Assembly (NCBI RefSeq): GCF_900172225.1
Contig: NZ_FWFO01000001.1
Coordinates: forward strand, 2,232,001-2,296,000
Reading direction: 5' to 3'
From: Falsiruegeria litorea R37
GTDB lineage: Bacteria; Pseudomonadota; Alphaproteobacteria; Rhodobacterales; Rhodobacteraceae
Length of the DNA: 64,000 bases
Shown: one piece after another, positions 1 through 64,000 of the stretch
Layout: every line of letters starts with the position of its first letter
Position numbering within the stretch: position 1 is the first letter of the stretch
Position numbers and translations under genes: made by a program
The notes under the pieces: generated by a model
What the model saw: only the letters and a program-made list of their open reading frames with translations
Databases searched by the model: none
Told to the model about the DNA's origin: nothing

Positions 1-764
1 ACAGCCAAAGCGTTCTTCGACCCCATCTCCATCTGCACTTTGGTCAGGTTCTGGATTGCCGCGGCTGCAATGCCCTTGCCCACCGGAACCGAACCGGTGA
101 ACGAAATGGCATTGACCTTGGGGCTTTCGACCAGACGCTGTCCGATCGAACGGCCCGACCCCATGACCAGCGAGAACAGGCCCTTGGGAATGTCCTGACG
201 CTCGATGATCTCGGTCAGGGCCACCGCAGAGGCCGGCGTGATGTTGGCCGGCTTCCAAACCACCGCGTTGCCATAGCAAAGCGCCGGAGCAATCTTCCAC
301 GAGGCGGTCGCGGTGGGGAAGTTCCAGGGCGAGATGATCGCGACAACCCCAACAGCTTCGCGGCGCACGTCCACCTCGATATCGGGGCGTACAGAATCCG
401 CGTTCTCGCCGATCTGACGCAGGCATTCGGCGGCGTAGTAGGTAAAGAATTGACCCGCCCGATAGACCTCGCCCTTGCCCTCGGCCAGCGGCTTGCCCTC
501 TTCGCGGCTGAGCAGCGTGCCGAGTTCCTCGGCCCGCGCCATCATTTCGTTGCCGATGGCGTTCAGCACGGCCTGCTTGCGTTCCAGCCCATAAGCGGCC
601 CATTCGGCTTGTGCGATGCGCGCCTGATCCAGCGTCGCGTCCAGTTGATCCGAGCTGGCCTGCGCGAACATGCCAACCAGATCGCTCAGATCCGAAGGGT
701 TACGGTTTTCGATTTCGATTTCGCCAGCCAGCCATTCGCCGGCAATCAGGTTCAGTTTGGTCAC
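1..764 (-). CDS. NAD(P)-dependent aldehyde dehydrogenase, N-terminal part (runs off window)
   Basis: The minus-strand frame opens with GTG at 764-762 behind a TGGGGCG ribosome site and stays open to base 1, giving the first 254 residues. It has the aldehyde dehydrogenase hallmarks: the nucleotide-binding segment ISPWNFPTATASWKIAP, then VVWKPAN, FTGSVPVGKGI and EMGSKNALA, which replaces the common ELGGKNP. The catalytic Cys lies beyond the window. The EMGSKNALA form suggests, from memory, relatives of alpha-ketoglutarate semialdehyde dehydrogenase, so a role in sugar-acid or hydroxyproline breakdown is possible but unproven. It is divergent from a LysR gene that probably controls it. Confidence 0.85.
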   Translation of the reverse strand, partial: MTKLNLIAGEWLAGEIEIENRNPSDLSDLVGMFAQASSDQLDATLDQARIAQAEWAAYGLERKQAVLNAIGNEMMARAEELGTLLSREEGKPLAEGKGEVYRAGQFFTYYAAECLRQIGENADSVRPDIEVDVRREAVGVVAIISPWNFPTATASWKIAPALCYGNAVVWKPANITPASAVALTEIIERQDIPKGLFSLVMGSGRSIGQRLVESPKVNAISFTGSVPVGKGIAAAAIQNLTKVQMEMGSKNALA

Positions 765-823
765 AATACGCCCCAGACAACAGAATTTGGTTTGGGGCAG
801 GATGGACTTTGGCGACCACATCA

Positions 824-857
824 GTCAAATTCAATTAGCTCAAGTCAATTTCAATTA
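824..857 (+). promoter_or_regulatory. Two phased T-N11-A boxes, probable LysR operator
   Basis: GTCAAATTCAATTA at 824-837 and GTCAATTTCAATTA at 844-857 agree at 13 of 14 bases and start exactly 20 bp apart, about two helical turns. Each contains a T-N11-A (825-837 and 845-857), the classic LysR-family recognition form. They end 10 bp before the LysR start codon and sit between the divergent genes, so autoregulation is likely. That these are the bound sites is inference. Confidence 0.55.
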
Positions 858-867
858 CACTGAACTC

Positions 868-1740
868 ATGTCGATCAAACTGGAAACCCTTCGCACCTTT
901 TGCACCGTGGCCCAGACCGGCAATCTGGCCGAGGCTGCCAACCGCTTGGGGCGCACGCAATCAGCGGTGTCCATGACGCTCAAGCACTTCGAAGAGCATC
1001 TTGGGCGCAAACTGTTTCAGGGCGAGCGCAAAGCACAGCTGTCGGCACTGGGAGAGCAGGTTTTCGAACAGGCACTCAAGCAAGTGCGTGAATATGATGA
1101 AACCATACAGGGCATCGAATCCGCTGCTCGATCCCGGCATGGTCAAATCCGCATCGTATCAGTCCCATCCGTGGCGGCAGTGGTGTTTCCCGCCGTGACC
1201 GATCATATGACCAATCGCTTTTCCGGTCTGAAGATCGAACTGCGCGATACACATACCGCGCAAATTCTGGATGCGCTTTTGACCGGGCGCGCCGATATCG
1301 GCATCGCCTCGGGCCACCATTCGTTAAACGGGATCGAAGCGATACCTCTCTTTTGCGATCAGTTTGGTCTGGTGGCCTCTGCCGACCATCCACTTGCAAT
1401 GTCGTCGCAGTTACCAACACTTGAAGATGTCGTCACGCCCAAGTTTATCCGAAACGCGCTTTGCGATCTGATTCAGTCTCTTGCGTTTCTGGAAGCTGTC
1501 GAAAAATCAGACGTCACCATTCAGAACACGCTATCTTTGATTGCGATGGTTCAGACTGGCGAATGGGTGACGATCCTGCCGCAAACGGTTTCGCGGTTTT
1601 TGCCGACCGACACAGTCTTTCGTCCAATTGCCGACCTCTCGGACCAACGCGAAGTCTACCTCTACATCCGCACCCGTACCCCCTATGCGTCCATAACGCA
1701 GGACTGCGCCGAGTTCATCCGGTCACGGGATTGGAGCTGA
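868..1740 (+). CDS. LysR-family transcriptional regulator
   Basis: A 290-residue protein of normal LysR length. The N-terminal winged helix-turn-helix covers residues 1-60 (LETLRTFCTVAQTGNLAEAA, then GRTQSAVSMTLKHFEEHLG). The remainder is the periplasmic-binding-like effector domain with the usual ADIGIASG and TILPQ-type segments. The frame is open further upstream, but only the ATG at 868 places the helix-turn-helix at the family position; the upstream extension overlaps the divergent promoter. It lies head to head with the aldehyde dehydrogenase gene and probably activates it in response to a pathway metabolite. The effector is unknown. Confidence 0.9.
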   Translation: MSIKLETLRTFCTVAQTGNLAEAANRLGRTQSAVSMTLKHFEEHLGRKLFQGERKAQLSALGEQVFEQALKQVREYDETIQGIESAARSRHGQIRIVSVPSVAAVVFPAVTDHMTNRFSGLKIELRDTHTAQILDALLTGRADIGIASGHHSLNGIEAIPLFCDQFGLVASADHPLAMSSQLPTLEDVVTPKFIRNALCDLIQSLAFLEAVEKSDVTIQNTLSLIAMVQTGEWVTILPQTVSRFLPTDTVFRPIADLSDQREVYLYIRTRTPYASITQDCAEFIRSRDWS

Positions 1741-1757
1741 ACAGTCATGTTGAAAAG

Positions 1758-1834
1758 TGGCGCACCCATCAGGATTCGAACCTGAGACCTCTGCCTTCGG
1801 AGGGCAGCGCTCTATCCAGCTGAGCTATGGGTGC
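1758..1834 (-). tRNA. tRNA-Arg (anticodon CCG)
   Basis: The minus strand folds as a full cloverleaf of 77 nt including the encoded CCA. The acceptor arm GCACCCA pairs with TGGGTGC, the anticodon stem CTGCC/GGCAG encloses the loop CTCCGAA, and the T loop is GGTTCGAATCC. The loop gives anticodon CCG, which reads CGG arginine codons. It lies between the LysR gene and the end of the suf operon. No duplicated 3' end is visible nearby, so there is no sign of island insertion here. Confidence 0.97.
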
Positions 1835-1875
1835 CTAGGAACGGGCTATAAAAGATCGCTTGCCCCTCCGCAATC

Positions 1876-1904
1876 GGAAAAGCCGAAATTTCTCCGGCTT
1901 TTCC
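1876..1904 (-). terminator. Hairpin closing the suf operon
   Basis: GGAAAAGCCG at 1876-1885 and CGGCTTTTCC at 1895-1904 form a perfect 10-bp stem with a 9-nt loop, 12 bp beyond the sufS stop. The stem carries its own A and T runs and could act on either strand. There is no long U tract after it. Confidence 0.65.
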
Positions 1905-1916
1905 AAGGTCTCGCAG

Positions 1917-3137
1917 TTACGCAAAAAGCTCATGTGCAAGCTCCAGCGCGTCGACCAGCGTGTCGACCTCGTCCGTCGTGTTGTAGAGGCCAAAGCTGGC
2001 GCGGCAGGTGGCCGTGACGCCCAGGTGATCCATCAGCGGACCGGCACAGTGGTGGCCAGCACGCACGGCGACACCCTTTTTGTCCAGGATGGTCGAGATG
2101 TCGTGCGGATGCCCTGCCCCGTCCAGCGTAAAGCTGAAGATCGCGGCCTTGTCGGGCGTTGTGCCCTGCACCTGCAGCCAATTGAGCCCTTGCAGCTTGG
2201 ACATGGCATAGTCGCGCAAACCGGCCTCATGAGCGGCGATGTTCTCCATCCCCAGCTCCATCATGTACTCAAGCGCCACACCAAGGCCAATGGTCTGCAC
2301 GATGCCGGGGGTTCCGGCCTCGAACTTCATTGGCGGGTCGTTATAGGTGACCGCCTCTTTCGACACTTCGCGGATCATGTCGCCGCCCCCGATAAAGGGA
2401 CGCATTTCAGCCATACGTTCGGCCTTGCAAAAGATCGCGCCAGAGCCGGAGGGACCATACAGCTTGTGGCCCGTGATGGCGTAGAAGTCACACCCAAGGT
2501 CCTGCACGTCGACCGGCATGTGAACCGCGCCCTGGCTGCCATCAACCAGCACCGGAACACCCTTGGCGTGGGCGCCTTGGGTTATCGCCTTGACGTCCAC
2601 CATAGTGCCCAGAACGTTCGAGCATTGGGTGACGGCGACCAGTTTGGTATTGGGTCCGATCGCATCGAGCACCGCCTGCGGGTCAAGCGCGCCGGTGCTG
2701 TCCACATCGACCCATTTCAGCACCACGCCCTGGCGTTCGCGCAGGAAATGCCAGGGCACGATGTTGGCGTGGTGCTCCATAACGCTGAGAACGATCTCAT
2801 CACCCGCCTTTAGACGCGGCATGGCCCAGCCATAGGCGACCATGTTGATACCCTCGGTCGTGCCCGAATTCAGCACGATCTCATCCTCGGAGCCTGCATT
2901 CAGGAACTTGGCGATAATCCCGCGCACCGCCTCATATTTGTCGGTGGCCAGGTTCGACAGGTAGTGAAGCCCGCGGTGAACGTTGGCGTATTCCATCGAA
3001 TAGGCCTGCGTGATCGCGTCGATCACCACCTGCGGTTTCTGGGCTGAAGCACCGTTGTCGAGATAGGTCAGCGGCTTGCCGTTCACCTCACGCGAGAGGA
3101 TCGGGAAATCGGCCCGGATTTTGTTGACGTCATACAT
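1917..3137 (-). CDS. sufS: SufS-type cysteine desulfurase
   Basis: The 406-residue PLP enzyme takes sulfur from cysteine for Fe-S cluster assembly. It begins [20 protein letters not shown], typical of SufS. The PLP-lysine motif [12 protein letters not shown] is present, as is the active cysteine in [11 protein letters not shown] (Cys364), the short-loop group II form that usually needs a sulfur-transfer partner. It is the last gene of the suf operon, 15 bp after a Yip1-like membrane protein. No sufE, sufU or sufA follows: the next element is a tRNA, so the sulfur-transfer partner must lie elsewhere. Confidence 0.96.
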
Positions 3138-3152
3138 GAGAAACGATCCCAG

Positions 3153-3719
3153 TTAGCCAGCCCCAAGAAGGGAGAGAAGAATGAAAAGCACAACCGCAAT
3201 GGCAAAGACGGACCCGACCAATACGCCTGCGGCCTTCATCAGCGATCCCAAACGATGTGCCTGGTCGATGAAGTGCAAAAAGATGAAAAGACCGATCAGC
3301 GATGCGCCAAGCACCACAAGAAAGGATAGGACCGGGATGGTCAGCATCAACACAAGTGCGACCGCTTGTACCGCGACGCGCAGAAACTGCATCCAGACCA
3401 TCAGGAGCATGACGTCGTCGAACGACCCCTGCCCGCCCAGCATGGCACCCACACGGTGGATCGCAATGATGGTGGCCAAAATGCCGCCGCCTACAAAACC
3501 AGCGTAGACCATGGGTGACTGGATCAGCACCGGCATGCCTTTGGGGCCGGGCAGCAGCATGCCCGACAGCGAAAACAGCAGCGTGTTCAGGACAACGGCC
3601 AAGGCCAGTCCCAGCCACAGCACATCGCGCCGCAGGTCCTGCGCCAACAGGATCTGCGCCGCCTGGGCGGGGTTGGTGACGGACATCACCGCCAGATCCT
3701 TGAGGTTCAGAGCGTTCAT
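3153..3719 (-). CDS. Yip1-like integral membrane protein
   Basis: A 188-residue protein beginning MNALNLKDLAVMSVTNPAQAA, where a short cytosolic amphipathic stretch precedes about five hydrophobic helices. The arrangement resembles the bacterial Yip1 domain family, whose function is not established. Its ATG overlaps the stop of the preceding Yip1-like gene by 4 bases (ATGA), so the two are translationally coupled. The pair sits between sufD and sufS, suggesting co-expression with Fe-S assembly, but nothing in the sequence shows a direct role there. The longer frame upstream of 3719 overlaps its partner and was not used. Confidence 0.75.
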   Translation of the reverse strand: MNALNLKDLAVMSVTNPAQAAQILLAQDLRRDVLWLGLALAVVLNTLLFSLSGMLLPGPKGMPVLIQSPMVYAGFVGGGILATIIAIHRVGAMLGGQGSFDDVMLLMVWMQFLRVAVQAVALVLMLTIPVLSFLVVLGASLIGLFIFLHFIDQAHRLGSLMKAAGVLVGSVFAIAVVLFILLSLLGAG

Positions 3720-4213
3720 GCTCCTGTCCTTTCTTGTGGCCTTTCCGCCTGAAACAGCCCCGCGATCCAGAACCACGCAAAAACCGCAAACCACACAGCC
3801 CCCACCAGTTGCAGCGACGGTCCCGGGCCGATGAACCCGGCCACAAGCCCATGCAACAAAACCAGCGGGCTGGACGCCAGCAGCGCCCAGAACAGAGCCA
3901 GACGCGCGCCGAACCAATCGCCCTTGCCGCCAACCACCTTGGCCACGACATGCGAGGCCGCCGCGATGACATACATCAAAAGCGGTGCAATCAGGATCAG
4001 GGCCATCAGGCTGCCGGCCATCAACTCGTTCAGGTCGCGGCCCTCAAGATGCGCCTCACGCGACAGGCGTGGCAGTTGCGCGATGAACAGCACCACGCAG
4101 CTGGCCATGAGAATGGCCAGCGCGCGGTCCTCGCGCTGGCCCATGTCCAGCAGGCGCCGTACAACGCGCCCGGGGCCACGATACGTGGCCAAGATGTCCG
4201 ACGTCACCGACAT
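3716..4213 (-). CDS. Yip1-like integral membrane protein, partner of the next gene
   Basis: A 165-residue protein with a cytosolic N-terminus (residues 1-32) and about four hydrophobic segments, including ALAILMASCVVLFIAQL, a long one near residues 68-90 and two near the C-terminus. The fold resembles the second Yip1-like protein after it, so the two may form a hetero-oligomer. Its start shares a base with the sufD stop (TGATG) and its end overlaps the following gene by 4 bases, so it is embedded in the suf transcript. The cellular role is unknown. Confidence 0.75.
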   Translation of the reverse strand: MSVTSDILATYRGPGRVVRRLLDMGQREDRALAILMASCVVLFIAQLPRLSREAHLEGRDLNELMAGSLMALILIAPLLMYVIAAASHVVAKVVGGKGDWFGARLALFWALLASSPLVLLHGLVAGFIGPGPSLQLVGAVWFAVFAWFWIAGLFQAERPQERTGA

Positions 4214-5493
4214 CAGCGGCGGCGCGACAGCCAGGATTCAAGACGGTTGACGATGTCCTCCGCCAGATCCTCGGCCTCGATTTCCTCGACCGCTTCGGCC
4301 AGGAACGCCAAGGTCAACAAGTCCGTCGCGTCCGACACTGGCACCCCTCGCGAACGCAGATAGAACAGCGCGGTCTCATCAATCGCGCCCGAGGTCGAGC
4401 CGTGTGAACAGGCCACATCGTCGGCATAGATCTCAAGCTCGGGCTTGGCGAGGAACTGGCTGTCATCATCCAGCAGCAAGGACTGAGAAATCTGATATCC
4501 ATCAGTCTTTTGCGCGCCTTCCTTCACCAGGATCTTGCCCTGGAACACGCCCGTCGCACCGTTGCGCAGCACCTTTTTGAACACCTGACGGCTTTCACAG
4601 TTCACTGCATCATGGGTGATGAACACCGTGTCGTCGTGGTGGAAATCACCATCACCTACACAGGCACCGGCCACATGGGCCACAGCATCGTCGCCCAGGA
4701 TCTCGATCACCTGTTCGTTGCGGGTCAGCACGCCGTTCACGGTGAGCGTGAAAGACTTGTAAACCGATTTCGCCCCCAGACGGGTGAACATATGGGTCAC
4801 AGCACGACGTTCGTGATCGCGCCCCTGAGAGCGCACGTGATGCAGGGTTCCGCCATCTGCGATGTCGATCTCCATGCATTTGTTGAAACGCGCGGCCGCC
4901 GGACCGTTTTCCAAAATGGTCGCTTCGGCACCGCTCTCAACCCGCAGGATGTGGTGCAGGAAGGCATCCGAAGCCTCGTCCTTGTGCACGTAGATCAGGC
5001 TGATCGGTTTCGACGGCTTGCCGGTGACGTGAATGGCAACGCCATCCGCGGCAAAGGCCGTGTTCAGCGCCGCCAGCGGACGCGGAACCGGGTTGTGACC
5101 GCGCGTTTCCAAAACACCGTAAAGGTCCTTGGCCCAGTGGATGTCCGTGCAGCAAATATCCTCGAGACGCTCGATCTGCACCCCTTCAAGCGTCAGATCA
5201 TCCGAGGCATCGGCGTCAAAGATACCATCTACAAAGACGATCTTGAGCCGGTCGATCTGGTCGAACATCAACGGTTCGTCGTTGTCGAACAGCGCCGCTG
5301 TGGGGGCATCCGCCTGCACCAGCGTGTCGGGGCGGGTGTATTTCCAGTATTCGTCGCGACGATCGGGCAAACCCATGTCGCGCACGCGGGCAATCGCGGC
5401 CTCGCGCGCGGGCTTTGTGCAGCCCGCCGTCGGCAGCTCCAGCGCGGCCAGGCGCGCCTCGGTTGCGGTTTGTTTGATCTCGGGCAAAGCCAT
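4213..5493 (-). CDS. sufD: SufD, Fe-S cluster scaffold subunit
   Basis: A 426-residue SufB/SufD-fold protein. The C-terminal core has the family segment with SQSLLLDDDSQFLAKPELEI, DDVACSHGSTSGAID and LFYLRSRGV. The conserved histidine lies in CSHGST, where SufD contributes to the cluster site at the SufB-SufD interface. With SufC it builds the SufBC2D scaffold in the cytosol. Its ATG shares one base with the sufC stop (TAATG). Length and motifs are normal. Confidence 0.96.
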   Translation of the reverse strand: MALPEIKQTATEARLAALELPTAGCTKPAREAAIARVRDMGLPDRRDEYWKYTRPDTLVQADAPTAALFDNDEPLMFDQIDRLKIVFVDGIFDADASDDLTLEGVQIERLEDICCTDIHWAKDLYGVLETRGHNPVPRPLAALNTAFAADGVAIHVTGKPSKPISLIYVHKDEASDAFLHHILRVESGAEATILENGPAAARFNKCMEIDIADGGTLHHVRSQGRDHERRAVTHMFTRLGAKSVYKSFTLTVNGVLTRNEQVIEILGDDAVAHVAGACVGDGDFHHDDTVFITHDAVNCESRQVFKKVLRNGATGVFQGKILVKEGAQKTDGYQISQSLLLDDDSQFLAKPELEIYADDVACSHGSTSGAIDETALFYLRSRGVPVSDATDLLTLAFLAEAVEEIEAEDLAEDIVNRLESWLSRRR

Positions 5494-6248
5494 TACTGCA
5501 CCTCGGCCAGAATGTCGGCGTAACCGTTGTTTTCAACTTCCAGCGCCAGCTCGGGACCACCGGTTTTGACGATGCGACCGTCTGCCATGATGTGAACGAC
5601 ATCGGGTTTGATGTGGTCCAGCAGGCGCTGATAGTGGGTGATCACCAGGAACCCGCGGCCTTCATCGCGCAGCGCGTTCACGCCTTCGGCGACCAGCTTC
5701 ATGGCATCGACGTCCAGGCCCGAGTCGGTCTCGTCCAGGATGCACATCTTGGGTTCCAGCATCGCCATCTGCAGGATTTCGTTGCGCTTTTTCTCACCAC
5801 CCGAGAAGCCCACATTCACCGGACGCTTGAGCATGTCGGCGTTGATTTTCAGCGACTTGGCACGCTCACGTACGACTTTCAGGAAGTCGGCGGCGCTCAG
5901 CTCTTCTTCGCCGCGGGCTTTGCGTTGTGCGTTCACGGCCGTGCGCAGGAAAGTCATGTTGCCGACACCGGGGATTTCAACCGGGTATTGGAACGCCAGG
6001 AACAGGCCAGCTGCGGCGCGCTCTTCCGGCTCCAGCTCCAGCAGGTCTTCGCCGTCAAGCGAGGCGGCGCCTTCGGTCACTTCGTACCCGTCGCGGCCCG
6101 ACAGGACATAGGACAGGGTCGATTTACCCGAGCCGTTGGGGCCCATGATCGCATGAACCTTGCCAGCATCGACTTTTAGGTCGACGCCTTTCAGGATCTG
6201 CTTTTCTTCTTCTTCAAGTTTGACGTGCAAGTTTTTGATTTCGAGCAT
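5493..6248 (-). CDS. sufC: SufC, ABC-type ATPase of the Fe-S scaffold
   Basis: A 251-residue ABC ATPase. The Walker A motif is GPNGSGKST, the signature is the SufC-type FSGGEKKRNEI, and the Walker B region is CILDETDSGLDVDAM, followed by the switch histidine in LVITHYQRLL. These features separate SufC from transport ATPases. The frame also opens six codons earlier (6266), but that start overlaps the stop of the preceding gene. The ATG at 6248 has an AGGC ribosome site and gives the usual MLEIKNLHV start. Confidence 0.96.
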   Translation of the reverse strand: MLEIKNLHVKLEEEEKQILKGVDLKVDAGKVHAIMGPNGSGKSTLSYVLSGRDGYEVTEGAASLDGEDLLELEPEERAAAGLFLAFQYPVEIPGVGNMTFLRTAVNAQRKARGEEELSAADFLKVVRERAKSLKINADMLKRPVNVGFSGGEKKRNEILQMAMLEPKMCILDETDSGLDVDAMKLVAEGVNALRDEGRGFLVITHYQRLLDHIKPDVVHIMADGRIVKTGGPELALEVENNGYADILAEVQ

Positions 6249-6262
6249 TTTTGCCTCGCTTC

Positions 6263-7084
6263 TCATCTCTGGCCCGCAGCGAATGCGCGGGTATTGTCAG
6301 GGGCGGCACGCAGATGTGCCGGAAAGGTTTCGATCAGATCGGCCCGGGCGCGCGCTATGCCGTCGCCATAGGTCAGTTCGGTTCCATCCTTGAGCGAAGA
6401 CAGAACACCCGGAACCTCGTGGGCTTCGATCGGTGAAATCAGCGGTCGCCCAACAGACGCCGCGTAGTCGTGGTACTTCAGATGTGATTGCTCACCGGGG
6501 CTGAGCCAAGTGCTTGGCACGCCGAATGCGTCGGCCACGATGAGCCCATGCAGGCTGCTGGCAATTACATGTCGGCTCGATGCGATCCGGCGACACACCT
6601 CGAGCGCATCAGCGCGTGGATCAACCAGGTCCAAGGCAGGCTCTGAACGAACCAACGCTTGGATTTCGGGATCATCAACTTGGCTGTGATGCGGAACCAA
6701 CGCGACGCGATCCTGGACAGAGGGAATTTCGTCGATCAGATCAGCAGTCAACAACCCAGGATCGCCAAACTGGCGGGTCTTCACCCCTAACAAAGCGGCT
6801 GTAACCGGCCCCCGGACCAGAGCAACGTTTACGTTAGGTAAAAAATCTGTAGGCACCGGATGCAAAAGCCCCGTCCCCCAAACAAACGGCTTCATCCGGT
6901 GCTCGACAGCCTGCGAGAAATTACGCCGTATGACCTGCAACAACGAGCCAACAGCCACCAAATCACATCCCTTTGGCCCGGCATGCGTCACCTTGCGCCC
7001 AGAGACGTTGGCAACAACCAAAGAGGACAGGACATCACCGAAGTTCGGGATACCCTTCCACCAAAAAAGTTTGATCGGTGCCAT
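6263..7084 (-). CDS. Polysaccharide pyruvyl transferase family protein inside the suf operon
   Basis: A 273-residue protein starting MAPIKLFWWKGIPNFGDVLS, the N-terminus typical of pyruvyltransferases that add ketal pyruvate to surface glycans. Later segments are GTGLLHP, VRGPVTAALLG, FGDPGLL and SRHVIASSLHGLIVADAFG, where the SSLHG histidine is the family hallmark. An upstream GTG at 7153 would add 23 residues unlike the family, so the ATG at 7084 is preferred. It lies between the FkbM gene and sufC. A glycan-decorating enzyme has no known role in Fe-S assembly, so this looks like an operon insertion. Confidence 0.85.
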   Translation of the reverse strand: MAPIKLFWWKGIPNFGDVLSSLVVANVSGRKVTHAGPKGCDLVAVGSLLQVIRRNFSQAVEHRMKPFVWGTGLLHPVPTDFLPNVNVALVRGPVTAALLGVKTRQFGDPGLLTADLIDEIPSVQDRVALVPHHSQVDDPEIQALVRSEPALDLVDPRADALEVCRRIASSRHVIASSLHGLIVADAFGVPSTWLSPGEQSHLKYHDYAASVGRPLISPIEAHEVPGVLSSLKDGTELTYGDGIARARADLIETFPAHLRAAPDNTRAFAAGQR

Positions 7085-7225
7085 TTGGAATGCAGCGCTG
7101 TTCAACAGATTGTCCCCTGCAACCCAAACGCCCAACCACGACAACGCCGACACATGGCAAAGCCTGGTATCGTTGCCCTGTTCGGGTTTTGAAGATCAGA
7201 TAACCGCAACATCACAGATCTCGGA

Positions 7226-8016
7226 TTATGCCTTGGTCGCGCCGACAAAATAGTTCTTGTTAGTGCGATAGCGCTGCATCACATCCAGAACCTCGTAGTC
7301 GACCTCTTTGACCCAGGCGAGAAAGGCCTCTTCGTTTTCGTTGTCGACCTCTACCATCAACACGGGTTGGCTGCGCGCAACTGTCTTGCGCAAGCCATTG
7401 AGAACCTTGATTTCCATCCCTTCGACATCGATCTTGATCAGGTCAGGTTCGACATCAGCGAGCACCTCGTCACCGACAACGACTTCGATGTCGCCTTCGC
7501 CGGCCATCATGCGTGCAGCGCCCAGGTTTTTCTCCTGTTTGCGCATCGCATAACCACCCTCGGACACATCAGACAGCCCATACCCAATGTTGCTCAGGTC
7601 AAAGACCGGCGCGAGACCATTGAAGGCAACATTTGCCAAAAGCAGCCGATAAGCCAGCGGGTTCGGTTCGAACGGGATCACTTTGGACGGGTTCAAGAAT
7701 AGCGACACAAACAGGCTGTGGTTGCCGACATTGGCACCTATGTCGACAAAAACGCCGTCATTGCAGGGAAAAATGGACCGTATCTGCTCCAGCTCTTCCT
7801 GTTCGTAAAACGTGCCTGCGCGGTGATTGCGTTGAATAGGATCGCGCAGCTTGTCGGTGGCAAACACAACATGCTTGCCTTCGATCTGACACGGGATGGT
7901 ATCCGTGCCCCAGAACACATAAGGTTCGCTGTTTTCAATCGCTGCCCGTGCCTCTTCCAGGTCGAAATGGCGTTCGCGCTTCTGCGCCCGGATCGGCATT
8001 TCTCCTGTGTCTGGTG

Positions 8017-8020
<4 letters not shown>
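7226..8020 (-). CDS. FkbM-family methyltransferase inside the suf operon
   Basis: A 264-residue protein with the FkbM SAM-dependent methyltransferase domain at about residues 95-245. The SAM-binding motif is [19 protein letters not shown], followed by IPFEPNP and [17 protein letters not shown]. FkbM enzymes usually O-methylate sugars or lipids. The ATG at 8020 overlaps the sufB stop by 4 bases (ATGA), so it is translationally coupled to sufB, which argues against a chance neighbour. The longer frame reading back into sufB is an antisense-type artefact. The substrate is unknown; the next gene is also a glycan-modifying enzyme. Confidence 0.88.
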
Positions 8021-9540
<1,520 letters not shown>

Positions 9541-9558
9541 GACAAACCCTCCGTCAGA

Positions 9559-10602
9559 TCACGCAGCACGCGCGTGATGCTTCTTTTCCTTTAGCAGCCA
9601 CGCATCAGCAAAGCGCAGCACATCTTCTTCATTCGTCTCGGGCCCCAGCGAAACGCGGATCGCGCTGCTTGCCGTGGCCTCGTCATATCCCATCGCGGTC
9701 AGCACGGTGCTGGCCTTGACCTTGCCGCTCGAGCAGGCAGAGCCCGCGCTTATGGCAAATCCGGCCAGGTCCATCTGCATCACCTGCGTCTCGCCTTTCC
9801 AGCCGGGTGTGGCGAAACAAAGAGTGTTGGGCAGGCGGCTCGCGCCTTTCCCGACAAAAATAGTCTTGCTTGTCCCAGCCTCAAGAGCCTTTTCTAGAAT
9901 ATTTCTAAGTTCCGCAACCCGTTCCCATACGCCATCCGCCAAATCGCGGGCGGCTGCCTGGGCTGCGGCGCCAAAACCGACCATTCCAAGCACGTTTTCG
10001 GTGCCGGATCGGCGGCCCATCTCTTGCCCGCCGCCCTTGATCTGCGCCTGCAGGTCCGTGCCGCGCGGCATCACAACCGCCCCGATTCCCTTGGGGCCAC
10101 CAAGCTTATGGGCCGAGATCATGGCCATTTGCGCGCCCATCCAGTTGAACGCAATCGGCAGTTTTCCAAAGGCCTGCGTCGCATCCGTCACGGCCAGGCC
10201 TTGCGGCAGATCCTGCACGATCCCGGTCTCGGAATTGGCGAGTTGAAGAGTGGTCGACGCTGGATCAGTCACCGTGACCTTCCCTGCATTCGAAACCGGT
10301 AAATCTTCTTCAATCCAAGCTCTTACCGCGTCGTGTTCGAGTCCAGATCCATGCAACCCGCGCCCCGACAGGGTCAGCGCAGCCCCTTCTGTAGACCCAG
10401 AGGTAAACACGATATCCGCCCCATCCGCGCCGAAGGCGGTGGCCACTTGCGCGCGCGCGTTTTCAACCAAAGCCTTGGCCGCGCGACCCTCGGCATGGAC
10501 AGACGACGGGTTCCCGCAGACATCCATTGCGGCGATCATCGCCTCGCGTGCCTCGGCCCGCAGCGGGGTGGTCGCGTTGTGATCCAGATAAACACGCGTC
10601 AT
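9559..10602 (-). CDS. Cysteine desulfurase, IscS/NifS-like (group I)
   Basis: A 347-residue PLP enzyme beginning MTRVYLDHNATTPLRAEA, with CGNPSSVHAEGR, the PLP lysine in SAHKLGGPKGIGA and the catalytic cysteine in SAGSACSSGKV (Cys290), the extended-loop form of group I enzymes. It is shorter than E. coli IscS (about 404 residues), with trimming in the middle. The ATG at 10602 was chosen because it starts exactly at the family N-terminus. It is the second gene of the operon, so this locus encodes two desulfurases, one of each group. Confidence 0.92.
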   Translation of the reverse strand: MTRVYLDHNATTPLRAEAREAMIAAMDVCGNPSSVHAEGRAAKALVENARAQVATAFGADGADIVFTSGSTEGAALTLSGRGLHGSGLEHDAVRAWIEEDLPVSNAGKVTVTDPASTTLQLANSETGIVQDLPQGLAVTDATQAFGKLPIAFNWMGAQMAMISAHKLGGPKGIGAVVMPRGTDLQAQIKGGGQEMGRRSGTENVLGMVGFGAAAQAAARDLADGVWERVAELRNILEKALEAGTSKTIFVGKGASRLPNTLCFATPGWKGETQVMQMDLAGFAISAGSACSSGKVKASTVLTAMGYDEATASSAIRVSLGPETNEEDVLRFADAWLLKEKKHHARAA

Positions 10603-10639
10603 GGATGCATCTTTTTTGACATGGTTAAGCCGCTGACCG

Positions 10640-11101
10640 TCATTCCGCGTCCACGACGGCAAAGAGGCTCGGAACGGCCGGGCACGGCGCAAGGTCGTTC
10701 TTGATCACGTCCGACAACCGAGTTTGATGCAGGAACACGTAGACATGGGCGCTCAGCCCTTCCCACAGGCGGTTGGTCAGCGATTGTGCGCGGCTGCCCG
10801 ACGAGCCACCCGAGGCACCTGCCCCCTTGTGCATGGCGTCGACGGTTTCATCCACGGCGCCCAGTATCTCGACCACACGAATCTCGGATGCTGACCGCGC
10901 AAGACGGTACCCACCCCCAGGACCACGCACCGAAGTTACCAGCTCGGCCCGGCGCAACTTGACGAACAGCTGTTCCAGATAGGGCAACGAGATATCCTGA
11001 CGTTCGGAAATCTCGCCTAAGGTCACAAGCGTATCAGCAGGTTGCAGCGCAATGTCGGCCAGCGCCACCATCGCATAACGTCCCTTTGTCGATAGTTTCA
11101 T
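10640..11101 (-). CDS. iscR: Rrf2-family regulator IscR, lacking the canonical cysteine triad
   Basis: A 153-residue protein starting MKLSTKGRYAMVALADIAL, with the Rrf2 winged helix (LPYLEQLFVKLRRAELVTSVRGPGGGYRLA) at about residues 40-75. It is first in the suf operon, so it almost certainly controls it. The region that in E. coli IscR holds Cys92, Cys98 and Cys104 has no cysteine here: after VDAMHKG it reads GAGASGGSSGSRAQ. The only cysteine is near the C-terminus (LAPCPAV). A one-cysteine IscR was described, as I recall, for Rhodobacter sphaeroides, so this is probably a lineage feature rather than damage. Confidence 0.92.
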   Translation of the reverse strand: MKLSTKGRYAMVALADIALQPADTLVTLGEISERQDISLPYLEQLFVKLRRAELVTSVRGPGGGYRLARSASEIRVVEILGAVDETVDAMHKGAGASGGSSGSRAQSLTNRLWEGLSAHVYVFLHQTRLSDVIKNDLAPCPAVPSLFAVVDAE

Positions 11102-11201
11102 CGTTCGCCTTCCAGCCCTGTGACATTTGAGCGCAATCATTGACCTTTTCACCATCAATGCGTATTCCGCAATGACGGTGTCAATTGACGTCGCGCCGTA
11201 G

Positions 11202-11216
11202 TTAGAACCGTTCTAA
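11202..11216. promoter_or_regulatory. Perfect palindrome matching the Irr/ICE iron-control box
   Basis: TTAGAACCGTTCTAA is a perfect 6-3-6 palindrome about 100 bp upstream of iscR. It matches the form TTAGAA-N3-TTCTAA recalled for the Irr (ICE) box of alphaproteobacteria. It sits between iscR and the divergent hydrolase gene and could act on either. A TTGACA on the minus strand at 11184-11179 could be the -35 element of the suf promoter, but no strong -10 follows it. Confidence 0.55.
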
Positions 11217-11271
11217 AGTGCCTTAGGGAATTCGTCAACATTCCGAACGGCACGAAATAATAACAGACAGG

Positions 11272-11937
11272 ATGAACGCACATATGCCCGAGGTGATTTT
11301 TCCCGGACCCGAAGGCCGCCTGGAAGGCCGCTACCACCCGCAAAAGGAAAAAGACGCACCGATCGCCATCGTGCTGCATCCGCACCCCCAATTCGGCGGG
11401 ACCATGAACAACAAAGTGGTCTATAACCTCCACTATGCGTTCTACAACATGGGCTTTACCGTGTTGCGGTTCAATTTCCGCGGTGTGGGTCGAAGCCAGG
11501 GCGAATACGATCAGGGCGTGGGTGAGCTGAGCGATGCGGCATCGGCGCTGGATTACCTGCAGTCGATGAACAACAACTCCAAGCATTGCTGGGTTGCGGG
11601 TTTCTCGTTTGGCGCCTGGATTGGCATGCAACTGTTGATGCGTCGCCCGGAAATCACCGGCTTCATCAGCGTCTCGCCGCCGGCCAACATGTACGACTTC
11701 TCGTTCCTGGCGCCCTGCCCCAGCTCGGGCCTGATCATCAACGGCTCGGCCGATCGTGTAGCCCCGCCCGCGGACACCGTGTCGCTGGTCAACAAGCTGC
11801 ACGAGCAGAAAGGCATCACGATCACCCACGAAGAGGTCGAAGGCGCTGATCACTTCTTCCAGGATCCGCATATGGACACCCTGATGACGACGACCACCGA
11901 CTATGTGAAACGTCGCCTGACCGAGAACACCCGCTGA
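11272..11937 (+). CDS. Alpha/beta hydrolase, dienelactone hydrolase-like
   Basis: A 221-residue protein with HPHPQFGGTMNNKVVYNL near residue 38, FNFRGVGRSQG, the nucleophile elbow GFSFGAW, and the acid and histidine in INGSADRVAPP and GADHFF. This set matches a conserved group of small alphaproteobacterial alpha/beta hydrolases whose substrate is not known. It overlaps the next gene by one base (TGATG), forming a three-gene operon with the small protein and the HD-domain protein. The start may be Met1 or Met5 (11284). Confidence 0.85.
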   Translation: MNAHMPEVIFPGPEGRLEGRYHPQKEKDAPIAIVLHPHPQFGGTMNNKVVYNLHYAFYNMGFTVLRFNFRGVGRSQGEYDQGVGELSDAASALDYLQSMNNNSKHCWVAGFSFGAWIGMQLLMRRPEITGFISVSPPANMYDFSFLAPCPSSGLIINGSADRVAPPADTVSLVNKLHEQKGITITHEEVEGADHFFQDPHMDTLMTTTTDYVKRRLTENTR

Positions 11938-12182
11938 TGTCGAACACCATCGAAAACCTGGCCGCCAAACTGGCCGAGGATACGATGAAGGTCATGGACC
12001 AGACCGGTGAAGACCGCCTGTATGTCGAGGTCGGCAATGTGCTGGCCGCGGCATCGCAGTCTTTGGAAGAGGCCTATCTGACCGAAGTCCGCGTGCGTCT
12101 GGCCGAGCGCGTGGCGCGCAGGTTCCTGATCAAGAAGGCGACTGAATTCAAGGCCGCTAAAGAGGCAAAGCAAGCCCAATGA
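11937..12182 (+). CDS. Small conserved hypothetical protein
   Basis: An 81-residue, largely helical and charged protein (MSNTIENLAAKLAEDTMKVM at the start and a lysine-rich end, KKATEFKAAKEAKQAQ). I do not recognise a domain. There is no signal peptide or membrane segment. It overlaps the hydrolase stop by one base and the HD gene start by 4 bases (ATGA), so translation of the three genes is coupled and the protein is very probably real. Confidence 0.75.
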   Translation: MSNTIENLAAKLAEDTMKVMDQTGEDRLYVEVGNVLAAASQSLEEAYLTEVRVRLAERVARRFLIKKATEFKAAKEAKQAQ

Positions 12183-13342
12183 CCAACACCCGTATCTCAG
12201 CCCAGATCGCCTTTTTGAAAGAGGCCGATCGGCTGAAGCAGGTGGATCGGTCAAATGTGCTGTTGGATCTGTCTCGCCCCGAAAATTCAGCCGAACACAG
12301 CTGGCATCTGGCACTTTACGCGCTGATCTTTGCGCCGATGGCTGATCGTGATGTGTCGCTGGATCGTGTAATCCGGATGCTGCTGCTGCATGATCTTGTA
12401 GAAATTGACGTGGGCGATCACCCAATTCACGAAGCGGTTGATTGGGACGATGTGGCCGAGCGCGAACAACTGGCCGCGCGCCGGATCTTTGGGCTGTTGC
12501 CAGAGGATCAGGCCGCCGAATACCTGGCGCTCTGGACTGAGTTCGAGGTCGACGAAACGCCGGATGCACAATTCGCCAAGATGCTGGACCGGTCACAGCC
12601 GCTGTTTCAGGTGCTCTATGCGCCAGCACCTTTGCCGGACCACCTGCAAATCGTTCGCGACAACCTGGCCTCGGGTCGGGCCGCTTATCTGCAACAGGCC
12701 TGCCCCGAAATATATTGGCATGCCAAGGGCTTGTTGGGGGAAGCTGATGAAACTATAACAGGTCCTGTCCCGCAATGGCTGACCTTTTTGGCCGAAGCAG
12801 ATCAACTCAAGTCGATCTATCGGGCCTCGCGGCTGATTGACGATTCCCGTTTCGAAAACTCGGCGGAACATTCGTGGCATATCATGCTTTACGCGATGGT
12901 GCTGTCGGATCAGGCAGGTCAGGACGTGCAGATCGACCGTGTTCTTCGGATGCTGTTGATCCACGATATAGTCGAGATTGACGCCGGTGATGCGCCCATT
13001 CATGGTCAGGTCGATCACGCCGCCATGGCCGCCAAGGAAGAGGCCGCAGCCGAGCGGTTGTTTGGCTTGTTGCCGCAGGAGCAATACCAAGACTTGCACT
13101 CTCTGTGGCACGAATTTGAAGCTGCTCGATCCCCGGATGCAATGTTCGCCAAGTCGGTGGACCGGGTGCAGACCCCGATCGCCAATCTGGAGAACGGCGG
13201 CGGCAGCTGGGTCGAATACAAGGTCACGCTGGAGCAGATCGACCAGCGTGTTGGTGTGCCGGTCAAGCGCGGCGCACCCGGCTTGTGGGATTGGCTCCGC
13301 CCGCAACTCGTCGCGCATTTCGACAAGATGCAGACGGCCTGA
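12179..13342 (+). CDS. Tandem double HD-domain hydrolase (YfbR/HDDC2-like fusion)
   Basis: A 387-residue protein made of two copies of an HD-type nucleotidase domain normally about 190 residues long. Copy 1 has PENSAEHSWH, LLLHDLVEIDVGD and an FAKMLDRSQP end. Copy 2 has FENSAEHSWH, LLIHDIVEIDAGD and FAKSVDRVQTP. Both keep the paired His, the HD dyad and the later Asp expected to bind metal, so both may be active. Single-domain relatives include 5'-deoxynucleotidases such as YfbR; that activity is inferred. It is third in an operon with the alpha/beta hydrolase. Confidence 0.88.
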   Translation: MTNTRISAQIAFLKEADRLKQVDRSNVLLDLSRPENSAEHSWHLALYALIFAPMADRDVSLDRVIRMLLLHDLVEIDVGDHPIHEAVDWDDVAEREQLAARRIFGLLPEDQAAEYLALWTEFEVDETPDAQFAKMLDRSQPLFQVLYAPAPLPDHLQIVRDNLASGRAAYLQQACPEIYWHAKGLLGEADETITGPVPQWLTFLAEADQLKSIYRASRLIDDSRFENSAEHSWHIMLYAMVLSDQAGQDVQIDRVLRMLLIHDIVEIDAGDAPIHGQVDHAAMAAKEEAAAERLFGLLPQEQYQDLHSLWHEFEAARSPDAMFAKSVDRVQTPIANLENGGGSWVEYKVTLEQIDQRVGVPVKRGAPGLWDWLRPQLVAHFDKMQTA

Positions 13343-13352
13343 TCAGGGGGCC

Positions 13353-13895
13353 TCACCCGCTTTCTGGCACATCGGGAATTAGAGCGGGAGCAACGCTGAT
13401 TGCCTCAAGAAAGTAGCTGACCGGAGCAAGATGGGTCTCGCCCGTTCGCACGCGTAAAACACCAGTAACCCAGACCGGATCAAGGTTAATATCCAGCCCC
13501 TCCGGGAACTCCACCGAAATGATCTGATCCGGCAAGGGTGGCGGCGGGTGCCGACAATCCTGTGGCGCGCGCGGGATCAAAAGGAACTCTTTTACACCAT
13601 TGAACGCCAATTCGAACGGATGTGCATAGCCCGCAATGGTGATGGTCTTGCCGTCCAACGAACTGTCACCCAAAGTGCACTGGGAAATCCGATTTGCAGC
13701 CAATGTTGCCATCATGGTTTGTTGGGCACAATCGGGATGGGTCAGATATTGTTCCAGAAAAGCCTGACATTCGGCAGGTCTTTCCTTGCGCAGGTCCTTC
13801 CATGACGATTGCAATGGCTCGGCGTGTGGCGCGCCGTGCTGGACAAACAGGACCAGCACGGCTGTTGACAGCGCCCTAATTGTCGTTCTGACCAT
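13353..13895 (-). CDS. Exported DUF3299-like protein
   Basis: A 180-residue protein with an N-terminal signal peptide (hydrophobic stretch ALSTAVLVLFVQHGAPHA). The core segment ITIAGYAHPFELAFNGVKEF, then LLIPRAPQDCRHPPPPLP and QIISVEFPEG, matches DUF3299, where the Cys-His-Pro-Pro-Pro stretch is conserved. The biochemical role of the family is not known to me. Its start lies 20 bp inside the end of the agmatinase-like gene, so the two form an operon and may act together in the periplasm. Confidence 0.78.
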   Translation of the reverse strand: MVRTTIRALSTAVLVLFVQHGAPHAEPLQSSWKDLRKERPAECQAFLEQYLTHPDCAQQTMMATLAANRISQCTLGDSSLDGKTITIAGYAHPFELAFNGVKEFLLIPRAPQDCRHPPPPLPDQIISVEFPEGLDINLDPVWVTGVLRVRTGETHLAPVSYFLEAISVAPALIPDVPESG

Positions 13896-15138
13896 GGCTG
13901 ACCGTCAGCGGGCTCTTGTAGTCAGGTTCGGTGATGCCCTTCTTGCGCATGGCAAGACCTGTCAGGCATTCCCGAATGACACGGTTGGCGTTCAGCGCCG
14001 AAACGTAGGTCGGGTCCAGCTCTGGGGACAATTCCACCACCTCAAAACCCACCACATTCGATTCAGCGCACAAACGCCGGATAATCGGAAATACTTCGCG
14101 TGGCAGCAATCCACCGGGCTCCGGTGTGCCGGTGCCCGGTACAAAGGCTGGATCAAACGTGTCCATATCGAACGAAATGAACATGTATTCCGGGCCGTCC
14201 TGCGCTTCGGCAATCACGTCTTCCATCACCGGATCCCAACCACGGGCATCAATCTCGGCCATCGTGTGATAGCGCAGACCGTTTTCACGCATCCAATTGA
14301 AAGAATTTTCGTCAGGATAGTAGCCGCGCAGCGCGACCTGAATAAAGTTCTTGCCCTCTACATGACCTTCCTCGACCAGGCGATAGATCGGCATGCCGTG
14401 GGAAATGAGGTGCCCCATCATGTATTTGGTCGCGTCATAGTGGGCATCGAAGTGAATAACGCCGACATTTCCCTTGCCGTAGACATCGGCCATCGCGGCC
14501 ACGTCCGGATACATCAGTGAGTGGTCACCACCAACGATTACAGGAATAACATGTCTACCGTCTTCGTGCTTGACTTCGATTGCCTGCCGCACGAATGAGC
14601 GAACTGCCTGAACGGTACGCTCGGTACTCATCAGGTCATTGGGTGCGTTGCCATAATCGACCACGACCATTTCCTCAAGCGGGTCCACCATGACGTCCAT
14701 ATGAGGCGCGCGGACACCGTAAGGGATGTATCGCGCAGAGTTTCGAACAGCATTGGGCCCCCGCGATGCGCCGCGCGCGCCGCTGCCCATGTCAGTAAAG
14801 GCGCCCATGATGGCGACGTCCACTTCGGCGGCTGCCAGATCGGCAGGCGTGAACGCCAGTGGCTGGTTCAGAAATGTCGGCAACAACCCCCAACCCATGT
14901 TCAAAAAGCGTTGGGTCTGAATGATGCCAGGCTCCCGGCCCTCACGTTCGCCCTCAAAACTCGGCAAGGGTGTTCGCCAAACGTTATATGTCGGATCTTC
15001 GGTTGCCAGTGGAATGACGGGCTGTTCACCATCACGGATCGGTGCCTGCTTCCCGTCATACTCGCTTCCAAAAACTTGTGCAGCACCTTGCGTTGCAGAA
15101 CCAATTGCGAAAATCAGTGCCAGAATAGGCAGTCTCAT
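13876..15138 (-). CDS. Exported agmatinase/arginase-family ureohydrolase
   Basis: A 420-residue protein. The start at 15138 (MRLPILALIFAIGSA) gives a clean signal peptide ending near QGAAQ; an upstream Met nine codons earlier would spoil it. The ureohydrolase metal ligands are present: GGDHS, FDAHYDA and SFDMDTFDP, with a TGTPEPGG substrate-loop motif. Most family members are cytosolic and about 300-350 residues, so export and the roughly 100-residue N-terminal extension are unusual. It may act on an extracellular guanidino compound; agmatine is only the family default. Confidence 0.85.
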   Translation of the reverse strand: MRLPILALIFAIGSATQGAAQVFGSEYDGKQAPIRDGEQPVIPLATEDPTYNVWRTPLPSFEGEREGREPGIIQTQRFLNMGWGLLPTFLNQPLAFTPADLAAAEVDVAIMGAFTDMGSGARGASRGPNAVRNSARYIPYGVRAPHMDVMVDPLEEMVVVDYGNAPNDLMSTERTVQAVRSFVRQAIEVKHEDGRHVIPVIVGGDHSLMYPDVAAMADVYGKGNVGVIHFDAHYDATKYMMGHLISHGMPIYRLVEEGHVEGKNFIQVALRGYYPDENSFNWMRENGLRYHTMAEIDARGWDPVMEDVIAEAQDGPEYMFISFDMDTFDPAFVPGTGTPEPGGLLPREVFPIIRRLCAESNVVGFEVVELSPELDPTYVSALNANRVIRECLTGLAMRKKGITEPDYKSPLTVSHGQNDN

Positions 15139-15204
15139 TTCGGTCTCCCTTCCGAAAGTGATCAATTCCCTTCAGTGTGGGCCAAGCTGCCAATTTCTCA
15201 AAGA

Positions 15205-15233
15205 AAAACAGGGGCCAAAACAGCCCCTGTTTT
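15205..15233 (-). terminator. Rho-independent terminator after the 27-residue peptide gene
   Basis: AAAACAGGGGC (15205-15215) pairs perfectly with GCCCCTGTTTT (15223-15233) around a 7-nt loop. On the minus strand the stem is followed by TTTTTCTTT. It lies 61 bp past the stop of the small peptide gene and before the agmatinase-like gene, isolating the small gene as its own transcription unit. Confidence 0.75.
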
Positions 15234-15293
15234 CGACATTCTATGATGGAAGCGCTTACAATCAGCACATCCAATGGATCAAAAGCCTCGGCA

Positions 15294-15377
15294 TCAAGCC
15301 GACGCAGCGCTCACAACCCAACCGACGGCAGCCAGCAGAGACGAGGCAAGAATAATCTTCTTTGCAAATGGTGTCAT
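15294..15377 (-). CDS. Small exported or membrane peptide, 27 residues
   Basis: An ATG at 15377 opens a 28-codon frame: MTPFAKKIILASSLLAAVGW, followed by VVSAASA and TGA. AAAGG lies 8 bp before the start. The peptide has a basic N-terminus, a hydrophobic core and an Ala-X-Ala-like end. This is the profile of a signal peptide with almost no mature part, or of a tiny membrane peptide. A strong terminator follows. It could be an entericidin-like or leader peptide; no family was recognised. Confidence 0.5.
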   Translation of the reverse strand: MTPFAKKIILASSLLAAVGWVVSAASA

Positions 15378-15611
15378 AACGTGAACCTTTCAAAACAAAC
15401 ATGTAACAAGGTCAAACATAGGCGTTACACCTATCATTTTCAAAGTCAGGTATCCCGGACCCACGCGATTCCGCGCGTTTGTTGTTGAAATCGCACAAAA
15501 TTCACGCAGTGCAAAATCAGTTGCCCAACAAATGGGATTCGTGATTAACACCGGCTTAAGCGGCATCGCGCCTGCCCTCTCTCTGCCCCAAGACATCCTC
15601 GGACGTGCTCC

Positions 15612-15947
15612 ATGCCAAAGGCCTACCTTTTATTGCTCGTTGCCGTCGTGGCCGAGACCATCGGAACAACCGCCCTGCAGGCCAGCCATCAGTTTACCCG
15701 GTTCTGGCCTTCGGTGATCGTGGTGATCGGCTATGGATTGGCCTTTTATTTCATGTCCATCACGCTGCGTTACATGCCGGTTGGGATCGTCTATGCCATG
15801 TGGTCGGGACTGGGCATCGTGACCATTGCCGCAATCGGCTTTCTGGTCTTTGGGCAGCGCCTAGATCTACCGGCAGTTCTTGGCATGGGGCTGATCATTT
15901 CGGGCATCTTGATCATCCACCTGTACTCCAACTCGACCACGCATTAG
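15612..15947 (+). CDS. SMR-family small multidrug transporter
   Basis: A 111-residue protein with four membrane helices. The conserved membrane glutamate lies in VVAETIGTTAL near residue 14, followed by GYGLAFYFMSITLRYMPVGIVYAMWSG and the fourth helix GLIISGILIIHLYS. These are the SMR hallmarks; the protein is closer to EmrE than to guanidinium exporters such as Gdx, judging by the YAMWSGLG region. A single gene suggests a homodimer. The likely substrates are lipophilic cations, driven by proton exchange. Confidence 0.9.
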   Translation: MPKAYLLLLVAVVAETIGTTALQASHQFTRFWPSVIVVIGYGLAFYFMSITLRYMPVGIVYAMWSGLGIVTIAAIGFLVFGQRLDLPAVLGMGLIISGILIIHLYSNSTTH

Positions 15948-16026
15948 GCGCTTCGTCTTTTCGCTGGTATATTGCGCCGCAGCACTGTATGCGCGCGACA
16001 ACTCTCCGTTCAAAGGCCTATTTCTC

Positions 16027-17844
<1,818 letters not shown>

Positions 17845-17865
17845 GCCGAACCACACTAGAAATCG

Positions 17866-17900
17866 AAAAGGGCGCCTCTCGTGGGCGCCTTTTTTCTTTT
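17866..17900 (+). terminator. Rho-independent terminator of typA
   Basis: AAAAGGGCGCC pairs with GGCGCCTTTTT (17884 onward, one G-U pair) around a short loop and is followed by a run of T. It starts 22 bp after the typA stop. Confidence 0.8.
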
Positions 17901-17946
17901 TGAGACAAAGCTCCTTTCATAACAATACGTTGAGCCAATCGCCGAT

Positions 17947-17978
17947 GCATAAACCCCGCATACGACTTTGGTTTATGC
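17947..17978. promoter_or_regulatory. 9-bp inverted repeat upstream of the Gly-rich gene
   Basis: GCATAAACC (17947-17955) and GGTTTATGC (17970-17978) form a perfect inverted repeat with a 14-bp spacer, about 110 bp before the start of the Gly-rich exported protein gene. It could be an operator for the LuxR-type protein encoded nearby or a second terminator after typA. There is no T run, so an operator is slightly favoured. Confidence 0.35.
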
Positions 17979-18089
17979 GCCCCAAAACCTGCCTTTTCTC
18001 CAATATCTTGGTGGGCGCCCATGCCTCTAGCTGAGCTCATGCAGCCCACAACGGGACGCACGATATCCAACAGTACACGAGGCAAGATC

Positions 18090-18485
18090 ATGAGTTCCCT
18101 GACCTTCAACCAACTGACCCTGTCGCTGGCTGCGGCGGTTCTATTGGCAACATCATTGAGCAGCTTTGCGTCTGAGCCGCCCACCGTTGTCGATCCGACC
18201 TCGGGCGAGACGGTCTCGATCACCGAAATCGATATTGCCAGCCTCAGCGAGGAGGATCGCCAGAACATTGGCGACCAACTGGCTGAACAAGGCATTGCGC
18301 CGCGCGGTGGCCGTGATCGCGGTGAAGCGCGTGGCGGCGGTGGACGAGATGGCGGCCCGCGCGGTGGCGGCGCTGAAGTTGCGGATGCAGGTGGCGAAGG
18401 TCGTGGCGGCGAAGGCCGCGGTGGCGAAGGAGGTCCCGGTGGAGCGGGCGCAAATGGTGATGGTGCACCGGGAGGTGACGAGTAA
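18090..18485 (+). CDS. Exported Gly/Asp-rich low-complexity protein
   Basis: A 131-residue protein. The ATG at 18090 follows GAGG and begins a clear signal peptide (hydrophobic LTLSLAAAVLLATSLSSFA). A short acidic segment with TEIDIASLSEEDRQNIGDQL is followed by an RGG/GEGRGG-rich tail of about 65 residues. I recognise no family. It resembles the next gene in having a glycine-rich tail, and both stand before a membrane-anchored LuxR-type regulator. The tail may be disordered or mediate surface or protein contacts. Confidence 0.7.
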   Translation: MSSLTFNQLTLSLAAAVLLATSLSSFASEPPTVVDPTSGETVSITEIDIASLSEEDRQNIGDQLAEQGIAPRGGRDRGEARGGGGRDGGPRGGGAEVADAGGEGRGGEGRGGEGGPGGAGANGDGAPGGDE

Positions 18486-18669
18486 GCCCCGCTCTGTCTC
18501 GTGCGGCGCAGTGGATCACCTGCGCCGCACACATCAAGCATCCCTTTGCAAAACTTCTCTCACAACGCGTTCGAAACCCGACTTTTCAAGGCGTTGTCTC
18601 GAATGAGGGATTTCCTGACATTTGCAAAGTGCTGTACGTTTGGCGGATGACATCAAAGGAATACCTCCA

Positions 18670-19137
18670 GTGCCGCGCCTGACCTCAACTGTACTGCTGA
18701 TGCTGATTCTGTCTCATCAGCCCTCTTTGGCGCAAACGCCGGACATCGCCCAACCAATGGTGTCTCGCCTGCAAACCGAAGGCTATACAGTGACCGAGGT
18801 CAGCCGTACCTGGCTGGGCCGTATCCTGATCACCGCCACCACCGAAGGGCACCTTCGCGAGATCGTGCTCAATCGAACCACCGGAGAGATTCTGCGCGAT
18901 CGCCTGTTCCCCCTGCGCAGCTCTGATGGGACGACTGAGACACCGCCGCCGCCCTCTGTTGGTACGGATCCGCAGCCTGTTCCCGACCTGTACGACGGCG
19001 ACTCCGGTCCCGGCGGCCCAGGCGGAAGGGGTGGACCAGGCGGTTCGGGCGGTCCCGGTGGAACGGGCGGCTCGGGCGGCCAAGGTGGCCCCGGCGGATC
19101 TGGCGGACAGGGAGGCGGCGGCGCGTCGCAGCTTTGA
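18670..19137 (+). CDS. Exported PepSY-like protein with Gly-rich tail
   Basis: A 155-residue protein starting at GTG 18670, behind AAAGGA; the frame is open upstream but only this start gives a clean signal peptide (TSTVLLMLILSHQPSLAQ). Residues about 28-85 look like a single PepSY-type domain (LQTEGYTVTEVSRTWLGRIL, then REIVLNRTTGEILRD). A Pro-rich linker and a roughly 50-residue GPGGPGG/GGSGG tail follow. PepSY domains often modulate proteases or sense envelope signals, so a sensory role with the neighbouring HTH protein is possible but inferred. Confidence 0.7.
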   Translation: MPRLTSTVLLMLILSHQPSLAQTPDIAQPMVSRLQTEGYTVTEVSRTWLGRILITATTEGHLREIVLNRTTGEILRDRLFPLRSSDGTTETPPPPSVGTDPQPVPDLYDGDSGPGGPGGRGGPGGSGGPGGTGGSGGQGGPGGSGGQGGGGASQL

Positions 19138-19173
19138 TATGATCACATACTCTCCTCTCTGCGGTTGGTGCCC

Positions 19174-19653
19174 GTGCTGAAACACCCTGCCCTTGTCTGG
19201 ATACTGGTGGCCGTGCAAGCCCTGTGCGGCGCATACTTTTTGTGGGAAATCCTGGCTTCGATCCTGGGTTTTCCGACCCTGCCACTGCGCTGGCAAATGC
19301 GCGAGTTGGTCGAGATTGGCGCCAGCCTTGGCCTGGTTCTGGGCGCGATCCTGGGTATTCAGCTTGCCCGCGTGGCCAGCCGCGAGATGAAGCGTGCAGA
19401 CAATGCGAGGCGATTGACGTCGGGCGAATTCACGGCGGCGGTGGATGACTATTTCACTGCACTCGACCTGACCGCTGCCGAAACCGAAGTCGCCTGGTTC
19501 CTGCTCAAGGGGCAATCAATCGCCGATATCGCCCAGCTTAGAAACACCCGCGAGGGTACGGTCAAGGCGCAATGCACCGCCATTTACCGCAAGGCCGGTG
19601 TCAGCGGGAAATCACAACTGTTTTCCCTGATTGTCGAGGATGTCTTGTTGTAA
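19174..19653 (+). CDS. Membrane-anchored LuxR-type helix-turn-helix regulator
   Basis: A 159-residue protein with two membrane helices in the first 65 residues (HPALVWILVAVQALCGAYFL; GASLGLVLGAILGIQLA) and a C-terminal GerE/LuxR-type HTH: LTAAETEVAWFLLKGQSIAD, then TREGTVKAQCTAIYRKAGV. GTG at 19168 or TTG at 19165 are alternative starts; none has a strong ribosome site. The protein lacks a receiver domain, so the signal probably arrives through the membrane. It follows the PepSY and Gly-rich genes by 36 bp, suggesting an envelope-sensing cassette. Confidence 0.78.
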   Translation: MLKHPALVWILVAVQALCGAYFLWEILASILGFPTLPLRWQMRELVEIGASLGLVLGAILGIQLARVASREMKRADNARRLTSGEFTAAVDDYFTALDLTAAETEVAWFLLKGQSIADIAQLRNTREGTVKAQCTAIYRKAGVSGKSQLFSLIVEDVLL

Positions 19654-19708
19654 TGCCCCTTCCCCGCTCAGGAGTACGGGAAAGGGGGCTGCTCGACCCG
19701 TTCCCGCT

Positions 19709-21217
19709 TCAAGCGTCGGAAACGGTCATATCAACGAGCAGGCGTCTTTGGATCTTGCCCGAGGGACCTTTGGGTAGGTCGTCCAGAATGTGAACCCGAT
19801 CCGGGGCCTTGAAGGAACCCACTTTGGACTTGCAGAGCGCCTTCAGAGTATCCTCGGTCTGGTCCGAGCCGTCGCGCAGCTTCACCGCAGCTTCAACGAG
19901 TTCGCCGTAAGATTTACAAGGCCGGGCAAAGGCGGCGGCCTCGACCACATCCGGGTGGGTATAAAGCGCCTCGTCGATCTCACGCGGGGCGATGTTTTCC
20001 CCGCCCTTGATGATCAGCTCTTTCAGGCGTCCGGTGACATAGACATAGCCATCCACATCCTGCCGCCCCAGATCACCGGTGCGCAGCCAACCATCGGGGG
20101 TAAACGTGCCCTCGGTTGCTTCGGGGTTGTTGAGGTATTCGAGCATGACATTTGGCCCGCGCACCACCAATTCGCCCTCGACTTCGGGTGCCACAGGTTT
20201 GAGATCGCTGCCAAAAATCGCGACTTCATTGCCATAGGCACAGCCGGGAGAGCCGATCTTGCGCACGCCGGGAGGCATCGGGTTCGACAGGATCTGCGCC
20301 GCCGTTTCCGTCAGCCCCATAGTTTCGATGATCGGAACCTCAAACCGTGCTTCAAACGCCCGCTGCACATCAGGGGCCAGAGCCGATGAGGCCGAGCGCC
20401 CGAACCGCAGGCGGTCGCGTGTGCTTGCATCCGGGTCGGTGTCCGAGGCCAGAAGGTGCGAGATGATGGTGGGCACGACCGAAAACCAGGTTGCCTGCCC
20501 CTCTTCGCAGTGCCGCCAGAACCGCGAGGCCGAAAATTTCGAACACATCGCCAGCGATCCGCCCGACACCAGCGCCCCCATGACGGTCACGCAGAGCCCA
20601 TTGATATGATAAATCGGCAGCACGCAAAGGCCGCGATCCTCGGGCGTCAGCGCGTGGGCCACTGCCGTCGTCCAACCACCGGCGAGCAGGCTGGCCTGAG
20701 TGTGAACCACGCCCTTGGGCTTGCCGGTGGTGCCCGAGGTATACATGAGCAGCGCGTGACTTTCCGGTGTCACTTTATGGAGTTTAACCTCTTCCCCATC
20801 GCCAAGACGCGACGGGTCAAGGGGTTGCACATTGCCCGGGGTTGTCGCGGCGAACAGGTTCTGCTGCTCGGGCCCGACAAAGGCAAAGCGCGCGCCGCTG
20901 TGATCCAGCGCATAATTGATCGCCTCATTCCCGGCCACCAAGTTGATCATCGTGGCGCGGAAGCCGCCGTAGAGCACGCCGAATAGAACTTCGACGGCAG
21001 CGCGCCCGTTGGGCATCATCAGCGCCACGCTTTCACCGGGCTGAATACCGCGTGCGGTCAGGTCCTGTGCGATGCGGCGCGCGGTCAGACGCAGTTCATA
21101 CCAGCGCAGCGCGGCCTCGCCTTCGGGGAAAACGAACCCTTCGCCGCCACTTTCGGCGCGGGCATCGACCCAATCGCGGATCGTGCCCTTGGGCGGGCGG
21201 TTCGACGCAACGCTCAT
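19709..21217 (-). CDS. sauT: AMP-forming acyl-CoA ligase, probable sulfoacetate-CoA ligase
   Basis: A 502-residue ANL-superfamily ligase with the phosphate loop LLMYTSGTTGKPKGVVHTQ, the ETMGLTETAA motif, the hinge GWLRTGDLGR and KELIIKGGENIAPREID, and the catalytic lysine in GPSGKIQRR. The acid is not readable from the sequence. Its ATG overlaps the stop of an acylating aldehyde dehydrogenase by 4 bases, with a TTT transporter upstream. Ligase plus acylating dehydrogenase matches the SauT/SauS route known from Cupriavidus necator, where sulfoacetate is activated to sulfoacetyl-CoA and reduced to sulfoacetaldehyde. The sulfoacetate assignment is context-based. Confidence 0.6.
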   Translation of the reverse strand: MSVASNRPPKGTIRDWVDARAESGGEGFVFPEGEAALRWYELRLTARRIAQDLTARGIQPGESVALMMPNGRAAVEVLFGVLYGGFRATMINLVAGNEAINYALDHSGARFAFVGPEQQNLFAATTPGNVQPLDPSRLGDGEEVKLHKVTPESHALLMYTSGTTGKPKGVVHTQASLLAGGWTTAVAHALTPEDRGLCVLPIYHINGLCVTVMGALVSGGSLAMCSKFSASRFWRHCEEGQATWFSVVPTIISHLLASDTDPDASTRDRLRFGRSASSALAPDVQRAFEARFEVPIIETMGLTETAAQILSNPMPPGVRKIGSPGCAYGNEVAIFGSDLKPVAPEVEGELVVRGPNVMLEYLNNPEATEGTFTPDGWLRTGDLGRQDVDGYVYVTGRLKELIIKGGENIAPREIDEALYTHPDVVEAAAFARPCKSYGELVEAAVKLRDGSDQTEDTLKALCKSKVGSFKAPDRVHILDDLPKGPSGKIQRRLLVDMTVSDA

Positions 21218-22623
21218 TTGCCCGCCTCAGCCCAATAGGTGCCGAACACATCGTCAAGCGACGGTTCACGTGCGGGGATTTCGCGGATCACCTTGGTGGT
21301 CTGGATAAAGTGCTTCCAGTGCAGGTTGTCGTCGATCGAATTGCCGCCCCAGCTGCCGCACCCCATCGAAAGCGAGAATGGCATGCCGTTGGTGAACGAT
21401 CCGCCAGTCGCAAAGGTGTGCGCCTGGTTGACGATGACGCGACAGGTGGGCATCGAGCGGCCAAGCTCCACCGCTCGCTCATCTTGTGCCGTGTGAATGC
21501 CGACCGAATGGCCCGCGCCCTGATAGCTCAGCACGCTCTTGGCGGTCTCGACCGCGGCGTCATAGTCGCTGGCCCGATAGAGCGCCAGAACCCGGCTCAG
21601 CTTCTCACCGCTCAGCGGGTGATCAGCGCCAATACCGTCGGTTTCCACGGCGATGAACTTCGTGTCGGCGGGGACCTGTTCGGCCATACCGAGGGCGACC
21701 AGCATCTTGTCGGCGTCCTGCGCGATGACCTCGCGGTTGAGGTGCCCATCGGGCCAAAGCTTGCCGATGATCGTGTCGGCCTGATCGGCCGGCACCAGCG
21801 CGCCGCCTGCCTTGGCCATCTCGGCCACAAAGGCATCATAGACCGCATCGACCACCACGGCCGCGTTTTCGGACGAGCAGGATGTGGCATTGTCAAAAGT
21901 TTTGGAGGCCGTGATCTTTTCCGCCGCCGCCTGCAGATCGGCGGTCTCATCGATGATGGTGATGACGTTCCCCGCCCCCACGGCCACGGCCGGTGTTCCG
22001 GCGGTCTGCGCACGGTGGACGTTGTTCTGACTGCCGGTGCAGATCACGCGGTCGCAGGCCTCCATCAGCGCCTGTGTCTTGGCTTTGGAGCCCGGCGCGG
22101 GGACCATCTGCACCAGGTCACGGTCCAGGCCCACCTTGTCGAACTCGGCGTGGATATACTCCAGCAGCAGCTCGCAGCTGGCGACGCCTTTGGGCGATGG
22201 GGCCACGATGATGGCATTGCCGCCCTTCAACGCGTTGATGATGTTGTTGGCCGGGGTCGCCGCCGGGTTGGTCGAGGGCACAACCGCCCCCACAACACCT
22301 ACAGGGCGCACAATCTCGGTAATCCCGGTTGCCGGGTCATCGCTGATGACGCCATGCGTTCTTGCCTCTGCGATGTCGCGCAGCAAGCCAAGCGTCTTGC
22401 GGTGGTTCTTGATGATCTTGTCGGGCACATTGCCCAGGCCGGTGGTTTTCACCGCCAGTTCGGCCAGGGTCCGATTGCGGGTGGGTTCCATGATGGCCCA
22501 TCCTGCGGCCTGTGCAGCCCGGTCATAGCGTGCCTGATCGGCGCCTGCTTCATACGCGGCCTGCGCGGCCCGTGCGCGGGCGACAATCGCATCGATCTGG
22601 CCGAGATCATCATGAGCATTCAT
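21214..22623 (-). CDS. sauS: CoA-acylating aldehyde dehydrogenase, probable sulfoacetaldehyde dehydrogenase
   Basis: A 469-residue enzyme of the EutE/AdhE type, not the usual NAD-ALDH type. It has RPVGVVGAVVPSTNPAATPA, the catalytic cysteine in NATSCSSENAAV (Cys249), VNQAHTFATGGSFTNGMPF and the family end motif GCGSWGGNSIDDNLHWKHF. Such enzymes interconvert acyl-CoA and aldehyde with NAD(P). Coupling to the ligase and the TTT carrier supports sulfoacetyl-CoA reduction to sulfoacetaldehyde. A different short acyl-CoA remains possible, since no Xsc or phosphate acetyltransferase is in this window. Confidence 0.65.
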   Translation of the reverse strand: MNAHDDLGQIDAIVARARAAQAAYEAGADQARYDRAAQAAGWAIMEPTRNRTLAELAVKTTGLGNVPDKIIKNHRKTLGLLRDIAEARTHGVISDDPATGITEIVRPVGVVGAVVPSTNPAATPANNIINALKGGNAIIVAPSPKGVASCELLLEYIHAEFDKVGLDRDLVQMVPAPGSKAKTQALMEACDRVICTGSQNNVHRAQTAGTPAVAVGAGNVITIIDETADLQAAAEKITASKTFDNATSCSSENAAVVVDAVYDAFVAEMAKAGGALVPADQADTIIGKLWPDGHLNREVIAQDADKMLVALGMAEQVPADTKFIAVETDGIGADHPLSGEKLSRVLALYRASDYDAAVETAKSVLSYQGAGHSVGIHTAQDERAVELGRSMPTCRVIVNQAHTFATGGSFTNGMPFSLSMGCGSWGGNSIDDNLHWKHFIQTTKVIREIPAREPSLDDVFGTYWAEAGK

Positions 22624-22704
22624 TGGTAAAGTGTCCTGTCATAATCCAATGGAGAGGCGGCAGCGTACGGAGGCACATCCGCCGCCTCTCTCGGGGAGTT
22701 GGGG

Positions 22705-23667
22705 TTAAAGACCCGCAAGCAGCTCTTTCAGCGTAGCTTCACGCGCGGCCCACATCTCGATCACCTCATCACGGTTCATGATGTGCATGGGCGAACCGCC
22801 TGCTTTCATCTTTTTTGCGACGCGGCTGTTTTCGAACATGGCCGGTACGGTTGCGGCCAGACGCTCGATCACCTCGGGCGGGGTGCCCTTGGGGACCATC
22901 ACACCACGAAAGTTTACCGACGAGTTGTCGACGTCCAGACCTTGTTCCATCATCGTGGGAACATCCGGCAGGAAGGCGCTGCGCTCCAGATCGGCCACGC
23001 CAAGGATCTTGACGTTGCCTGCCTCTTGCGCGCGGAAGGCATCGGACAGGTTGTTGACCCCGCCCATAACCTCACCTGCGATCACGGCTTTCATGGCCGC
23101 TGCACCGCCACCCTTTGTGGGGATGTAGGCCATCTTGACGCCAGCTGCCTTTTCGATCTGCAACGCGGCAATGTGGTGGCCCACAAACAGGCCCGCGCCG
23201 GAGAATGTCAGCTTGCCCGGGTTTTCCTTGGCAAAGGCCACGACGTCGGCCATCGAGTCGAACTCGCTGTCCGCGCCCACAACAAACACAGCCGGGTCCG
23301 CGCCCCAGTTGGCGATGGGTTCAAAGCTGTCGGTCGAGTAGGACACGCCGCCCTTGATCGATTGCGCAATGAAGTGCGGCACGTTGTAGGCACCCAGAGT
23401 GTAGCCATCAGAATCCGCCTGTGTGGCGAACCAATTCCAGCCAACGCGCCCACCGGCGCCGGGCTTGTTGATGATGGCGATCGGCATGCCAAGCGCATCC
23501 TCGTTGCCGGCGGTCATGGTGACGATCCGCGCTTGGAAATCGGTCGCGCCACCGGCACCATAAGACACCATCATCATCAGCGGACGATCCGGGTAATCCT
23601 GCGCCATTGCGCCCCCCGTCAGTCCCATCAGGGCAACTGCGGCCCCTGCAATCCAGTTTTTCATCAT
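22705..23667 (-). CDS. TctC-type periplasmic substrate-binding protein of a TTT transporter
   Basis: A 320-residue protein with a signal peptide (MKNWIAGAAVALMGLTGGAMAQ) and the Bug/TctC fold: YPDRPLMMMVSYGAGGATDF, INKPGAGGRVGWN, VVAFAKENPGKLTFSGAG and MVPKGTPPEVIERL. It presents an anionic substrate to the TctAB permease. The gene follows tctB by 40 bp and precedes the acylating dehydrogenase by 81 bp. From the neighbours the ligand may be sulfoacetate, though Bug proteins bind many carboxylates. Confidence 0.88.
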   Translation of the reverse strand: MMKNWIAGAAVALMGLTGGAMAQDYPDRPLMMMVSYGAGGATDFQARIVTMTAGNEDALGMPIAIINKPGAGGRVGWNWFATQADSDGYTLGAYNVPHFIAQSIKGGVSYSTDSFEPIANWGADPAVFVVGADSEFDSMADVVAFAKENPGKLTFSGAGLFVGHHIAALQIEKAAGVKMAYIPTKGGGAAAMKAVIAGEVMGGVNNLSDAFRAQEAGNVKILGVADLERSAFLPDVPTMMEQGLDVDNSSVNFRGVMVPKGTPPEVIERLAATVPAMFENSRVAKKMKAGGSPMHIMNRDEVIEMWAAREATLKELLAGL

Positions 23668-23707
23668 GAGTGTTTCCTCCCTTGGAAATCAGCCGCGTTT
23701 GTCGCGG

Positions 23708-24163
23708 TCAGAACAGAATTTCACGTGGTGTGTAGACTTTGAGCAGCAAGGCAAAGAGCCCGTACATCACGGCGATGAAGCCTGCTGTGATCACCGCCCG
23801 TTTGATCCAGCTACGCGCCTCGTTATGAGGTGCCGGATCATAAAGCGAGAGCAGGATGAAGAAGGCCACGGTTGTGGAGGTGTAGAACCCGAACGTCTTG
23901 GCGGCCCAAAAGATGTAGATCAGCGCAACCACCAACCCCGGCACCAGGTTGATAAACATGGTACGGGACACCCCCGTGCCGACCCGGCTGAGGCCCATCA
24001 GGGCCTTGCCAAAAGTCCAGGCCGCCAGCACCACAAACACCGATGAGATCAGGCGCGGGAACAAGAAGGCCTCGGCGGGTTGTTGGGTATAGCTGATCCA
24101 GGCGATCCAGCAGCCGACAGCAAAGATGATGCCCGACGGGATAATGTGTTGTGTGCGGCTCAT
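23708..24163 (-). CDS. TctB-type small membrane subunit of a TTT transporter
   Basis: A 151-residue protein with four predicted membrane helices (IIPSGIIFAVGCWIAWIS, a second near residues 38-56, FINLVPGLVVALIYIFW and a C-terminal pair). The AFLFPRLISS segment near residue 32 is typical of TctB. Its ATG overlaps the tctA stop by 4 bases. The longer frame extending back into tctA was rejected. It serves as the non-conserved membrane partner of the large permease. Confidence 0.85.
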   Translation of the reverse strand: MSRTQHIIPSGIIFAVGCWIAWISYTQQPAEAFLFPRLISSVFVVLAAWTFGKALMGLSRVGTGVSRTMFINLVPGLVVALIYIFWAAKTFGFYTSTTVAFFILLSLYDPAPHNEARSWIKRAVITAGFIAVMYGLFALLLKVYTPREILF

Positions 24164-25671
24164 GATTGCACCTCGACTGCTTTTTGGGTTTTGCGGGTGC
24201 GCAGCTCCATCCAGACCGAGTAGGCGACAGAGGCTGCGACCACGACCATCAGGAAGATGTTGAGCGGACCACCCAGGAAATACGGGCCCATTCCGACGCT
24301 TGCGTTGGCAATCATCGAGCCTTGGATAAAGTTCGCCTCGGCAATCGGACCCAGGATCAAACCAAGCACCAGCGGTGCCGCCGAGAACCCGAACCGTTCG
24401 AGGAAGAACATCATCACACCCAGGCAGGCCATGACATAGACGTCCCCCATCGAGCTTTGGACCGAATAGGCGCCAAAGACCGACAGCCCCAGCACCACGG
24501 CGGCCATGACCGACTGCGGCACCTGTGCGACACGCGCGGCAAGACCGGCAACATAAAGGCCAAAGATGCACATCAGGATCTGCCCGATCAGCATCGAGTT
24601 GATGAAGGTCCAGGCCACGTCCGGGTGATTGTCAAACAGGTCCGTGCCTGGGAAAATCCCGTGGATCAGCAGACCGCCCAGCAGAACAGCCGCTGTCGGG
24701 CTGCCGGGGATCGACAGTGTCAGCAGGGGCACCAGCGAGGGGCCGACCATGGCGTTGTTGGCAGCTTCGGCTGCAATCACGCCTTCTGGGTGACCTTTAC
24801 CGAACTTGTCCTGATCGGGGCTGAACTTCTTGGTCTGGTCATATGCGACCAGACCAGCAATCTGCCCGCCCACACCGGGGATCAGGCCGATGATGGAACC
24901 GGTGATCGTACCGATGGACAGCGCCCGCGGGTTGCGCACCAATTCTCCGGCGGCTTTGCCGATGGAATGCTTCTGCACCTCGATCACTTCGGCCCCGACG
25001 GACTGACGCCCCTTGGCGAACATGCTCAGCACCTGTGGGATGGCGAACAGACCGATCAGAGCAGCGATGATGTTGATGCCACCGCCAAGCGAGGGGTGAA
25101 AGATGAACCGCTGCGCGCCCATGATGTCATCAAACCCGATGGTTGCGAGCCACAGGCCAATGCAGCCAGAGAGCAGCCCTTTGACCACCGAGTCACTGTC
25201 GAGCGAACCGATGACGGTCACGCCCAGAATGGCGAGCCAGAACAGGTGCGACGGACCAAAGGCCAGCGCCCATTGGGCCAGCACAGGCGTCAGGAAGATC
25301 AGCAATAGCACGCCGAACACCCCGCCAACCGCCGAGGCCAGGAACGAAAGCTGCAACGCCCGCGCGCCCTGCCCCTTTTTCGCCATCGTATGCCCGTCGA
25401 GGGTCGTTGCGATATTGGCCGGAGCACCGGGGATCTTGAGCAGGATGGCACTCACCGCGCCCCCCGCCACTGTGGACGTGTAAGCTGCCCCTAGCAGAAT
25501 CAAGCCTTGGACCGCTTCGAGCTGGAAGGTGAAGGGGATGAGCAGTGCCACCGCCATCGTGGGAGACAGTCCGGGTGTGGCCCCCAAGATGAGCCCCCCG
25601 ATCGTTCCCCCAAGCAGCAGGGCAAATGAAAGCGGCGAAAACACATCGCCAAAGTAGTAGATAAATTCCAT
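24160..25671 (-). CDS. TctA-type large permease of a TTT transporter
   Basis: A 503-residue protein with about 11-12 membrane helices. It contains the two TctA repeats with glycine-rich signatures: GGTIGGLILGATPGLSPTMA near residue 18 and ITGSIIGLIPGVGGQIAG near residue 260, and also LTLSIPGSPTAAVLLGGLL. The ATG at 25671 starts MEFIYYFGDV, the normal N-terminus; an upstream Met is in the promoter. It is first in the tctABC-sauST operon, divergent from a LacI gene. Transport is ion-gradient driven in this family. Confidence 0.9.
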   Translation of the reverse strand: MEFIYYFGDVFSPLSFALLLGGTIGGLILGATPGLSPTMAVALLIPFTFQLEAVQGLILLGAAYTSTVAGGAVSAILLKIPGAPANIATTLDGHTMAKKGQGARALQLSFLASAVGGVFGVLLLIFLTPVLAQWALAFGPSHLFWLAILGVTVIGSLDSDSVVKGLLSGCIGLWLATIGFDDIMGAQRFIFHPSLGGGINIIAALIGLFAIPQVLSMFAKGRQSVGAEVIEVQKHSIGKAAGELVRNPRALSIGTITGSIIGLIPGVGGQIAGLVAYDQTKKFSPDQDKFGKGHPEGVIAAEAANNAMVGPSLVPLLTLSIPGSPTAAVLLGGLLIHGIFPGTDLFDNHPDVAWTFINSMLIGQILMCIFGLYVAGLAARVAQVPQSVMAAVVLGLSVFGAYSVQSSMGDVYVMACLGVMMFFLERFGFSAAPLVLGLILGPIAEANFIQGSMIANASVGMGPYFLGGPLNIFLMVVVAASVAYSVWMELRTRKTQKAVEVQS

Positions 25672-25758
25672 TCCGGGGCCTCCCAACCCGTCTGTCCTGT
25701 GAGTGGACAGGTCGTCAGCAATGCGGTGCATAGCTTTGTTGACAAACTAGGGTATGGG

Positions 25759-25786
25759 ATGAAAATAGTATTGCAAATGTTTTCAT
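25759..25786. promoter_or_regulatory. Probable LacI-family operator between the regulator and tctA
   Basis: ATGAAAA (25759-25765) and TTTTCAT (25780-25786) form a 7-bp inverted repeat centred within one base of ATTGCAAAT, itself a partial palindrome typical of LacI-family operator centres. It lies in the 140-bp divergent gap. A TTGACA at 25739-25744 may be the -35 element of the regulator gene, in which case the operator would cover its -10 region. Binding is inferred. Confidence 0.5.
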
Positions 25787-25811
25787 AAAATAACCTGTGA
25801 AGAGAGGTTTT

Positions 25812-26834
25812 ATGTCGCGAAAACAAACTACTAAGGTAGATATTGTGGCTGTAGCAATGGCTGCAAAGGTGTCACCATCGACAGTGTCGCGCAGCTTCAA
25901 CCACCCGGATTTGGTCAACCTCGCGACTCGGAAAAAGATCGATCGCGCTGTGCGCAAACTGGGCTATATCCGCAACCGTGCGGCGCAAGCCATGCACGGT
26001 AAAAGATCCGCGACCATCGGTTTGATCGTGCCCACGATCGACCACGCCATCTTTGCCGAAGTGATCCAGGCCTTCTCGAGCGCGGTCGAAGCCGAGGGCT
26101 TTACCATTCTGATCGCGTCGCACGGCTACGACCTTGAGGCGGAATATGCCGTGTTGCGAAAATTGCTCGAACATCGCGTCGACGGGGTCGCGCTGATCGG
26201 GCTCGACCACAACAGCGAAACGTTTCAACTTCTGGAGCAACAGGGCGTTCCGGCGATTGCGATCTGGAATTATTCCGAGAACGCCCCCATTGCCTGCATT
26301 GGGGCAAACAATCTTAAGGCAGGCGCCATGGCTGCCGAGCATCTTTTGGAGCTGGGACACCGTGAAATCGGGGCCATCTTTCCGCCGACCCAAGGGAATG
26401 ACCGCGCAGGCGACCGGTTAAAGGGTGCCTTGCATGCACTTGATAAGAAAGGCGTTTCCGTTCCGGGCAGGTGGCAGAGCGAAGCCCCGTATAGTTTGCA
26501 ACAAGCCAAGGCAGCCGCATTCGACATGCTAGAGTGCAGCCCCCGCCCGTCGGCTTTGTTGTGTGGCAACGACGTCATCGCCCAGGGCGCGATCTATGCC
26601 GCCTTGAAACTTGGCCTCACGGTTCCGGTCGATTTATCCGTGATCGGTATCGGCGATTTCAAAGGTTCGGAAGAGATGGAACCCGCATTGACCACAATCC
26701 GCATTCCTGCACAAAGCATCGGACAGCTTGCAGGCCAAGAGATCACCCGCGCCATTGCTGATCAGATGTCCCCACCGACACGTGTGGAATGCGACGTGAA
26801 ACTGGTTCACAGGGCAACAACGCGTAAAGTATAG
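25812..26834 (+). CDS. LacI-family transcriptional regulator of the TTT/sau operon
   Basis: A 340-residue protein. The N-terminal LacI helix-turn-helix reads VDIVAVAMAAKVSPSTVSRS, and the hinge helix region is KLGYIRNRAAQAM. The periplasmic-binding-type effector domain begins ATIGLIVPTIDHAIFAEVI and contains LLCGNDVIAQGAIYAA. The frame opens at GTG 25797, but AGAGAGG sits just before ATG 25812. Divergence from tctA points to control of the transport and sulfoacetate genes. The effector is presumably the substrate or its CoA derivative. Confidence 0.9.
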   Translation: MSRKQTTKVDIVAVAMAAKVSPSTVSRSFNHPDLVNLATRKKIDRAVRKLGYIRNRAAQAMHGKRSATIGLIVPTIDHAIFAEVIQAFSSAVEAEGFTILIASHGYDLEAEYAVLRKLLEHRVDGVALIGLDHNSETFQLLEQQGVPAIAIWNYSENAPIACIGANNLKAGAMAAEHLLELGHREIGAIFPPTQGNDRAGDRLKGALHALDKKGVSVPGRWQSEAPYSLQQAKAAAFDMLECSPRPSALLCGNDVIAQGAIYAALKLGLTVPVDLSVIGIGDFKGSEEMEPALTTIRIPAQSIGQLAGQEITRAIADQMSPPTRVECDVKLVHRATTRKV

Positions 26835-26839
26835 GGGAA

Positions 26840-26867
26840 TTCGCCCGTTGGCTTGTCATCGGGCGAA
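26840..26867 (+). terminator. Hairpin after the LacI-family gene
   Basis: TTCGCCCG (26840-26847) pairs with CGGGCGAA (26860-26867) around a 12-nt loop and is followed by AAAC, 5 bp after the stop codon. There is no U tract on the plus strand, so termination efficiency is uncertain. Confidence 0.5.
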
Positions 26868-27005
26868 AACTCGCCGCGCCGCACACGCAAAACTTGCGAA
26901 AAATGGCCTAAATGTTGTGGTTGCGTGACAATTTTCCGGATACGCTGGACCCATGGTGCAGAATGAACCATCTGGATAGCATCTGTTTCTTTAGGAGATC
27001 ATGTG

Positions 27006-27593
27006 ATGTCTCGTATCCTTGTTATTGCTGCTATTGTCATCGTCGGTGGCGGCGCAGCCTACTATTTCATGAACCAACCAGAACCCACCCCAGCCGAGCG
27101 GTTGGAAAGTGCGGCCCAAGACGCGGGCAACGCGGTGAGCGACGCCGCAGACGCTGCGCGCGATGCCGCTGAAGAGGCCGTTGCATCGGCGACCGAACAA
27201 GCCGCGGATGTCGCACAACAGGCCTCTGATGCGGCCGAAGAAGCTGTTGCGCAAGCCACCGAAGCAGCGACTGAAGCTGCAGAACAAGCGACCACAGCAG
27301 CCACCGAAGCGGCCGACCAGGCAACCACCGCGGCGACCGATCTGGCCAATGCAGCCTCGGATCAGGTGGCCAGCTTGACCAGCGATGGTGAAAAGTGGCT
27401 CCAAGGTCTGCAGGACACCGGCATCCTGACCAAGGAAGGGTTCAATTATGACGCCCTGGTTCTGGCGGTTGAAGGCAGCTCGCTTTCGCAAGAAACCAAG
27501 GACACCGTTCTGAAAATTCTGGGCGACATCAAAGCCTCGCCCGAAACGTTTGATGCCAAGCTGCAAGAGCTCAAAGAACTGTTTGCCAGCTGA
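27006..27593 (+). CDS. Membrane-anchored Ala-rich helical protein
   Basis: A 195-residue protein with AGGAG 8 bp before its ATG. An N-terminal membrane anchor (ILVIAAIVIVGGGAAYYFM) is followed by about 100 residues rich in Ala, Glu, Asp and Thr with a heptad-like AAEEAV/ATEAAT pattern, suggesting a long helical or coiled-coil rod. The C-terminal 70 residues are a compact helical domain (GEKWLQGLQDTGILTKEGFN). I know no characterised relative. It may tether an envelope domain at a distance from the membrane. Confidence 0.75.
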   Translation: MSRILVIAAIVIVGGGAAYYFMNQPEPTPAERLESAAQDAGNAVSDAADAARDAAEEAVASATEQAADVAQQASDAAEEAVAQATEAATEAAEQATTAATEAADQATTAATDLANAASDQVASLTSDGEKWLQGLQDTGILTKEGFNYDALVLAVEGSSLSQETKDTVLKILGDIKASPETFDAKLQELKELFAS

Positions 27594-27603
27594 CTTCCCT
27601 CGC

Positions 27604-27629
27604 GCCCCGACCTGATCCCTGGTCGGGGC
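27604..27629 (+). terminator. Strong GC hairpin after the Ala-rich protein gene
   Basis: GCCCCGACC (27604-27612) pairs perfectly with GGTCGGGGC (27621-27629) around an 8-nt loop, 10 bp after the stop. There is no T tract, so it is terminator-like rather than a textbook intrinsic terminator. Confidence 0.5.
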
Positions 27630-27766
27630 GTCCATCAACAAATTGAAAAATCTTTATTTTTATATGAAAGCGGATATTCTGGTCCGGCACCTGCCATTTT
27701 TTCGTGCTGAGATTTGAGTTTCAAACTGCTCGTGCAGCTTGCACGAACTGCTGACCGGATGCCGCC

Positions 27767-30448
27767 ATGCTACAGATACTTTATCGCTTTTCCCTTTGGC
27801 TTGTGATCGTCAGTGCAATTGTTTTTGCTTTGCTCTGGATGGTTCTCGCATCTTCGCTGTTTTCCGGTTTTCGCAAGGATCTGGTCGGCGATATTTTATC
27901 TGAACAGATGGGACAGCCGGTTGTCATAAATGGGGACGTCAGCCTGAACCCCGGACCCGTAAGCGAAATTCTGGTTTCAGGCGTCGAAATCCCCAGCGAA
28001 GATATTCCCGAGATCAACCTTGCGGAACTCAGCTTGTTGGAACTGGAGCTGGATCTGCTGCTTTTGGCTCAGGGGGAGTTGGAGTTTGACAATCTGATTG
28101 TCGATGGCCTGGGGGTGGACCTTGTGCATCTCGCAGACGGTCGCAAGTCGTGGTCCGAACGCGAAACGGCTGGCATCAACAACCGCGAAGAAACCCCCGA
28201 GGAACAAGAACGCGGTGGCATTCTAGAGTTTCTTTCTGACAAAACAGTCGCATTTTCAAACATCAGCCTGACGCGGGAAAACGAAACCACCGGATTCACT
28301 TTCGATTTTCAGATCGACGTGCTGTCCCTCACTCAAGAGCAAGACGGAAAGCTCAAGCTTGTGACGGGCAAGGGTGACGTGAACGGCCAGGATTTCCTGA
28401 TCGACGCCCAATTCCCAAGCGGAGCCGATTTCACCACACGGGCGTCTTTCGGCGATGTGGAACTGACCTTTGATGGCACCCCGATCCCCTTGGACCAAGG
28501 CGGGGGATACACTGCGGAACTGACGCTCGACACCGGATCATTTGCCGACTTCCTTCAGGTGCTTCAGCTGGATCCTGTGCTGGACGGCACCGGCACCTTC
28601 TCGGCCAAAATGCTCAACCAGGGTGGCAAGTTGCAAATTTTGGATACGCAAACGATCATCGACCTGAGCGAGGGGCAACGCCTTGAAGCAAGTGGATCGA
28701 TCGCAGATTTCCGCCTCGGAGACGACATCAACATCAAACTGGCGGCCCGTCTCCACCCCGAAGGGGCCCGTCCGCCAACCGCGCGAGAGATTGCCGACCT
28801 CAAGCTGACGGCAGCCCGCGTTGAATTGGTCGGGGACCGCGGCGAGCTTGAACTGCGCGAAATGTATTTTGAAACCAATGCATTCGAGCAAGGTTTGGAC
28901 AGTTTGGGGCCCGTGTCCCTGGGTAATTTCGGACGTACCGAAGATGGAACTCTGGCCATTCGCGACATATCGATCCAAGCCGGCCCATTGGACGCGCCGT
29001 ATTTGAAATCGCAAGGCCATATCAACAACCTTCTTGAACTCAAGGATCTGGCATTCGCGGGCGATCTCATGGCGCCCGCATCCCTGTTGCTCGGCGAGCT
29101 GGGCCCTGAAGTTGCCGATCAATTTGGCCGCATCAGCGCCAATTTCGAGGTCGATGATGAACCCGGCCATCTGCGTCTTGTCGAATTTCAGGCCAGCGCC
29201 CAAGACACCGACCTTTGGGCGTTGGACACCTATGCAAAGACCGGAAACGTGCTTGAACTTGGTCAAGCCCAGTTTCATCTCGATCTCGACATCCCCGAAA
29301 CCCGCACCTTCCTCGAAGCGCTGAACCTGGAGCCCGTGGATGCTGGACCATTGGAGTTGCTGCTGGACATCAAAGGCAAAGACGATGCCCTTAGTATGAA
29401 TGCGCAAGCCGCCATCGACAGCTCGCGGCTGGAAACGCAGTTGGATGTCCGACCCAACGAAGGCGCGCCCTTTGTACGTGGCGAAATTAGCAGTGAAAAA
29501 CTGGACCTGAAGGACCTGCAGCAAGGTGTTGCCGCCTTTGTCCAACTGGACAAGCTGATCGAAGACGGCCCTGGACAGGGAGACGTGCAACCCCTGGTCT
29601 TGCCTAAGGAACCCGAGGATGACGATGTGCAACCTCTGGTTCTCCCCGAGGGACAGAAGTTTGTGGATATGGAGCGGCGGCTGCGGGAAACCGACTTGGA
29701 AATCCTGGTCAACATCGCTCAGATCGTCGGTCAACAAGGCATATCCAAAGTTGAAAGCTCTTTGACACTCAAAGAGGGCAAAGCCGATCTTGGCCCGCTG
29801 GAACTGCAGTATGGCGGCGGCTACTTTCGTGCCAGCGCCGGAATGGACCTGCTAGAGGCTCCCGAACGGCTGACTGTATCCGGAGCCACCAGCGGGTGGG
29901 ATTTCGGCAAGATACTGGACGCGGTTGGCCTGGGCATTCAGGCCCATGGCACGTTGCGCGGTGATTTCAACGTCAGCGGCAATCGGACCTCTCTCAAAAC
30001 CTTCATCAACACCATGTCAGGACGCGCCACCATTTCCATGCGCGACGGGGACATCGCAACCAGCCTCATTGAACTCGCTGGTTTGGGCATCTTTCCCTGG
30101 CTGTTCTCAGGCGAATTGCAGCAGGGCTATACCGACATCGTATGTGCAGTTGCGCCATTGCGCATTGCCCCAGGCAAGATCACGTCAGAGTCTGTCGTGG
30201 TCGAAACCAAAAGCGTTCAACTGGTCGCCGCAGGTGGGGTGGATTGGCGAAACGACGCCATCGCACTCAGGGCCGAACCACGCCCGGTTGGCCGTCCCCT
30301 CGCCCGCAGCGCCTGGCCTTTTTCGGTGTCGGGAAAGCTGTCCAAGCCCGACTTCAAACTGCACGTGGGTGGGGTGCGCAGCCAAGAGCAAGGCAATCGG
30401 CAGGTTCAAACCGAACGCACGCCGTGCAAACCCGACCGGCTGCAATAA
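27767..30448 (+). CDS. AsmA-family envelope protein
   Basis: An 893-residue protein with one N-terminal membrane anchor (residues about 8-32). The AsmA N-terminal region contains FRKDLVGDILSEQMGQPVVI and VNPGP-like turns, followed by a long beta-rich repeat region. The C-terminal AsmA domain has SGRATISMRDGDIATSLIEL, then DIVCAVAPLRIAPGKI and LVAAGGVDWRNDAIALRAEP. AsmA-like proteins form bridge-like grooves that carry phospholipids between the inner and outer membranes. A Pro/acidic loop near residues 605-630 repeats QPLVLPKEPEDDD/QPLVLPEG, a small internal duplication. Confidence 0.88.
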   Translation: MLQILYRFSLWLVIVSAIVFALLWMVLASSLFSGFRKDLVGDILSEQMGQPVVINGDVSLNPGPVSEILVSGVEIPSEDIPEINLAELSLLELELDLLLLAQGELEFDNLIVDGLGVDLVHLADGRKSWSERETAGINNREETPEEQERGGILEFLSDKTVAFSNISLTRENETTGFTFDFQIDVLSLTQEQDGKLKLVTGKGDVNGQDFLIDAQFPSGADFTTRASFGDVELTFDGTPIPLDQGGGYTAELTLDTGSFADFLQVLQLDPVLDGTGTFSAKMLNQGGKLQILDTQTIIDLSEGQRLEASGSIADFRLGDDINIKLAARLHPEGARPPTAREIADLKLTAARVELVGDRGELELREMYFETNAFEQGLDSLGPVSLGNFGRTEDGTLAIRDISIQAGPLDAPYLKSQGHINNLLELKDLAFAGDLMAPASLLLGELGPEVADQFGRISANFEVDDEPGHLRLVEFQASAQDTDLWALDTYAKTGNVLELGQAQFHLDLDIPETRTFLEALNLEPVDAGPLELLLDIKGKDDALSMNAQAAIDSSRLETQLDVRPNEGAPFVRGEISSEKLDLKDLQQGVAAFVQLDKLIEDGPGQGDVQPLVLPKEPEDDDVQPLVLPEGQKFVDMERRLRETDLEILVNIAQIVGQQGISKVESSLTLKEGKADLGPLELQYGGGYFRASAGMDLLEAPERLTVSGATSGWDFGKILDAVGLGIQAHGTLRGDFNVSGNRTSLKTFINTMSGRATISMRDGDIATSLIELAGLGIFPWLFSGELQQGYTDIVCAVAPLRIAPGKITSESVVVETKSVQLVAAGGVDWRNDAIALRAEPRPVGRPLARSAWPFSVSGKLSKPDFKLHVGGVRSQEQGNRQVQTERTPCKPDRLQ

Positions 30449-30457
30449 TTCGACCTT

Positions 30458-30961
30458 CTACGGCTCTTGTTTGGGCTGTTCGTCCTGGCAGGCCCGTACG
30501 GCCGCAACTGCTTTTTGACTGCCCTTCAGGTTCAGCTCAATCGACTGGCCACCTTTGCCCATGACTTTGACAGCGCTGCGTTTGCCGAACTCATCCACAA
30601 ACGCCGGGTTGTCAAAAAACGCGTAACCGCCCGGAATCCCACCGCGGATAACCCCCAGAGCATCGCCCGCGAACTTGGCATCGCCAAAGTCAAACGTCAG
30701 AACGCCTTCTTGCCCTTCGGTGATTTCGGTCCAATTCGAATTCAACGCGGCGAAGAACCCGCCTTGACGATCAGGCACTGCACCGACTTGAACCGTCGTG
30801 CCGTCCTGAAACGTCCTTTGCATGAAACACCCATTTCCAACCTCTGGATCGATCAGGATTTCCCAATCCCCCGACGTGTTCCATGACACGACCGAATCCT
30901 GAGCAAATGAGGCACCACACATCAACACGCCACAACAGACCGTGGAAAGAAAAACTCGCAT
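30458..30961 (-). CDS. Exported hypothetical protein
   Basis: A 167-residue protein starting at the ATG at 30961 behind AGAGG, which gives a signal peptide (MRVFLSTVCCGVLMCGASFA). The mature part is beta-rich: VSWNTSGDWEILIDPEVGNG, CFMQRTFQDGTTVQVG, and paired cysteines (the CFMQ cysteine and one in VRACQDEQ). It is loosely reminiscent of the IalB fold but too divergent to assign. It is convergent with the AsmA gene. The longer upstream frame contains no plausible start and was trimmed. Confidence 0.65.
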   Translation of the reverse strand: MRVFLSTVCCGVLMCGASFAQDSVVSWNTSGDWEILIDPEVGNGCFMQRTFQDGTTVQVGAVPDRQGGFFAALNSNWTEITEGQEGVLTFDFGDAKFAGDALGVIRGGIPGGYAFFDNPAFVDEFGKRSAVKVMGKGGQSIELNLKGSQKAVAAVRACQDEQPKQEP

Positions 30962-31335
30962 GTCCACCTCTAAACAAAATCTTCTCTTTGAATGGATCAT
31001 GCCACCCTTGCGGCGTACGACCAAGCGCAAAAACCGTGTTCTCGACAAGCGCCCTCGCGTTTGGGTATTGGTCACCTGTCGCCAACATGCCGACCGGTTC
31101 ATGCTCACACCGCCAGCTTGGACTTGGCGGCACTGATCAGACTTCACCGATCGTTCCGAACCCTTTCACCGATTTCCGTCAATAAAATCTTCGCTGGAAT
31201 TCGTGCCAGGGTCCTGCCCCTAACATGATCCGAATTCAGCAGGTGAGCGCCGATCGCGGCGTGCGTCGGCGCTCAGTTGTTTAAGCTTGTTTCAATGCCA
31301 CACCAAAAGGCTTGCGGGTCGGAACCAAGCCCAGG
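30962..31335. other. Intergenic stretch with a terminator-like hairpin
   Basis: This 374-bp gap lies between the exported hypothetical gene and the end of the repeat-protein gene. Its supported element is an inverted repeat, TGAGCGCCGA (31243-31252) with TCGGCGCTCA (31265-31274) and a 12-nt loop, about 60 bp past the stop of the minus-strand repeat-protein gene, so probably its terminator. The rest should hold the promoter of the exported protein gene. Open frames here are short and lack coding character. Confidence 0.5.
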
Positions 31336-34272
31336 TTAGGCAAGCGCGTCATATCCCAGTTCGGTCAATTGGGCGATAAGCAACCCATCTTCATCCAGAA
31401 CGGGATTGTTTGCATCTGACAGAAGGTTGTTTGGGCCGAGATCCTCTGCCTGAAGACCGAGCAGCGTGGTGACATTGCCCCCATTGCCCAAAACCTCGAT
31501 CTCAAGATTTCCATCCGCCTCGCGGATGTCAATCTGCTCTCCCGACAGCGCGTTGAAGTCGAAACTATCAGCGACGGGATCAAAACCCTCAAAGACGGAC
31601 TTGGCGCCCCAATTCCAGTTGATGTCGATCGTGTCCGCCTCGGCACCCAGAACCACCGCACCACCTGCGCCGGGATCTGCGGGTGTTCCATCAGGGGTCT
31701 CATCCGGCGTCGAATCCGGCTTGGTCATGACACCTTCTCGGGTTTGATGGCCATCCGTCGTGGCCCCTTCTGGCGCTTGGGGCGTCAGTAGGATGGTTCG
31801 ATCAACCAGGGTGACATCGTTCTGATCAAACCCAAACGGCGCCTCAAGGTTGTCCTCCATCACCTGGTCAAAGTGGAACTCGACACGCCCTGGAATCAGA
31901 TCAGCTTTGGTGACGCCAGTGAAAGTAAAGCTCTGGCCACTGGGTAAGCTGGAGATCACAAGGCCGCCATCCGTATCCTCGACCGAGAGCCTTTCTCGCG
32001 TGCCAAAATAGAGAAAGCTGATGTTCATTGTGTCGGGATCAAAGTCACTGATCACTTCGGACCGACCGTATTCATGACTGCGGATATAGACAGTGTCATC
32101 CGCGCGCGGGCCAATGCCTTTCTCCCATGACACCACCCCACCCAGATCCTGACGCAGGTGTTCGTTGCCGACCACACCAAAGGTCGCGATGGAAACGTCC
32201 TGAAACCCTACACCGCGCAGGATCTGGGCAGCATCGGACCACGGGCTGTCGATCACGATCTCACCCGCGGGCGATTTGGTGACGATCATGCCATGCACCG
32301 ACGTGCCGCCAAAATCGATCTGATCACGCACAGCATCGAACCCCACGATGTCATCGGCGTTGCTATCAGCGCGGAAAACGCGGCCTCCTTCGTCGGTCGC
32401 ACCTGACACTTCGGGCGGATTAGACCCATCGGTATCGTAGGTCAGCTCATATCCACCCATTGCCGGGGTCGAAACATCCTGCCCCAGAACGCTGGCGATC
32501 TCGTTCAAGACCATCTGATTGTCAGCCGAGAAATTCGCGATCGTCAAATCGTCAAGGCTGACGCCCTTCAAAACGGTCTGAGTTGTGGTGCCGTCACGCG
32601 TGATGCTGATCCGGACCGTCGTTCCAAGCGCATCGCCAGACTCCTCGAAGATTTCAAAGTCGCTTGCTGAAACATCCTGGGTGATTTCGATCACATCCCC
32701 CATGCCGGGTTGAAAACCTTCGATGACCCGAGCGGGGCTATCATACCCGATTGTGACATGCATATGCGTGTGACCGCCATGATCCACGTGGATCACCCCG
32801 GCAAGCTCTGCGCGCGCTGTCGCATCCTGGGCATGGATGTTTTCCGCCTTGAGCATGGCAAGCGTCACCCCCTGAAGCGTAACGCTCTGATTGTTTGATG
32901 GAACCGAGATGACGACCGCCCCATCAACTTCGGAAAGCTCAAGCGCATCGGCACCGATCCAATCGATGAAAATCGTGTCATTGCCGGGATCAAAGTCAGA
33001 AAGCACGGTTCTTGCCCCAAAGGACCAGGTCACGACCACATCCGCGTTTTCCCTGGTAATTTCGGGATTGTCGAAAGCAGCTCCATTGCCATCTGGAACA
33101 GGGTCTGGATCAGGCACCGGATCGGGGTCTGGGGTCGGATCAGGATCGGGGGTTGGATCAGGATCGGGGACTGGGTCAGGATCGAGGCCGGTGGGCGCCC
33201 CCTCGCCGATCAATCCCAAAATCTCTTGCGCCGCAGTTGCATCCAATATCGTGAAATTCTTCGGGGCAAGTTCGGCCAGCGTCACACCGACCAGTGTCAC
33301 GGTTTGGTTGTTCGAAGGGACAGAGAACACGACCGAACCGTCGATTTCACTCACGACAAGCTCGGCCGCCGAAATCCAGTCGACAAAAACCGTATCCGCG
33401 GCAGGATCGAAATCGGTGACCTTGGTATCTGCGCCATAGGACCAGGACACCACCACATCGGCGCTGTCCTTATCGACATTCGCAGTTCCCCCCGGCCCGT
33501 TTCCGGCATCAGGTCCACCATCCACCGGGGGCTCACCGGGTTTGCCCAATCCCTCGTCACCGGTTTTGCGATCTTCGAAGAACGCGATCATGTCGGCAAT
33601 CGAAGGGCTGTCAAAGCCGCCGAACTGATCAATGTAACGCAAGATCGATGTGCCGTATTCATCCGTTGACACCGCTCCGTTCAGCAAGAGGTTCAGTGTC
33701 CCAAAAGCTCCCCGCAAATGCGCCGCCGCCAAGATACCGGTGAGTGTGAGCTCTACTGTGACCGAGGCCCCGTTGGCATCGGTATACGTGGTTGTGGTGC
33801 CCAGGAAATCACCCAGGCTCTTGCCCGCATTCTTCAGCCCATTCTCGATGATCTGCAAATTCAGACCGAACGCCTCCTGTATCGCGACGGTCTGCGCCTC
33901 TTTGGTCATGAAGTCTTCCAAAGAGTTGACGCCGTTCTTGCCCGTCCAGGTCCCGTCCCACGTATTCGTGGCCGCGCCGTTGCCATAGAAAACATCGTCG
34001 TCATAATAGCCAAGATCGATCAGCAGAGCCTCGCCGAACTGGAACCCGACAAACCCCAGTGAATTCATCGAGCGATAGGCCATTCCTTCCCATTCGCTGT
34101 CGGTCAGATCGCCCCAGCTTTCGTACTCGGGAAAGAAATCCGTGACCTTGCCGCGCGCCCATTGATCAAGTTGAGCGTCGGTGATGATGCCCTTTTCATA
34201 CCTATCCCTGTCCCATCCAGATTCGAACGCCAGCAACGCCGACAGAAAATCGGTGAAGTTTCCCTTTGACAT
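31336..34272 (-). CDS. Large modular repeat protein with Pro-Asp linker, probably secreted
   Basis: A 978-residue acidic protein without a classical signal peptide. Residues 1-250 form one domain (FLSALLAFESGWDRDRYEKG near the start). It is followed by at least five copies of a roughly 65-residue beta-type module whose core is WS(F/Y)GA-x-T-x-(L/V)-x-DFDP-x-x-D-T, then SEVDG, SVPSNNQ-(S/T)-V and LQGVTLA. Clear copies start near residues 272, 407 and 876; weaker ones lie near 504 and 726. A (PDPDPT)-type linker spans about 361-395. Similar modules occur on secreted bacterial proteins. Absence of a signal peptide suggests type I secretion, but no transporter is nearby. The function is unknown. 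Confidence 0.75.
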   Translation of the reverse strand: MSKGNFTDFLSALLAFESGWDRDRYEKGIITDAQLDQWARGKVTDFFPEYESWGDLTDSEWEGMAYRSMNSLGFVGFQFGEALLIDLGYYDDDVFYGNGAATNTWDGTWTGKNGVNSLEDFMTKEAQTVAIQEAFGLNLQIIENGLKNAGKSLGDFLGTTTTYTDANGASVTVELTLTGILAAAHLRGAFGTLNLLLNGAVSTDEYGTSILRYIDQFGGFDSPSIADMIAFFEDRKTGDEGLGKPGEPPVDGGPDAGNGPGGTANVDKDSADVVVSWSYGADTKVTDFDPAADTVFVDWISAAELVVSEIDGSVVFSVPSNNQTVTLVGVTLAELAPKNFTILDATAAQEILGLIGEGAPTGLDPDPVPDPDPTPDPDPTPDPDPVPDPDPVPDGNGAAFDNPEITRENADVVVTWSFGARTVLSDFDPGNDTIFIDWIGADALELSEVDGAVVISVPSNNQSVTLQGVTLAMLKAENIHAQDATARAELAGVIHVDHGGHTHMHVTIGYDSPARVIEGFQPGMGDVIEITQDVSASDFEIFEESGDALGTTVRISITRDGTTTQTVLKGVSLDDLTIANFSADNQMVLNEIASVLGQDVSTPAMGGYELTYDTDGSNPPEVSGATDEGGRVFRADSNADDIVGFDAVRDQIDFGGTSVHGMIVTKSPAGEIVIDSPWSDAAQILRGVGFQDVSIATFGVVGNEHLRQDLGGVVSWEKGIGPRADDTVYIRSHEYGRSEVISDFDPDTMNISFLYFGTRERLSVEDTDGGLVISSLPSGQSFTFTGVTKADLIPGRVEFHFDQVMEDNLEAPFGFDQNDVTLVDRTILLTPQAPEGATTDGHQTREGVMTKPDSTPDETPDGTPADPGAGGAVVLGAEADTIDINWNWGAKSVFEGFDPVADSFDFNALSGEQIDIREADGNLEIEVLGNGGNVTTLLGLQAEDLGPNNLLSDANNPVLDEDGLLIAQLTELGYDALA

Positions 34273-34412
34273 AATGAGTGAACTTTCATCTTTGAGTTGA
34301 TCGTTTCGTCAATATAGACGCAAGCTTTCAACCCACTGCCGCGAAAGATTGTTGTAAAGCGGTCAAAGTGTGTCGACTTTTCGCCAACTTCAACACATCT
34401 AAATTTGTTTAT

Positions 34413-35435
34413 TTATTTCAAGGATGAACGGGCAACGCTTGGTGTTTGACCTGTCCACTTTCGATAGGCTTGTGTAAAACTGCTTTGGTCCGCAAACCCG
34501 CACAGATGCGCAACTTCAGCCAAGGAAAGATGCGGATCACCCATGAAAGCCTTTGCAAGCTTAAGCTGTACAATCTGCGCAAGTGACCGAAAACTCGTTC
34601 CCTCGTCTTTCAGGCGGCGGGACAAGGTGCGTTCGGACATGCCCAAACCCTTTGCCGTGGCGGAAAGGTTTGGACGGCCGATGGCCATTCCATGCAGCAG
34701 GTGGCGTTCGACCTGTTCCGACAAGCTGATCGGGACCGGGCCGGACCGTTTCAACAGGACCTCGCCATAGCTTGTCAAATGCCCCAACAGACCGGGATCA
34801 GCGTGACGGACGGGTAGGTTCAGGACACTCTTGGGGAACCGCAGAAAATTCTCTGACGCGTTCAGCACAACCGAACACCCATAGATCCCAGACAGAGTTT
34901 CGCGCCCAGATCGACGTGAATTCGCCAAGCCGACTTGAGAGGCGATGCTGGTGCTGTTTATCGCCGTCTGAAATGCGCCAAGCATCGCAGCCAACGAAAA
35001 CTCGACCCAATGGATGCCCACCCGCAAATCCAAGCCGGTGGCATCTACGATCAGATCGATGTGATCGGCGCTCTCCTTAAGCTTAATACGGGATTGGGGT
35101 CGCGCGACAGGTGCAAAGTGACAAACGTGATGCAGCGCCTCCTGCAAGTGGTTCGAATTGAACAGGATATAGGTCAACAATGCGCTATTGCGCGGATCAA
35201 TTGCCAAACCTGTTTCAGCCCCCAAATAGGGAGAGCCAAGATCCTCTGCCAGGCGTGTCAACAGCGCGGCTTCTGTCCCCCTGGGCACAGGTCCCCCAAT
35301 TTCGTCCAACGCGCTGCGCGAGAGCTTGATCGCAGCAAACGCGGAGTCCATGTGATCGGCCAAATGTGGCAACGCCGCCATCGAGCGGACCCAATGATTG
35401 GGAACATGGTCTGCAAGCAAACTAGAAGTGGTCAT
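34413..35435 (-). CDS. AraC-family regulator of the OruR/AraC_binding_2 type
   Basis: A 340-residue protein. The C-terminal AraC DNA-binding domain has NLSATAKGLGMSERTLSRRL, then LSLAEVAHLCGFADQSSFTQ and AYRKWTGQTPSVARSS. The N-terminal 200 residues resemble the arabinose-binding-like domain of ornithine-utilisation and virulence regulators. The frame extends back to 35558, but the ATG at 35435 gives the normal family length. It lies just outside the tRNA-Leu fragment that marks the left end of the putative island. The target is unknown; the repeat-protein gene is next to it on the same strand. Confidence 0.83.
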   Translation of the reverse strand: MTTSSLLADHVPNHWVRSMAALPHLADHMDSAFAAIKLSRSALDEIGGPVPRGTEAALLTRLAEDLGSPYLGAETGLAIDPRNSALLTYILFNSNHLQEALHHVCHFAPVARPQSRIKLKESADHIDLIVDATGLDLRVGIHWVEFSLAAMLGAFQTAINSTSIASQVGLANSRRSGRETLSGIYGCSVVLNASENFLRFPKSVLNLPVRHADPGLLGHLTSYGEVLLKRSGPVPISLSEQVERHLLHGMAIGRPNLSATAKGLGMSERTLSRRLKDEGTSFRSLAQIVQLKLAKAFMGDPHLSLAEVAHLCGFADQSSFTQAYRKWTGQTPSVARSSLK

Positions 35436-35974
35436 GTAAGTGCTTTCACTCGGGTTGGATCGAGCAAATTGATTTCGGAATGCGGAACGTTCCACAGGGG
35501 ATTGAGGATGAGATAGCACCGCGACAATCGGGACACGAGCCCTGTCATCCGAATCCATGTTTTTTGCGCGGGAATCAAAGTGGTGCCCAAGGAGAGACTT
35601 GAAGCCACACGCCCGTGAAAGCAGGGGATTTTGAATGCCTTCAATGAAACGGCTCCAACAGAGAAAATCGCTGGTTGCGATGTGGTTTGTGCACCCTATT
35701 TAGTCGCCAGCCTGCACAAACATCGAAGGTCTACCAGCCTAGGAGACCAGGCGATCGGCAGGCCTGCAGTGATGTTTGATAACCAAGCTGCTCACAAATC
35801 GACCTGCCCTGATCGAGCTTTTTCCGGCATGATCTGGTCCCGCCGCCCTCATACACCAAAGGCTGTTGGTGAATGGTGGGTCTGCAGGCCGCGAGCTAAA
35901 CTGAAAAAACGTCTTTCCAAACGCCTAATCTACTTCCTAATCTGACCCAAACCAAAGGATGGACAGACTTTTTC
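35436..35974. other. Non-coding stretch at the left island boundary
   Basis: This 539-bp gap carries the tRNA-Leu 3' copy (35579-35640). To its right, about 330 bp have no convincing frame. I looked for an integrase, recombination directionality factor or transposase remnant on both strands and can support none. It probably contains the promoter of the AraC gene on the left and of the MscS gene on the right. Confidence 0.5.
35579..35640 (-). repeat. Copy of the 3' part of tRNA-Leu(CAA), left end of putative island
   Basis: This 62-bp stretch aligns without gaps to 52271-52332 with 54 identical positions. It runs from the encoded CCA through the acceptor 3' strand, T arm, variable arm and into the anticodon stem-loop. 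The first 21 bases are identical, and so are two blocks of 12 and 13 bases. It has the same orientation as the intact tRNA gene and lacks the tRNA 5' half, so it cannot make a tRNA. This is the typical trace of site-specific integration at a tRNA 3' end. Confidence 0.85.
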
Positions 35975-37993
35975 GTGCCACGAGCAATTTTCCCCTCCAT
36001 TGCTGCACTCTTTGTGACGCTTCCCCTGCCGAAATCTGCAGGGGCGCAAGAGGCCGCCCCACCCCCATTTCTTGTCGAAGTCGATTTTGAAGGCGCTGCG
36101 CAAATACTCTGGACTGCTGGGGTAAGGCTGCAGGACGTGGTTGTTGCCATGCGCCAAAGCCCTGCAGCGGTTACCGATCTGATACGCGACCTGGGGCAGT
36201 TTGGGTTTGAGCCCGTCAAGGCTCTTTGGCTGTGTGTTTTGTTCACCGCCATAGCCATACTTGCCGAGTTGGGAATTCGGCGCATGCTTCGCCCGTTTCT
36301 GTCGACGGCCGCGCAAACCACGCCTCAAAGTCATACACAAAGGGGGCTAACACGCTTGCTGGCCGAGGCTGGAGCAATCGGCTGTTTTGCGCTCGTTGCA
36401 ACAGTGCCATTGATGATGGCTCTGGGCCGCGATCCGGTGGCTCTGGCGCTCTTGCTCACTCTCGGCCCCGCTGTACTGGCCGTGCGGGTGGTCGAAGCCG
36501 TATTTCGACGATTGGCCGAACCATTCACCACGGACGCAGATTCGCGTTGGCTGGATATGAATGATCATGATGCAGCTCGGTTTTACTTCTCATTTGTTGG
36601 CCTGACCGCACTCTCGGCCTTTTTCTATTTCTCCGTCCGCCTGCTGCAACAGGGTGGATTGGTCGCTGATGTTGTCGTCGGCTTCACGCTTTTGACGCGC
36701 ACTTTTCTCGCAGCCACGCTGATTGCTGCGTTCTTTGCCAACCAAGGCGGCGTCAGCGCCCTGATCCGCAAACGCCGTAGCGGTCTCGACCGCGGACCGC
36801 GCTGGCAAGCGCTGGCAGGTGTATGGCACAAGCTGGCGAGCGCTTATGTGGTTCTCTCCTGGCTCTGGACCTCGGTTCTGGTTTTGGTGGAGTCGCCGGA
36901 CGCCGACCGGGCCTCAATTCTGAGTTTCTTGGTCCTTATGGGAAGCTTGATCGCTGCGCTCAGTCTCGACGGCTGGATCTATCGCGACGAAAAGCAAGAA
37001 GACTTCGAGCTATCAGTTTTCAAAGAGGTCAGCCTCCGGGTCGGCGGGCAAGCCGTGGTTGGCGCCTCTTTGGTGTTGCTGATCTACATTTGGTTGCCAA
37101 CCTGGGACGACCTGCCCTTGTTGGCAACGGGTAGTGCACCACGCGAAGTGTTTGTCCAGATCTTGGTGACCCTGTTCTTGGCACACTTTGTCTGGATGCT
37201 TTTTGTTGTCTCCACCCGTCGGCTTGCGGGCACGACAGTAGACGACCCGCATCAGCCGCAGACCCGTGTCGAAACGCTTCTACCGCTGGTGCGCACTGTG
37301 ATTTTCTTTGGCCTGATCAGTGTTACCACCGTTATCATCATGTCGGCCCTTGGAGTCGATCTTCTGCCACTCTTTGCCGGCGCAAGCATCTTCGGCCTTG
37401 CCATTGGTCTAGGAAGCCAAACGCTCGTACGGGACGTGATCTCTGGGCTGTTCTTCCTGTTTGATGACGCCTTCCGCGTAGGTGAATATGTCGATTTGGG
37501 ACTGGCCATGGGCACGGTTGAAAAGGTTTCGACCCGCTCTATGCGCCTGCGACATCACCTTGGGACCGTACACACAATTCCCTACGGCGAAATCAAAACC
37601 GTGGCCAACCTTTCGCGCGACTGGGTGATCTACCCAGTTGAGTTCCGCGTGCCATTCGATGTCGATCCCAACGACCTGCGCAAGAAGATCAAGGCGCTCG
37701 GTAAGAAACTCGCGCAGAACCCGGACTATGGTCACAAGTTCACTGCACCTCTGAAATGTCAGGGCATCGTAGGGATGGAAGACGCCACCATGATGGTGCG
37801 GTGCAAGTTCATGACCAATCCCGGAGATCAGTTCGAGCTGCGCCGTATAGTTTACGACGAGCTAAGGGAACTCATGCGAAACGAAGGGATCTCGCTGGCG
37901 GCTCGCGAAGTGCGCGTAAGCTCGGGCGGCAAAGACCCAAAACAGGCCGCCGCCTCGACGGCCGTGGATTTTGGCGGCTCGGACCCCCTATGA
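35975..37993 (+). CDS. Large MscS-family mechanosensitive channel
   Basis: A 672-residue protein with a signal peptide (cleavage near KSAGAQ), a periplasmic segment and about 9-11 membrane helices. The MscS core near residues 440-520 has the pore helix region LFAGASIFGLAIGLGSQTLV, then ISGLFFLFDDAFRVGEYV and the beta domain with STRSMRLRHHLG and HTIPYGEI. It starts at GTG 35975, 14 bp after AAAGGA. The extended N-terminal region resembles large MscS relatives such as YbdG or YjeP rather than minimal MscS. It is first in a co-oriented run with the CHAT gene 48 bp downstream. Confidence 0.88.
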   Translation: MPRAIFPSIAALFVTLPLPKSAGAQEAAPPPFLVEVDFEGAAQILWTAGVRLQDVVVAMRQSPAAVTDLIRDLGQFGFEPVKALWLCVLFTAIAILAELGIRRMLRPFLSTAAQTTPQSHTQRGLTRLLAEAGAIGCFALVATVPLMMALGRDPVALALLLTLGPAVLAVRVVEAVFRRLAEPFTTDADSRWLDMNDHDAARFYFSFVGLTALSAFFYFSVRLLQQGGLVADVVVGFTLLTRTFLAATLIAAFFANQGGVSALIRKRRSGLDRGPRWQALAGVWHKLASAYVVLSWLWTSVLVLVESPDADRASILSFLVLMGSLIAALSLDGWIYRDEKQEDFELSVFKEVSLRVGGQAVVGASLVLLIYIWLPTWDDLPLLATGSAPREVFVQILVTLFLAHFVWMLFVVSTRRLAGTTVDDPHQPQTRVETLLPLVRTVIFFGLISVTTVIIMSALGVDLLPLFAGASIFGLAIGLGSQTLVRDVISGLFFLFDDAFRVGEYVDLGLAMGTVEKVSTRSMRLRHHLGTVHTIPYGEIKTVANLSRDWVIYPVEFRVPFDVDPNDLRKKIKALGKKLAQNPDYGHKFTAPLKCQGIVGMEDATMMVRCKFMTNPGDQFELRRIVYDELRELMRNEGISLAAREVRVSSGGKDPKQAAASTAVDFGGSDPL

Positions 37994-38041
37994 TGCTGAG
38001 GTGAATTGGCCGCGCTTGCCGCGACCGCATAAGAGAAAACC

Positions 38042-41000
38042 ATGTGGACTTTTATCAAAACCGCCAGCCTGGCCTTCCCGATTTACGCAGCTCTGAACAC
38101 TGTGCCAGCCATGGCACAAACCGACAATACCAGCGATCTGGCGGATCGCTGGCGCAATGCCGTCAACCAAATCTATTGCCCAAGCCAGCTGTCTTACGAG
38201 CGTGATCCAAAGACAAACACGCATTTCGACCACAACGACATTCTGGCGCTGACTTCGGCCTTTTCGGGCAACAGCATCGAGCAGCTTTTCTTGAACGCAG
38301 GTTACAGCCCCGAAGAAGCACAGATCGGCCTCAACCGGGGCTTGTTGGAATTTGACAATCGTGAAGTCATTTTACACCGCGTCCTGCAGGAGAATGACGA
38401 TGCCACCCGCCGCGCCGAGACTGAAATTGCCCAGCACGAAGGCAACATTTGTCCGGTCATCACCAAAGTGCTGGATACCGGTTACTTTGAAATCGTCCGA
38501 AAGCAGAGCACGCTGCGCCCCTATTGGCAGCCGCATTCGGAATACGCGCAGATGACGCTTGAACTCAAAGGCTGTGGTCCGGTCTTTGTAGACGGGCTGT
38601 TCGGCCCTGCCACCCTTGCACGTTGGAAAGAGGTCGGGTTCCCCGTCTCTGTGGGAACTCTTCCAAGTCCGGGTGATGTGATCTCTGCCAGCCGCAGCCT
38701 GACGACCTGTGACACGCCATACGAGGTCCGTGCCGGCGCGGTTCTGCAAGCCTGCGGTGAAGTCGGCTATGACATGATGCCTGACACCGGTCTTTCCGAT
38801 GTGGCGCAGCGCCACCAGACCTTGATGGGCGCGATTTCCTATGCGGCCTCCCGTTCAGAGTTTTCCTACTACACGAAGGCCGCGCCCTATCTTGCCTGCC
38901 TCATTCAGGGCACCAGCCACAGCTATGACGACGACAACAGCTTGCTGACACCTGTGGCAGAGGCGCTCGCAACCGTTGCACTACCAGACGAGGCCGATTG
39001 GGCCACATACCAATCAATCGCCACTGACGTTTTGTCCCCTCTTTTGGGGGTACGAACAAAGGACACCCTTGCCCGCGCGCTCTTGCAGACCGTGGGACCA
39101 AACCATTCGACGCAACGCAATCTGCTGGGCATAGCTATGCTGGAGCGAGCAGGTACAGGTCTCCCCCTGGAGAATGTTGCCATGCTGGCAGACCAGCCCC
39201 TACCGCTGCCACAGGCCATTTCGGCATTGGGCAATGTGATGCGCGTATCACTGAAGCGATGGAACACGGCACTCAGCCAACCGCAATGGGGGCAAAGCGA
39301 CCCCAACTATTCCTCTCGCGGCGGTTTGCGCCTGGACACCAATCTGATGATGGACGGTGGTCCAGAGTTTTATGACGCGATTGCGCAGATTGACCAATCC
39401 CAATCCCTGCGACACACCTTGCTGTCCTCGGATCTGGATCAGCTCAACTACGCCTATGGCGCCATGATCATGGAGGGACTCACCCCAAGCGGCCGCGACG
39501 AGGCCCGAGCTCTTGGTCATTTCTCTGCTGCCGCGGACAACGCCCATGCTCCCTCCTTGTTTCGGCTTGCCTTGATGCACGAATACGGCCTTGGTATCGA
39601 GGCCAGCACCCATGAGGCCAACCTCCTCTATATGCGCGCCGCTGCTGGGGGCGATCCTTCAGCCTATCTGGCTTTGGCGCAAAAAAGCGAAACCGGGAAA
39701 GGGCTCGAGAGGAACTGGAACGATGCTGCGAAATACTACCGGCATGCTCTCGAGAAAATGGATCCCACCGCGGCCGCTGGTGCCATCTATAGTCGCTGGT
39801 TTGACAACACTGGCTTCTGGAGCCCCGGCGAGCCTGGCGATGACTTGCTGCAGTTTGTGATTTCCGAGGCTTTCAGAAAACTACCGCCCGAAGCCGAAGA
39901 AGACTACACCGCCATTCAAACCCGCCAACATTATCGCGACATCGCAACGGCCATAGGCACCTTGTTTGCAGATGCCGACAGCGGCCAACACCTTGACCTT
40001 GCCAAGGCAGCTCAGTGGCTCCGTGTTGGGCAAAACAGCGGCACCTCATGGGAAGTCGCGGAAACCGATCAAGATGCTTACCGCCCTCCAAATCCTGGTG
40101 GCAAACAGCTTTTGGATGTGCTGCGTATCGCTCCCCACCTCGCTGCCCACCCTATGGAAGCAACCCTGCTTGCACAGCAAGCGGACACCACTTGGACGAA
40201 CCCAGATGATCCAGCAGAAGCAGCACGCCAAATGCGCGCCGACTGCCCACTGGAGAACCGCGAAGCCCACAGCGATTGTGCCAATCAGCTGCGACAGGCA
40301 GCTCTGGGATTTTACGACGCCAGTCTCATTGCCCCGGCCTTTGACCACCTCACCGCCATTTCCAACCTCGAAATAGCCGAGATCGAACGCTTTGGTCGTC
40401 TCCAACCCAATGAGGAAAACCGCACCAACGGGCAAGGGGCCAGCTACAACCGAACACCCGATTACACCTTTGCATTGGTGGACGTGCTGGCATTCTTTGG
40501 CGACTACGCCCAGGCCGAGCGTCTCGCGCAGCTTGCCCGAGGCGCCACCATCAGCGCCAGCGTCGCCCCCCTGCGCCGACAGGTGGCCCGCGCCGTGGAA
40601 ACTGGTGAAGACGTCAAAGGGCTTGGCACTTTGCTTACCACTGCCACGCAATTGGGCAACTCGGCCGCTCGAGATCTTCTTGCGGTGCTCAACGGCCGGC
40701 TTGATCAGGCGCCAATGCAACTCGATCTAAGCTCTGCACGCGACCGTTTTGACGGTCTTGCACATTTGACCAATTCGCTGGCCATGGCCACCAGCGCCCG
40801 GCGGCTGGCGATGCTTGAATCGGCTGCGGGCAATACAGACAGAGCTGCGGAATTAGAGCTTGTTGCCCTTGCGGCGGACTTGGAACGGCACGGTGCGGCG
40901 CGCGGTACGAATGGCCCCATCGGCACGGCACTGGCAGATGTTTGCAGTCTGTCAAAGACGTCCGAACGGCTGTTTGCTTATGGCGCGCCGGAAATGGCGC

Positions 41001-42673
41001 TTGTGATTGCAAAGCAGGCTGTCAATCGCCTGCAGCGCACCCGTGCCGACCTTTCCGCCCTACCCGAGCGAGTGCAACTGTGCTTCCGTTCTCAGGTCGA
41101 AGACCACTACCGGTGGCTGGCCGAACTGTTGATTTCGCAAAACCGGCCGCAGGAAGCTTCTCGTGTCCTGGAAATGCTGAAAGACTTTGAGAACTTTGAA
41201 TTTGCCAGCCGTTCGGCCGGGCTGCAGGGTGACGCCTATGACACTTTGCCCTTTTCCAGCGCCGAATTGGCATTGCAAAACGCCATGCAAGCCGTACGAC
41301 TGCCGGACCGTTACACAACAACCCGCCTGATCGAACTGGACAATCTCTCGGACTTGCGAGCACTGACATCGCAAGAGCTGCAGGAACAGTCAGATCTCCG
41401 CCAGGCGCGGGCCGTGAATGTTGACAGCGCAAACCGCGCTCGTCTGGATCTGAAAACAATGGCACTGAACGTGCGTGATCAAGGCGAAGCCCCCGATTTC
41501 ACCCAAGACAAACTGATTGCACGTTACCTGCGGTCGCGAGGCACAGAGAACGCCGCAATATTGCAATATGTAGTGCTCCAAGACCGGTTTGGTCTTGTTC
41601 TGTCCACCCGTTCTGGTCAGACCACATGGACGTGGAACCAGATCGGAAACAGCGCGTTTTCCGAAAATGAACTGAACGCGATGGTGAAGAATTTTCGCGA
41701 TGACGTCTACTACACCAACCGCGATCCCCGTCCGCTCGGAAAAAAGCTCTATGATCTTTTGTTGCCGCCGGACGTACAAGCTGAGCTCTCCAGCCAAGGC
41801 ATCGATACTCTGGTGCTGTCTCTCGACCGGCAGCTGCGTTACCTACCGATGGCCGCGCTGCACGATGGCAAGACCTGGCTGTCCCAATCTTACGTGCTCT
41901 CGCACGTCTCGGTCGGAACAGCTTCTGACGGGGCGGTCCCGCAAAGCGACTTGATCGCCGGATTTGGCGCGACTCAGGCGTTGAACGGCTTGCCAGCGCT
42001 GCCCGCCGTGCGAACCGAGGTCAACGCGGTAGTTCAGGAGAATGCCTCTGATGCAGGTTTCCTTGCTGGCTCTGCGCTCTTTGATCAGGACTTCAACCGC
42101 GAGACATTGGTGACAGCCCTCGAATTCGGCGGCACCAGCTCGGCTTCTGGAGTTTTGCACCTGGCCTCACATTTCAAAATTGGCCGAACAGAGGCCGAAA
42201 GCGCTCTCTTGCTGGGTGACGGCGATTTCTTGTCCGTTCGCGAATTGCGCGAGGGAATCGGGCACGGGGCCAACCTGACCCGCGTTGGCCTTTTGACCCT
42301 CTCGGCCTGTGAAACCGGCTTTGGCACGACCGGAGCAGATGGCCGCGAGTTGGAAAGCGTTGCCGCCATTGCCCAGCACCGCGGGGCGAAGTCCGTCATG
42401 GCATCACTTTTGCCAGTTCCGGATGGCGCCACCGCCGCTTTGATGGTGGAGTTCTATCGACATTACGCCGATGGCATCCCCCCTGCCCGTGCCATACAGG
42501 CCGCCCAGGTCGCAGTGATGTCAGGAGCCGTTGACGCCACCTCGCTGGCCGATCGTGGAACTTTTGACATCAGCGAAATTGACGACAGCCAGCCAGAGGT
42601 CGAAGCGCAATTGGAAGGTTGGCAACATCCCCGCTTCTGGGCCTCGTTTATTCTTCTGGAGGGAAGCCTTTGA
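38042..42673 (+). CDS. Exported Sel1-repeat protein with C-terminal CHAT peptidase domain
   Basis: A 1543-residue protein with a signal peptide (FIKTASLAFPIYAALNTVPA, then MAQ). Residues about 175-200 look like a small peptidoglycan-binding motif (VFVDGLFGPATLARW). Sel1-like repeats lie near 470-600 (AYGAMIMEGL; RLALMHEYGLGIEAS), then helical TPR-like repeats to about 1200. The CHAT domain fills the last 270 residues, with LDRQLRYLPMAAL, the catalytic His1377 in HLASHF and Cys1423 in LSACETGFG, and ends HPRFWASFILLEGSL. CHAT peptidases share the caspase fold. Most are cytosolic, so export is unusual. It is coupled to the next gene. Confidence 0.9.
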   Translation: MWTFIKTASLAFPIYAALNTVPAMAQTDNTSDLADRWRNAVNQIYCPSQLSYERDPKTNTHFDHNDILALTSAFSGNSIEQLFLNAGYSPEEAQIGLNRGLLEFDNREVILHRVLQENDDATRRAETEIAQHEGNICPVITKVLDTGYFEIVRKQSTLRPYWQPHSEYAQMTLELKGCGPVFVDGLFGPATLARWKEVGFPVSVGTLPSPGDVISASRSLTTCDTPYEVRAGAVLQACGEVGYDMMPDTGLSDVAQRHQTLMGAISYAASRSEFSYYTKAAPYLACLIQGTSHSYDDDNSLLTPVAEALATVALPDEADWATYQSIATDVLSPLLGVRTKDTLARALLQTVGPNHSTQRNLLGIAMLERAGTGLPLENVAMLADQPLPLPQAISALGNVMRVSLKRWNTALSQPQWGQSDPNYSSRGGLRLDTNLMMDGGPEFYDAIAQIDQSQSLRHTLLSSDLDQLNYAYGAMIMEGLTPSGRDEARALGHFSAAADNAHAPSLFRLALMHEYGLGIEASTHEANLLYMRAAAGGDPSAYLALAQKSETGKGLERNWNDAAKYYRHALEKMDPTAAAGAIYSRWFDNTGFWSPGEPGDDLLQFVISEAFRKLPPEAEEDYTAIQTRQHYRDIATAIGTLFADADSGQHLDLAKAAQWLRVGQNSGTSWEVAETDQDAYRPPNPGGKQLLDVLRIAPHLAAHPMEATLLAQQADTTWTNPDDPAEAARQMRADCPLENREAHSDCANQLRQAALGFYDASLIAPAFDHLTAISNLEIAEIERFGRLQPNEENRTNGQGASYNRTPDYTFALVDVLAFFGDYAQAERLAQLARGATISASVAPLRRQVARAVETGEDVKGLGTLLTTATQLGNSAARDLLAVLNGRLDQAPMQLDLSSARDRFDGLAHLTNSLAMATSARRLAMLESAAGNTDRAAELELVALAADLERHGAARGTNGPIGTALADVCSLSKTSERLFAYGAPEMALVIAKQAVNRLQRTRADLSALPERVQLCFRSQVEDHYRWLAELLISQNRPQEASRVLEMLKDFENFEFASRSAGLQGDAYDTLPFSSAELALQNAMQAVRLPDRYTTTRLIELDNLSDLRALTSQELQEQSDLRQARAVNVDSANRARLDLKTMALNVRDQGEAPDFTQDKLIARYLRSRGTENAAILQYVVLQDRFGLVLSTRSGQTTWTWNQIGNSAFSENELNAMVKNFRDDVYYTNRDPRPLGKKLYDLLLPPDVQAELSSQGIDTLVLSLDRQLRYLPMAALHDGKTWLSQSYVLSHVSVGTASDGAVPQSDLIAGFGATQALNGLPALPAVRTEVNAVVQENASDAGFLAGSALFDQDFNRETLVTALEFGGTSSASGVLHLASHFKIGRTEAESALLLGDGDFLSVRELREGIGHGANLTRVGLLTLSACETGFGTTGADGRELESVAAIAQHRGAKSVMASLLPVPDGATAALMVEFYRHYADGIPPARAIQAAQVAVMSGAVDATSLADRGTFDISEIDDSQPEVEAQLEGWQHPRFWASFILLEGSL

Positions 42674-43323
42674 AACACCTTGCTCCCGCCGCGACACTTC
42701 TTGTCCTATTGTCGCAACCGGCGGCTGCACAAATTGCAGAATGTTATGCTCTGCCGAAGCCGACAGAAGGTGTGGCCGAGATGGTCATGACCGAGACCGG
42801 AAACCTTATCTACACCCGCAGCAACCTGCCGCATATCCTCTATTTTTCGTCCTGCGGCATCGCCGAAAATGACACGCTCAATTGCAGTCTCGATTGTGAC
42901 GGTGGCAATATGAGCGTGACACACAGTCCCTCAGAACTTCTGATCAACGCGTCTATTCGCATTGAACAGATGCAAATTGACAGTGTGCTGTATGCCCCAG
43001 CAAATGAAGCCGACGGAACTCAGCTCAATGGCAGTTTCACCCTCACCCCCATGCCGCTGGCAACCTGCCGAGAGATTGAGAATCGCACGCCCCCGATCGA
43101 GCTTGCCGCGGGGGACGTGAATGTTCTGGTGGAAGGGGTGGAAAAGAACCTGATTTCTGGGGGCTATCTTTTGGGAGCCCCTGATTACATATTTGATGGC
43201 CGTACCCGTGACGCACTGATCGCCTATCAACAAGACGCCGGTCTTGCCCCAACCGGCACGGCCGGGCCCAACGTCCGGCGCCAACTGGCTACTGACAGCC
43301 TGCTGGCTTTTGGCGGCTGCTAA
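42670..43323 (+). CDS. Exported protein with C-terminal peptidoglycan-binding-like domain
   Basis: A 217-residue protein. It starts at TTG 42670, overlapping the CHAT stop by 4 bases (TTGA), with GAGGGAAG just upstream; the signal peptide is HLAPAATLLVLLSQPAAAQ. The middle is beta-rich with six or so cysteines (SSCGIAENDTLNCSLDCDGG). The end (DYIFDGRTRDALIAYQQDAG, LAPTGTAGPNVRRQL) resembles a PG_binding_1 domain. The tight coupling to the CHAT gene suggests a partner that places the complex at the cell wall; this is inference. Confidence 0.72.
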   Translation: MKHLAPAATLLVLLSQPAAAQIAECYALPKPTEGVAEMVMTETGNLIYTRSNLPHILYFSSCGIAENDTLNCSLDCDGGNMSVTHSPSELLINASIRIEQMQIDSVLYAPANEADGTQLNGSFTLTPMPLATCREIENRTPPIELAAGDVNVLVEGVEKNLISGGYLLGAPDYIFDGRTRDALIAYQQDAGLAPTGTAGPNVRRQLATDSLLAFGGC

Positions 43324-45084
43324 TCAGTCACCCCCGGCAAGCCGGATCAGGCTGGCTGTCAAAAGTTCGGCCTCTTCTTGGTCCGAGACATGTTCGGCAA
43401 CCACCTGGCGGATGGTGTCGTTGCTAACAGGTCCAAGGTTCCACAGATGGGCGATCAGCCTAACCATCTTTCCGTCCTGGCAGATTCCTTTCTGGTACTG
43501 CCAAACCTCGCGCACCGCGCCATCCGGTACGGCCTCTTGCAATCCACAGCGCCGCTCGGGCGCGGGGTTGGCCCATATCAGCGAGACAATATCGGCCAGA
43601 GCCGAACTGTCATTGGCAAAATAGGTATGCGCCAGCATGTCCTCACCCAAAGTGGTCATATCCACTGTGTCAAACCGTTGATCTGACAGAATGCTGTCGC
43701 CCGCCTGCCCGGCGCGCGGAGCATTTCCGTGCAGTTTGCGAGATGCAGTCAGCGCCCAGTCTTCTTCCGAAGTATAAAGGGTCATCCGCTCTCCCATCGG
43801 CTTGATGGTCTTCAACATCTCGCGAAACAGATCAGCATCCACATCTGGCGCCGCAAAAAACAGCTGACCAAAAGGTGGCACATCAAGCTCCGCCGCATTG
43901 TTCTTCATCGCCAATAACTCAAGCGCATCGGTCAGGGCGCGGTTGCCCATGGAATGTGCCACAATGTGGATCGTCTCCGCGCCGCTTCGTTCTTTCAGTT
44001 CTTCCAGAAACACTGCCAGCCGCCGTCCGCTCAACCGCACAACCGCCGTATCCGCCACATAGCGGAAGGTCTTGCCTGCCGACGGCCAGCTGTAAAGCAC
44101 CGGAACGCCGCTGTAATTCATGTCATACGCCAGTTGCGCAGCCCGCCGCGCTGCCGCATCAAATCGTGTATTGAACCCATGCACAAAGACAAATGCCTCT
44201 TTGCGCGCACTGTCCTCTACTCGCGCCTGCATCCGGCTGAAATACACGTCGTTCTCAAGCGGATCCACCTTGCGTACCATGACATGTTTGGCCGGATTGG
44301 CCCCAAATTCCAGCCGCCAGATCGAGGGGCGCTCGATGGCGCCTGGCACATGCTCACTTGGGATCGACACGGTCACGATTCCGTATTCCAGATCGCTTCG
44401 TCCATAACCATAAAACTCATTGGGATCGCTGTCGCCGCTTCGCGCCCGATCTGTTGCGTAGAACACTTCGACCTCAGAGAAACCAGTCTCCCCCGCTGCC
44501 CGAACACCTGCTGCCTTCGGGTCCATCATCGCTTGGCGCTGTGCATAAAACCCCTCTGCCCCGGCTGAATCGCCCCTCTGGGTCGCCAGCCGCTCAAGCT
44601 GGGCGTAAACTTCGGCCACCACGTCGCCGGACTGCCCGGCATCCAGCCGCAGCTTCACCTCGGCCTCATAGCTCTCAATGGCCTTGCGAGTGTTTCCGGC
44701 CGCCTCGTACAGCTCTGCCGCCTGTCGATAGAGGGTCACCGGATCGCGCCCTACAATATCCCGATTGTCCCTCGCAAATTTCGCCATTCCTTCCGCCAGC
44801 GAGGCTGCATCCTGAACCCGATCAGCTTGCGTCAACAATTCCAACCGCCGCGCATTCAGATCGAAGTAAAGCCGCAGGTCCGGGGTCGCTTCTTGCTCTA
44901 CGGCCACGATCGCTCGCTCCACCAGCGCAAGCTCAACCTCTGGTGTCTCTGCCTGCCCCAATGCAATCTCGAAGCCTACCGGATCAAAACGTTCCACCTC
45001 TTGGGCGGCTGCATCAATCGCCAGCCCACCCAAAAAACAACCGCCAATCAAAAGTGTGAAAAGATTCTGTCTGAAGTAGCGCAT
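43324..45084 (-). CDS. Exported TPR protein with DUF900-type alpha/beta hydrolase domain
   Basis: A 586-residue protein with a signal peptide (LLIGGCFLGGLAIDAAAQ). TPR-like helices at residues 40-190 include LYRQAAELYEAAGNTRKAIE. A DUF900 esterase/lipase-type domain follows from about 215: FYATDRARSGD, AFVFVHGFNTRFDAAARRA, VPVLYSWPSAG and the nucleophile elbow VAHSMGN (Ser378). The end is a roughly 100-residue helical region. The gene is on the strand opposite its neighbours and its stop abuts the previous stop. It faces the caspase gene across a 151-bp divergent promoter region. The substrate is unknown. Confidence 0.85.
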   Translation of the reverse strand: MRYFRQNLFTLLIGGCFLGGLAIDAAAQEVERFDPVGFEIALGQAETPEVELALVERAIVAVEQEATPDLRLYFDLNARRLELLTQADRVQDAASLAEGMAKFARDNRDIVGRDPVTLYRQAAELYEAAGNTRKAIESYEAEVKLRLDAGQSGDVVAEVYAQLERLATQRGDSAGAEGFYAQRQAMMDPKAAGVRAAGETGFSEVEVFYATDRARSGDSDPNEFYGYGRSDLEYGIVTVSIPSEHVPGAIERPSIWRLEFGANPAKHVMVRKVDPLENDVYFSRMQARVEDSARKEAFVFVHGFNTRFDAAARRAAQLAYDMNYSGVPVLYSWPSAGKTFRYVADTAVVRLSGRRLAVFLEELKERSGAETIHIVAHSMGNRALTDALELLAMKNNAAELDVPPFGQLFFAAPDVDADLFREMLKTIKPMGERMTLYTSEEDWALTASRKLHGNAPRAGQAGDSILSDQRFDTVDMTTLGEDMLAHTYFANDSSALADIVSLIWANPAPERRCGLQEAVPDGAVREVWQYQKGICQDGKMVRLIAHLWNLGPVSNDTIRQVVAEHVSDQEEAELLTASLIRLAGGD

Positions 45085-45235
45085 ATCAATCCCGGCTTAG
45101 CCAAAAGTCAGTCGCCCGAGCGTAGTGGCTGCGAATAATACTTGTCACCCCCATTTATTAGCCTTCAAACTGCCCAAAACACATTTCAGTCCGCCTGGGA
45201 TAAGCGACGCGGGACCAGGCTTTAAGGAGCCACAG

Positions 45236-47419
45236 ATGATTACAAAATGGCTGACCGCCGCCGTTTCGGCATATCTGTGGCTGTCGTCTCCGCTCCAGGC
45301 TGAAATTCGCGCCCTGCTGGTCGGTGTTTCCGATTATGATGAGGCGTCGGACATTCCCGATCTTCGTGGACCAAAGAATGATGTCACCCTGATGCAAGAT
45401 GTGCTGCAAGCGCGCGGCGCAACCGACATCATTGTGCTGGCCGATGGAGTAGATGGTGGCACCAAACCGACGCTTGCAGCCATCGAAACCGGATTTGCCG
45501 ACCTCACAGCACGGGCTCAGCCGGACGACTTGGTTTACGTGCATCTTTCCGGCCACGGCACCCGGCAACCCGATCTTTCGGGTGACGAAACCGACGGTCT
45601 GGACGAGGTTTTCCTGCCCGCCGACAGCGCGAAAGTGCCGTCCGGCGCCTCGACGATCCCCAACAGCCTGACGGACGACCTTCTTGGTGAGTTGATCATC
45701 AACCTGCGTGCCACTGGTGCTGATGTCTGGGTGGTCATGGACAGCTGCCATTCCGGCAGCGGCACCCGCAGCCTGTCTGGCACCACCGCCGAACGCAATG
45801 TCGATCCAAACGTGTTGGGTGTCGACATCAGTCAAGCCACTGCACAATCGGGCGCAACGCCTCCGCCTTCGACTGTCGCTGACGCTGCTCTCGGCGGCTA
45901 TCTTGCATTTTATGCCACCCGCTCCAACGACGTCGCCCGAGAAGGAGATTTTTCCGATGGCACCACATCTGACCAGTGGTTTGGCCTTTTCACCGCGGCT
46001 CTGGCCGCGCGTTTGGAAAACGGACAAGCGTTGAGCTATCGCCAGCTTTTCCAGGGCATTCTAAGCGATATGAACAAAGGGCGTGGCTTCGGTGCTGGTA
46101 GCCTGCAAACCCCGCTCTGGGAGGGCAATCTGATCGATGCCTCGGTCTTTGGCGGAGGGGACAACAGCGGCACAACCCGGTACCTGACCTCTGGTGACAG
46201 GGTCGAAGCCGGGCTGGTGCACGGTCTTCAGGTCGGGTCCCTTCTGGCACTTTTTCCAGATGTGGCGGATTCAGGTGACGTGGCACCGCTGGGATATGCG
46301 CAGGCCGAAGAGGTCAACGCGCGCAGCAGCTATCTGCGCCCTGTTGCTACCGACTGCCAACCGCAGGCGAAAACCCTCTGCGATTGGGCTGACAGCCTGC
46401 CAAGCGAGGCGCGCTTTGCTCAGGTCGAAGTGCATCCCGCCAACCCAACTGTACGGTTCTCTCCAATACTGGACTTTGAAACCGGCGCACCATTGGCGGC
46501 GAACAACCCCACCTCGGATTTGCTGCAAGATGGCGTCGCGCGGGCAGTCGAAGCCTCGGGCATTCCGGCCGAAATCACCCCTGATAAGATCGACATTCGC
46601 GTAACGCTGCGAAACGACAGCCTGTGGTTTGGCCCTGTGACGCAACTCGGGGCGGATCCTGTGGGGCTTGAGGTCCCGCTTTATGGCACGGGCACCCCCG
46701 ATCTGCTGCCACCGGTTCTGCGCATCCTGCGAGCAGAGCGTCTGGCGCGCATTCTGGATTCGCTCGACGGTGGAGGTGGCCTGTCAAACCCGCTACCGCT
46801 GGACATCGATGCTGAGCGGTTTGACAGCACGCTCAGTGATCTTGCAAGTCCCGGTCAGCGCATTCAGCCCCAACGTGAATGTCGTCCGGTCTTTCGCAAT
46901 GCCATGCAAAGCAGTTTTGACGGGCTGGATCCCCTGAGCGACGTCAAACAATGCGACGTGCTGCGCTTTTCGGCGCGTGGCAACCGCGACGGTCAACGCG
47001 ACGTGAACCGTATCCACATCGATTCCCAATATTGCATCAACGTGGCTTATGAGTTGGTTGAAGGAAAACAGAGTCAGCGAAAAGTTGGCGATGAAATGGT
47101 GGTCTGCTCCGACTGCCCTGGCGATGTCTATTCCGCGGGGCAGGAACGGCTTTACGTTCTGGTTAGCGATCTTGAAGAAAATGCCGAGGCTCTCAACCTC
47201 ACCGGATTGGTCGAAAACTGCGACACCGGTACCCGCTCTGTTCGCACCGCCCGCGGGGAAATGTTGCGAGAGTTTTTGCAAGATGCCGGTCAGGCCGGTT
47301 TGACACGCGGCAACATGGGCATGGGCATGAGTGCCGCAACAGGCGGGATATGGGTGCAGAGCTATCGCTGGCGCGTGTTGCCCCGCACCGAGGCCTTCCG
47401 CACCTACGCCAGCCAATAA
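45236..47419 (+). CDS. Exported caspase-family (C14) peptidase
   Basis: A 727-residue protein. The ATG at 45236 follows AAGGAG and gives the signal peptide TAAVSAYLWLSSPLQA. The caspase p20-like domain starts at EIRALLVGVSDYDEASDIPD. His107 lies in VHLSGHGTR and Cys171 in VVMDSCHSGSG, the metacaspase-type dyad. The later half is mostly beta with a VVCSDCPGDVYSAGQERLYV segment reminiscent of DUF4384, a domain often joined to such peptidases. It is followed 19 bp later by the WD40-caspase gene. Export to the periplasm is uncommon for this family. Confidence 0.88.
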   Translation: MITKWLTAAVSAYLWLSSPLQAEIRALLVGVSDYDEASDIPDLRGPKNDVTLMQDVLQARGATDIIVLADGVDGGTKPTLAAIETGFADLTARAQPDDLVYVHLSGHGTRQPDLSGDETDGLDEVFLPADSAKVPSGASTIPNSLTDDLLGELIINLRATGADVWVVMDSCHSGSGTRSLSGTTAERNVDPNVLGVDISQATAQSGATPPPSTVADAALGGYLAFYATRSNDVAREGDFSDGTTSDQWFGLFTAALAARLENGQALSYRQLFQGILSDMNKGRGFGAGSLQTPLWEGNLIDASVFGGGDNSGTTRYLTSGDRVEAGLVHGLQVGSLLALFPDVADSGDVAPLGYAQAEEVNARSSYLRPVATDCQPQAKTLCDWADSLPSEARFAQVEVHPANPTVRFSPILDFETGAPLAANNPTSDLLQDGVARAVEASGIPAEITPDKIDIRVTLRNDSLWFGPVTQLGADPVGLEVPLYGTGTPDLLPPVLRILRAERLARILDSLDGGGGLSNPLPLDIDAERFDSTLSDLASPGQRIQPQRECRPVFRNAMQSSFDGLDPLSDVKQCDVLRFSARGNRDGQRDVNRIHIDSQYCINVAYELVEGKQSQRKVGDEMVVCSDCPGDVYSAGQERLYVLVSDLEENAEALNLTGLVENCDTGTRSVRTARGEMLREFLQDAGQAGLTRGNMGMGMSAATGGIWVQSYRWRVLPRTEAFRTYASQ

Positions 47420-47438
47420 TCCAGCAAGGAAAGTGATC

Positions 47439-50400
47439 ATGAAACAGCCTGGCTTTCGCTCTTTTGTCCTCGCTGTTGCGACCTTGTTGACCATCCTAAG
47501 CGCCACGCCCCAAGCCATCGCGCAACCCCCCATCGCTCAGGTCATGACAGAGCCAGACGAACGCCATTCAATGGTTCTGGAGTTTTCCCCAGACGGTCGC
47601 CGCCTCGCTATCGCAAGCTTGAGCGACCTTTGGATACGAGACATTGGCACCGGCGAGGTTTTGTTTCAGGAGAAGCTGGAAACCAGCGTCCAGGACCTGA
47701 CCTTTCTGCCCAACGGGAAATTTTTGGCCGTGGCACTGGGAGAAAAGGGCGTAATCGTTTTTGACCCCCAAAACCGCACCCAGCCCGAAGCCCACCGAAT
47801 ACCTGGAACATGGGACAAGGTACGCGCGCATGCAGATGGCACAGGCCTGTATGGAGGCAACTGGGAAACCGCCAAATCTATGCAGCTACCTGGCACCACC
47901 TATAGCGAGATCGACTTGTTCATTCTCTTCCCGTCCTACCAGTTCGACGCGGACGGTAACACCACGATCGCCCGTATGAATTGGCAAATGCACCTGCAGA
48001 ACCATGCGGAGTTCGAGTCACTTCGCACCTCTGGCAACGTCAACTCTGTTTACAGCAGCGCGCTATACAACTTCATTGCCCGAGGGCTGATTGCCCTGAT
48101 CCATACCGACCCCGAAGCCGACCCACACCAGAGTTTCCTCACCTATCAGCCCAATAGTGAACCACGCATGAAGGACTATCGGCAGACCGAACGCGGCCCA
48201 CGCGCCTTGGTTTGGGGCAAAGCCGAAAGCGAAGACCGCTTTGTCGTGATCGATCCGGGAAACTCAGAAGTCACATTCCAGCTCGGCTTTGAGGCCGGGG
48301 AGTACTCGCCATACACCGCGGCGACCCTGGCACCAAATGGGCAAATGGTGGCGGCTCTGCACCGAAACGGTCAAATCAACATCTTCGCCACATCTGACGC
48401 TCCTGAAGACCTCAGCTTCTCCGACGCACCACCTCTGACCGACCAAGCCCCGGACATTGCCTTGACACAAAGCCACAGCGATCCGATCAAAACGATCGCA
48501 ATTGCGCCTGACGGAAGAACCTTTGTTTCACTGGGCCAGGACAACCGCATGCACCTATGGGACGCTGTTTCAGGTCGTGCCCTGCGCAGCATTGCTGAGG
48601 GAGAATTTTTCAGCACAGTTTCCTATGCGCCAGACAGTAAAACGTTGCTGACAATCGGTCACTCGGACGGGTTCGAACTCTGGTCCACGGCCACAGGGCA
48701 GCTTGCAGGTGGCAACCAACACACACCACAGGTCGTCTGGGCAAGTTTCCTGGGCCCGACCGGCGACATACTGGCCTGCGGCACCGCCGGTTGCGACATC
48801 GGATCAGAACAGGACTTCGAGCGTGGAACCGTCACGACCTTAGAAATGCCCGTGCTGATGGATGTTGGCAGCTTCAATGGCGCCTCCGTTTCCCCGGACG
48901 GATCGCGCACGGCTCTGTCTGTCGGCGGTCAGGTCATTTTGATCGACACGGAACGTCGCAGCCTGCAAAAAATAGACACCCCCGCCGAAGCCTCGAAAGT
49001 GGCATTGAACAGCGCGGATTTTGGCCTGATTGTCACCAAGGACGGCCAATTGCAGGAATTCGATGCCAAATCTGGGACTTTGGGCCAACAGCATGACCCG
49101 CTGGGTTTTGACATTGACCAAATCACCCACATCGCCAACGATCAATTTCTCCTTTCCACGTCCTCTGGCGTCAATCTCGACGGCTTGGACGATCCGCCAA
49201 TGCATCGGGTGTACGATCGGCGTTCAGCCTCGGTTGTCGCAACTCTCCCCGCCCCACTCTCTGCACCCGGCATCGGAGGTGCTGGCCCCGTAGCTTTCCA
49301 TCCCGCTACAAGCACGGTTGTCGGTGTGGGGCACTCTGGCTGGAACGGCGCGCCTCAAATTGATGTATGGGATCTGTCACGGGGGCCCAACGAAGCCACC
49401 CTGCGCCATACCATAAAATCCGCGGCCATGGCCCCTCGTTCCTTGGTATTTTCTCAAGACGGTGACACGTTGGTCATCAACGGACGCGAACAGGCGGCGC
49501 ATTGGGATCTGCAAAGCGGAAAAGTTACGCGTGTCCGCGGCACCCCGATTTTTGCAAATACCGTCATTTCAAAAGGCGGCCTGACCTACATCAGTCAGAG
49601 TGACAGCGAACGGAAACTGGCCCATGCCAACACCACAATCGGCGAGATCACTCGCGACTGGAAAAAAAGTGACGCCTTCTACGGCGACCCAGAAGGCCGG
49701 ATCTTAAGCAACGGAAAAGACATCTTTTTGACCAACGGCCAGACAATGGCTCACTTCGACATTGCGACGATCGAAAATACCAAAAAGCCACTGCGGACCG
49801 TACAAGAGTTCACCCTGGAGGGCGGGTATCTGACTGATCCTCCATTGATTTCACCGAATGGAGAACACTTGCTGGGTGAAGTCTTTCAGGACAATCAGCG
49901 CAGGCTTCAGCTCTATGATGCCTCGACCGGCGAAATGATTTGGGCGGTCAACAACGACCAATATCTGGAAGACTGGGCCTTCTCACCGGATGGGCAAACC
50001 ATCGTCTGGCTCGACAACGGTTGGCGCCCTCCGGCTGTCATAGACGTGACCACGGGTGCTCAAAATCCGGTGCCTGGTTTCGACACGCCCGATCGCCCTG
50101 ACGGTCTTTTGGCTGTAGACCGTTTTGGAGTTGGCCAGTTGATGAAAGTGATCGACGACAACAGGATCCTTCTGCTGGACAGTAAAGGCGCCCCCAGCGA
50201 TCACAGCACCTCGCTCGCCGGAGTTGCGCCCCGTTCCGCCCGCCTTAGCCACACGCGCGATATGGCGTTGATAGAAGGTTCGGACGGCCGCAATCTTTTG
50301 TGGAACTGGCAGAATGGCCTCTCGCACCCGATTTCTGCAAATCCTATTGGCGCGGACGGCATCGCCTTTTCTCCGGATGGTCGGTTGTTGGCCATTGCCG

Positions 50401-51995
50401 AGACCAGCGGCGTGATTTCGCTGTGGGAGGTACAAACCGGTGCCCGTCTGGTGCGGCTTGTGTCTCTGCTTAGTGGTGATTGGGCCGTGCTCGGAGAAGA
50501 CGGGCGATATGATGCCTCAGACCCGGGCAATTTTCCGGCACTTGGCTGGGTCCTACCCGATGATCCGCTCCGTTCCTTGCCGGTAGAGCTGTTTTATCGC
50601 GAGTTCTTTGAGCCGCGCCTGTTACCACGTTTGCTCAACGCGGAATACCTGCCGCCGCTGCCAGACCTGCCTGCGCTCAATCGACAGCAGCCCGAGTTGG
50701 CTTTCGGGGACGTCGTCTTCGATGCCCAACGACCGAACGAGGTCTCGGTCTCTTTGACCGTATCCGCTGTTGGCCCTGAAGGTGCAGGTAGCGGCGTGTC
50801 ATCGGTCAAACTCTTCCGTGATGGCCAGCTGGTGGCCCAACGGGAGGGTGGGCCACAGGGACTGATTTCGGCCGAACAAGGCACCGCCAGCCTCACCCTG
50901 ACATTTGAGCGTATCCAACTTCCTACAGACGGTAAGGATGTGCTGTTCGAGGCTTACGCTTTCAATGCAGACGGGGTCAAAAGCACAACCGTACAGAAGT
51001 CCCTGCCCGCCCCTGAAACCCCATTGCAAAATGACCGTACCGCCTACGTTATTAGTATCGGCGTAGACAGCTATGAAAACTCTTCGTGGGATCTGAACTA
51101 TGCAAGTGCTGATGCCATTCTCTCTGCAGAGAGCGTCGCCGACCGGATTTCTGCGCAGGGGGGATTTGACCGCGTTGTTTCAATACCGCTGGTCTCATCA
51201 CGCGCTCTCGGACAATCAAAGGCCAGTCGCGCCCATGTCGAAACCGTGTTGGCAATACTGGGCGGGGCGCAAGTTTCAGAGGCGGACCGCGCGGCTATCC
51301 CAGGCGCACAAACACTGCGCCGCGCCCGCCCCCAAGATTTGGTCTATGTGTTTTTTGCCGGCCACGGGTTTGCCGACGATGACGGCCTGTTTCATCTCTT
51401 CTTACAAGACATAGGCACCGATTCCGTCGGCCGCGTCGTAGACGACGCGCTATTGACGAAAACGCTCGACAGCAACCGATTGTCCGATCTCTTCCGCGAC
51501 ATTCAGGCGGGCGACATGGTACTGGTAATTGATGCCTGCAATTCGGCAGCCAGCGTCGAGGGAGAGGCGTTCAAGCCGGGTCCGATGGGCAGCAGGGGTT
51601 TGGGTCAATTAGCCTATGACAAGGGAATGCGCGTGCTGACCGCCAGCCAAGCCGAAGGCGTCGCGCTGGAATCCGATGTTCTACGGCACGGAGCGCTTAG
51701 CTACGCCATGTTCCGCGAAGGTCTGGAAGACGCTCGTGCCGACAGAGCCCCAGTGGATGAGCGCGTGAGCTTTGGCGAGTTGCTGAGCTTTGCCGAACAA
51801 CGGGTGCCCACGCTTTACAAGGAAATAGTCGATCACAACTTTATGCCAGTAGAACGCGGATCTATGAGTTTTTCGGCTGATGATGGCGACATAGCCTCGA
51901 CCCAAAGCCGTTCTACACGCTACCTACAACGCCCTTCGTTGTTTGACTTTACTAGAAACCACGGGCGCGACTCGGTCTATCTCAACCTAAACTGA
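47439..51995 (+). CDS. Exported WD40-repeat protein with C-terminal caspase-like domain
   Basis: A 1518-residue protein with AAGGAAAG before ATG 47439 and a signal peptide (FVLAVATLLTILSATPQAIA). Residues about 45-1010 form WD40-type propeller repeats (MVLEFSPDGRRLAIASLSDL; FSPDGQTIVWLDNG; IAFSPDGRLLAIAETSGVI). After a beta linker, the caspase domain begins near residue 1197 (TAYVISIGVDSYENSSWDLN), with His1309 in VFFAGHGF and Cys1367 in LVIDACNSAAS. The propellers probably act as the sensing or scaffold part. It is the last gene of the cluster, 280 bp before the tRNA. Confidence 0.88.
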   Translation: MKQPGFRSFVLAVATLLTILSATPQAIAQPPIAQVMTEPDERHSMVLEFSPDGRRLAIASLSDLWIRDIGTGEVLFQEKLETSVQDLTFLPNGKFLAVALGEKGVIVFDPQNRTQPEAHRIPGTWDKVRAHADGTGLYGGNWETAKSMQLPGTTYSEIDLFILFPSYQFDADGNTTIARMNWQMHLQNHAEFESLRTSGNVNSVYSSALYNFIARGLIALIHTDPEADPHQSFLTYQPNSEPRMKDYRQTERGPRALVWGKAESEDRFVVIDPGNSEVTFQLGFEAGEYSPYTAATLAPNGQMVAALHRNGQINIFATSDAPEDLSFSDAPPLTDQAPDIALTQSHSDPIKTIAIAPDGRTFVSLGQDNRMHLWDAVSGRALRSIAEGEFFSTVSYAPDSKTLLTIGHSDGFELWSTATGQLAGGNQHTPQVVWASFLGPTGDILACGTAGCDIGSEQDFERGTVTTLEMPVLMDVGSFNGASVSPDGSRTALSVGGQVILIDTERRSLQKIDTPAEASKVALNSADFGLIVTKDGQLQEFDAKSGTLGQQHDPLGFDIDQITHIANDQFLLSTSSGVNLDGLDDPPMHRVYDRRSASVVATLPAPLSAPGIGGAGPVAFHPATSTVVGVGHSGWNGAPQIDVWDLSRGPNEATLRHTIKSAAMAPRSLVFSQDGDTLVINGREQAAHWDLQSGKVTRVRGTPIFANTVISKGGLTYISQSDSERKLAHANTTIGEITRDWKKSDAFYGDPEGRILSNGKDIFLTNGQTMAHFDIATIENTKKPLRTVQEFTLEGGYLTDPPLISPNGEHLLGEVFQDNQRRLQLYDASTGEMIWAVNNDQYLEDWAFSPDGQTIVWLDNGWRPPAVIDVTTGAQNPVPGFDTPDRPDGLLAVDRFGVGQLMKVIDDNRILLLDSKGAPSDHSTSLAGVAPRSARLSHTRDMALIEGSDGRNLLWNWQNGLSHPISANPIGADGIAFSPDGRLLAIAETSGVISLWEVQTGARLVRLVSLLSGDWAVLGEDGRYDASDPGNFPALGWVLPDDPLRSLPVELFYREFFEPRLLPRLLNAEYLPPLPDLPALNRQQPELAFGDVVFDAQRPNEVSVSLTVSAVGPEGAGSGVSSVKLFRDGQLVAQREGGPQGLISAEQGTASLTLTFERIQLPTDGKDVLFEAYAFNADGVKSTTVQKSLPAPETPLQNDRTAYVISIGVDSYENSSWDLNYASADAILSAESVADRISAQGGFDRVVSIPLVSSRALGQSKASRAHVETVLAILGGAQVSEADRAAIPGAQTLRRARPQDLVYVFFAGHGFADDDGLFHLFLQDIGTDSVGRVVDDALLTKTLDSNRLSDLFRDIQAGDMVLVIDACNSAASVEGEAFKPGPMGSRGLGQLAYDKGMRVLTASQAEGVALESDVLRHGALSYAMFREGLEDARADRAPVDERVSFGELLSFAEQRVPTLYKEIVDHNFMPVERGSMSFSADDGDIASTQSRSTRYLQRPSLFDFTRNHGRDSVYLNLN

Positions 51996-52270
51996 TCTGC
52001 CTTTCACCATTTCCCCTACACCGAGCGCTGCGGATCCAGTGTCGCGACGTGACAGATGCGCCTATCTTCGAAAGCTCGACGTTTGGTGGCGATGTAGTTT
52101 GCACATTTTTCGTTGGCCCAGAGGGGCGAACTACGCAAAGCATTGGATGTGAGAGGTCGAGAGGACAAGCGAAAACACTAAGCGCGCCCGTGACTCATCT
52201 GATGCTTTCCGCCACGCGGAATTTGAGGTGGTTTTCCCCGTCAGAACGCCAATTTGTATTGAGAAATCAT

Positions 52271-52332
52271 AGTGGTGCCCAAGGAGAGACTCGAACTCTC
52301 ACGCCCGTGAAGGCGGGGGATTTTGAATCCCC
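52271..52332 (-). repeat. tRNA-Leu 3' segment matching the left island end
   Basis: This is the intact-gene copy of the 62-bp direct repeat that pairs with 35579-35640. It lies inside tRNA-Leu(CAA), from two bases beyond its CCA end to the anticodon stem. The two copies are 16.7 kb apart in the same orientation. Between the WD40-caspase stop (51995) and this repeat lie 275 bp with no supported gene. Confidence 0.85.
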
Positions 52333-52358
52333 TGCGTCTACCATTCCGCCACTTGGGC
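52273..52358 (-). tRNA. tRNA-Leu (anticodon CAA)
   Basis: The minus strand gives an 86-nt type II tRNA including CCA. The acceptor GCCCAAG pairs with CTTGGGC, the anticodon stem GGGGA/TCCCC encloses the loop TTCAAAA, a long variable arm CGCCTTCACGGGCG follows, and the T arm is GAGAGTTCGAGTCTCTC. The anticodon CAA reads UUG. The gene is intact despite being the probable integration site of the island to its 3' side. Confidence 0.97.
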
Positions 52359-52507
52359 CACTGCGCATTGAATTAGCCGTGTTGTTCGGGAAGGTCCAGA
52401 GGCAAAAAGCAGCGAACCGCAACGAAGTTCAATCTGCAACCGCTTGACCCGGTTGCCTGATCATGGTTTCCCAGCAATCAGATTAAGAGCAAGAGTTGAT
52501 TACCATC

Positions 52508-53086
52508 ATGCTGCAACGCCTCTATGACAAGACGATTGCTCTGGCGGAGCACCCGCATGCTCTTTGGGTTTTGGCCGGTGTCGCCTTTATCGAAAGCTCT
52601 TTTTTCCCAATCCCGCCCGATGTGCTGATGATCCCGATGATTCTTGCGCGCCCCAATCGAGCGTTTCTGATCGCGACGGTTGCTCTGGTCGCATCGGTTC
52701 TTGGCGGCATGCTGGGCTATGCCATCGGTGCGTTTTTCTATGAAAGCATCGGGCAACCTATTCTGGCAGCTATGGGCAAGGCCGAGGCGATGGAGGCGTT
52801 CAACACAAAGTTCAACGACTTTGGGTTCTGGGCCGTGCTGACCGCGGGTGTCACCCCCTTCCCATACAAAGTCATCACGATCATGTCGGGGTGGACCGGC
52901 ATGCCGCTTGGGACCTTTGTTGCCACGTCGATCCTGGCGCGCGCGTTGCGGTTCTTTATTGTGGCCGGACTGCTTTGGGCCTTTGGTGCCCCGATCCGCG
53001 ATTTCATCGAAAAGCGCCTGGGCCTGATGTTTACCCTTTTCATTGTCCTCCTGATCGGGGGATTTGCTGTGGTGAAGTTCCTATGA
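52508..53086 (+). CDS. DedA/YqaA-type membrane protein
   Basis: A 192-residue protein with about five hydrophobic segments and the DedA-type motif ESSFFPIPPDVLMIPMILAR near residue 30, then VASVLGGMLGYAIGAFFYES and a later FGFWAVLTAGVTPFPYKVIT. These match the YqaA/SNARE-associated subgroup, proposed to move lipids or support proton-driven homeostasis. The frame opens at TTG 52496; the ATG at 52508 is preferred. Its stop overlaps the dsbB-like start by 4 bases. Confidence 0.88.
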   Translation: MLQRLYDKTIALAEHPHALWVLAGVAFIESSFFPIPPDVLMIPMILARPNRAFLIATVALVASVLGGMLGYAIGAFFYESIGQPILAAMGKAEAMEAFNTKFNDFGFWAVLTAGVTPFPYKVITIMSGWTGMPLGTFVATSILARALRFFIVAGLLWAFGAPIRDFIEKRLGLMFTLFIVLLIGGFAVVKFL

Positions 53087-53547
53087 TCTCGCGTAAGACG
53101 TTGATTTTGATTGCCTCCGCCGGATCTGCAGCCATGTTGGTTGGGGCCTGGGGATTTCAGTACATTGGCGGCATGGCGCCCTGCAAACTGTGCTATTGGC
53201 AGCGGTATCCCCATGCTGCAGCCTTTGTGATTGGCCTTCTCGCGTTGTTCCTGCCCGGTCGCTGGCTACCGCTGCTCGGTGGGTTTGCAGCCCTGGCAAC
53301 GGCCGGAATCGGCATCTATCACACCGGCGTCGAGCGAGGTTGGTGGGAGGGTCCATCCACGTGTACGTCCGGCCCGATTGGCGGGCTGACGCCAGAGCAG
53401 TTGATGGAACAGATCATGTCGGCCCCCCTGACCCGCTGCGACGAGGTCCCATGGGAATTGTTCACGCTATCCATGGCAAGCTGGAACGCGATTGTATCGC
53501 TGGGGCTGGCTGCCATCTGGTTCGCTGCGGCACGTGCGGCCCGCTAA
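53083..53547 (+). CDS. DsbB-family disulfide bond formation protein
   Basis: A 154-residue protein with four membrane helices. The first periplasmic loop holds the redox pair C34-x-x-C37 in GGMAPCKLCYWQRYPH, a strong DsbB signature that also binds quinone through the adjoining Arg. The second loop carries two cysteines, one in GPSTCTSGP and one in LTRCDEVPW, forming the second disulfide. It would reoxidise DsbA using the quinone pool. It is coupled to the DedA-type gene upstream (ATGA) and overlaps the convergent Lrp gene by 4 bases at the stop. Confidence 0.92.
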   Translation: MISRKTLILIASAGSAAMLVGAWGFQYIGGMAPCKLCYWQRYPHAAAFVIGLLALFLPGRWLPLLGGFAALATAGIGIYHTGVERGWWEGPSTCTSGPIGGLTPEQLMEQIMSAPLTRCDEVPWELFTLSMASWNAIVSLGLAAIWFAAARAAR

Positions 53548-53969
53548 GTCGACTTCTTCGTGGACAACAGCAGATTGGTTTCGCTGGTCTGCACGCCTTC
53601 GAACATGCGAATCTTGGCCAGGGCCTGATCCAGTTCCTCAAGCGTTTCGGTACCCAACTCGATAATCAGATCCCAGCGACCATTGGTTGAATGGACCGCG
53701 CGCACCTCTTTCAATCCCTGCAGCGCACGGGTGATCCGGTTGGTCCCGCGCCCCTCGATCCCGATCATCATCAGCCCGCGCACCGGATCGCGCAGGACAT
53801 CCTCTTTCAGGACCACGGTGAACCCCAACACATCGCCGCGCTGAATCAGCCGTTCGATACGCGCCCGAACGGTTGTGCGGGACAGGTTGAGCTGCAGCGC
53901 CAGATCCGACAAAGAGGCCCGCGCGTCATGGCGCAGGGCCGCGACCAACCGCTCATCCGTTTTGTCCAT
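53544..53969 (-). CDS. Lrp/AsnC-family regulator of arginine catabolism
   Basis: A 141-residue protein. The N-terminal AsnC helix-turn-helix reads DERLVAALRHDARASLSDLA, then LNLSRTTVRARIERLIQRGD. The C-terminal RAM domain (GLMMIGIEGRGTNRITRALQ) mediates oligomerisation and amino-acid sensing. It is divergent from the arginase operon, and the gap has GATCA-centred palindromes. Arginine or ornithine is the likely ligand. The length is slightly short for the family (usually about 150-160) but complete. Confidence 0.9.
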   Translation of the reverse strand: MDKTDERLVAALRHDARASLSDLALQLNLSRTTVRARIERLIQRGDVLGFTVVLKEDVLRDPVRGLMMIGIEGRGTNRITRALQGLKEVRAVHSTNGRWDLIIELGTETLEELDQALAKIRMFEGVQTSETNLLLSTKKST

Positions 53970-53985
53970 TTGGGAACTCCAATTC

Positions 53986-54048
53986 GATCATATTGGCGTC
54001 GCTTTGATCAAATTTACCTCTGTATTTCAACCCATTTCGATCAGAAAT
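53986..54048. promoter_or_regulatory. Three GATCA-centred sites between the Lrp gene and arginase operon
   Basis: GATCA occurs at 53986, 54006 and 54039, with start-to-start spacings of 20 and 33 bp, near whole helical turns. The second is in TTTGATCAAA, a perfect palindrome (54003-54012), and the third in ATTTCGATCAGAAAT (54034-54048), with matching arms ATTTC and GAAAT. Phased sites suit an Lrp-type octamer that wraps DNA. Binding is inferred from position. Confidence 0.5.
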
Positions 54049-54078
54049 TGGAAGAAACACTGATTTTCGAGGTTTCAC

Positions 54079-55005
54079 ATGAACGCCAAACACTGCATTC
54101 TGATCGGGGCACCGGTCGACAGCGGCAAGCGTCGTGCGGGATGTCTGATGGGCCCCGATGCCTATCGCACCGCTGGTCTGGCCGAGGCGCTGACTGATCT
54201 GGGCCACACGGTCGAGGATCTGGGCAATCTTACGCCTGCATCGCACCCGACAGAGCCCGGCGACACCCATCTGCATCAGCCCAGCAAGACCGTCGGCTGG
54301 ACCCACCGCCTGATCCGCACCGCCGAAGAAACCATGCCGCGCGGCCTGCCGATCTTTCTGGGCGGCGATCATGCGCTGGCCCTTGGCAGTGTGGCAGGTG
54401 TAGCCAATCACGCGGCCAAAGAAGAGCGCCCCCTGTTCGTTCTCTGGCTGGACGCGCACAGCGACTTTCATACGCCTGACACTTCGGGATCAGGCAATCT
54501 TCATGGCACCCCCTTAGGCTATGTCACCGGGCGCGGTGGCTTTGCGGGCTTCCCGGTGATCACCAACCCAGTGCCACAGGAAAACATCTGCATCATTGGC
54601 TTGCGCTCGGTCGACAACGCGGAACGCGAAGCGCTGCAATCCAGCCGCATCCGGTTCCACGACATGCGCGAGATTGATGAAAGCGGGATCGCCAAGCCCC
54701 TCGCGGCCTTTTTGGAAACCGTGGCCGAACACAATGGCCTGCTGCATGTCTCTCTGGATGTGGATTTCCTGGACCCCTCGATCGCGCCTGCCGTTGGCAC
54801 CACGGTTCCGGGCGGCGCCACCATCCGCGAGGGGCACCTGGCGATGGAGATGATCTGTGACAGCGGGCTGATGACCTCTCTGGATCTGGTCGAGCTGAAC
54901 CCGTTCCTGGACGAGCGAGGCCGCACCGCGCAGGTCATGGTCGATCTGGCAGCCTCCTCGCTGGGACGCCGGGTCTTTGACCGCCCGACCCGGAGTTTCC
55001 TATGA
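54079..55005 (+). CDS. rocF: Arginase
   Basis: A 308-residue cytosolic ureohydrolase of normal arginase length. The Mn ligands are in FLGGDHALALGS, LWLDAHSDFHTPDTSGSGN (the GNLHG loop follows) and SLDVDFLDPSIAP, and the DLVELNP motif is near the C-terminus. It converts arginine to ornithine and urea. It is first in a three-gene operon and overlaps the next start by 4 bases, with ornithine cyclodeaminase downstream. That fits arginase rather than agmatinase, although the second ureohydrolase in this window (13876-15138) is exported. Confidence 0.92.
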   Translation: MNAKHCILIGAPVDSGKRRAGCLMGPDAYRTAGLAEALTDLGHTVEDLGNLTPASHPTEPGDTHLHQPSKTVGWTHRLIRTAEETMPRGLPIFLGGDHALALGSVAGVANHAAKEERPLFVLWLDAHSDFHTPDTSGSGNLHGTPLGYVTGRGGFAGFPVITNPVPQENICIIGLRSVDNAEREALQSSRIRFHDMREIDESGIAKPLAAFLETVAEHNGLLHVSLDVDFLDPSIAPAVGTTVPGGATIREGHLAMEMICDSGLMTSLDLVELNPFLDERGRTAQVMVDLAASSLGRRVFDRPTRSFL

Positions 55006-55928
55006 ACCTGCTGCAAGCCCCCCAATCGGTCGTCATGATCCGGCCGCATGCGTTCTGCTCGAACCCGGAAACCCAAGGGGACAACGCGTTTCAGACACCG
55101 ACGCCCAAGGATGTTTCACATAAGGCGCGCGACGAGTTTGACGCCGCCGTAAGCACCCTGCGCGGCCACGGCGTCGATGTGAACGTGTTCGAAGATTTCG
55201 GAACCCGGCACACGCCCGACAGCGTGTTCCCGAACAACTGGTTTTCCACCCATGCGGGCGGTCATGTGGCGCTCTATCCTATGTTTGCCAAAAACCGCCA
55301 ACGCGAGCGGCGCTCAGATGTGATCGACATGTTGAAACGCGATTTCCGCGTCTCGGACGTGATCGACTACAGCGGGTTGGAACACGATGGCCTGGCGCTT
55401 GAGGGGACCGGTGCCATGGTTCTGGACCACATCGGCCGTATCGCCTTTGTCGCCAAGTCCAACCGCGCCGATCCAGTGGTGCTGGAGCGGTTCTGTACCC
55501 ACTTCAACTATGAACCCATCGCGTTTGACGCACATGATGCCGCCGGACAGGCGATCTATCACACCAACGTCCTTATGGGCATCGGTACTGATTTTGCCCT
55601 AGTCGGCCTTGATCTGATCCCAGACGCGGACCGCAGACAGACCGTTGTCGATCGCTTGGAGGAAACCGGACGCGAGGTTATTGCCCTGACGCCTTGGCAG
55701 ATCGATAACTTTGCAGGCAACGCCATCGAATTGACCGGGAACAGCCGCATTCTGGCGCTGTCGTCACGCGCGCTGGATGCGCTGCGCCCCGAGCAGATCG
55801 ATGTCATCGAACGCTCGGCCAGGCCCGTACCCCTGACCATCCCAACACTCGAAAGCGCCGGCGGCTCGGTCCGTTGCATGATCGCCGGCATCCACTTGAC
55901 CCGCCGCCCCGAAAGGAACGCCGCATGA
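55002..55928 (+). CDS. ctlX: CtlX-like amidinotransferase-fold hydrolase
   Basis: A 308-residue protein of the pentein (amidinotransferase/arginine deiminase) fold. Segments are RPHAFCSNPETQGDNAFQ, TPDSVFPNNWFSTH, LEGTGAMVLD, IYHTNVLMGIG (catalytic His) and GSVRCMIAGIHL (catalytic Cys near the C-terminus). These match the citrulline-utilisation hydrolase group CtlX; a dimethylarginine or arginine hydrolase is an alternative. It lies between arginase and ornithine cyclodeaminase and overlaps both by 4 bases. It probably feeds another guanidino or ureido compound into ornithine. Confidence 0.8.
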   Translation: MNLLQAPQSVVMIRPHAFCSNPETQGDNAFQTPTPKDVSHKARDEFDAAVSTLRGHGVDVNVFEDFGTRHTPDSVFPNNWFSTHAGGHVALYPMFAKNRQRERRSDVIDMLKRDFRVSDVIDYSGLEHDGLALEGTGAMVLDHIGRIAFVAKSNRADPVVLERFCTHFNYEPIAFDAHDAAGQAIYHTNVLMGIGTDFALVGLDLIPDADRRQTVVDRLEETGREVIALTPWQIDNFAGNAIELTGNSRILALSSRALDALRPEQIDVIERSARPVPLTIPTLESAGGSVRCMIAGIHLTRRPERNAA

Positions 55929-56974
55929 CCCCCTCTGACAAAGCCCTGGTGCCTTTCGTCTCGGTCGATCACATGATGCAACTGATTCATCAAATCGGCC
56001 TCGAGCCGATGCTGCGTGGCATTGCCGAGTATATCGAGGCAGATTTCCACCGGTGGGAGCTATTCGACAAGACCCCGCGCGTCGCCAGCCATTCGGCCGA
56101 GGGCGTGATCGAGTTGATGCCAACCTCGGACGGCGAGGTCTATGGGTTCAAATACGTCAACGGCCATCCCAAGAATACCAAAGAGGGCCTGCAGACCGTG
56201 ACCGCCTTTGGGCTTTTGGCCGACGTGGCAACGGGTTACCCGGTGCTGTTAAGCGAAATGACCATGTTGACTGCCCTACGTACCGCCGCAACCTCGGCCA
56301 TGGTTGCGAAACACCTTGCCCCCAAAGGCGCCGATACGATGGCCATGATCGGCAATGGAGCTCAATCGGAGTTTCAAACCCTGGCGATGAAGGCGATCTG
56401 TGGGCTCAAAACCGTGCGCCTTTATGACATCGACCCCGCGGCCACCCGCAAATGCGCTGCCAATCTGGCTTCCCATGGGATCACGGTGGTGTCCTGTGCC
56501 AACCCCGAAGAGGCGATCCAGGGTGCGCAGATTCTGACCACTTGCACCGCTGACAAGCAATATGCCACCATCCTCACTGACAACATGGTCGGTGCAGGCG
56601 TCCACATCAACGCCATCGGCGGCGACTGTCCCGGCAAAACAGAACTGGCGGCAGGCATCCTGCAACGGTCGGACATTTTTGTTGAATACCCTCCTCAGAC
56701 CCGGATCGAAGGCGAGATCCAGCAGCTTGCAGATGACCACCCGGTAATTGAATTCTGGCAGGTCGTCACTGGCCAGCATAAAGGTCGGGTTTCGGACCGT
56801 CAGATTACTCTTTTCGACAGTGTCGGCTTCGCGATCGAGGATTTCAGCGCCCTGCGGTATGTTCGCGACCAGCTGGAAGCCACAGGCCTTTATCACGCGC
56901 TCGACCTGCTGGCGGACCCAGATGATCCTCGTGACCTTTTCGGAATGCTGCAACGCGCCGCGCCTGAAGACTAG
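55925..56974 (+). CDS. Ornithine cyclodeaminase
   Basis: A 349-residue enzyme of the OCD/mu-crystallin family. It has GFKYVNGHPKNTKEGLQTV, then PVLLSEMTMLTALRTAATSA, the Rossmann motif MIGNGAQSEFQ, and GVHINAIGGDCPGKTEL with the catalytic Asp. It cyclises ornithine to proline with loss of ammonia, using NAD. GAAAGGAA precedes ATG 55925. With arginase it completes an arginine to proline route, supplying carbon, nitrogen and urea. Confidence 0.92.
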   Translation: MTPSDKALVPFVSVDHMMQLIHQIGLEPMLRGIAEYIEADFHRWELFDKTPRVASHSAEGVIELMPTSDGEVYGFKYVNGHPKNTKEGLQTVTAFGLLADVATGYPVLLSEMTMLTALRTAATSAMVAKHLAPKGADTMAMIGNGAQSEFQTLAMKAICGLKTVRLYDIDPAATRKCAANLASHGITVVSCANPEEAIQGAQILTTCTADKQYATILTDNMVGAGVHINAIGGDCPGKTELAAGILQRSDIFVEYPPQTRIEGEIQQLADDHPVIEFWQVVTGQHKGRVSDRQITLFDSVGFAIEDFSALRYVRDQLEATGLYHALDLLADPDDPRDLFGMLQRAAPED

Positions 56975-57007
56975 GACTTAATGAGGCTCTGCTTCATACT
57001 CTGGAAT

Positions 57008-57053
57008 AGCAGAAACAAGGGAAAAAAGCGGTCTTTCGCTTCTTTCCCCTGCT
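57008..57053. terminator. Hairpin between convergent ornithine cyclodeaminase and HNH genes
   Basis: AGCAG (57008-57012) pairs with CTGCT (57049-57053), and inside it AGGGAAAAAAGCG pairs with CGCTTCTTTCCCCT with a few mismatches around a 6-nt loop. The gap is between two convergent stops, so it could terminate transcripts from both sides. Confidence 0.55.
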
Positions 57054-57102
57054 GAAAACATCCTGTGGGAGGCATAGCCTGCGGCGGCGGGGTAACCCCC
57101 CA

Positions 57103-57687
57103 TCACGCGTCGAGTTCCGCGTCCCAATACAGAAAGTCCATCCAGCTTTCGTGCAGATGGTTGGGTGGAAACTTGCGACCCACGTTGCGCAGCTCTTCGG
57201 CCTGCGGCTGACGCGGCGGTTTGCGCAGGGACATGCCCGCACGGCGCAGTGATTTGGACCCTTTGCGCAGGTTGCACGGGCTGCAGGCTGCAACCACGTT
57301 TTCCCAACTGGTCACACCGCCTGATGCCCGCGGCACCACGTGATCAAAGGTCAGATCCCCGCGCGCGCCACAGTATTGGCAACTGAATTCATCCCTCAAA
57401 AACAAATTAAAGCGCGTGAAGGCCACGCGCTTTCTGGGTTTGACATAGTCTTTGAGAACAACAACCGATGGTATCCTGATTTCGGTCGACGGACTTCGCA
57501 CAACCTCATCATATTCGGCCACAATGTCCACCCGGTCCAACCAAGCCGCCTTGATCGCATCCTGCCAGGGCCACAGCGAAAGCGGATAATAGGATAAGGG
57601 CCGATAGTCCGCATTCAGAACCAGCGCCGGATGCTGTTTCAACGCGCCCGGTTCGCGTACAAATTCCGTCCTGAAGTCACCGTCCAT
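57103..57687 (-). CDS. HNH endonuclease-family protein
   Basis: A 194-residue protein starting MDGDFRTEFVREPGALKQHP at 57687. The HNH domain lies near residues 105-150: the zinc cysteines in FSCQYCGARGD and ACSPCNLRKG flank TFDHVVPRASGG, where DH supplies the metal and base residues. This single-domain form is very widespread and conserved in alphaproteobacterial chromosomes and is not linked to a mobile element here. Its DNA target and role are unknown. The longer upstream frame is unlikely coding. Confidence 0.87.
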   Translation of the reverse strand: MDGDFRTEFVREPGALKQHPALVLNADYRPLSYYPLSLWPWQDAIKAAWLDRVDIVAEYDEVVRSPSTEIRIPSVVVLKDYVKPRKRVAFTRFNLFLRDEFSCQYCGARGDLTFDHVVPRASGGVTSWENVVAACSPCNLRKGSKSLRRAGMSLRKPPRQPQAEELRNVGRKFPPNHLHESWMDFLYWDAELDA

Positions 57688-57901
57688 CAAAGACTCTCTC
57701 CTCGCCTTGCACTGCCCGCCTCTCGGGCACCAAGGCGGGGATCCCCGCCCCAGCTTACCCACAACTATATATCGTGGCAAAGCTCTGACAAGCCCCGAAT
57801 TTCCACAATATATCGCGGATGCTTACGGTGATTCCGTGACGGGCATATGACATTTATCCACAGCTTGCAGAGCCCACCGTCCGCGCGGTATGCAGGGCGC
57901 C

Positions 57902-58519
57902 ATGACCCGCCTGATCCGCTTCAACAAACCCTTTGACGTGCTGCCCCAGTTTACCGACCGGGCCAATGCCGACAGTCCACGCGCGACCCTGTCTGACTAT
58001 GTCGACGTGCCTCGCGTTTACCCTGCCGGGCGTCTGGACCGCGACAGCGAGGGGCTGATGCTGTTGACAGACAACGGCAAGTTGCAGGCGCAGATTTCGG
58101 ACCCCAAGCACAAGATGCCCAAAACCTACTGGGTTCAAGTCGAAGGTAGCCCGGACCAGCACGCCCTCAAGACCCTGCGTGACGGTGTCGAGCTCAAGGA
58201 TGGGTTGACCCGCCCTGCCAAGGCACGGATGATGACCGAACCCGCAGAGTTGTGGGCCCGAACACCGCCTATTCGGACACGCCAATCCATCCCCGACACC
58301 TGGATCGAACTGACCATCCGCGAAGGCCGCAACCGGCAAGTCCGGCGCATGACCGCGGCTGTGGGGCACCCGACGCTGCGGTTGATCCGCTACGGGATTG
58401 GGGCCTGGACCCTGGAAGGTTTGAAAAGCGGCGCCTGGGACGAGTTGCAGGTCCCCAACATCGAGACACCGTCGCGTCCAAGCGGCAAGGACCGTCGCAA
58501 GACGCCCAGACGTCGCTGA
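57902..58519 (+). CDS. 23S rRNA pseudouridine synthase, RluE-like
   Basis: A 205-residue RsuA/RluB/E/F-family enzyme. The catalytic aspartate lies in [20 protein letters not shown] near residue 50, followed by [29 protein letters not shown] and LRLIRYGIG. There is no S4 domain at the N-terminus, which together with the short length fits RluE (modifies U2457 in E. coli numbering). The frame opens four codons earlier at ATG 57890; ATG 57902 gives the usual [11 protein letters not shown] start. The Arg/Lys-rich tail is common. Confidence 0.88.
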
Positions 58520-58544
58520 CATCCACCTCACGCTTACGTAATGC

Positions 58545-58631
58545 GGTGCCGCGCCGAGCCTAAGGCGAGGCGCGCGGCCCAACCGAGCAAGGGCCCGTCA
58601 GGGCATGATGTGAGGGCGGGAGTACTTCGAG
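58545..58631 (+). repeat. 87-bp structured intergenic repeat, copy A
   Basis: This 87-bp segment matches the reverse complement of 61771-61857 without gaps, at 78 of 87 positions. It lies in the convergent gap between rluE-like and GNAT genes. Predicted folds include GCGCC-GGCGC arms around 58551-58573, CGG/CCG and GCCC-GTCA-GGGC. The block GAGCCTAA differs from copy B at five of eight bases, yet both copies can still form the first hairpin, as expected for a structure under selection. Confidence 0.8.
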
Positions 58632-58641
58632 CCTGTGGCGC

Positions 58642-59139
58642 TTACTGGCGGTTCAGAACAAATCGCTTTGAAATGCGGTCCACCAGAGTTCCATCCCTCA
58701 GCGGCCGACTGTGGGACACGGAATGATCCTGAAAGCCCATTTTGGTGTAGTAGCTCAGCCCCGGCACATTGTCGGCGCGGATGGTCGCGTTGATCTGAGC
58801 GAACCCAAGCTTGCGCGCCACCCACGAGGTTTCAGCGAACAAGGCCCGCCCGACGCCGCGAACGATCCGCTCTTGCCGGGCAAAGCTGGCAATGTCGGCG
58901 CAATCAGGGGGCAGATCCTCGGATACGCCCAGCCATTGAAACCCGGCAACGTCGCCGCCTGCGTCCACCGCCACATGGCAACAGACATGGTCGGAACCTG
59001 TCAAATAGTACGCGCGAAACAGGGCCTCTGACAAAGGCACCTCCTTCGCTGTTGTCCCGCCCGCCTCAATGATGTCGTTCAGGATGCGACAGCTTGCGGT
59101 CACATCCTCGGGCATCATCGGGCGGACGGTCAATGTCAT
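58642..59139 (-). CDS. GNAT-family N-acetyltransferase
   Basis: A 165-residue protein starting MTLTVRPMMPEDVTASCRIL, typical of phosphinothricin-acetyltransferase-like GNATs. The acetyl-CoA motif is reduced (QERIVRGVGRALF in place of RGKGIGRALL), followed by AQINATIRADNVPGLSYYTK and the MGF turn. The substrate amine is unknown. It is the last gene of a minus-strand operon, only 2 bp after the carboxylesterase gene. It ends 10 bp from repeat copy A. Confidence 0.87.
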   Translation of the reverse strand: MTLTVRPMMPEDVTASCRILNDIIEAGGTTAKEVPLSEALFRAYYLTGSDHVCCHVAVDAGGDVAGFQWLGVSEDLPPDCADIASFARQERIVRGVGRALFAETSWVARKLGFAQINATIRADNVPGLSYYTKMGFQDHSVSHSRPLRDGTLVDRISKRFVLNRQ

Positions 59140-59141
59140 GG

Positions 59142-59807
59142 TCAGAGGCTCAGCTTGTCGCGCATGAAGGCCAGCGCGACGCTCAGCCCGTCCGGCGCGA
59201 TGCCATGGCCTGTGCCCTTCATGATATGGGCGTAAACCTCTTTGAATTCTGCAGCCTGCAGCGCCTCTGCCGCCTGCGGCAGCGATTGAGGCGGCACCAC
59301 GTCATCGGCATCACCATGCACAAGCAGGATCGGCATCCGGCTGATGACCTCATCCTCCAGCGTCTCAGGGCTCAGCAACCGACCCGAGAAGGCCACGATG
59401 CCCGCAACCGGATCCTCCCGGCGCGGCGCCACATGCAGGCTCATCATCGTGCCCTGGCTGAAGCCGAACAAAACAACCTGCTCGGGCAGAACATCTTCGT
59501 CCACCATCAGCGCATCCAGGAAGGCGTCGAAATCATCAACCGCCGCCGCCATGCCGCGCATCGCCTCCTCTTCGGACGAGCCGTCGATCCAAGGGATCGG
59601 GAACCACTGAAACCCGTTCGGCATGCCGGGAATCTGCTCGGGCGCATCGGGTGCTACAAACAGTGTGTCCGGCAGATGTTCGGCCAGAGGGTCGGCAAGC
59701 CCCAGCAGGTCGGCACCATTGGCCCCATAGCCGTGCACGAACACCACAACCGAGCGTGTGCTGCCCGAAACCGGCTCCTTGCGGAGCGCATTCAAAACTC
59801 TGGTCAT
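59142..59807 (-). CDS. Phospholipase/carboxylesterase-family alpha/beta hydrolase
   Basis: A 221-residue protein with VVVFVHGYGANGADLLGLAD, then FGFSQGTMMSLHVA (nucleophile Ser in GFSQG), VHGDADDVVPPQSL (acid) and KGTGHGIAPDG (His). This is the YpfH/AbH-type esterase family, acting on small acyl esters. Its ATG overlaps the stop of the glycosylase gene upstream by 4 bases (ATGA), and the GNAT gene follows by 2 bp. The start further upstream was rejected as it falls within the glycosylase. Confidence 0.88.
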   Translation of the reverse strand: MTRVLNALRKEPVSGSTRSVVVFVHGYGANGADLLGLADPLAEHLPDTLFVAPDAPEQIPGMPNGFQWFPIPWIDGSSEEEAMRGMAAAVDDFDAFLDALMVDEDVLPEQVVLFGFSQGTMMSLHVAPRREDPVAGIVAFSGRLLSPETLEDEVISRMPILLVHGDADDVVPPQSLPQAAEALQAAEFKEVYAHIMKGTGHGIAPDGLSVALAFMRDKLSL

Positions 59808-60439
59808 CTGATACCTTCCCTGTCTTTGGCAACGCGGTAATAGGCCCACAAAACCCGCGCCGCAACCGAACGCCAGGGCGACCACGCGTTCGCAATCTCG
59901 CGCATTTCCTTTTCCGTCGGTCGCTTGGGCAGGTCATACAGAACGCGTGCGGCCTCTTGCAGGGCCAGATCGCCATGGGCAAAGACGTCCGCCCGCCCCA
60001 ACGAGAACATCGCATAGATCTCGGCTGTCCAGACACCGATGCCCGAAACCTCGGTCAGGGTTGCGATAACCTCTGCATCAGGAGCGTCCCGCAAGGCCTT
60101 GAAATCAATACGCGCGTCGGCCAGAGCGCGGGCATAGCGCATCTTCTGGCGGCTAAGGCCCACGGCGCGCAAATCATCATCCGTCGCCCACATGATCTTG
60201 CGCGGTCCGGTCAGGCGGGCGTCCTTCATACGCTTCCAGATGGCATTGGCTGACGCGACGCTGACCTGTTGGCTGACGATGGCGCTGAGCAGCTGTTCAA
60301 ACCCGTCCGGCCTGCGACGCAAAGGTAAGGGGCCGGTCTGATCCATCGCATAGGCCATGCGGGGGCAAGCACCGCGCAGCCAATCCGCGCCCTCGATGAC
60401 GCACTCTGGTGTCTCAATGATGCGTCCGATGTCGGTCAT
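59804..60439 (-). CDS. DNA-3-methyladenine glycosylase II (AlkA-like)
   Basis: A 211-residue helix-hairpin-helix glycosylase. It has FEQLLSAIVSQQVSVASANA, then LSRQKMRYARALAD, the HhH motif LTEVSGIGVWTAEIYAMF and the catalytic aspartate in RADVFAHGDLALQEAA. It removes alkylated bases by base-flipping in base excision repair. It is first in an operon with an esterase and an acetyltransferase. The upstream part of the frame (60440-60517) lacks a family match, so ATG 60439 was used. Confidence 0.92.
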   Translation of the reverse strand: MTDIGRIIETPECVIEGADWLRGACPRMAYAMDQTGPLPLRRRPDGFEQLLSAIVSQQVSVASANAIWKRMKDARLTGPRKIMWATDDDLRAVGLSRQKMRYARALADARIDFKALRDAPDAEVIATLTEVSGIGVWTAEIYAMFSLGRADVFAHGDLALQEAARVLYDLPKRPTEKEMREIANAWSPWRSVAARVLWAYYRVAKDREGIR

Positions 60440-60532
60440 GCGCGCCCTTGTATTCTTGCCCTGCACCCTACCTGCATCACATCTCGTTTCAACCCGCTTG
60501 TGCGCGAACAATTTCAAGGATACGCATGCGTC

Positions 60533-61762
60533 ATGACCATGACCGCTGCCCCCCTTCCATCTCCTGCAGATGACAGCCGCGCCAAGCGCAATGTTGCCGT
60601 ACTAGTTGCTGCCCAGGCTTTGCTGGGCGCGCAGATGCCGATGATTTTCACCATTGGTGGTCTGGCGGGCCAATCCTTGGCCAGCAATGTCTGTCTTGCG
60701 ACCCTGCCCATTTCGCTGATCGTTCTGGGCTCGATGCTGACCGCAACGCCAATTTCGGCAATCATGCAGAAATGGGGACGTCGTGCGGGCTTTTTGATCG
60801 GCAGCGCCGGAGGGGCTGCAGGCGGTCTTGTGGGCGCTTACGGCCTTTACTTGGGCTCGTTCCCGATCTTCCTGCTCGGCAGTTTCCTGACCGGCATCTA
60901 CATGAGCGCGCAAGGGTTCTACCGCTTTGCCGCAGCCGACACCGCGTCCGAGGCGTTCCGGCCCAAGGCGATCTCCTACGTCATGGCCGGCGGTCTCGTG
61001 TCCGCCGTCATCGGGCCCCAATTGGTCAAGGCCACCAGTCAGGCCTTTGTGGTGCCGTTCATGGGCACCTATCTGGCGGTGATTGCGGTCAACGTGATTG
61101 GCTCGCTGCTGTTCTTCTTCATCGACATCCCAAAACCCGCAGCCCCCGCCGAGGACGCCCCCAAAGGCCGCACCCGGTGGGAATTGATCACCACGCCGCG
61201 CATCGCCGTGGCGGTGATCTGCGCCATGGTATCTTATGCTCTGATGAATCTGGTCATGACCTCGACCCCGCTGGCGGTTGTGGGCTGCGGTTATACCGAA
61301 GGCGATGCGGCAGACGTGGTGACCAGCCACGTTCTGGCGATGTTTGCCCCAAGCTTTTTCACCGGTCACCTGATCGCGCGTTTTGGGGTGGAAAAGATCG
61401 TGGCCACCGGATTGGTTATTCTGGCAGGTGCGGGCGCTGTGGCGCTGCAGGGCGTGGACATCGGCAACTTTTTCATTGCTCTGATCCTGCTGGGGCTTGG
61501 CTGGAACTTTGGCTTCATCGGGGCCACTACCATGCTGGCCGGTGCGCACGAACCGCATGAACGCGGACGAATGCAGGGCCTCAACGACCTGTTGGTCTTT
61601 GGTGGTGTGACCGTGGCCTCTCTGGCTTCGGGCGGGTTGATGAATTGCTCGGGTGGCTCGCCGATCGAAGGCTGGACCGCCGTCAACCTGGCGATGGGGC
61701 CCTTCCTTGTGCTGGCCGGTGGCGCGCTGATCTGGCTGGTTCTACGCCCGAAAGAGGCCTAA
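60533..61762 (+). CDS. MFS transporter
   Basis: A 409-residue carrier with about 12 hydrophobic segments in two groups of six. The loop 2-3 motif reads MQKWGRRAGFLIGSAGG, and later come YAMNLVMTSTPL-like and GLGWNFGFIGATTMLAGAHEP segments. ATG 60533 is 12 bp after AAGGA; ATG 60539 is possible. The substrate is unknown. It is convergent with a MarR gene, and the gap holds repeat copy B. An efflux or small-metabolite role would be usual beside MarR, but that is speculation. Confidence 0.88.
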   Translation: MTMTAAPLPSPADDSRAKRNVAVLVAAQALLGAQMPMIFTIGGLAGQSLASNVCLATLPISLIVLGSMLTATPISAIMQKWGRRAGFLIGSAGGAAGGLVGAYGLYLGSFPIFLLGSFLTGIYMSAQGFYRFAAADTASEAFRPKAISYVMAGGLVSAVIGPQLVKATSQAFVVPFMGTYLAVIAVNVIGSLLFFFIDIPKPAAPAEDAPKGRTRWELITTPRIAVAVICAMVSYALMNLVMTSTPLAVVGCGYTEGDAADVVTSHVLAMFAPSFFTGHLIARFGVEKIVATGLVILAGAGAVALQGVDIGNFFIALILLGLGWNFGFIGATTMLAGAHEPHERGRMQGLNDLLVFGGVTVASLASGGLMNCSGGSPIEGWTAVNLAMGPFLVLAGGALIWLVLRPKEA

Positions 61763-61770
61763 CGCCAGAT

Positions 61771-61857
61771 CTCGAAGCACTCCCGCCCTCGCATCATGCC
61801 CTGACGGGCTCTTGCTCGGTTGGGCCGAGCGCCTCGCCTGCCGCGAGGCGCGGCACC
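61771..61857 (-). repeat. 87-bp structured intergenic repeat, copy B
   Basis: This copy is inverted relative to copy A (58545-58631) and also lies in a convergent gap, 8 bp after the MFS stop and before the MarR stop. Read on the minus strand it has the perfect hairpin GCGCCTCGC/GCGAGGCGC, then CTCGG-CCCAA-CCGAG, then GCCC-GTCA-GGGC. The core between the hairpins is almost unchanged. It is probably a dispersed REP-like element or a shared terminator structure. Confidence 0.8.
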
Positions 61858-61900
61858 GTGATATGAAACCCGATGAGTGGTACCGGACAGCGTGTCGACG

Positions 61901-62323
61901 TCAACGCTTGCGGGATGCAGCCTCGACATCTTCGAGACCTCCTGCTTCGATCGCGGATTGCATGCCTGCATCAATATGTGGACGGTAAATGACCCACATC
62001 CGCGCGCGCATATCGCGCCCTTTGGCCGTGATCCGCAGCACCTTACCCCGCTTGTCATCTGCTGCCGGTTCGCGCGTCAACAGCCCCTCTTCAGCCATGC
62101 GCATGACCTGGCGCGAGAAACTGGATTGATCAAACAGCAAACGCTCCTCCAGTCGAACAGGGCGCAATCCGTCGGGGTGTTGCTCCAACTCCCAAAGGAC
62201 ATCATACCAATTCAGTTTGGGTAGACCCGCCATAACCAGGGCCCGTTCTGCATCCCGGTAGATGCGAGTCCGCACACGGTTTAGCGCGATCCAGGCCCGC
62301 TCTCGCGTTTCAAAGTCAGTCAC
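61901..62323 (-). CDS. MarR-family transcriptional regulator
   Basis: A 140-residue winged-helix protein. It has NWYDVLWELEQHPDGLRPVR, recognition helix LLFDQSSFSRQVMRMAEEGL, and wing EPAADDKRGKVLRITAKG, the normal MarR order. It lies convergent to the MFS gene; a MarR protein often represses a nearby transporter, but there is no shared promoter here. No effector can be inferred. The start MTDFETRERAWIAL is preceded by only a weak ribosome site. Confidence 0.9.
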   Translation of the reverse strand: MTDFETRERAWIALNRVRTRIYRDAERALVMAGLPKLNWYDVLWELEQHPDGLRPVRLEERLLFDQSSFSRQVMRMAEEGLLTREPAADDKRGKVLRITAKGRDMRARMWVIYRPHIDAGMQSAIEAGGLEDVEAASRKR

Positions 62324-62404
62324 TTGCCCCCCACTGAAGTGTTCCGCGTCATTTCAATGCAAATACATCCACATTCGACGTGTCCGAACAAGTCACAAAA
62401 CAAG

Positions 62405-63181
62405 CTACCACCGTCCGCTGACCGCAACCCACGACAAACGCAGACGCCTGCTGATCTCTCCGGGTACCAGCGCCCCCGCAGCAACTCGCCCGGGATTGGC
62501 AACCACTTGCTTCAACACAGCCTCAGCTTGCACTCCCGCCAACAAAGCCGCCCGCGCGGGACCGGAAACAGCAGCTCGATTGCGCCGCGCGCGATACAAG
62601 CACTTTAGCGCCTGTTGCGCCAACGTCCGGACACCATCCGGCGTGCCATCCAGAAGCGGGATCCGGCCACGCGCCTCAAGCGCGGGGATCGCCTGCAACC
62701 ACCCAGAGATGCCAGTCGCATAAGCATAATCCTGAACGACCTTCCCCTCGGCTGGGCCAAGCGCCTGTGCTGCCGCGACCATCAGGTGCCCCGAGCTGCA
62801 AGTAATGTAGTTGTCGAAATGCTCCTGATCCTCGAACGGGTCTTTGTAGATATCCCAACGCCTTACAGCGACATACTCATCCAAATTTGCCGCCAGATGC
62901 GGGGACAGGACACCAGCCAAAGGCGTCACAACTTCGTGCCGTCGGACGGGCCCACCATCCGCGATCTCTTGCAAGGCATCGCGCCACCACTGCAGTCGCA
63001 TTTCGGCAATCATAGGTTCTTGCGTGACCCAAGGCGCGCGGGTGACTTCGACATTCAGGGCATAGAGCGGAAAGAGCACCGCCCGCGCTGCAACAGGTGC
63101 TGACATGGCCGCTCGAAACCGGTCCGGGTCGGCTTTTTCGACCAGGGCCGCGCAGGCATTCAGATCCGCGTCAAACTCCAT
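62405..63181 (-). CDS. Squalene/phytoene synthase-family protein (NDUFAF6-like)
   Basis: A 258-residue protein with the fold of head-to-head prenyl synthases: DRFRAAMSAPVAARAVLFPL, then WWRDALQEIADGG and FDNYITCSSGHLMVAAAQAL. The DxxxD prenyl-diphosphate motifs are degraded, and no other carotenoid or hopanoid gene is near. Such alphaproteobacterial proteins group with NDUFAF6, a mitochondrial complex I assembly factor, more than with true phytoene synthases. A role in respiratory complex assembly is therefore more likely than pigment synthesis, though unproven. Confidence 0.78.
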   Translation of the reverse strand: MEFDADLNACAALVEKADPDRFRAAMSAPVAARAVLFPLYALNVEVTRAPWVTQEPMIAEMRLQWWRDALQEIADGGPVRRHEVVTPLAGVLSPHLAANLDEYVAVRRWDIYKDPFEDQEHFDNYITCSSGHLMVAAAQALGPAEGKVVQDYAYATGISGWLQAIPALEARGRIPLLDGTPDGVRTLAQQALKCLYRARRNRAAVSGPARAALLAGVQAEAVLKQVVANPGRVAAGALVPGEISRRLRLSWVAVSGRW

Positions 63182-63188
63182 AAGTCCG

Positions 63189-64000
63189 TTACTTCGCCCC
63201 TGCGCAGTCGCGGGTCAGCTTCCACTGGATCGCGTCCAGCAGCGCCTCGAAGGAGGCATCCACGATGTTCGCGCTGACGCCCACGGTCGACCAGTGCCGC
63301 CCCTGCCCGTCTTCGCTGTCGATGATGACGCGGGTCACGGCTTCGGTCCCGCCTTGGGTGATCCGCACCTTGAAGTCGACCAGCTTCATGTCACTCAAGA
63401 TCGCAGAGTATTGCCCCAGATCCTTGGCCAGTGCCTTGGCCAATGCGTTCACCGGGCCCCGGTCGCTGCCGGTGTCATCCATGCTTTCGCTGACCGACAG
63501 CTTTTTCTCGCCGTCCACCTTCACCACGACAACCGCCTCAGAAAGGCTGACCATCTTGTTGTACTTGTTCTTGCGCCGCTCGACCGTGACCTTGTAGCGC
63601 TTGACCTCAAAGAACTGCGGCAGTTGCCCCAGTTCTTCGCGTGCCAGCAGCTCAAAGCTCGCCTGAGCGGTGTCATAGGAATAGCCCTCGCCCTCGCGCG
63701 CCTTGATCCGTTCCAGAATGCGGCCCAAGGCCGGATCGCCTTTATCCACGGTCATGCCCGCATCCGACAGACGCTTGCGCAGGTTCGACTGCCCCGCCTG
63801 GTTCGACATCGGGATGATGCGGGTGTTTCCGACCACGCTGGGGTCAACATGCTCATAGGTCGAGGGATCCTTCAGGATCGCGCTCGCATGCAGCCCCGCC
63901 TTGTGTGCAAAAGCCGAGGCGCCCACATAGGCCGCTTGTTTCGACGGCACGCGGTTCAGGATGTCGTCCAGCATCCGACTGATCCGGGTCAGATCGGCCA
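63189..64000 (-). CDS. cimA: (R)-citramalate synthase, C-terminal part (runs off window)
   Basis: The minus-strand frame is open through base 64000; about 270 residues are seen. The visible part starts in the catalytic region end (GASAFAHKAGLHASAILKDP, STYEHVDPSVVGNTR), passes the linker with LLAREELGQLPQFFEVKRYK and ends in the LeuA dimer/regulatory domain (SVSESMDDTGSDRGPVNALA). These match the CimA/LeuA-type family, where citramalate synthase condenses pyruvate and acetyl-CoA for isoleucine synthesis. The N-terminal TIM barrel is outside the window, so discrimination from isopropylmalate synthase rests on this half. Confidence 0.85.
   Translation of the reverse strand, partial: ADLTRISRMLDDILNRVPSKQAAYVGASAFAHKAGLHASAILKDPSTYEHVDPSVVGNTRIIPMSNQAGQSNLRKRLSDAGMTVDKGDPALGRILERIKAREGEGYSYDTAQASFELLAREELGQLPQFFEVKRYKVTVERRKNKYNKMVSLSEAVVVVKVDGEKKLSVSESMDDTGSDRGPVNALAKALAKDLGQYSAILSDMKLVDFKVRITQGGTEAVTRVIIDSEDGQGRHWSTVGVSANIVDASFEALLDAIQWKLTRDCAGAK

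Follow-up and report, generated by a model that had tools for sequence, protein, structure and literature searches.

A caspase-like protease and hydrolase gene block in Falsiruegeria litorea R37 that is probably an envelope system

The window analyzed here comprises 64,000 nucleotides of Falsiruegeria litorea R37. To judge by sequence, a block of six genes within it, together with its counterparts elsewhere, is probably a real, little-known envelope system. The block encodes an MscS channel, a CHAT protease (CHAT-A), a peptidoglycan-binding protein, a DUF900 hydrolase, a C14 metacaspase, and a WD40-caspase (Table 1). The first-pass annotation had placed this set at 38042-51995. The MscS gene lies outside of those coordinates, and the block is therefore given here as 35975-51995. 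The gene set is probably a real system because much of it is found again on plasmids and in distant relatives. Tentatively, and with somewhat less than even confidence, we read the block as a mobile module of exported proteases and hydrolases. It would form a small relay of proteolysis that answers damage to the envelope, most likely ending in altruistic lysis.

Table 1. Features of the six-gene block and its edges, in window positions
Feature	Position	Strand	Evidence
Degenerate direct repeat of the tRNA-Leu 3' part (island left edge)	35573..35639	.	67 nt, 88% identical to 52265-52331, spacing 16692
MscS-family mechanosensitive channel, 672 aa, signal-like N-terminus	35975..37993	+	PF00924 57.3 bits; PF21082 26.3 bits
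CHAT-A: signal-like start, Sel1-type middle, C-terminal CHAT protease	38042..42673	+	PF12770 164.3 bits, cut-off 24
Small peptidoglycan-binding protein, signal-like start	42670..43323	+	PF01471 40.2 bits
DUF900 alpha/beta hydrolase, N-terminal helical TPR-like repeats	43324..45084	-	PF05990 153.5 bits
C14 metacaspase-like protease, C-terminal beta-rich region	45236..47419	+	PF00656 71.5 bits, cut-off 21.4
WD40-caspase	47439..51995	+	WD40 matches; PF00656 16.3 bits, below cut-off 21.4
tRNA-Leu (CAA) (island right edge)	52273..52358	-	ARAGORN

The six genes fill the interval between the repeat and the tRNA-Leu gene, and no integrase was found among them. A direct repeat of the tRNA 3' end lies at the far edge, as in an island at a tRNA site, and the block is, by its flanks, an old island without an integrase. 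The tRNA-Leu gene and the DNA behind it are kept at about 84% in all three congeners, and the 12.9-18.8 kb before the gene is unlike the window in each. The tRNA setting is not a general one: of 17 further ortholog loci that were scanned, only 2 have a tRNA gene close by. What fills the tRNA-Leu site differs from one of the three congeners to the next, which would suit the block being chance cargo, that is, unrelated accessory genes collected in island and plasmid hot spots; the variable membership described below would suit it as well.

The first-pass annotation had made its proposal depend on co-occurrence outside this strain, and this was borne out. C14 orthologs mark 19 loci, namely the window, the SK012 and THAF37 loci, and 16 others that the locus search returned. 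Presence or absence was scored by BLAST to reference proteins, which falls short of full annotation. On this basis the partners were DUF900 (16 loci), CHAT (17), an S1A trypsin (11), a rhodanese-domain protein (8), and MscS (5), and all 19 loci hold at least one further protease gene. The C14 and DUF900 genes are divergent in 15 of 16 pairs; the THAF37 pair is on the same strand. These loci show a recurring neighborhood of a C14 metacaspase, DUF900, and one or more CHAT proteases. This core is joined by MscS, CHAT-A, and the peptidoglycan-binding protein (here also the WD40-caspase) or by an S1A trypsin, often with the rhodanese-domain protein. The six genes were rejected as an invariant unit: MscS, CHAT-A, the peptidoglycan-binding protein, and the WD40-caspase come and go between loci, and the trypsin is often found instead. 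Seven loci (L113-L119) contain DUF900 orthologs with no adjoining C14 gene, and DUF900 is absent from two loci (L142 and L152) where C14, trypsin, and CHAT are present. Seven of the 46 loci beyond the orthologs (L154-L199) were mapped.

Trypsin was not found together with MscS or the WD40-caspase in any of the 19 loci, as scored with BLAST references that distant WD40-caspases would escape. The distribution is as if trypsin and the WD40-caspase were exchangeable second proteases. The exclusion of trypsin and MscS may reflect a single event, because those MscS/CHAT-A loci that the tree includes make up one clade. The C14-ortholog loci reach another order (Martelella, Hyphomicrobiales) and two Sulfitobacter plasmids, and Martelella falls in a 99/99 clade with the window and Lentibacter. 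Horizontal spread of the gene set is suggested by the Martelella clade, the plasmids, and the tRNA-flanked block.

A survey of 325 family genomes, which represent 324 genera at nearly one each and are not independent, retained 45 C14 rows at 158 bits or more (22 weaker rows were dropped), 32 trypsin rows at 110 bits or more, 13 DUF900 rows over 400 bits, and all 58 CHAT rows. Of the 32 strong S1A trypsins, 20 have a C14 gene no more than 3 kb away, where 0.08 would be expected. The p-values for genome co-occurrence, which ignore kinship, are 5e-20 for C14/trypsin and 3.4e-20 for C14/CHAT. CHAT genes are usually non-adjacent in this survey; only 14 of the 58 have a C14 gene at a distance of 10 kb or less. 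The trypsin clustering, the divergent C14/DUF900 pairs, and the recurrence of the same small set across sites, gene orders, families, and replicons make chance cargo a very improbable explanation.

A second architecture, with paired C14 genes, a trypsin, a two-component system, a DegP-like protease, and often a patatin, was found in 13 of the 325 genomes. The sensor kinase, response regulator, and DegP-like protease are present at all 13 loci, the trypsin at 12, and the patatin at 8. The caspases of this architecture adjoin a two-component system and a DegP-like PDZ protease, and proteases of several classes are grouped together. Both could indicate envelope protein quality control, where auxiliary periplasmic proteases would clear or process misfolded or wall-bound proteins without killing. 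This explanation is considered unlikely. The full-length C14 ortholog is patchy (6 of 325 genomes) and located on plasmids or an island, PF00089-type proteases that are DegP-like by partial matches are already present in 324 of 325 genomes, and the lipase-like partners would be superfluous.

The domain identities first given for the CHAT, C14, peptidoglycan-binding, DUF900, and MscS proteins agree with the Pfam scores, and the three dyads are present as claimed (CHAT H1377/C1423, C14 H107/C171, and WD40-caspase H1309/C1367). The likely starts of the C14 and WD40-caspase genes are the ATG codons at 45236 and 47439, respectively, rather than longer GTG frames. A search of the genome itself returned a single C14 gene. 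All 18 orthologs keep the C14 dyad, as do all 33 rows once the second subfamily is added. Residues 23-309 of C14 match the fold of metacaspase 4 (Z 25.4, rmsd 2.7, 225 residues), and metacaspase 9 was matched by Foldseek at E 5e-12; the VIA list for C14 covers residues 21-308. The C-terminal region carries eight noncatalytic cysteines conserved in 18 of 18 orthologs and gave weak Ig-like matches only (RhoGDI and factor XIII, E about 0.005).

Residues D49, S105, and D169 are invariant in the 18 C14 orthologs, as expected for an acidic S1 pocket that accepts Arg/Lys. S105 and D169 correspond to S156 and D211 of TbMCA2 when anchored on the dyad, and the motif spacing of the yeast alignment would place D49 at D95. 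The predicted pocket favors Arg/Lys, as would be needed to cut the R/K activation site of the linked trypsins. In these S1A trypsins R/K precedes [IV]xGG in 29 of 31 rows, and the His motif is found in 31 of 31. Such an R/K site is usual among S1A zymogens and so does not single out a caspase. Of the Ca2+-site residues, G121, D123, and D147 are found in 18 of 18 orthologs and D148 in 17 of 18. The position of CgMCA D245 is without an acid in C14 (R178 if ungapped), in a gapped part of the alignment. A Ca2+-activated metacaspase kept silent until export was considered and was only partly supported; the metacaspase Ca2+ site is kept only in part.

Signal peptides were called by eye and with home-made rules. 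The first rule was dropped as too permissive, since it was passed by 80 of 196 neighboring control ORFs and by 11 of 15 response regulators. A signal-peptidase-like site alone is a weak test, which 41% of control positions satisfy by chance. A hydrophobic stretch plus such a site is found ahead of the catalytic domain in 17 of 18 C14 orthologs, versus 1.5% of 11,800 control positions; this controlled test covers C14 only. To judge by this test and the eight conserved noncatalytic cysteines, C14 is probably exported. Signal peptides had been claimed for all three proteases; for C14 the claim is probable from the controlled test, and the C14 of the window failed the first rule. The C14 starts and cysteines, the peptidoglycan-binding partner, and a loose lipobox pattern that 9 of 10 patatins show in the second architecture point to the envelope, in keeping with the periplasmic set proposed at the outset.

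The Sel1 match of CHAT-A is weak (20.8 bits, below the cut-off of 30.7), and its dyad is invariant in three aligned rows. Relatives of CHAT-A were found in Lentibacter (47%, nearly whole length), two Martelella (34%, C-terminal half), and on a Pseudosulfitobacter plasmid (36.9% over 98%, split in two frames). A comparison of CHAT profile A6 with solved structures gave no match. The CHAT-A and peptidoglycan-binding genes share a 4-base overlap, and a peptidoglycan-binding gene also follows CHAT-A in Lentibacter (58%), two Martelella (33-34%), Pseudosulfitobacter, and Roseateles XES5. A search for a peptidoglycan-binding domain inside CHAT-A itself gave no significant match (1 of 6 at E 0.08).

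The DUF900 protein carries Ser378 in the motif HSMGN, at least 90% conserved in 21 rows, and its AF2 model has a pLDDT of 84.2. Its N-terminal half matches TPR, and lipase and PET-hydrolase matches were obtained at E about 0.0015. MscS homologs adjoin the C14 ortholog in three Martelella (34-37%) and in Sulfitobacter THAF37 (42%), and the idea of MscS as a bystander was given up on this account; the Lentibacter MscS is a C-terminal remnant of 57 residues only. The claim that the WD40-caspase is a caspase holds in part: its dyad region aligns with three relatives that keep the dyad, but PF00656 falls under the cut-off, and the protein is therefore named caspase-like only. It is rare: at E 1e-25 a single genome of the 325 in the family has it, and one distant relative was matched at E 4e-15. 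A relative on the Sulfitobacter SK012 plasmid shares 45% over 39% of its length, and the relationship to the THAF37 protein is remote (24% over 171 residues). When 147 relatives were searched for the WD40-caspase and CHAT-A, the matches were mostly at the domain level.

The steps of the proposed relay are listed in falling confidence. The module proteins would function in the periplasm or at the cell wall, and C14 would cleave after Arg/Lys. CHAT-A and the peptidoglycan-binding protein may sense or scaffold at the wall, where damage by a phage lysin, a predator, or osmotic or antibiotic stress would bring the proteases together. The proteases would then activate each other and a second protease, either the trypsin zymogen via R/K-[IV]xGG or the WD40-caspase. 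Cleavage would finally free a lipase-like DUF900 activity and, where present, act on MscS; the envelope would be permeabilized and the cell killed or remodeled. A more speculative form, which we hold to be unlikely as a whole, is a periplasmic zymogen cascade, the counterpart of complement or clotting. Here wall-bound CHAT and peptidoglycan-binding sensors would set off the metacaspase, the metacaspase would activate the interchangeable trypsin or WD40-caspase, and this second protease would turn on lipid hydrolases and the mechanosensitive channel, which would breach the cell's own envelope upon outside damage.

The main products look exported, and the source fields of some hosts name diatom cultures or a microplastic surface. 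Both would agree with a secreted offensive or scavenging set, whose released proteases and hydrolases attack other cells or digest polymers. The wall-binding partner, the membrane channel, and the lipoprotein-like partners suggest retention instead, and enzymes that are released rarely carry large WD40/TPR/Sel1 scaffolds, which leaves this reading improbable. Quite improbable, too, is a dedicated anti-phage or anti-predator system with abortive lysis upon wall breach. Its distribution would be mobile and patchy, as observed, the peptidoglycan-binding partner could detect lysin damage, and PMC10907252 proposes caspase and trypsin as prokaryotic conflict-system effectors. The EACC1-associated caspase conflict systems (NCBIfam NF047832) likewise have caspase effectors in mobile neighborhoods, but the scores of 39.7 and 47.5 bits are far below the cut-off of 140, and no EACC1 or NTPase partner is found among the six genes. 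PADLOC gave partial matches only, to one caspase model and one HEAT model, and the C14 protein had no match in 50,697 phage records; nothing therefore ties C14 directly to phage.

C14 shares the fold, the His/Cys dyad, and the acidic pocket residues with metacaspases of family C14 (Arabidopsis MC4 and MC9, yeast Yca1, Candida glabrata MCA-I, and Geobacter GSU0716). Unlike these, it has a signal-like start and a long beta-rich C-terminal region that holds eight cysteines, lacks an acid at one Ca2+ ligand position, and lies within a conserved gene set. Gingipain and clostripain are exported clan CD peptidases with a caspase-like fold outside the cytoplasm too; they belong to other peptidase families and have no such gene set. 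Gingipain R prefers basic P1 residues (PMC4357240). The initial statement that known bacterial systems act in the cytosol was too strong, given exported gingipain and the trypsin/caspase conflict-system sensors of which some are predicted to be secreted or periplasmic (PMC10907252). CHAT-A shares a repeat scaffold followed by a CHAT His/Cys protease with the TPR-CHAT proteases (Csx29/Craspase and gasdermin-linked; PMC10028731), but it has a signal-like start, and no CRISPR effector or gasdermin is found among the six genes. The trypsin-caspase fusion pseudo-orthocaspases of the same class, Alphaproteobacteria, link a trypsin-like domain to a caspase homolog; according to PMC6426788, they are single proteins with a changed QC dyad, whereas here the genes are separate and the HC dyad is intact. 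The best NCBIfam match of the channel is the YbiO-type large MscS model PRK11465 (150.8 bits, well below the cut-off of 596); unlike YbiO-type channels, it is linked to proteases. No paper on such a gene set was found among the matches listed from an open-access library, and in PMC4933709 terms on export and partners matched one reference title only.

In prokaryotes, caspase and CHAT systems are usually treated as devices of death or immunity inside the cell. If the proposed reading is true, bacteria would also run a protease relay on the far side of the membrane, the place that phage lysins, predators, and wall damage reach first. The set mixes metacaspase, CHAT, trypsin, and lipase-like enzymes with a channel and is recurring and transferable. 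With the set present in Sulfitobacter THAF37 and SK012, Phaeobacter marinintestinus, Martelella, and Maritimibacter HTCC2654, the role of a bacterial metacaspase would be directly testable.

The six-gene block at the tRNA-Leu gene (Table) lies in the window G000:C1:2232001-2296000, from a genome of 4.69 Mb. The gap between the MscS and CHAT-A genes is 48 bp, CHAT-A and the PG-binding gene overlap by 4 bases, and 19 bp separate the C14 and WD40-caspase genes. C14 and DUF900 are divergent with 151 bp between them. The first-pass annotation had assigned His/Cys dyads to C14, the WD40-caspase, and CHAT, and all three assignments were checked and found to be right. The Pfam C14 score of the WD40-caspase (16.3 bits) is below the cut-off of 21.4, yet its dyad region can be aligned with relatives.

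Features of the window and of related loci (positions within each sequence)
Sequence	Feature	Positions	Strand	Remark
Window	978-aa protein	31336-34272		family matches low-complexity only; outside the island-bounding repeat
Window	copy of tRNA-Leu 3' part	35573-35639		67 nt, 88% identical; left end of block
Window	six-gene block	35975-51995	DUF900 on minus strand	MscS, CHAT-A, PG-binding protein, DUF900, C14, WD40-caspase
Window	tRNA-Leu(CAA)	52273-52358		right end of block
L145, Roseivivax MAG	DUF900 ortholog	8083-9953		in two frames; broken or misassembled
L058, Pseudosulfitobacter plasmid pSMR1-1	CHAT-A relative	15007-19470		in two frames; PG-binding gene after it
L060, Roseateles XES5 plasmid	OmpA-family gene, two-gene CHAT-A-like pair, PG-binding protein, hypothetical protein	8761-15949		consecutive genes

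The tRNA-Leu gene and the DNA after it are conserved at about 84% identity in three of three congeners. The 12.9-18.8 kb upstream of this gene in the same congeners have nothing in common with the window and no similarity to one another. The distance from the left-side AsmA gene to the right-side DedA gene is 22 kb in the window and about 32 kb, on one contig, in congener G001. The variable stretch may extend past the repeat, because none of the three congeners gives a DNA match to the AraC gene immediately to its left. The G+C content of the block is not distinctive, and no integrase is left in the island. A tRNA gene was found in the fetched stretch at 2 of 17 loci (16 ortholog loci and the Sulfitobacter SK012 plasmid), namely tRNA-Cys at L149 and tRNA-Thr at L151; the genomic setting elsewhere is, from these stretches, unlike that of the window.

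The family survey covered 325 genomes from 324 genera. A C14 match at an E value of 1e-10 was obtained in 39 genomes, and full-length C14 orthologs in six (G000, G008, G272, G284, G288, and G031, the last split over contigs). Across 84,980 species genomes the search returned 62 loci, with a full-length ortholog in 15 and one cut by a contig end in another (L138-L153). Five of these (L143, L144, L149, L151, and L153) are genomes G008, G272, G288, G284, and G031, each counted once. Sulfitobacter SK012 (L059) and THAF37 (L200) came from plasmid searches and, with the window, bring the set to 19 loci. CHAT is present at 17 of these (at L145 and L146 the contig stops short), DUF900 at 16, an S1A trypsin at 11 (Phaeobacter marinintestinus, L144, among them), a rhodanese-domain protein at 8, MscS at 5, and the WD40-caspase at 3. 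Lentibacter has a C-terminal MscS remnant in the same place. At none of the 19 loci was the trypsin detected alongside MscS or the WD40-caspase. Full-length DUF900 orthologs also occur in seven genomes (L113-L119) whose fetched stretch holds no C14 gene.

CHAT-A, PG-binding, DUF900, and C14 are ordered and oriented in Lentibacter as in the window, with identities of 47%, 58%, 63%, and 55%, respectively. C14-MscS-CHAT-A-PG-binding are consecutive in two Martelella species, where the opposite side holds DUF900 and a further CHAT; CHAT-A and PG-binding were not found within the 17 kb examined in a third. THAF37 carries CHAT, C14, DUF900, MscS (42%), and a WD40-caspase that is distantly related. 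The window, Lentibacter, and three Martelella form a single clade (99/99) in the C14 tree. Since Martelella is a member of the Hyphomicrobiales, the tree indicates that the module has moved sideways between lineages. The exchange of the trypsin for MscS/WD40-caspase may represent few events, because the MscS/CHAT-A loci form one clade in this tree, from which THAF37 is absent. The Roseateles XES5 row of the Table is, on gene content, another wall-linked CHAT set. In family genome G037, L003 holds a distant caspase-like gene of WD40 type, at 29% across residues 1010-1493.

Paired genes of a second C14 subfamily, some 4-10 kb from each other, are found in 13 of 325 genomes (L098-L110). Partners were scored by BLAST within the fetched 20 kb and named from Pfam on L098. 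A HAMP kinase, an OmpR-type regulator, a DegP-like PDZ protease, and a conserved small protein are present at all 13 loci, the S1A trypsin at 12, a patatin at 8, and CHAT at 5. This architecture is also borne by a Pseudosulfitobacter plasmid, and 46 Pseudosulfitobacter plasmid records match the C14 query. Loci of this type are L098-L112, L122-L125, and L201. In Mesorhizobium (L154, L155, L158, L165, and L192), a second-subfamily C14 lies close to a roughly 1000-aa protein weakly similar to the WD40-caspase, with DNA polymerase I on the other side in L154. A 16-kb stretch of Rhizobium leguminosarum plasmid pRLTp73_3 (L061) carries five genes of the caspase family and, in their midst, one of phage-lysozyme type.

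Strong S1A trypsins (at least 110 bits) are rare in the 325 genomes, with 32 genes spread over 29 of them. For 20 of these genes a C14 gene is no more than 3 kb away, where 0.08 would be expected. Of 26 genomes with C14 and 33 with CHAT, 21 have both, with a p value of 3.4e-20 that ignores kinship. Within 10 kb of a C14 are 14 of 58 CHAT genes, and within 3 kb are 6 of 13 long DUF900 genes. A rival reading of the module is cargo gathered by chance.

The AF2 model of C14 (pLDDT 77.9) matches metacaspase 4 over residues 23-309 with a Z of 25.4. The pocket residues of TbMCA2 are D95, S156, and D211 (PMC4357240), and the equivalents D49, S105, and D169 are conserved in 18 of 18 C14 orthologs, the match of D49 to D95 being inferred from motif spacing. 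Cleavage after Arg/Lys is therefore expected. The Ca2+ site described for CgMCA (G196, D198, D214, T242, and D245; PMC9622860) is only partly conserved, and the position of D245 has no acid. Among 31 rows of linked trypsins, 29 have R/K ahead of [IV]xGG (25 of the 27 distinct loci), and two are off-pattern. Their His motif is present in 31 of 31 rows and GDSGG in 30, the remaining row being cut by a contig end. The DUF900 model (pLDDT 84.2) has helical repeats followed by an alpha/beta hydrolase with lipase-like matches (E about 0.0015), and Ser378 is at least 90% conserved over 21 rows.

An uncharged hydrophobic stretch and an [AVSTLIG]-x-A site directly before the catalytic domain were detected in 17 of 18 C14 orthologs. 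Among 11,800 control positions taken from these proteins, 1.5% combine both features, and 41% carry the site when it is considered by itself. The window C14 itself did not pass an earlier signal-peptide rule. Eight non-catalytic cysteines are conserved in 18 of 18 orthologs, which fits disulfide bonding in an oxidising compartment. In the second subfamily, two rows contain just one cysteine, so this argument is limited to the C14 orthologs. The PG_binding_1 partner and the patatins, 9 of 10 of which have a loose lipobox pattern, point the same way as an exported location. Besides a relay at the envelope, rival readings of the module are periplasmic quality control and a secreted set for attack or scavenging.

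Export of bacterial metacaspases was already suspected in 2012 (PMC3501461). A TAT-like signal in cyanobacterial pseudo-orthocaspases and alphaproteobacterial proteins that fuse trypsin and caspase are both reported (PMC6426788). Conflict systems can have caspase and trypsin as effectors (PMC8195603, PMC10907252). A dedicated anti-phage role is a further rival reading of the module. The terms "signal peptide" and "periplasm" are both absent from the main text of PMC8195603, and a secreted or periplasmic location is predicted for some sensors in PMC10907252. A search of open-access papers found none describing this gene set. The recurrence, linkage, mobility, intact active sites, and signs of export of the module, as read from sequence comparison, are best accounted for by an exported protease-hydrolase relay at the envelope. 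In such a relay wall damage would be the trigger, the module proteins would act in order, and the end would be lytic.
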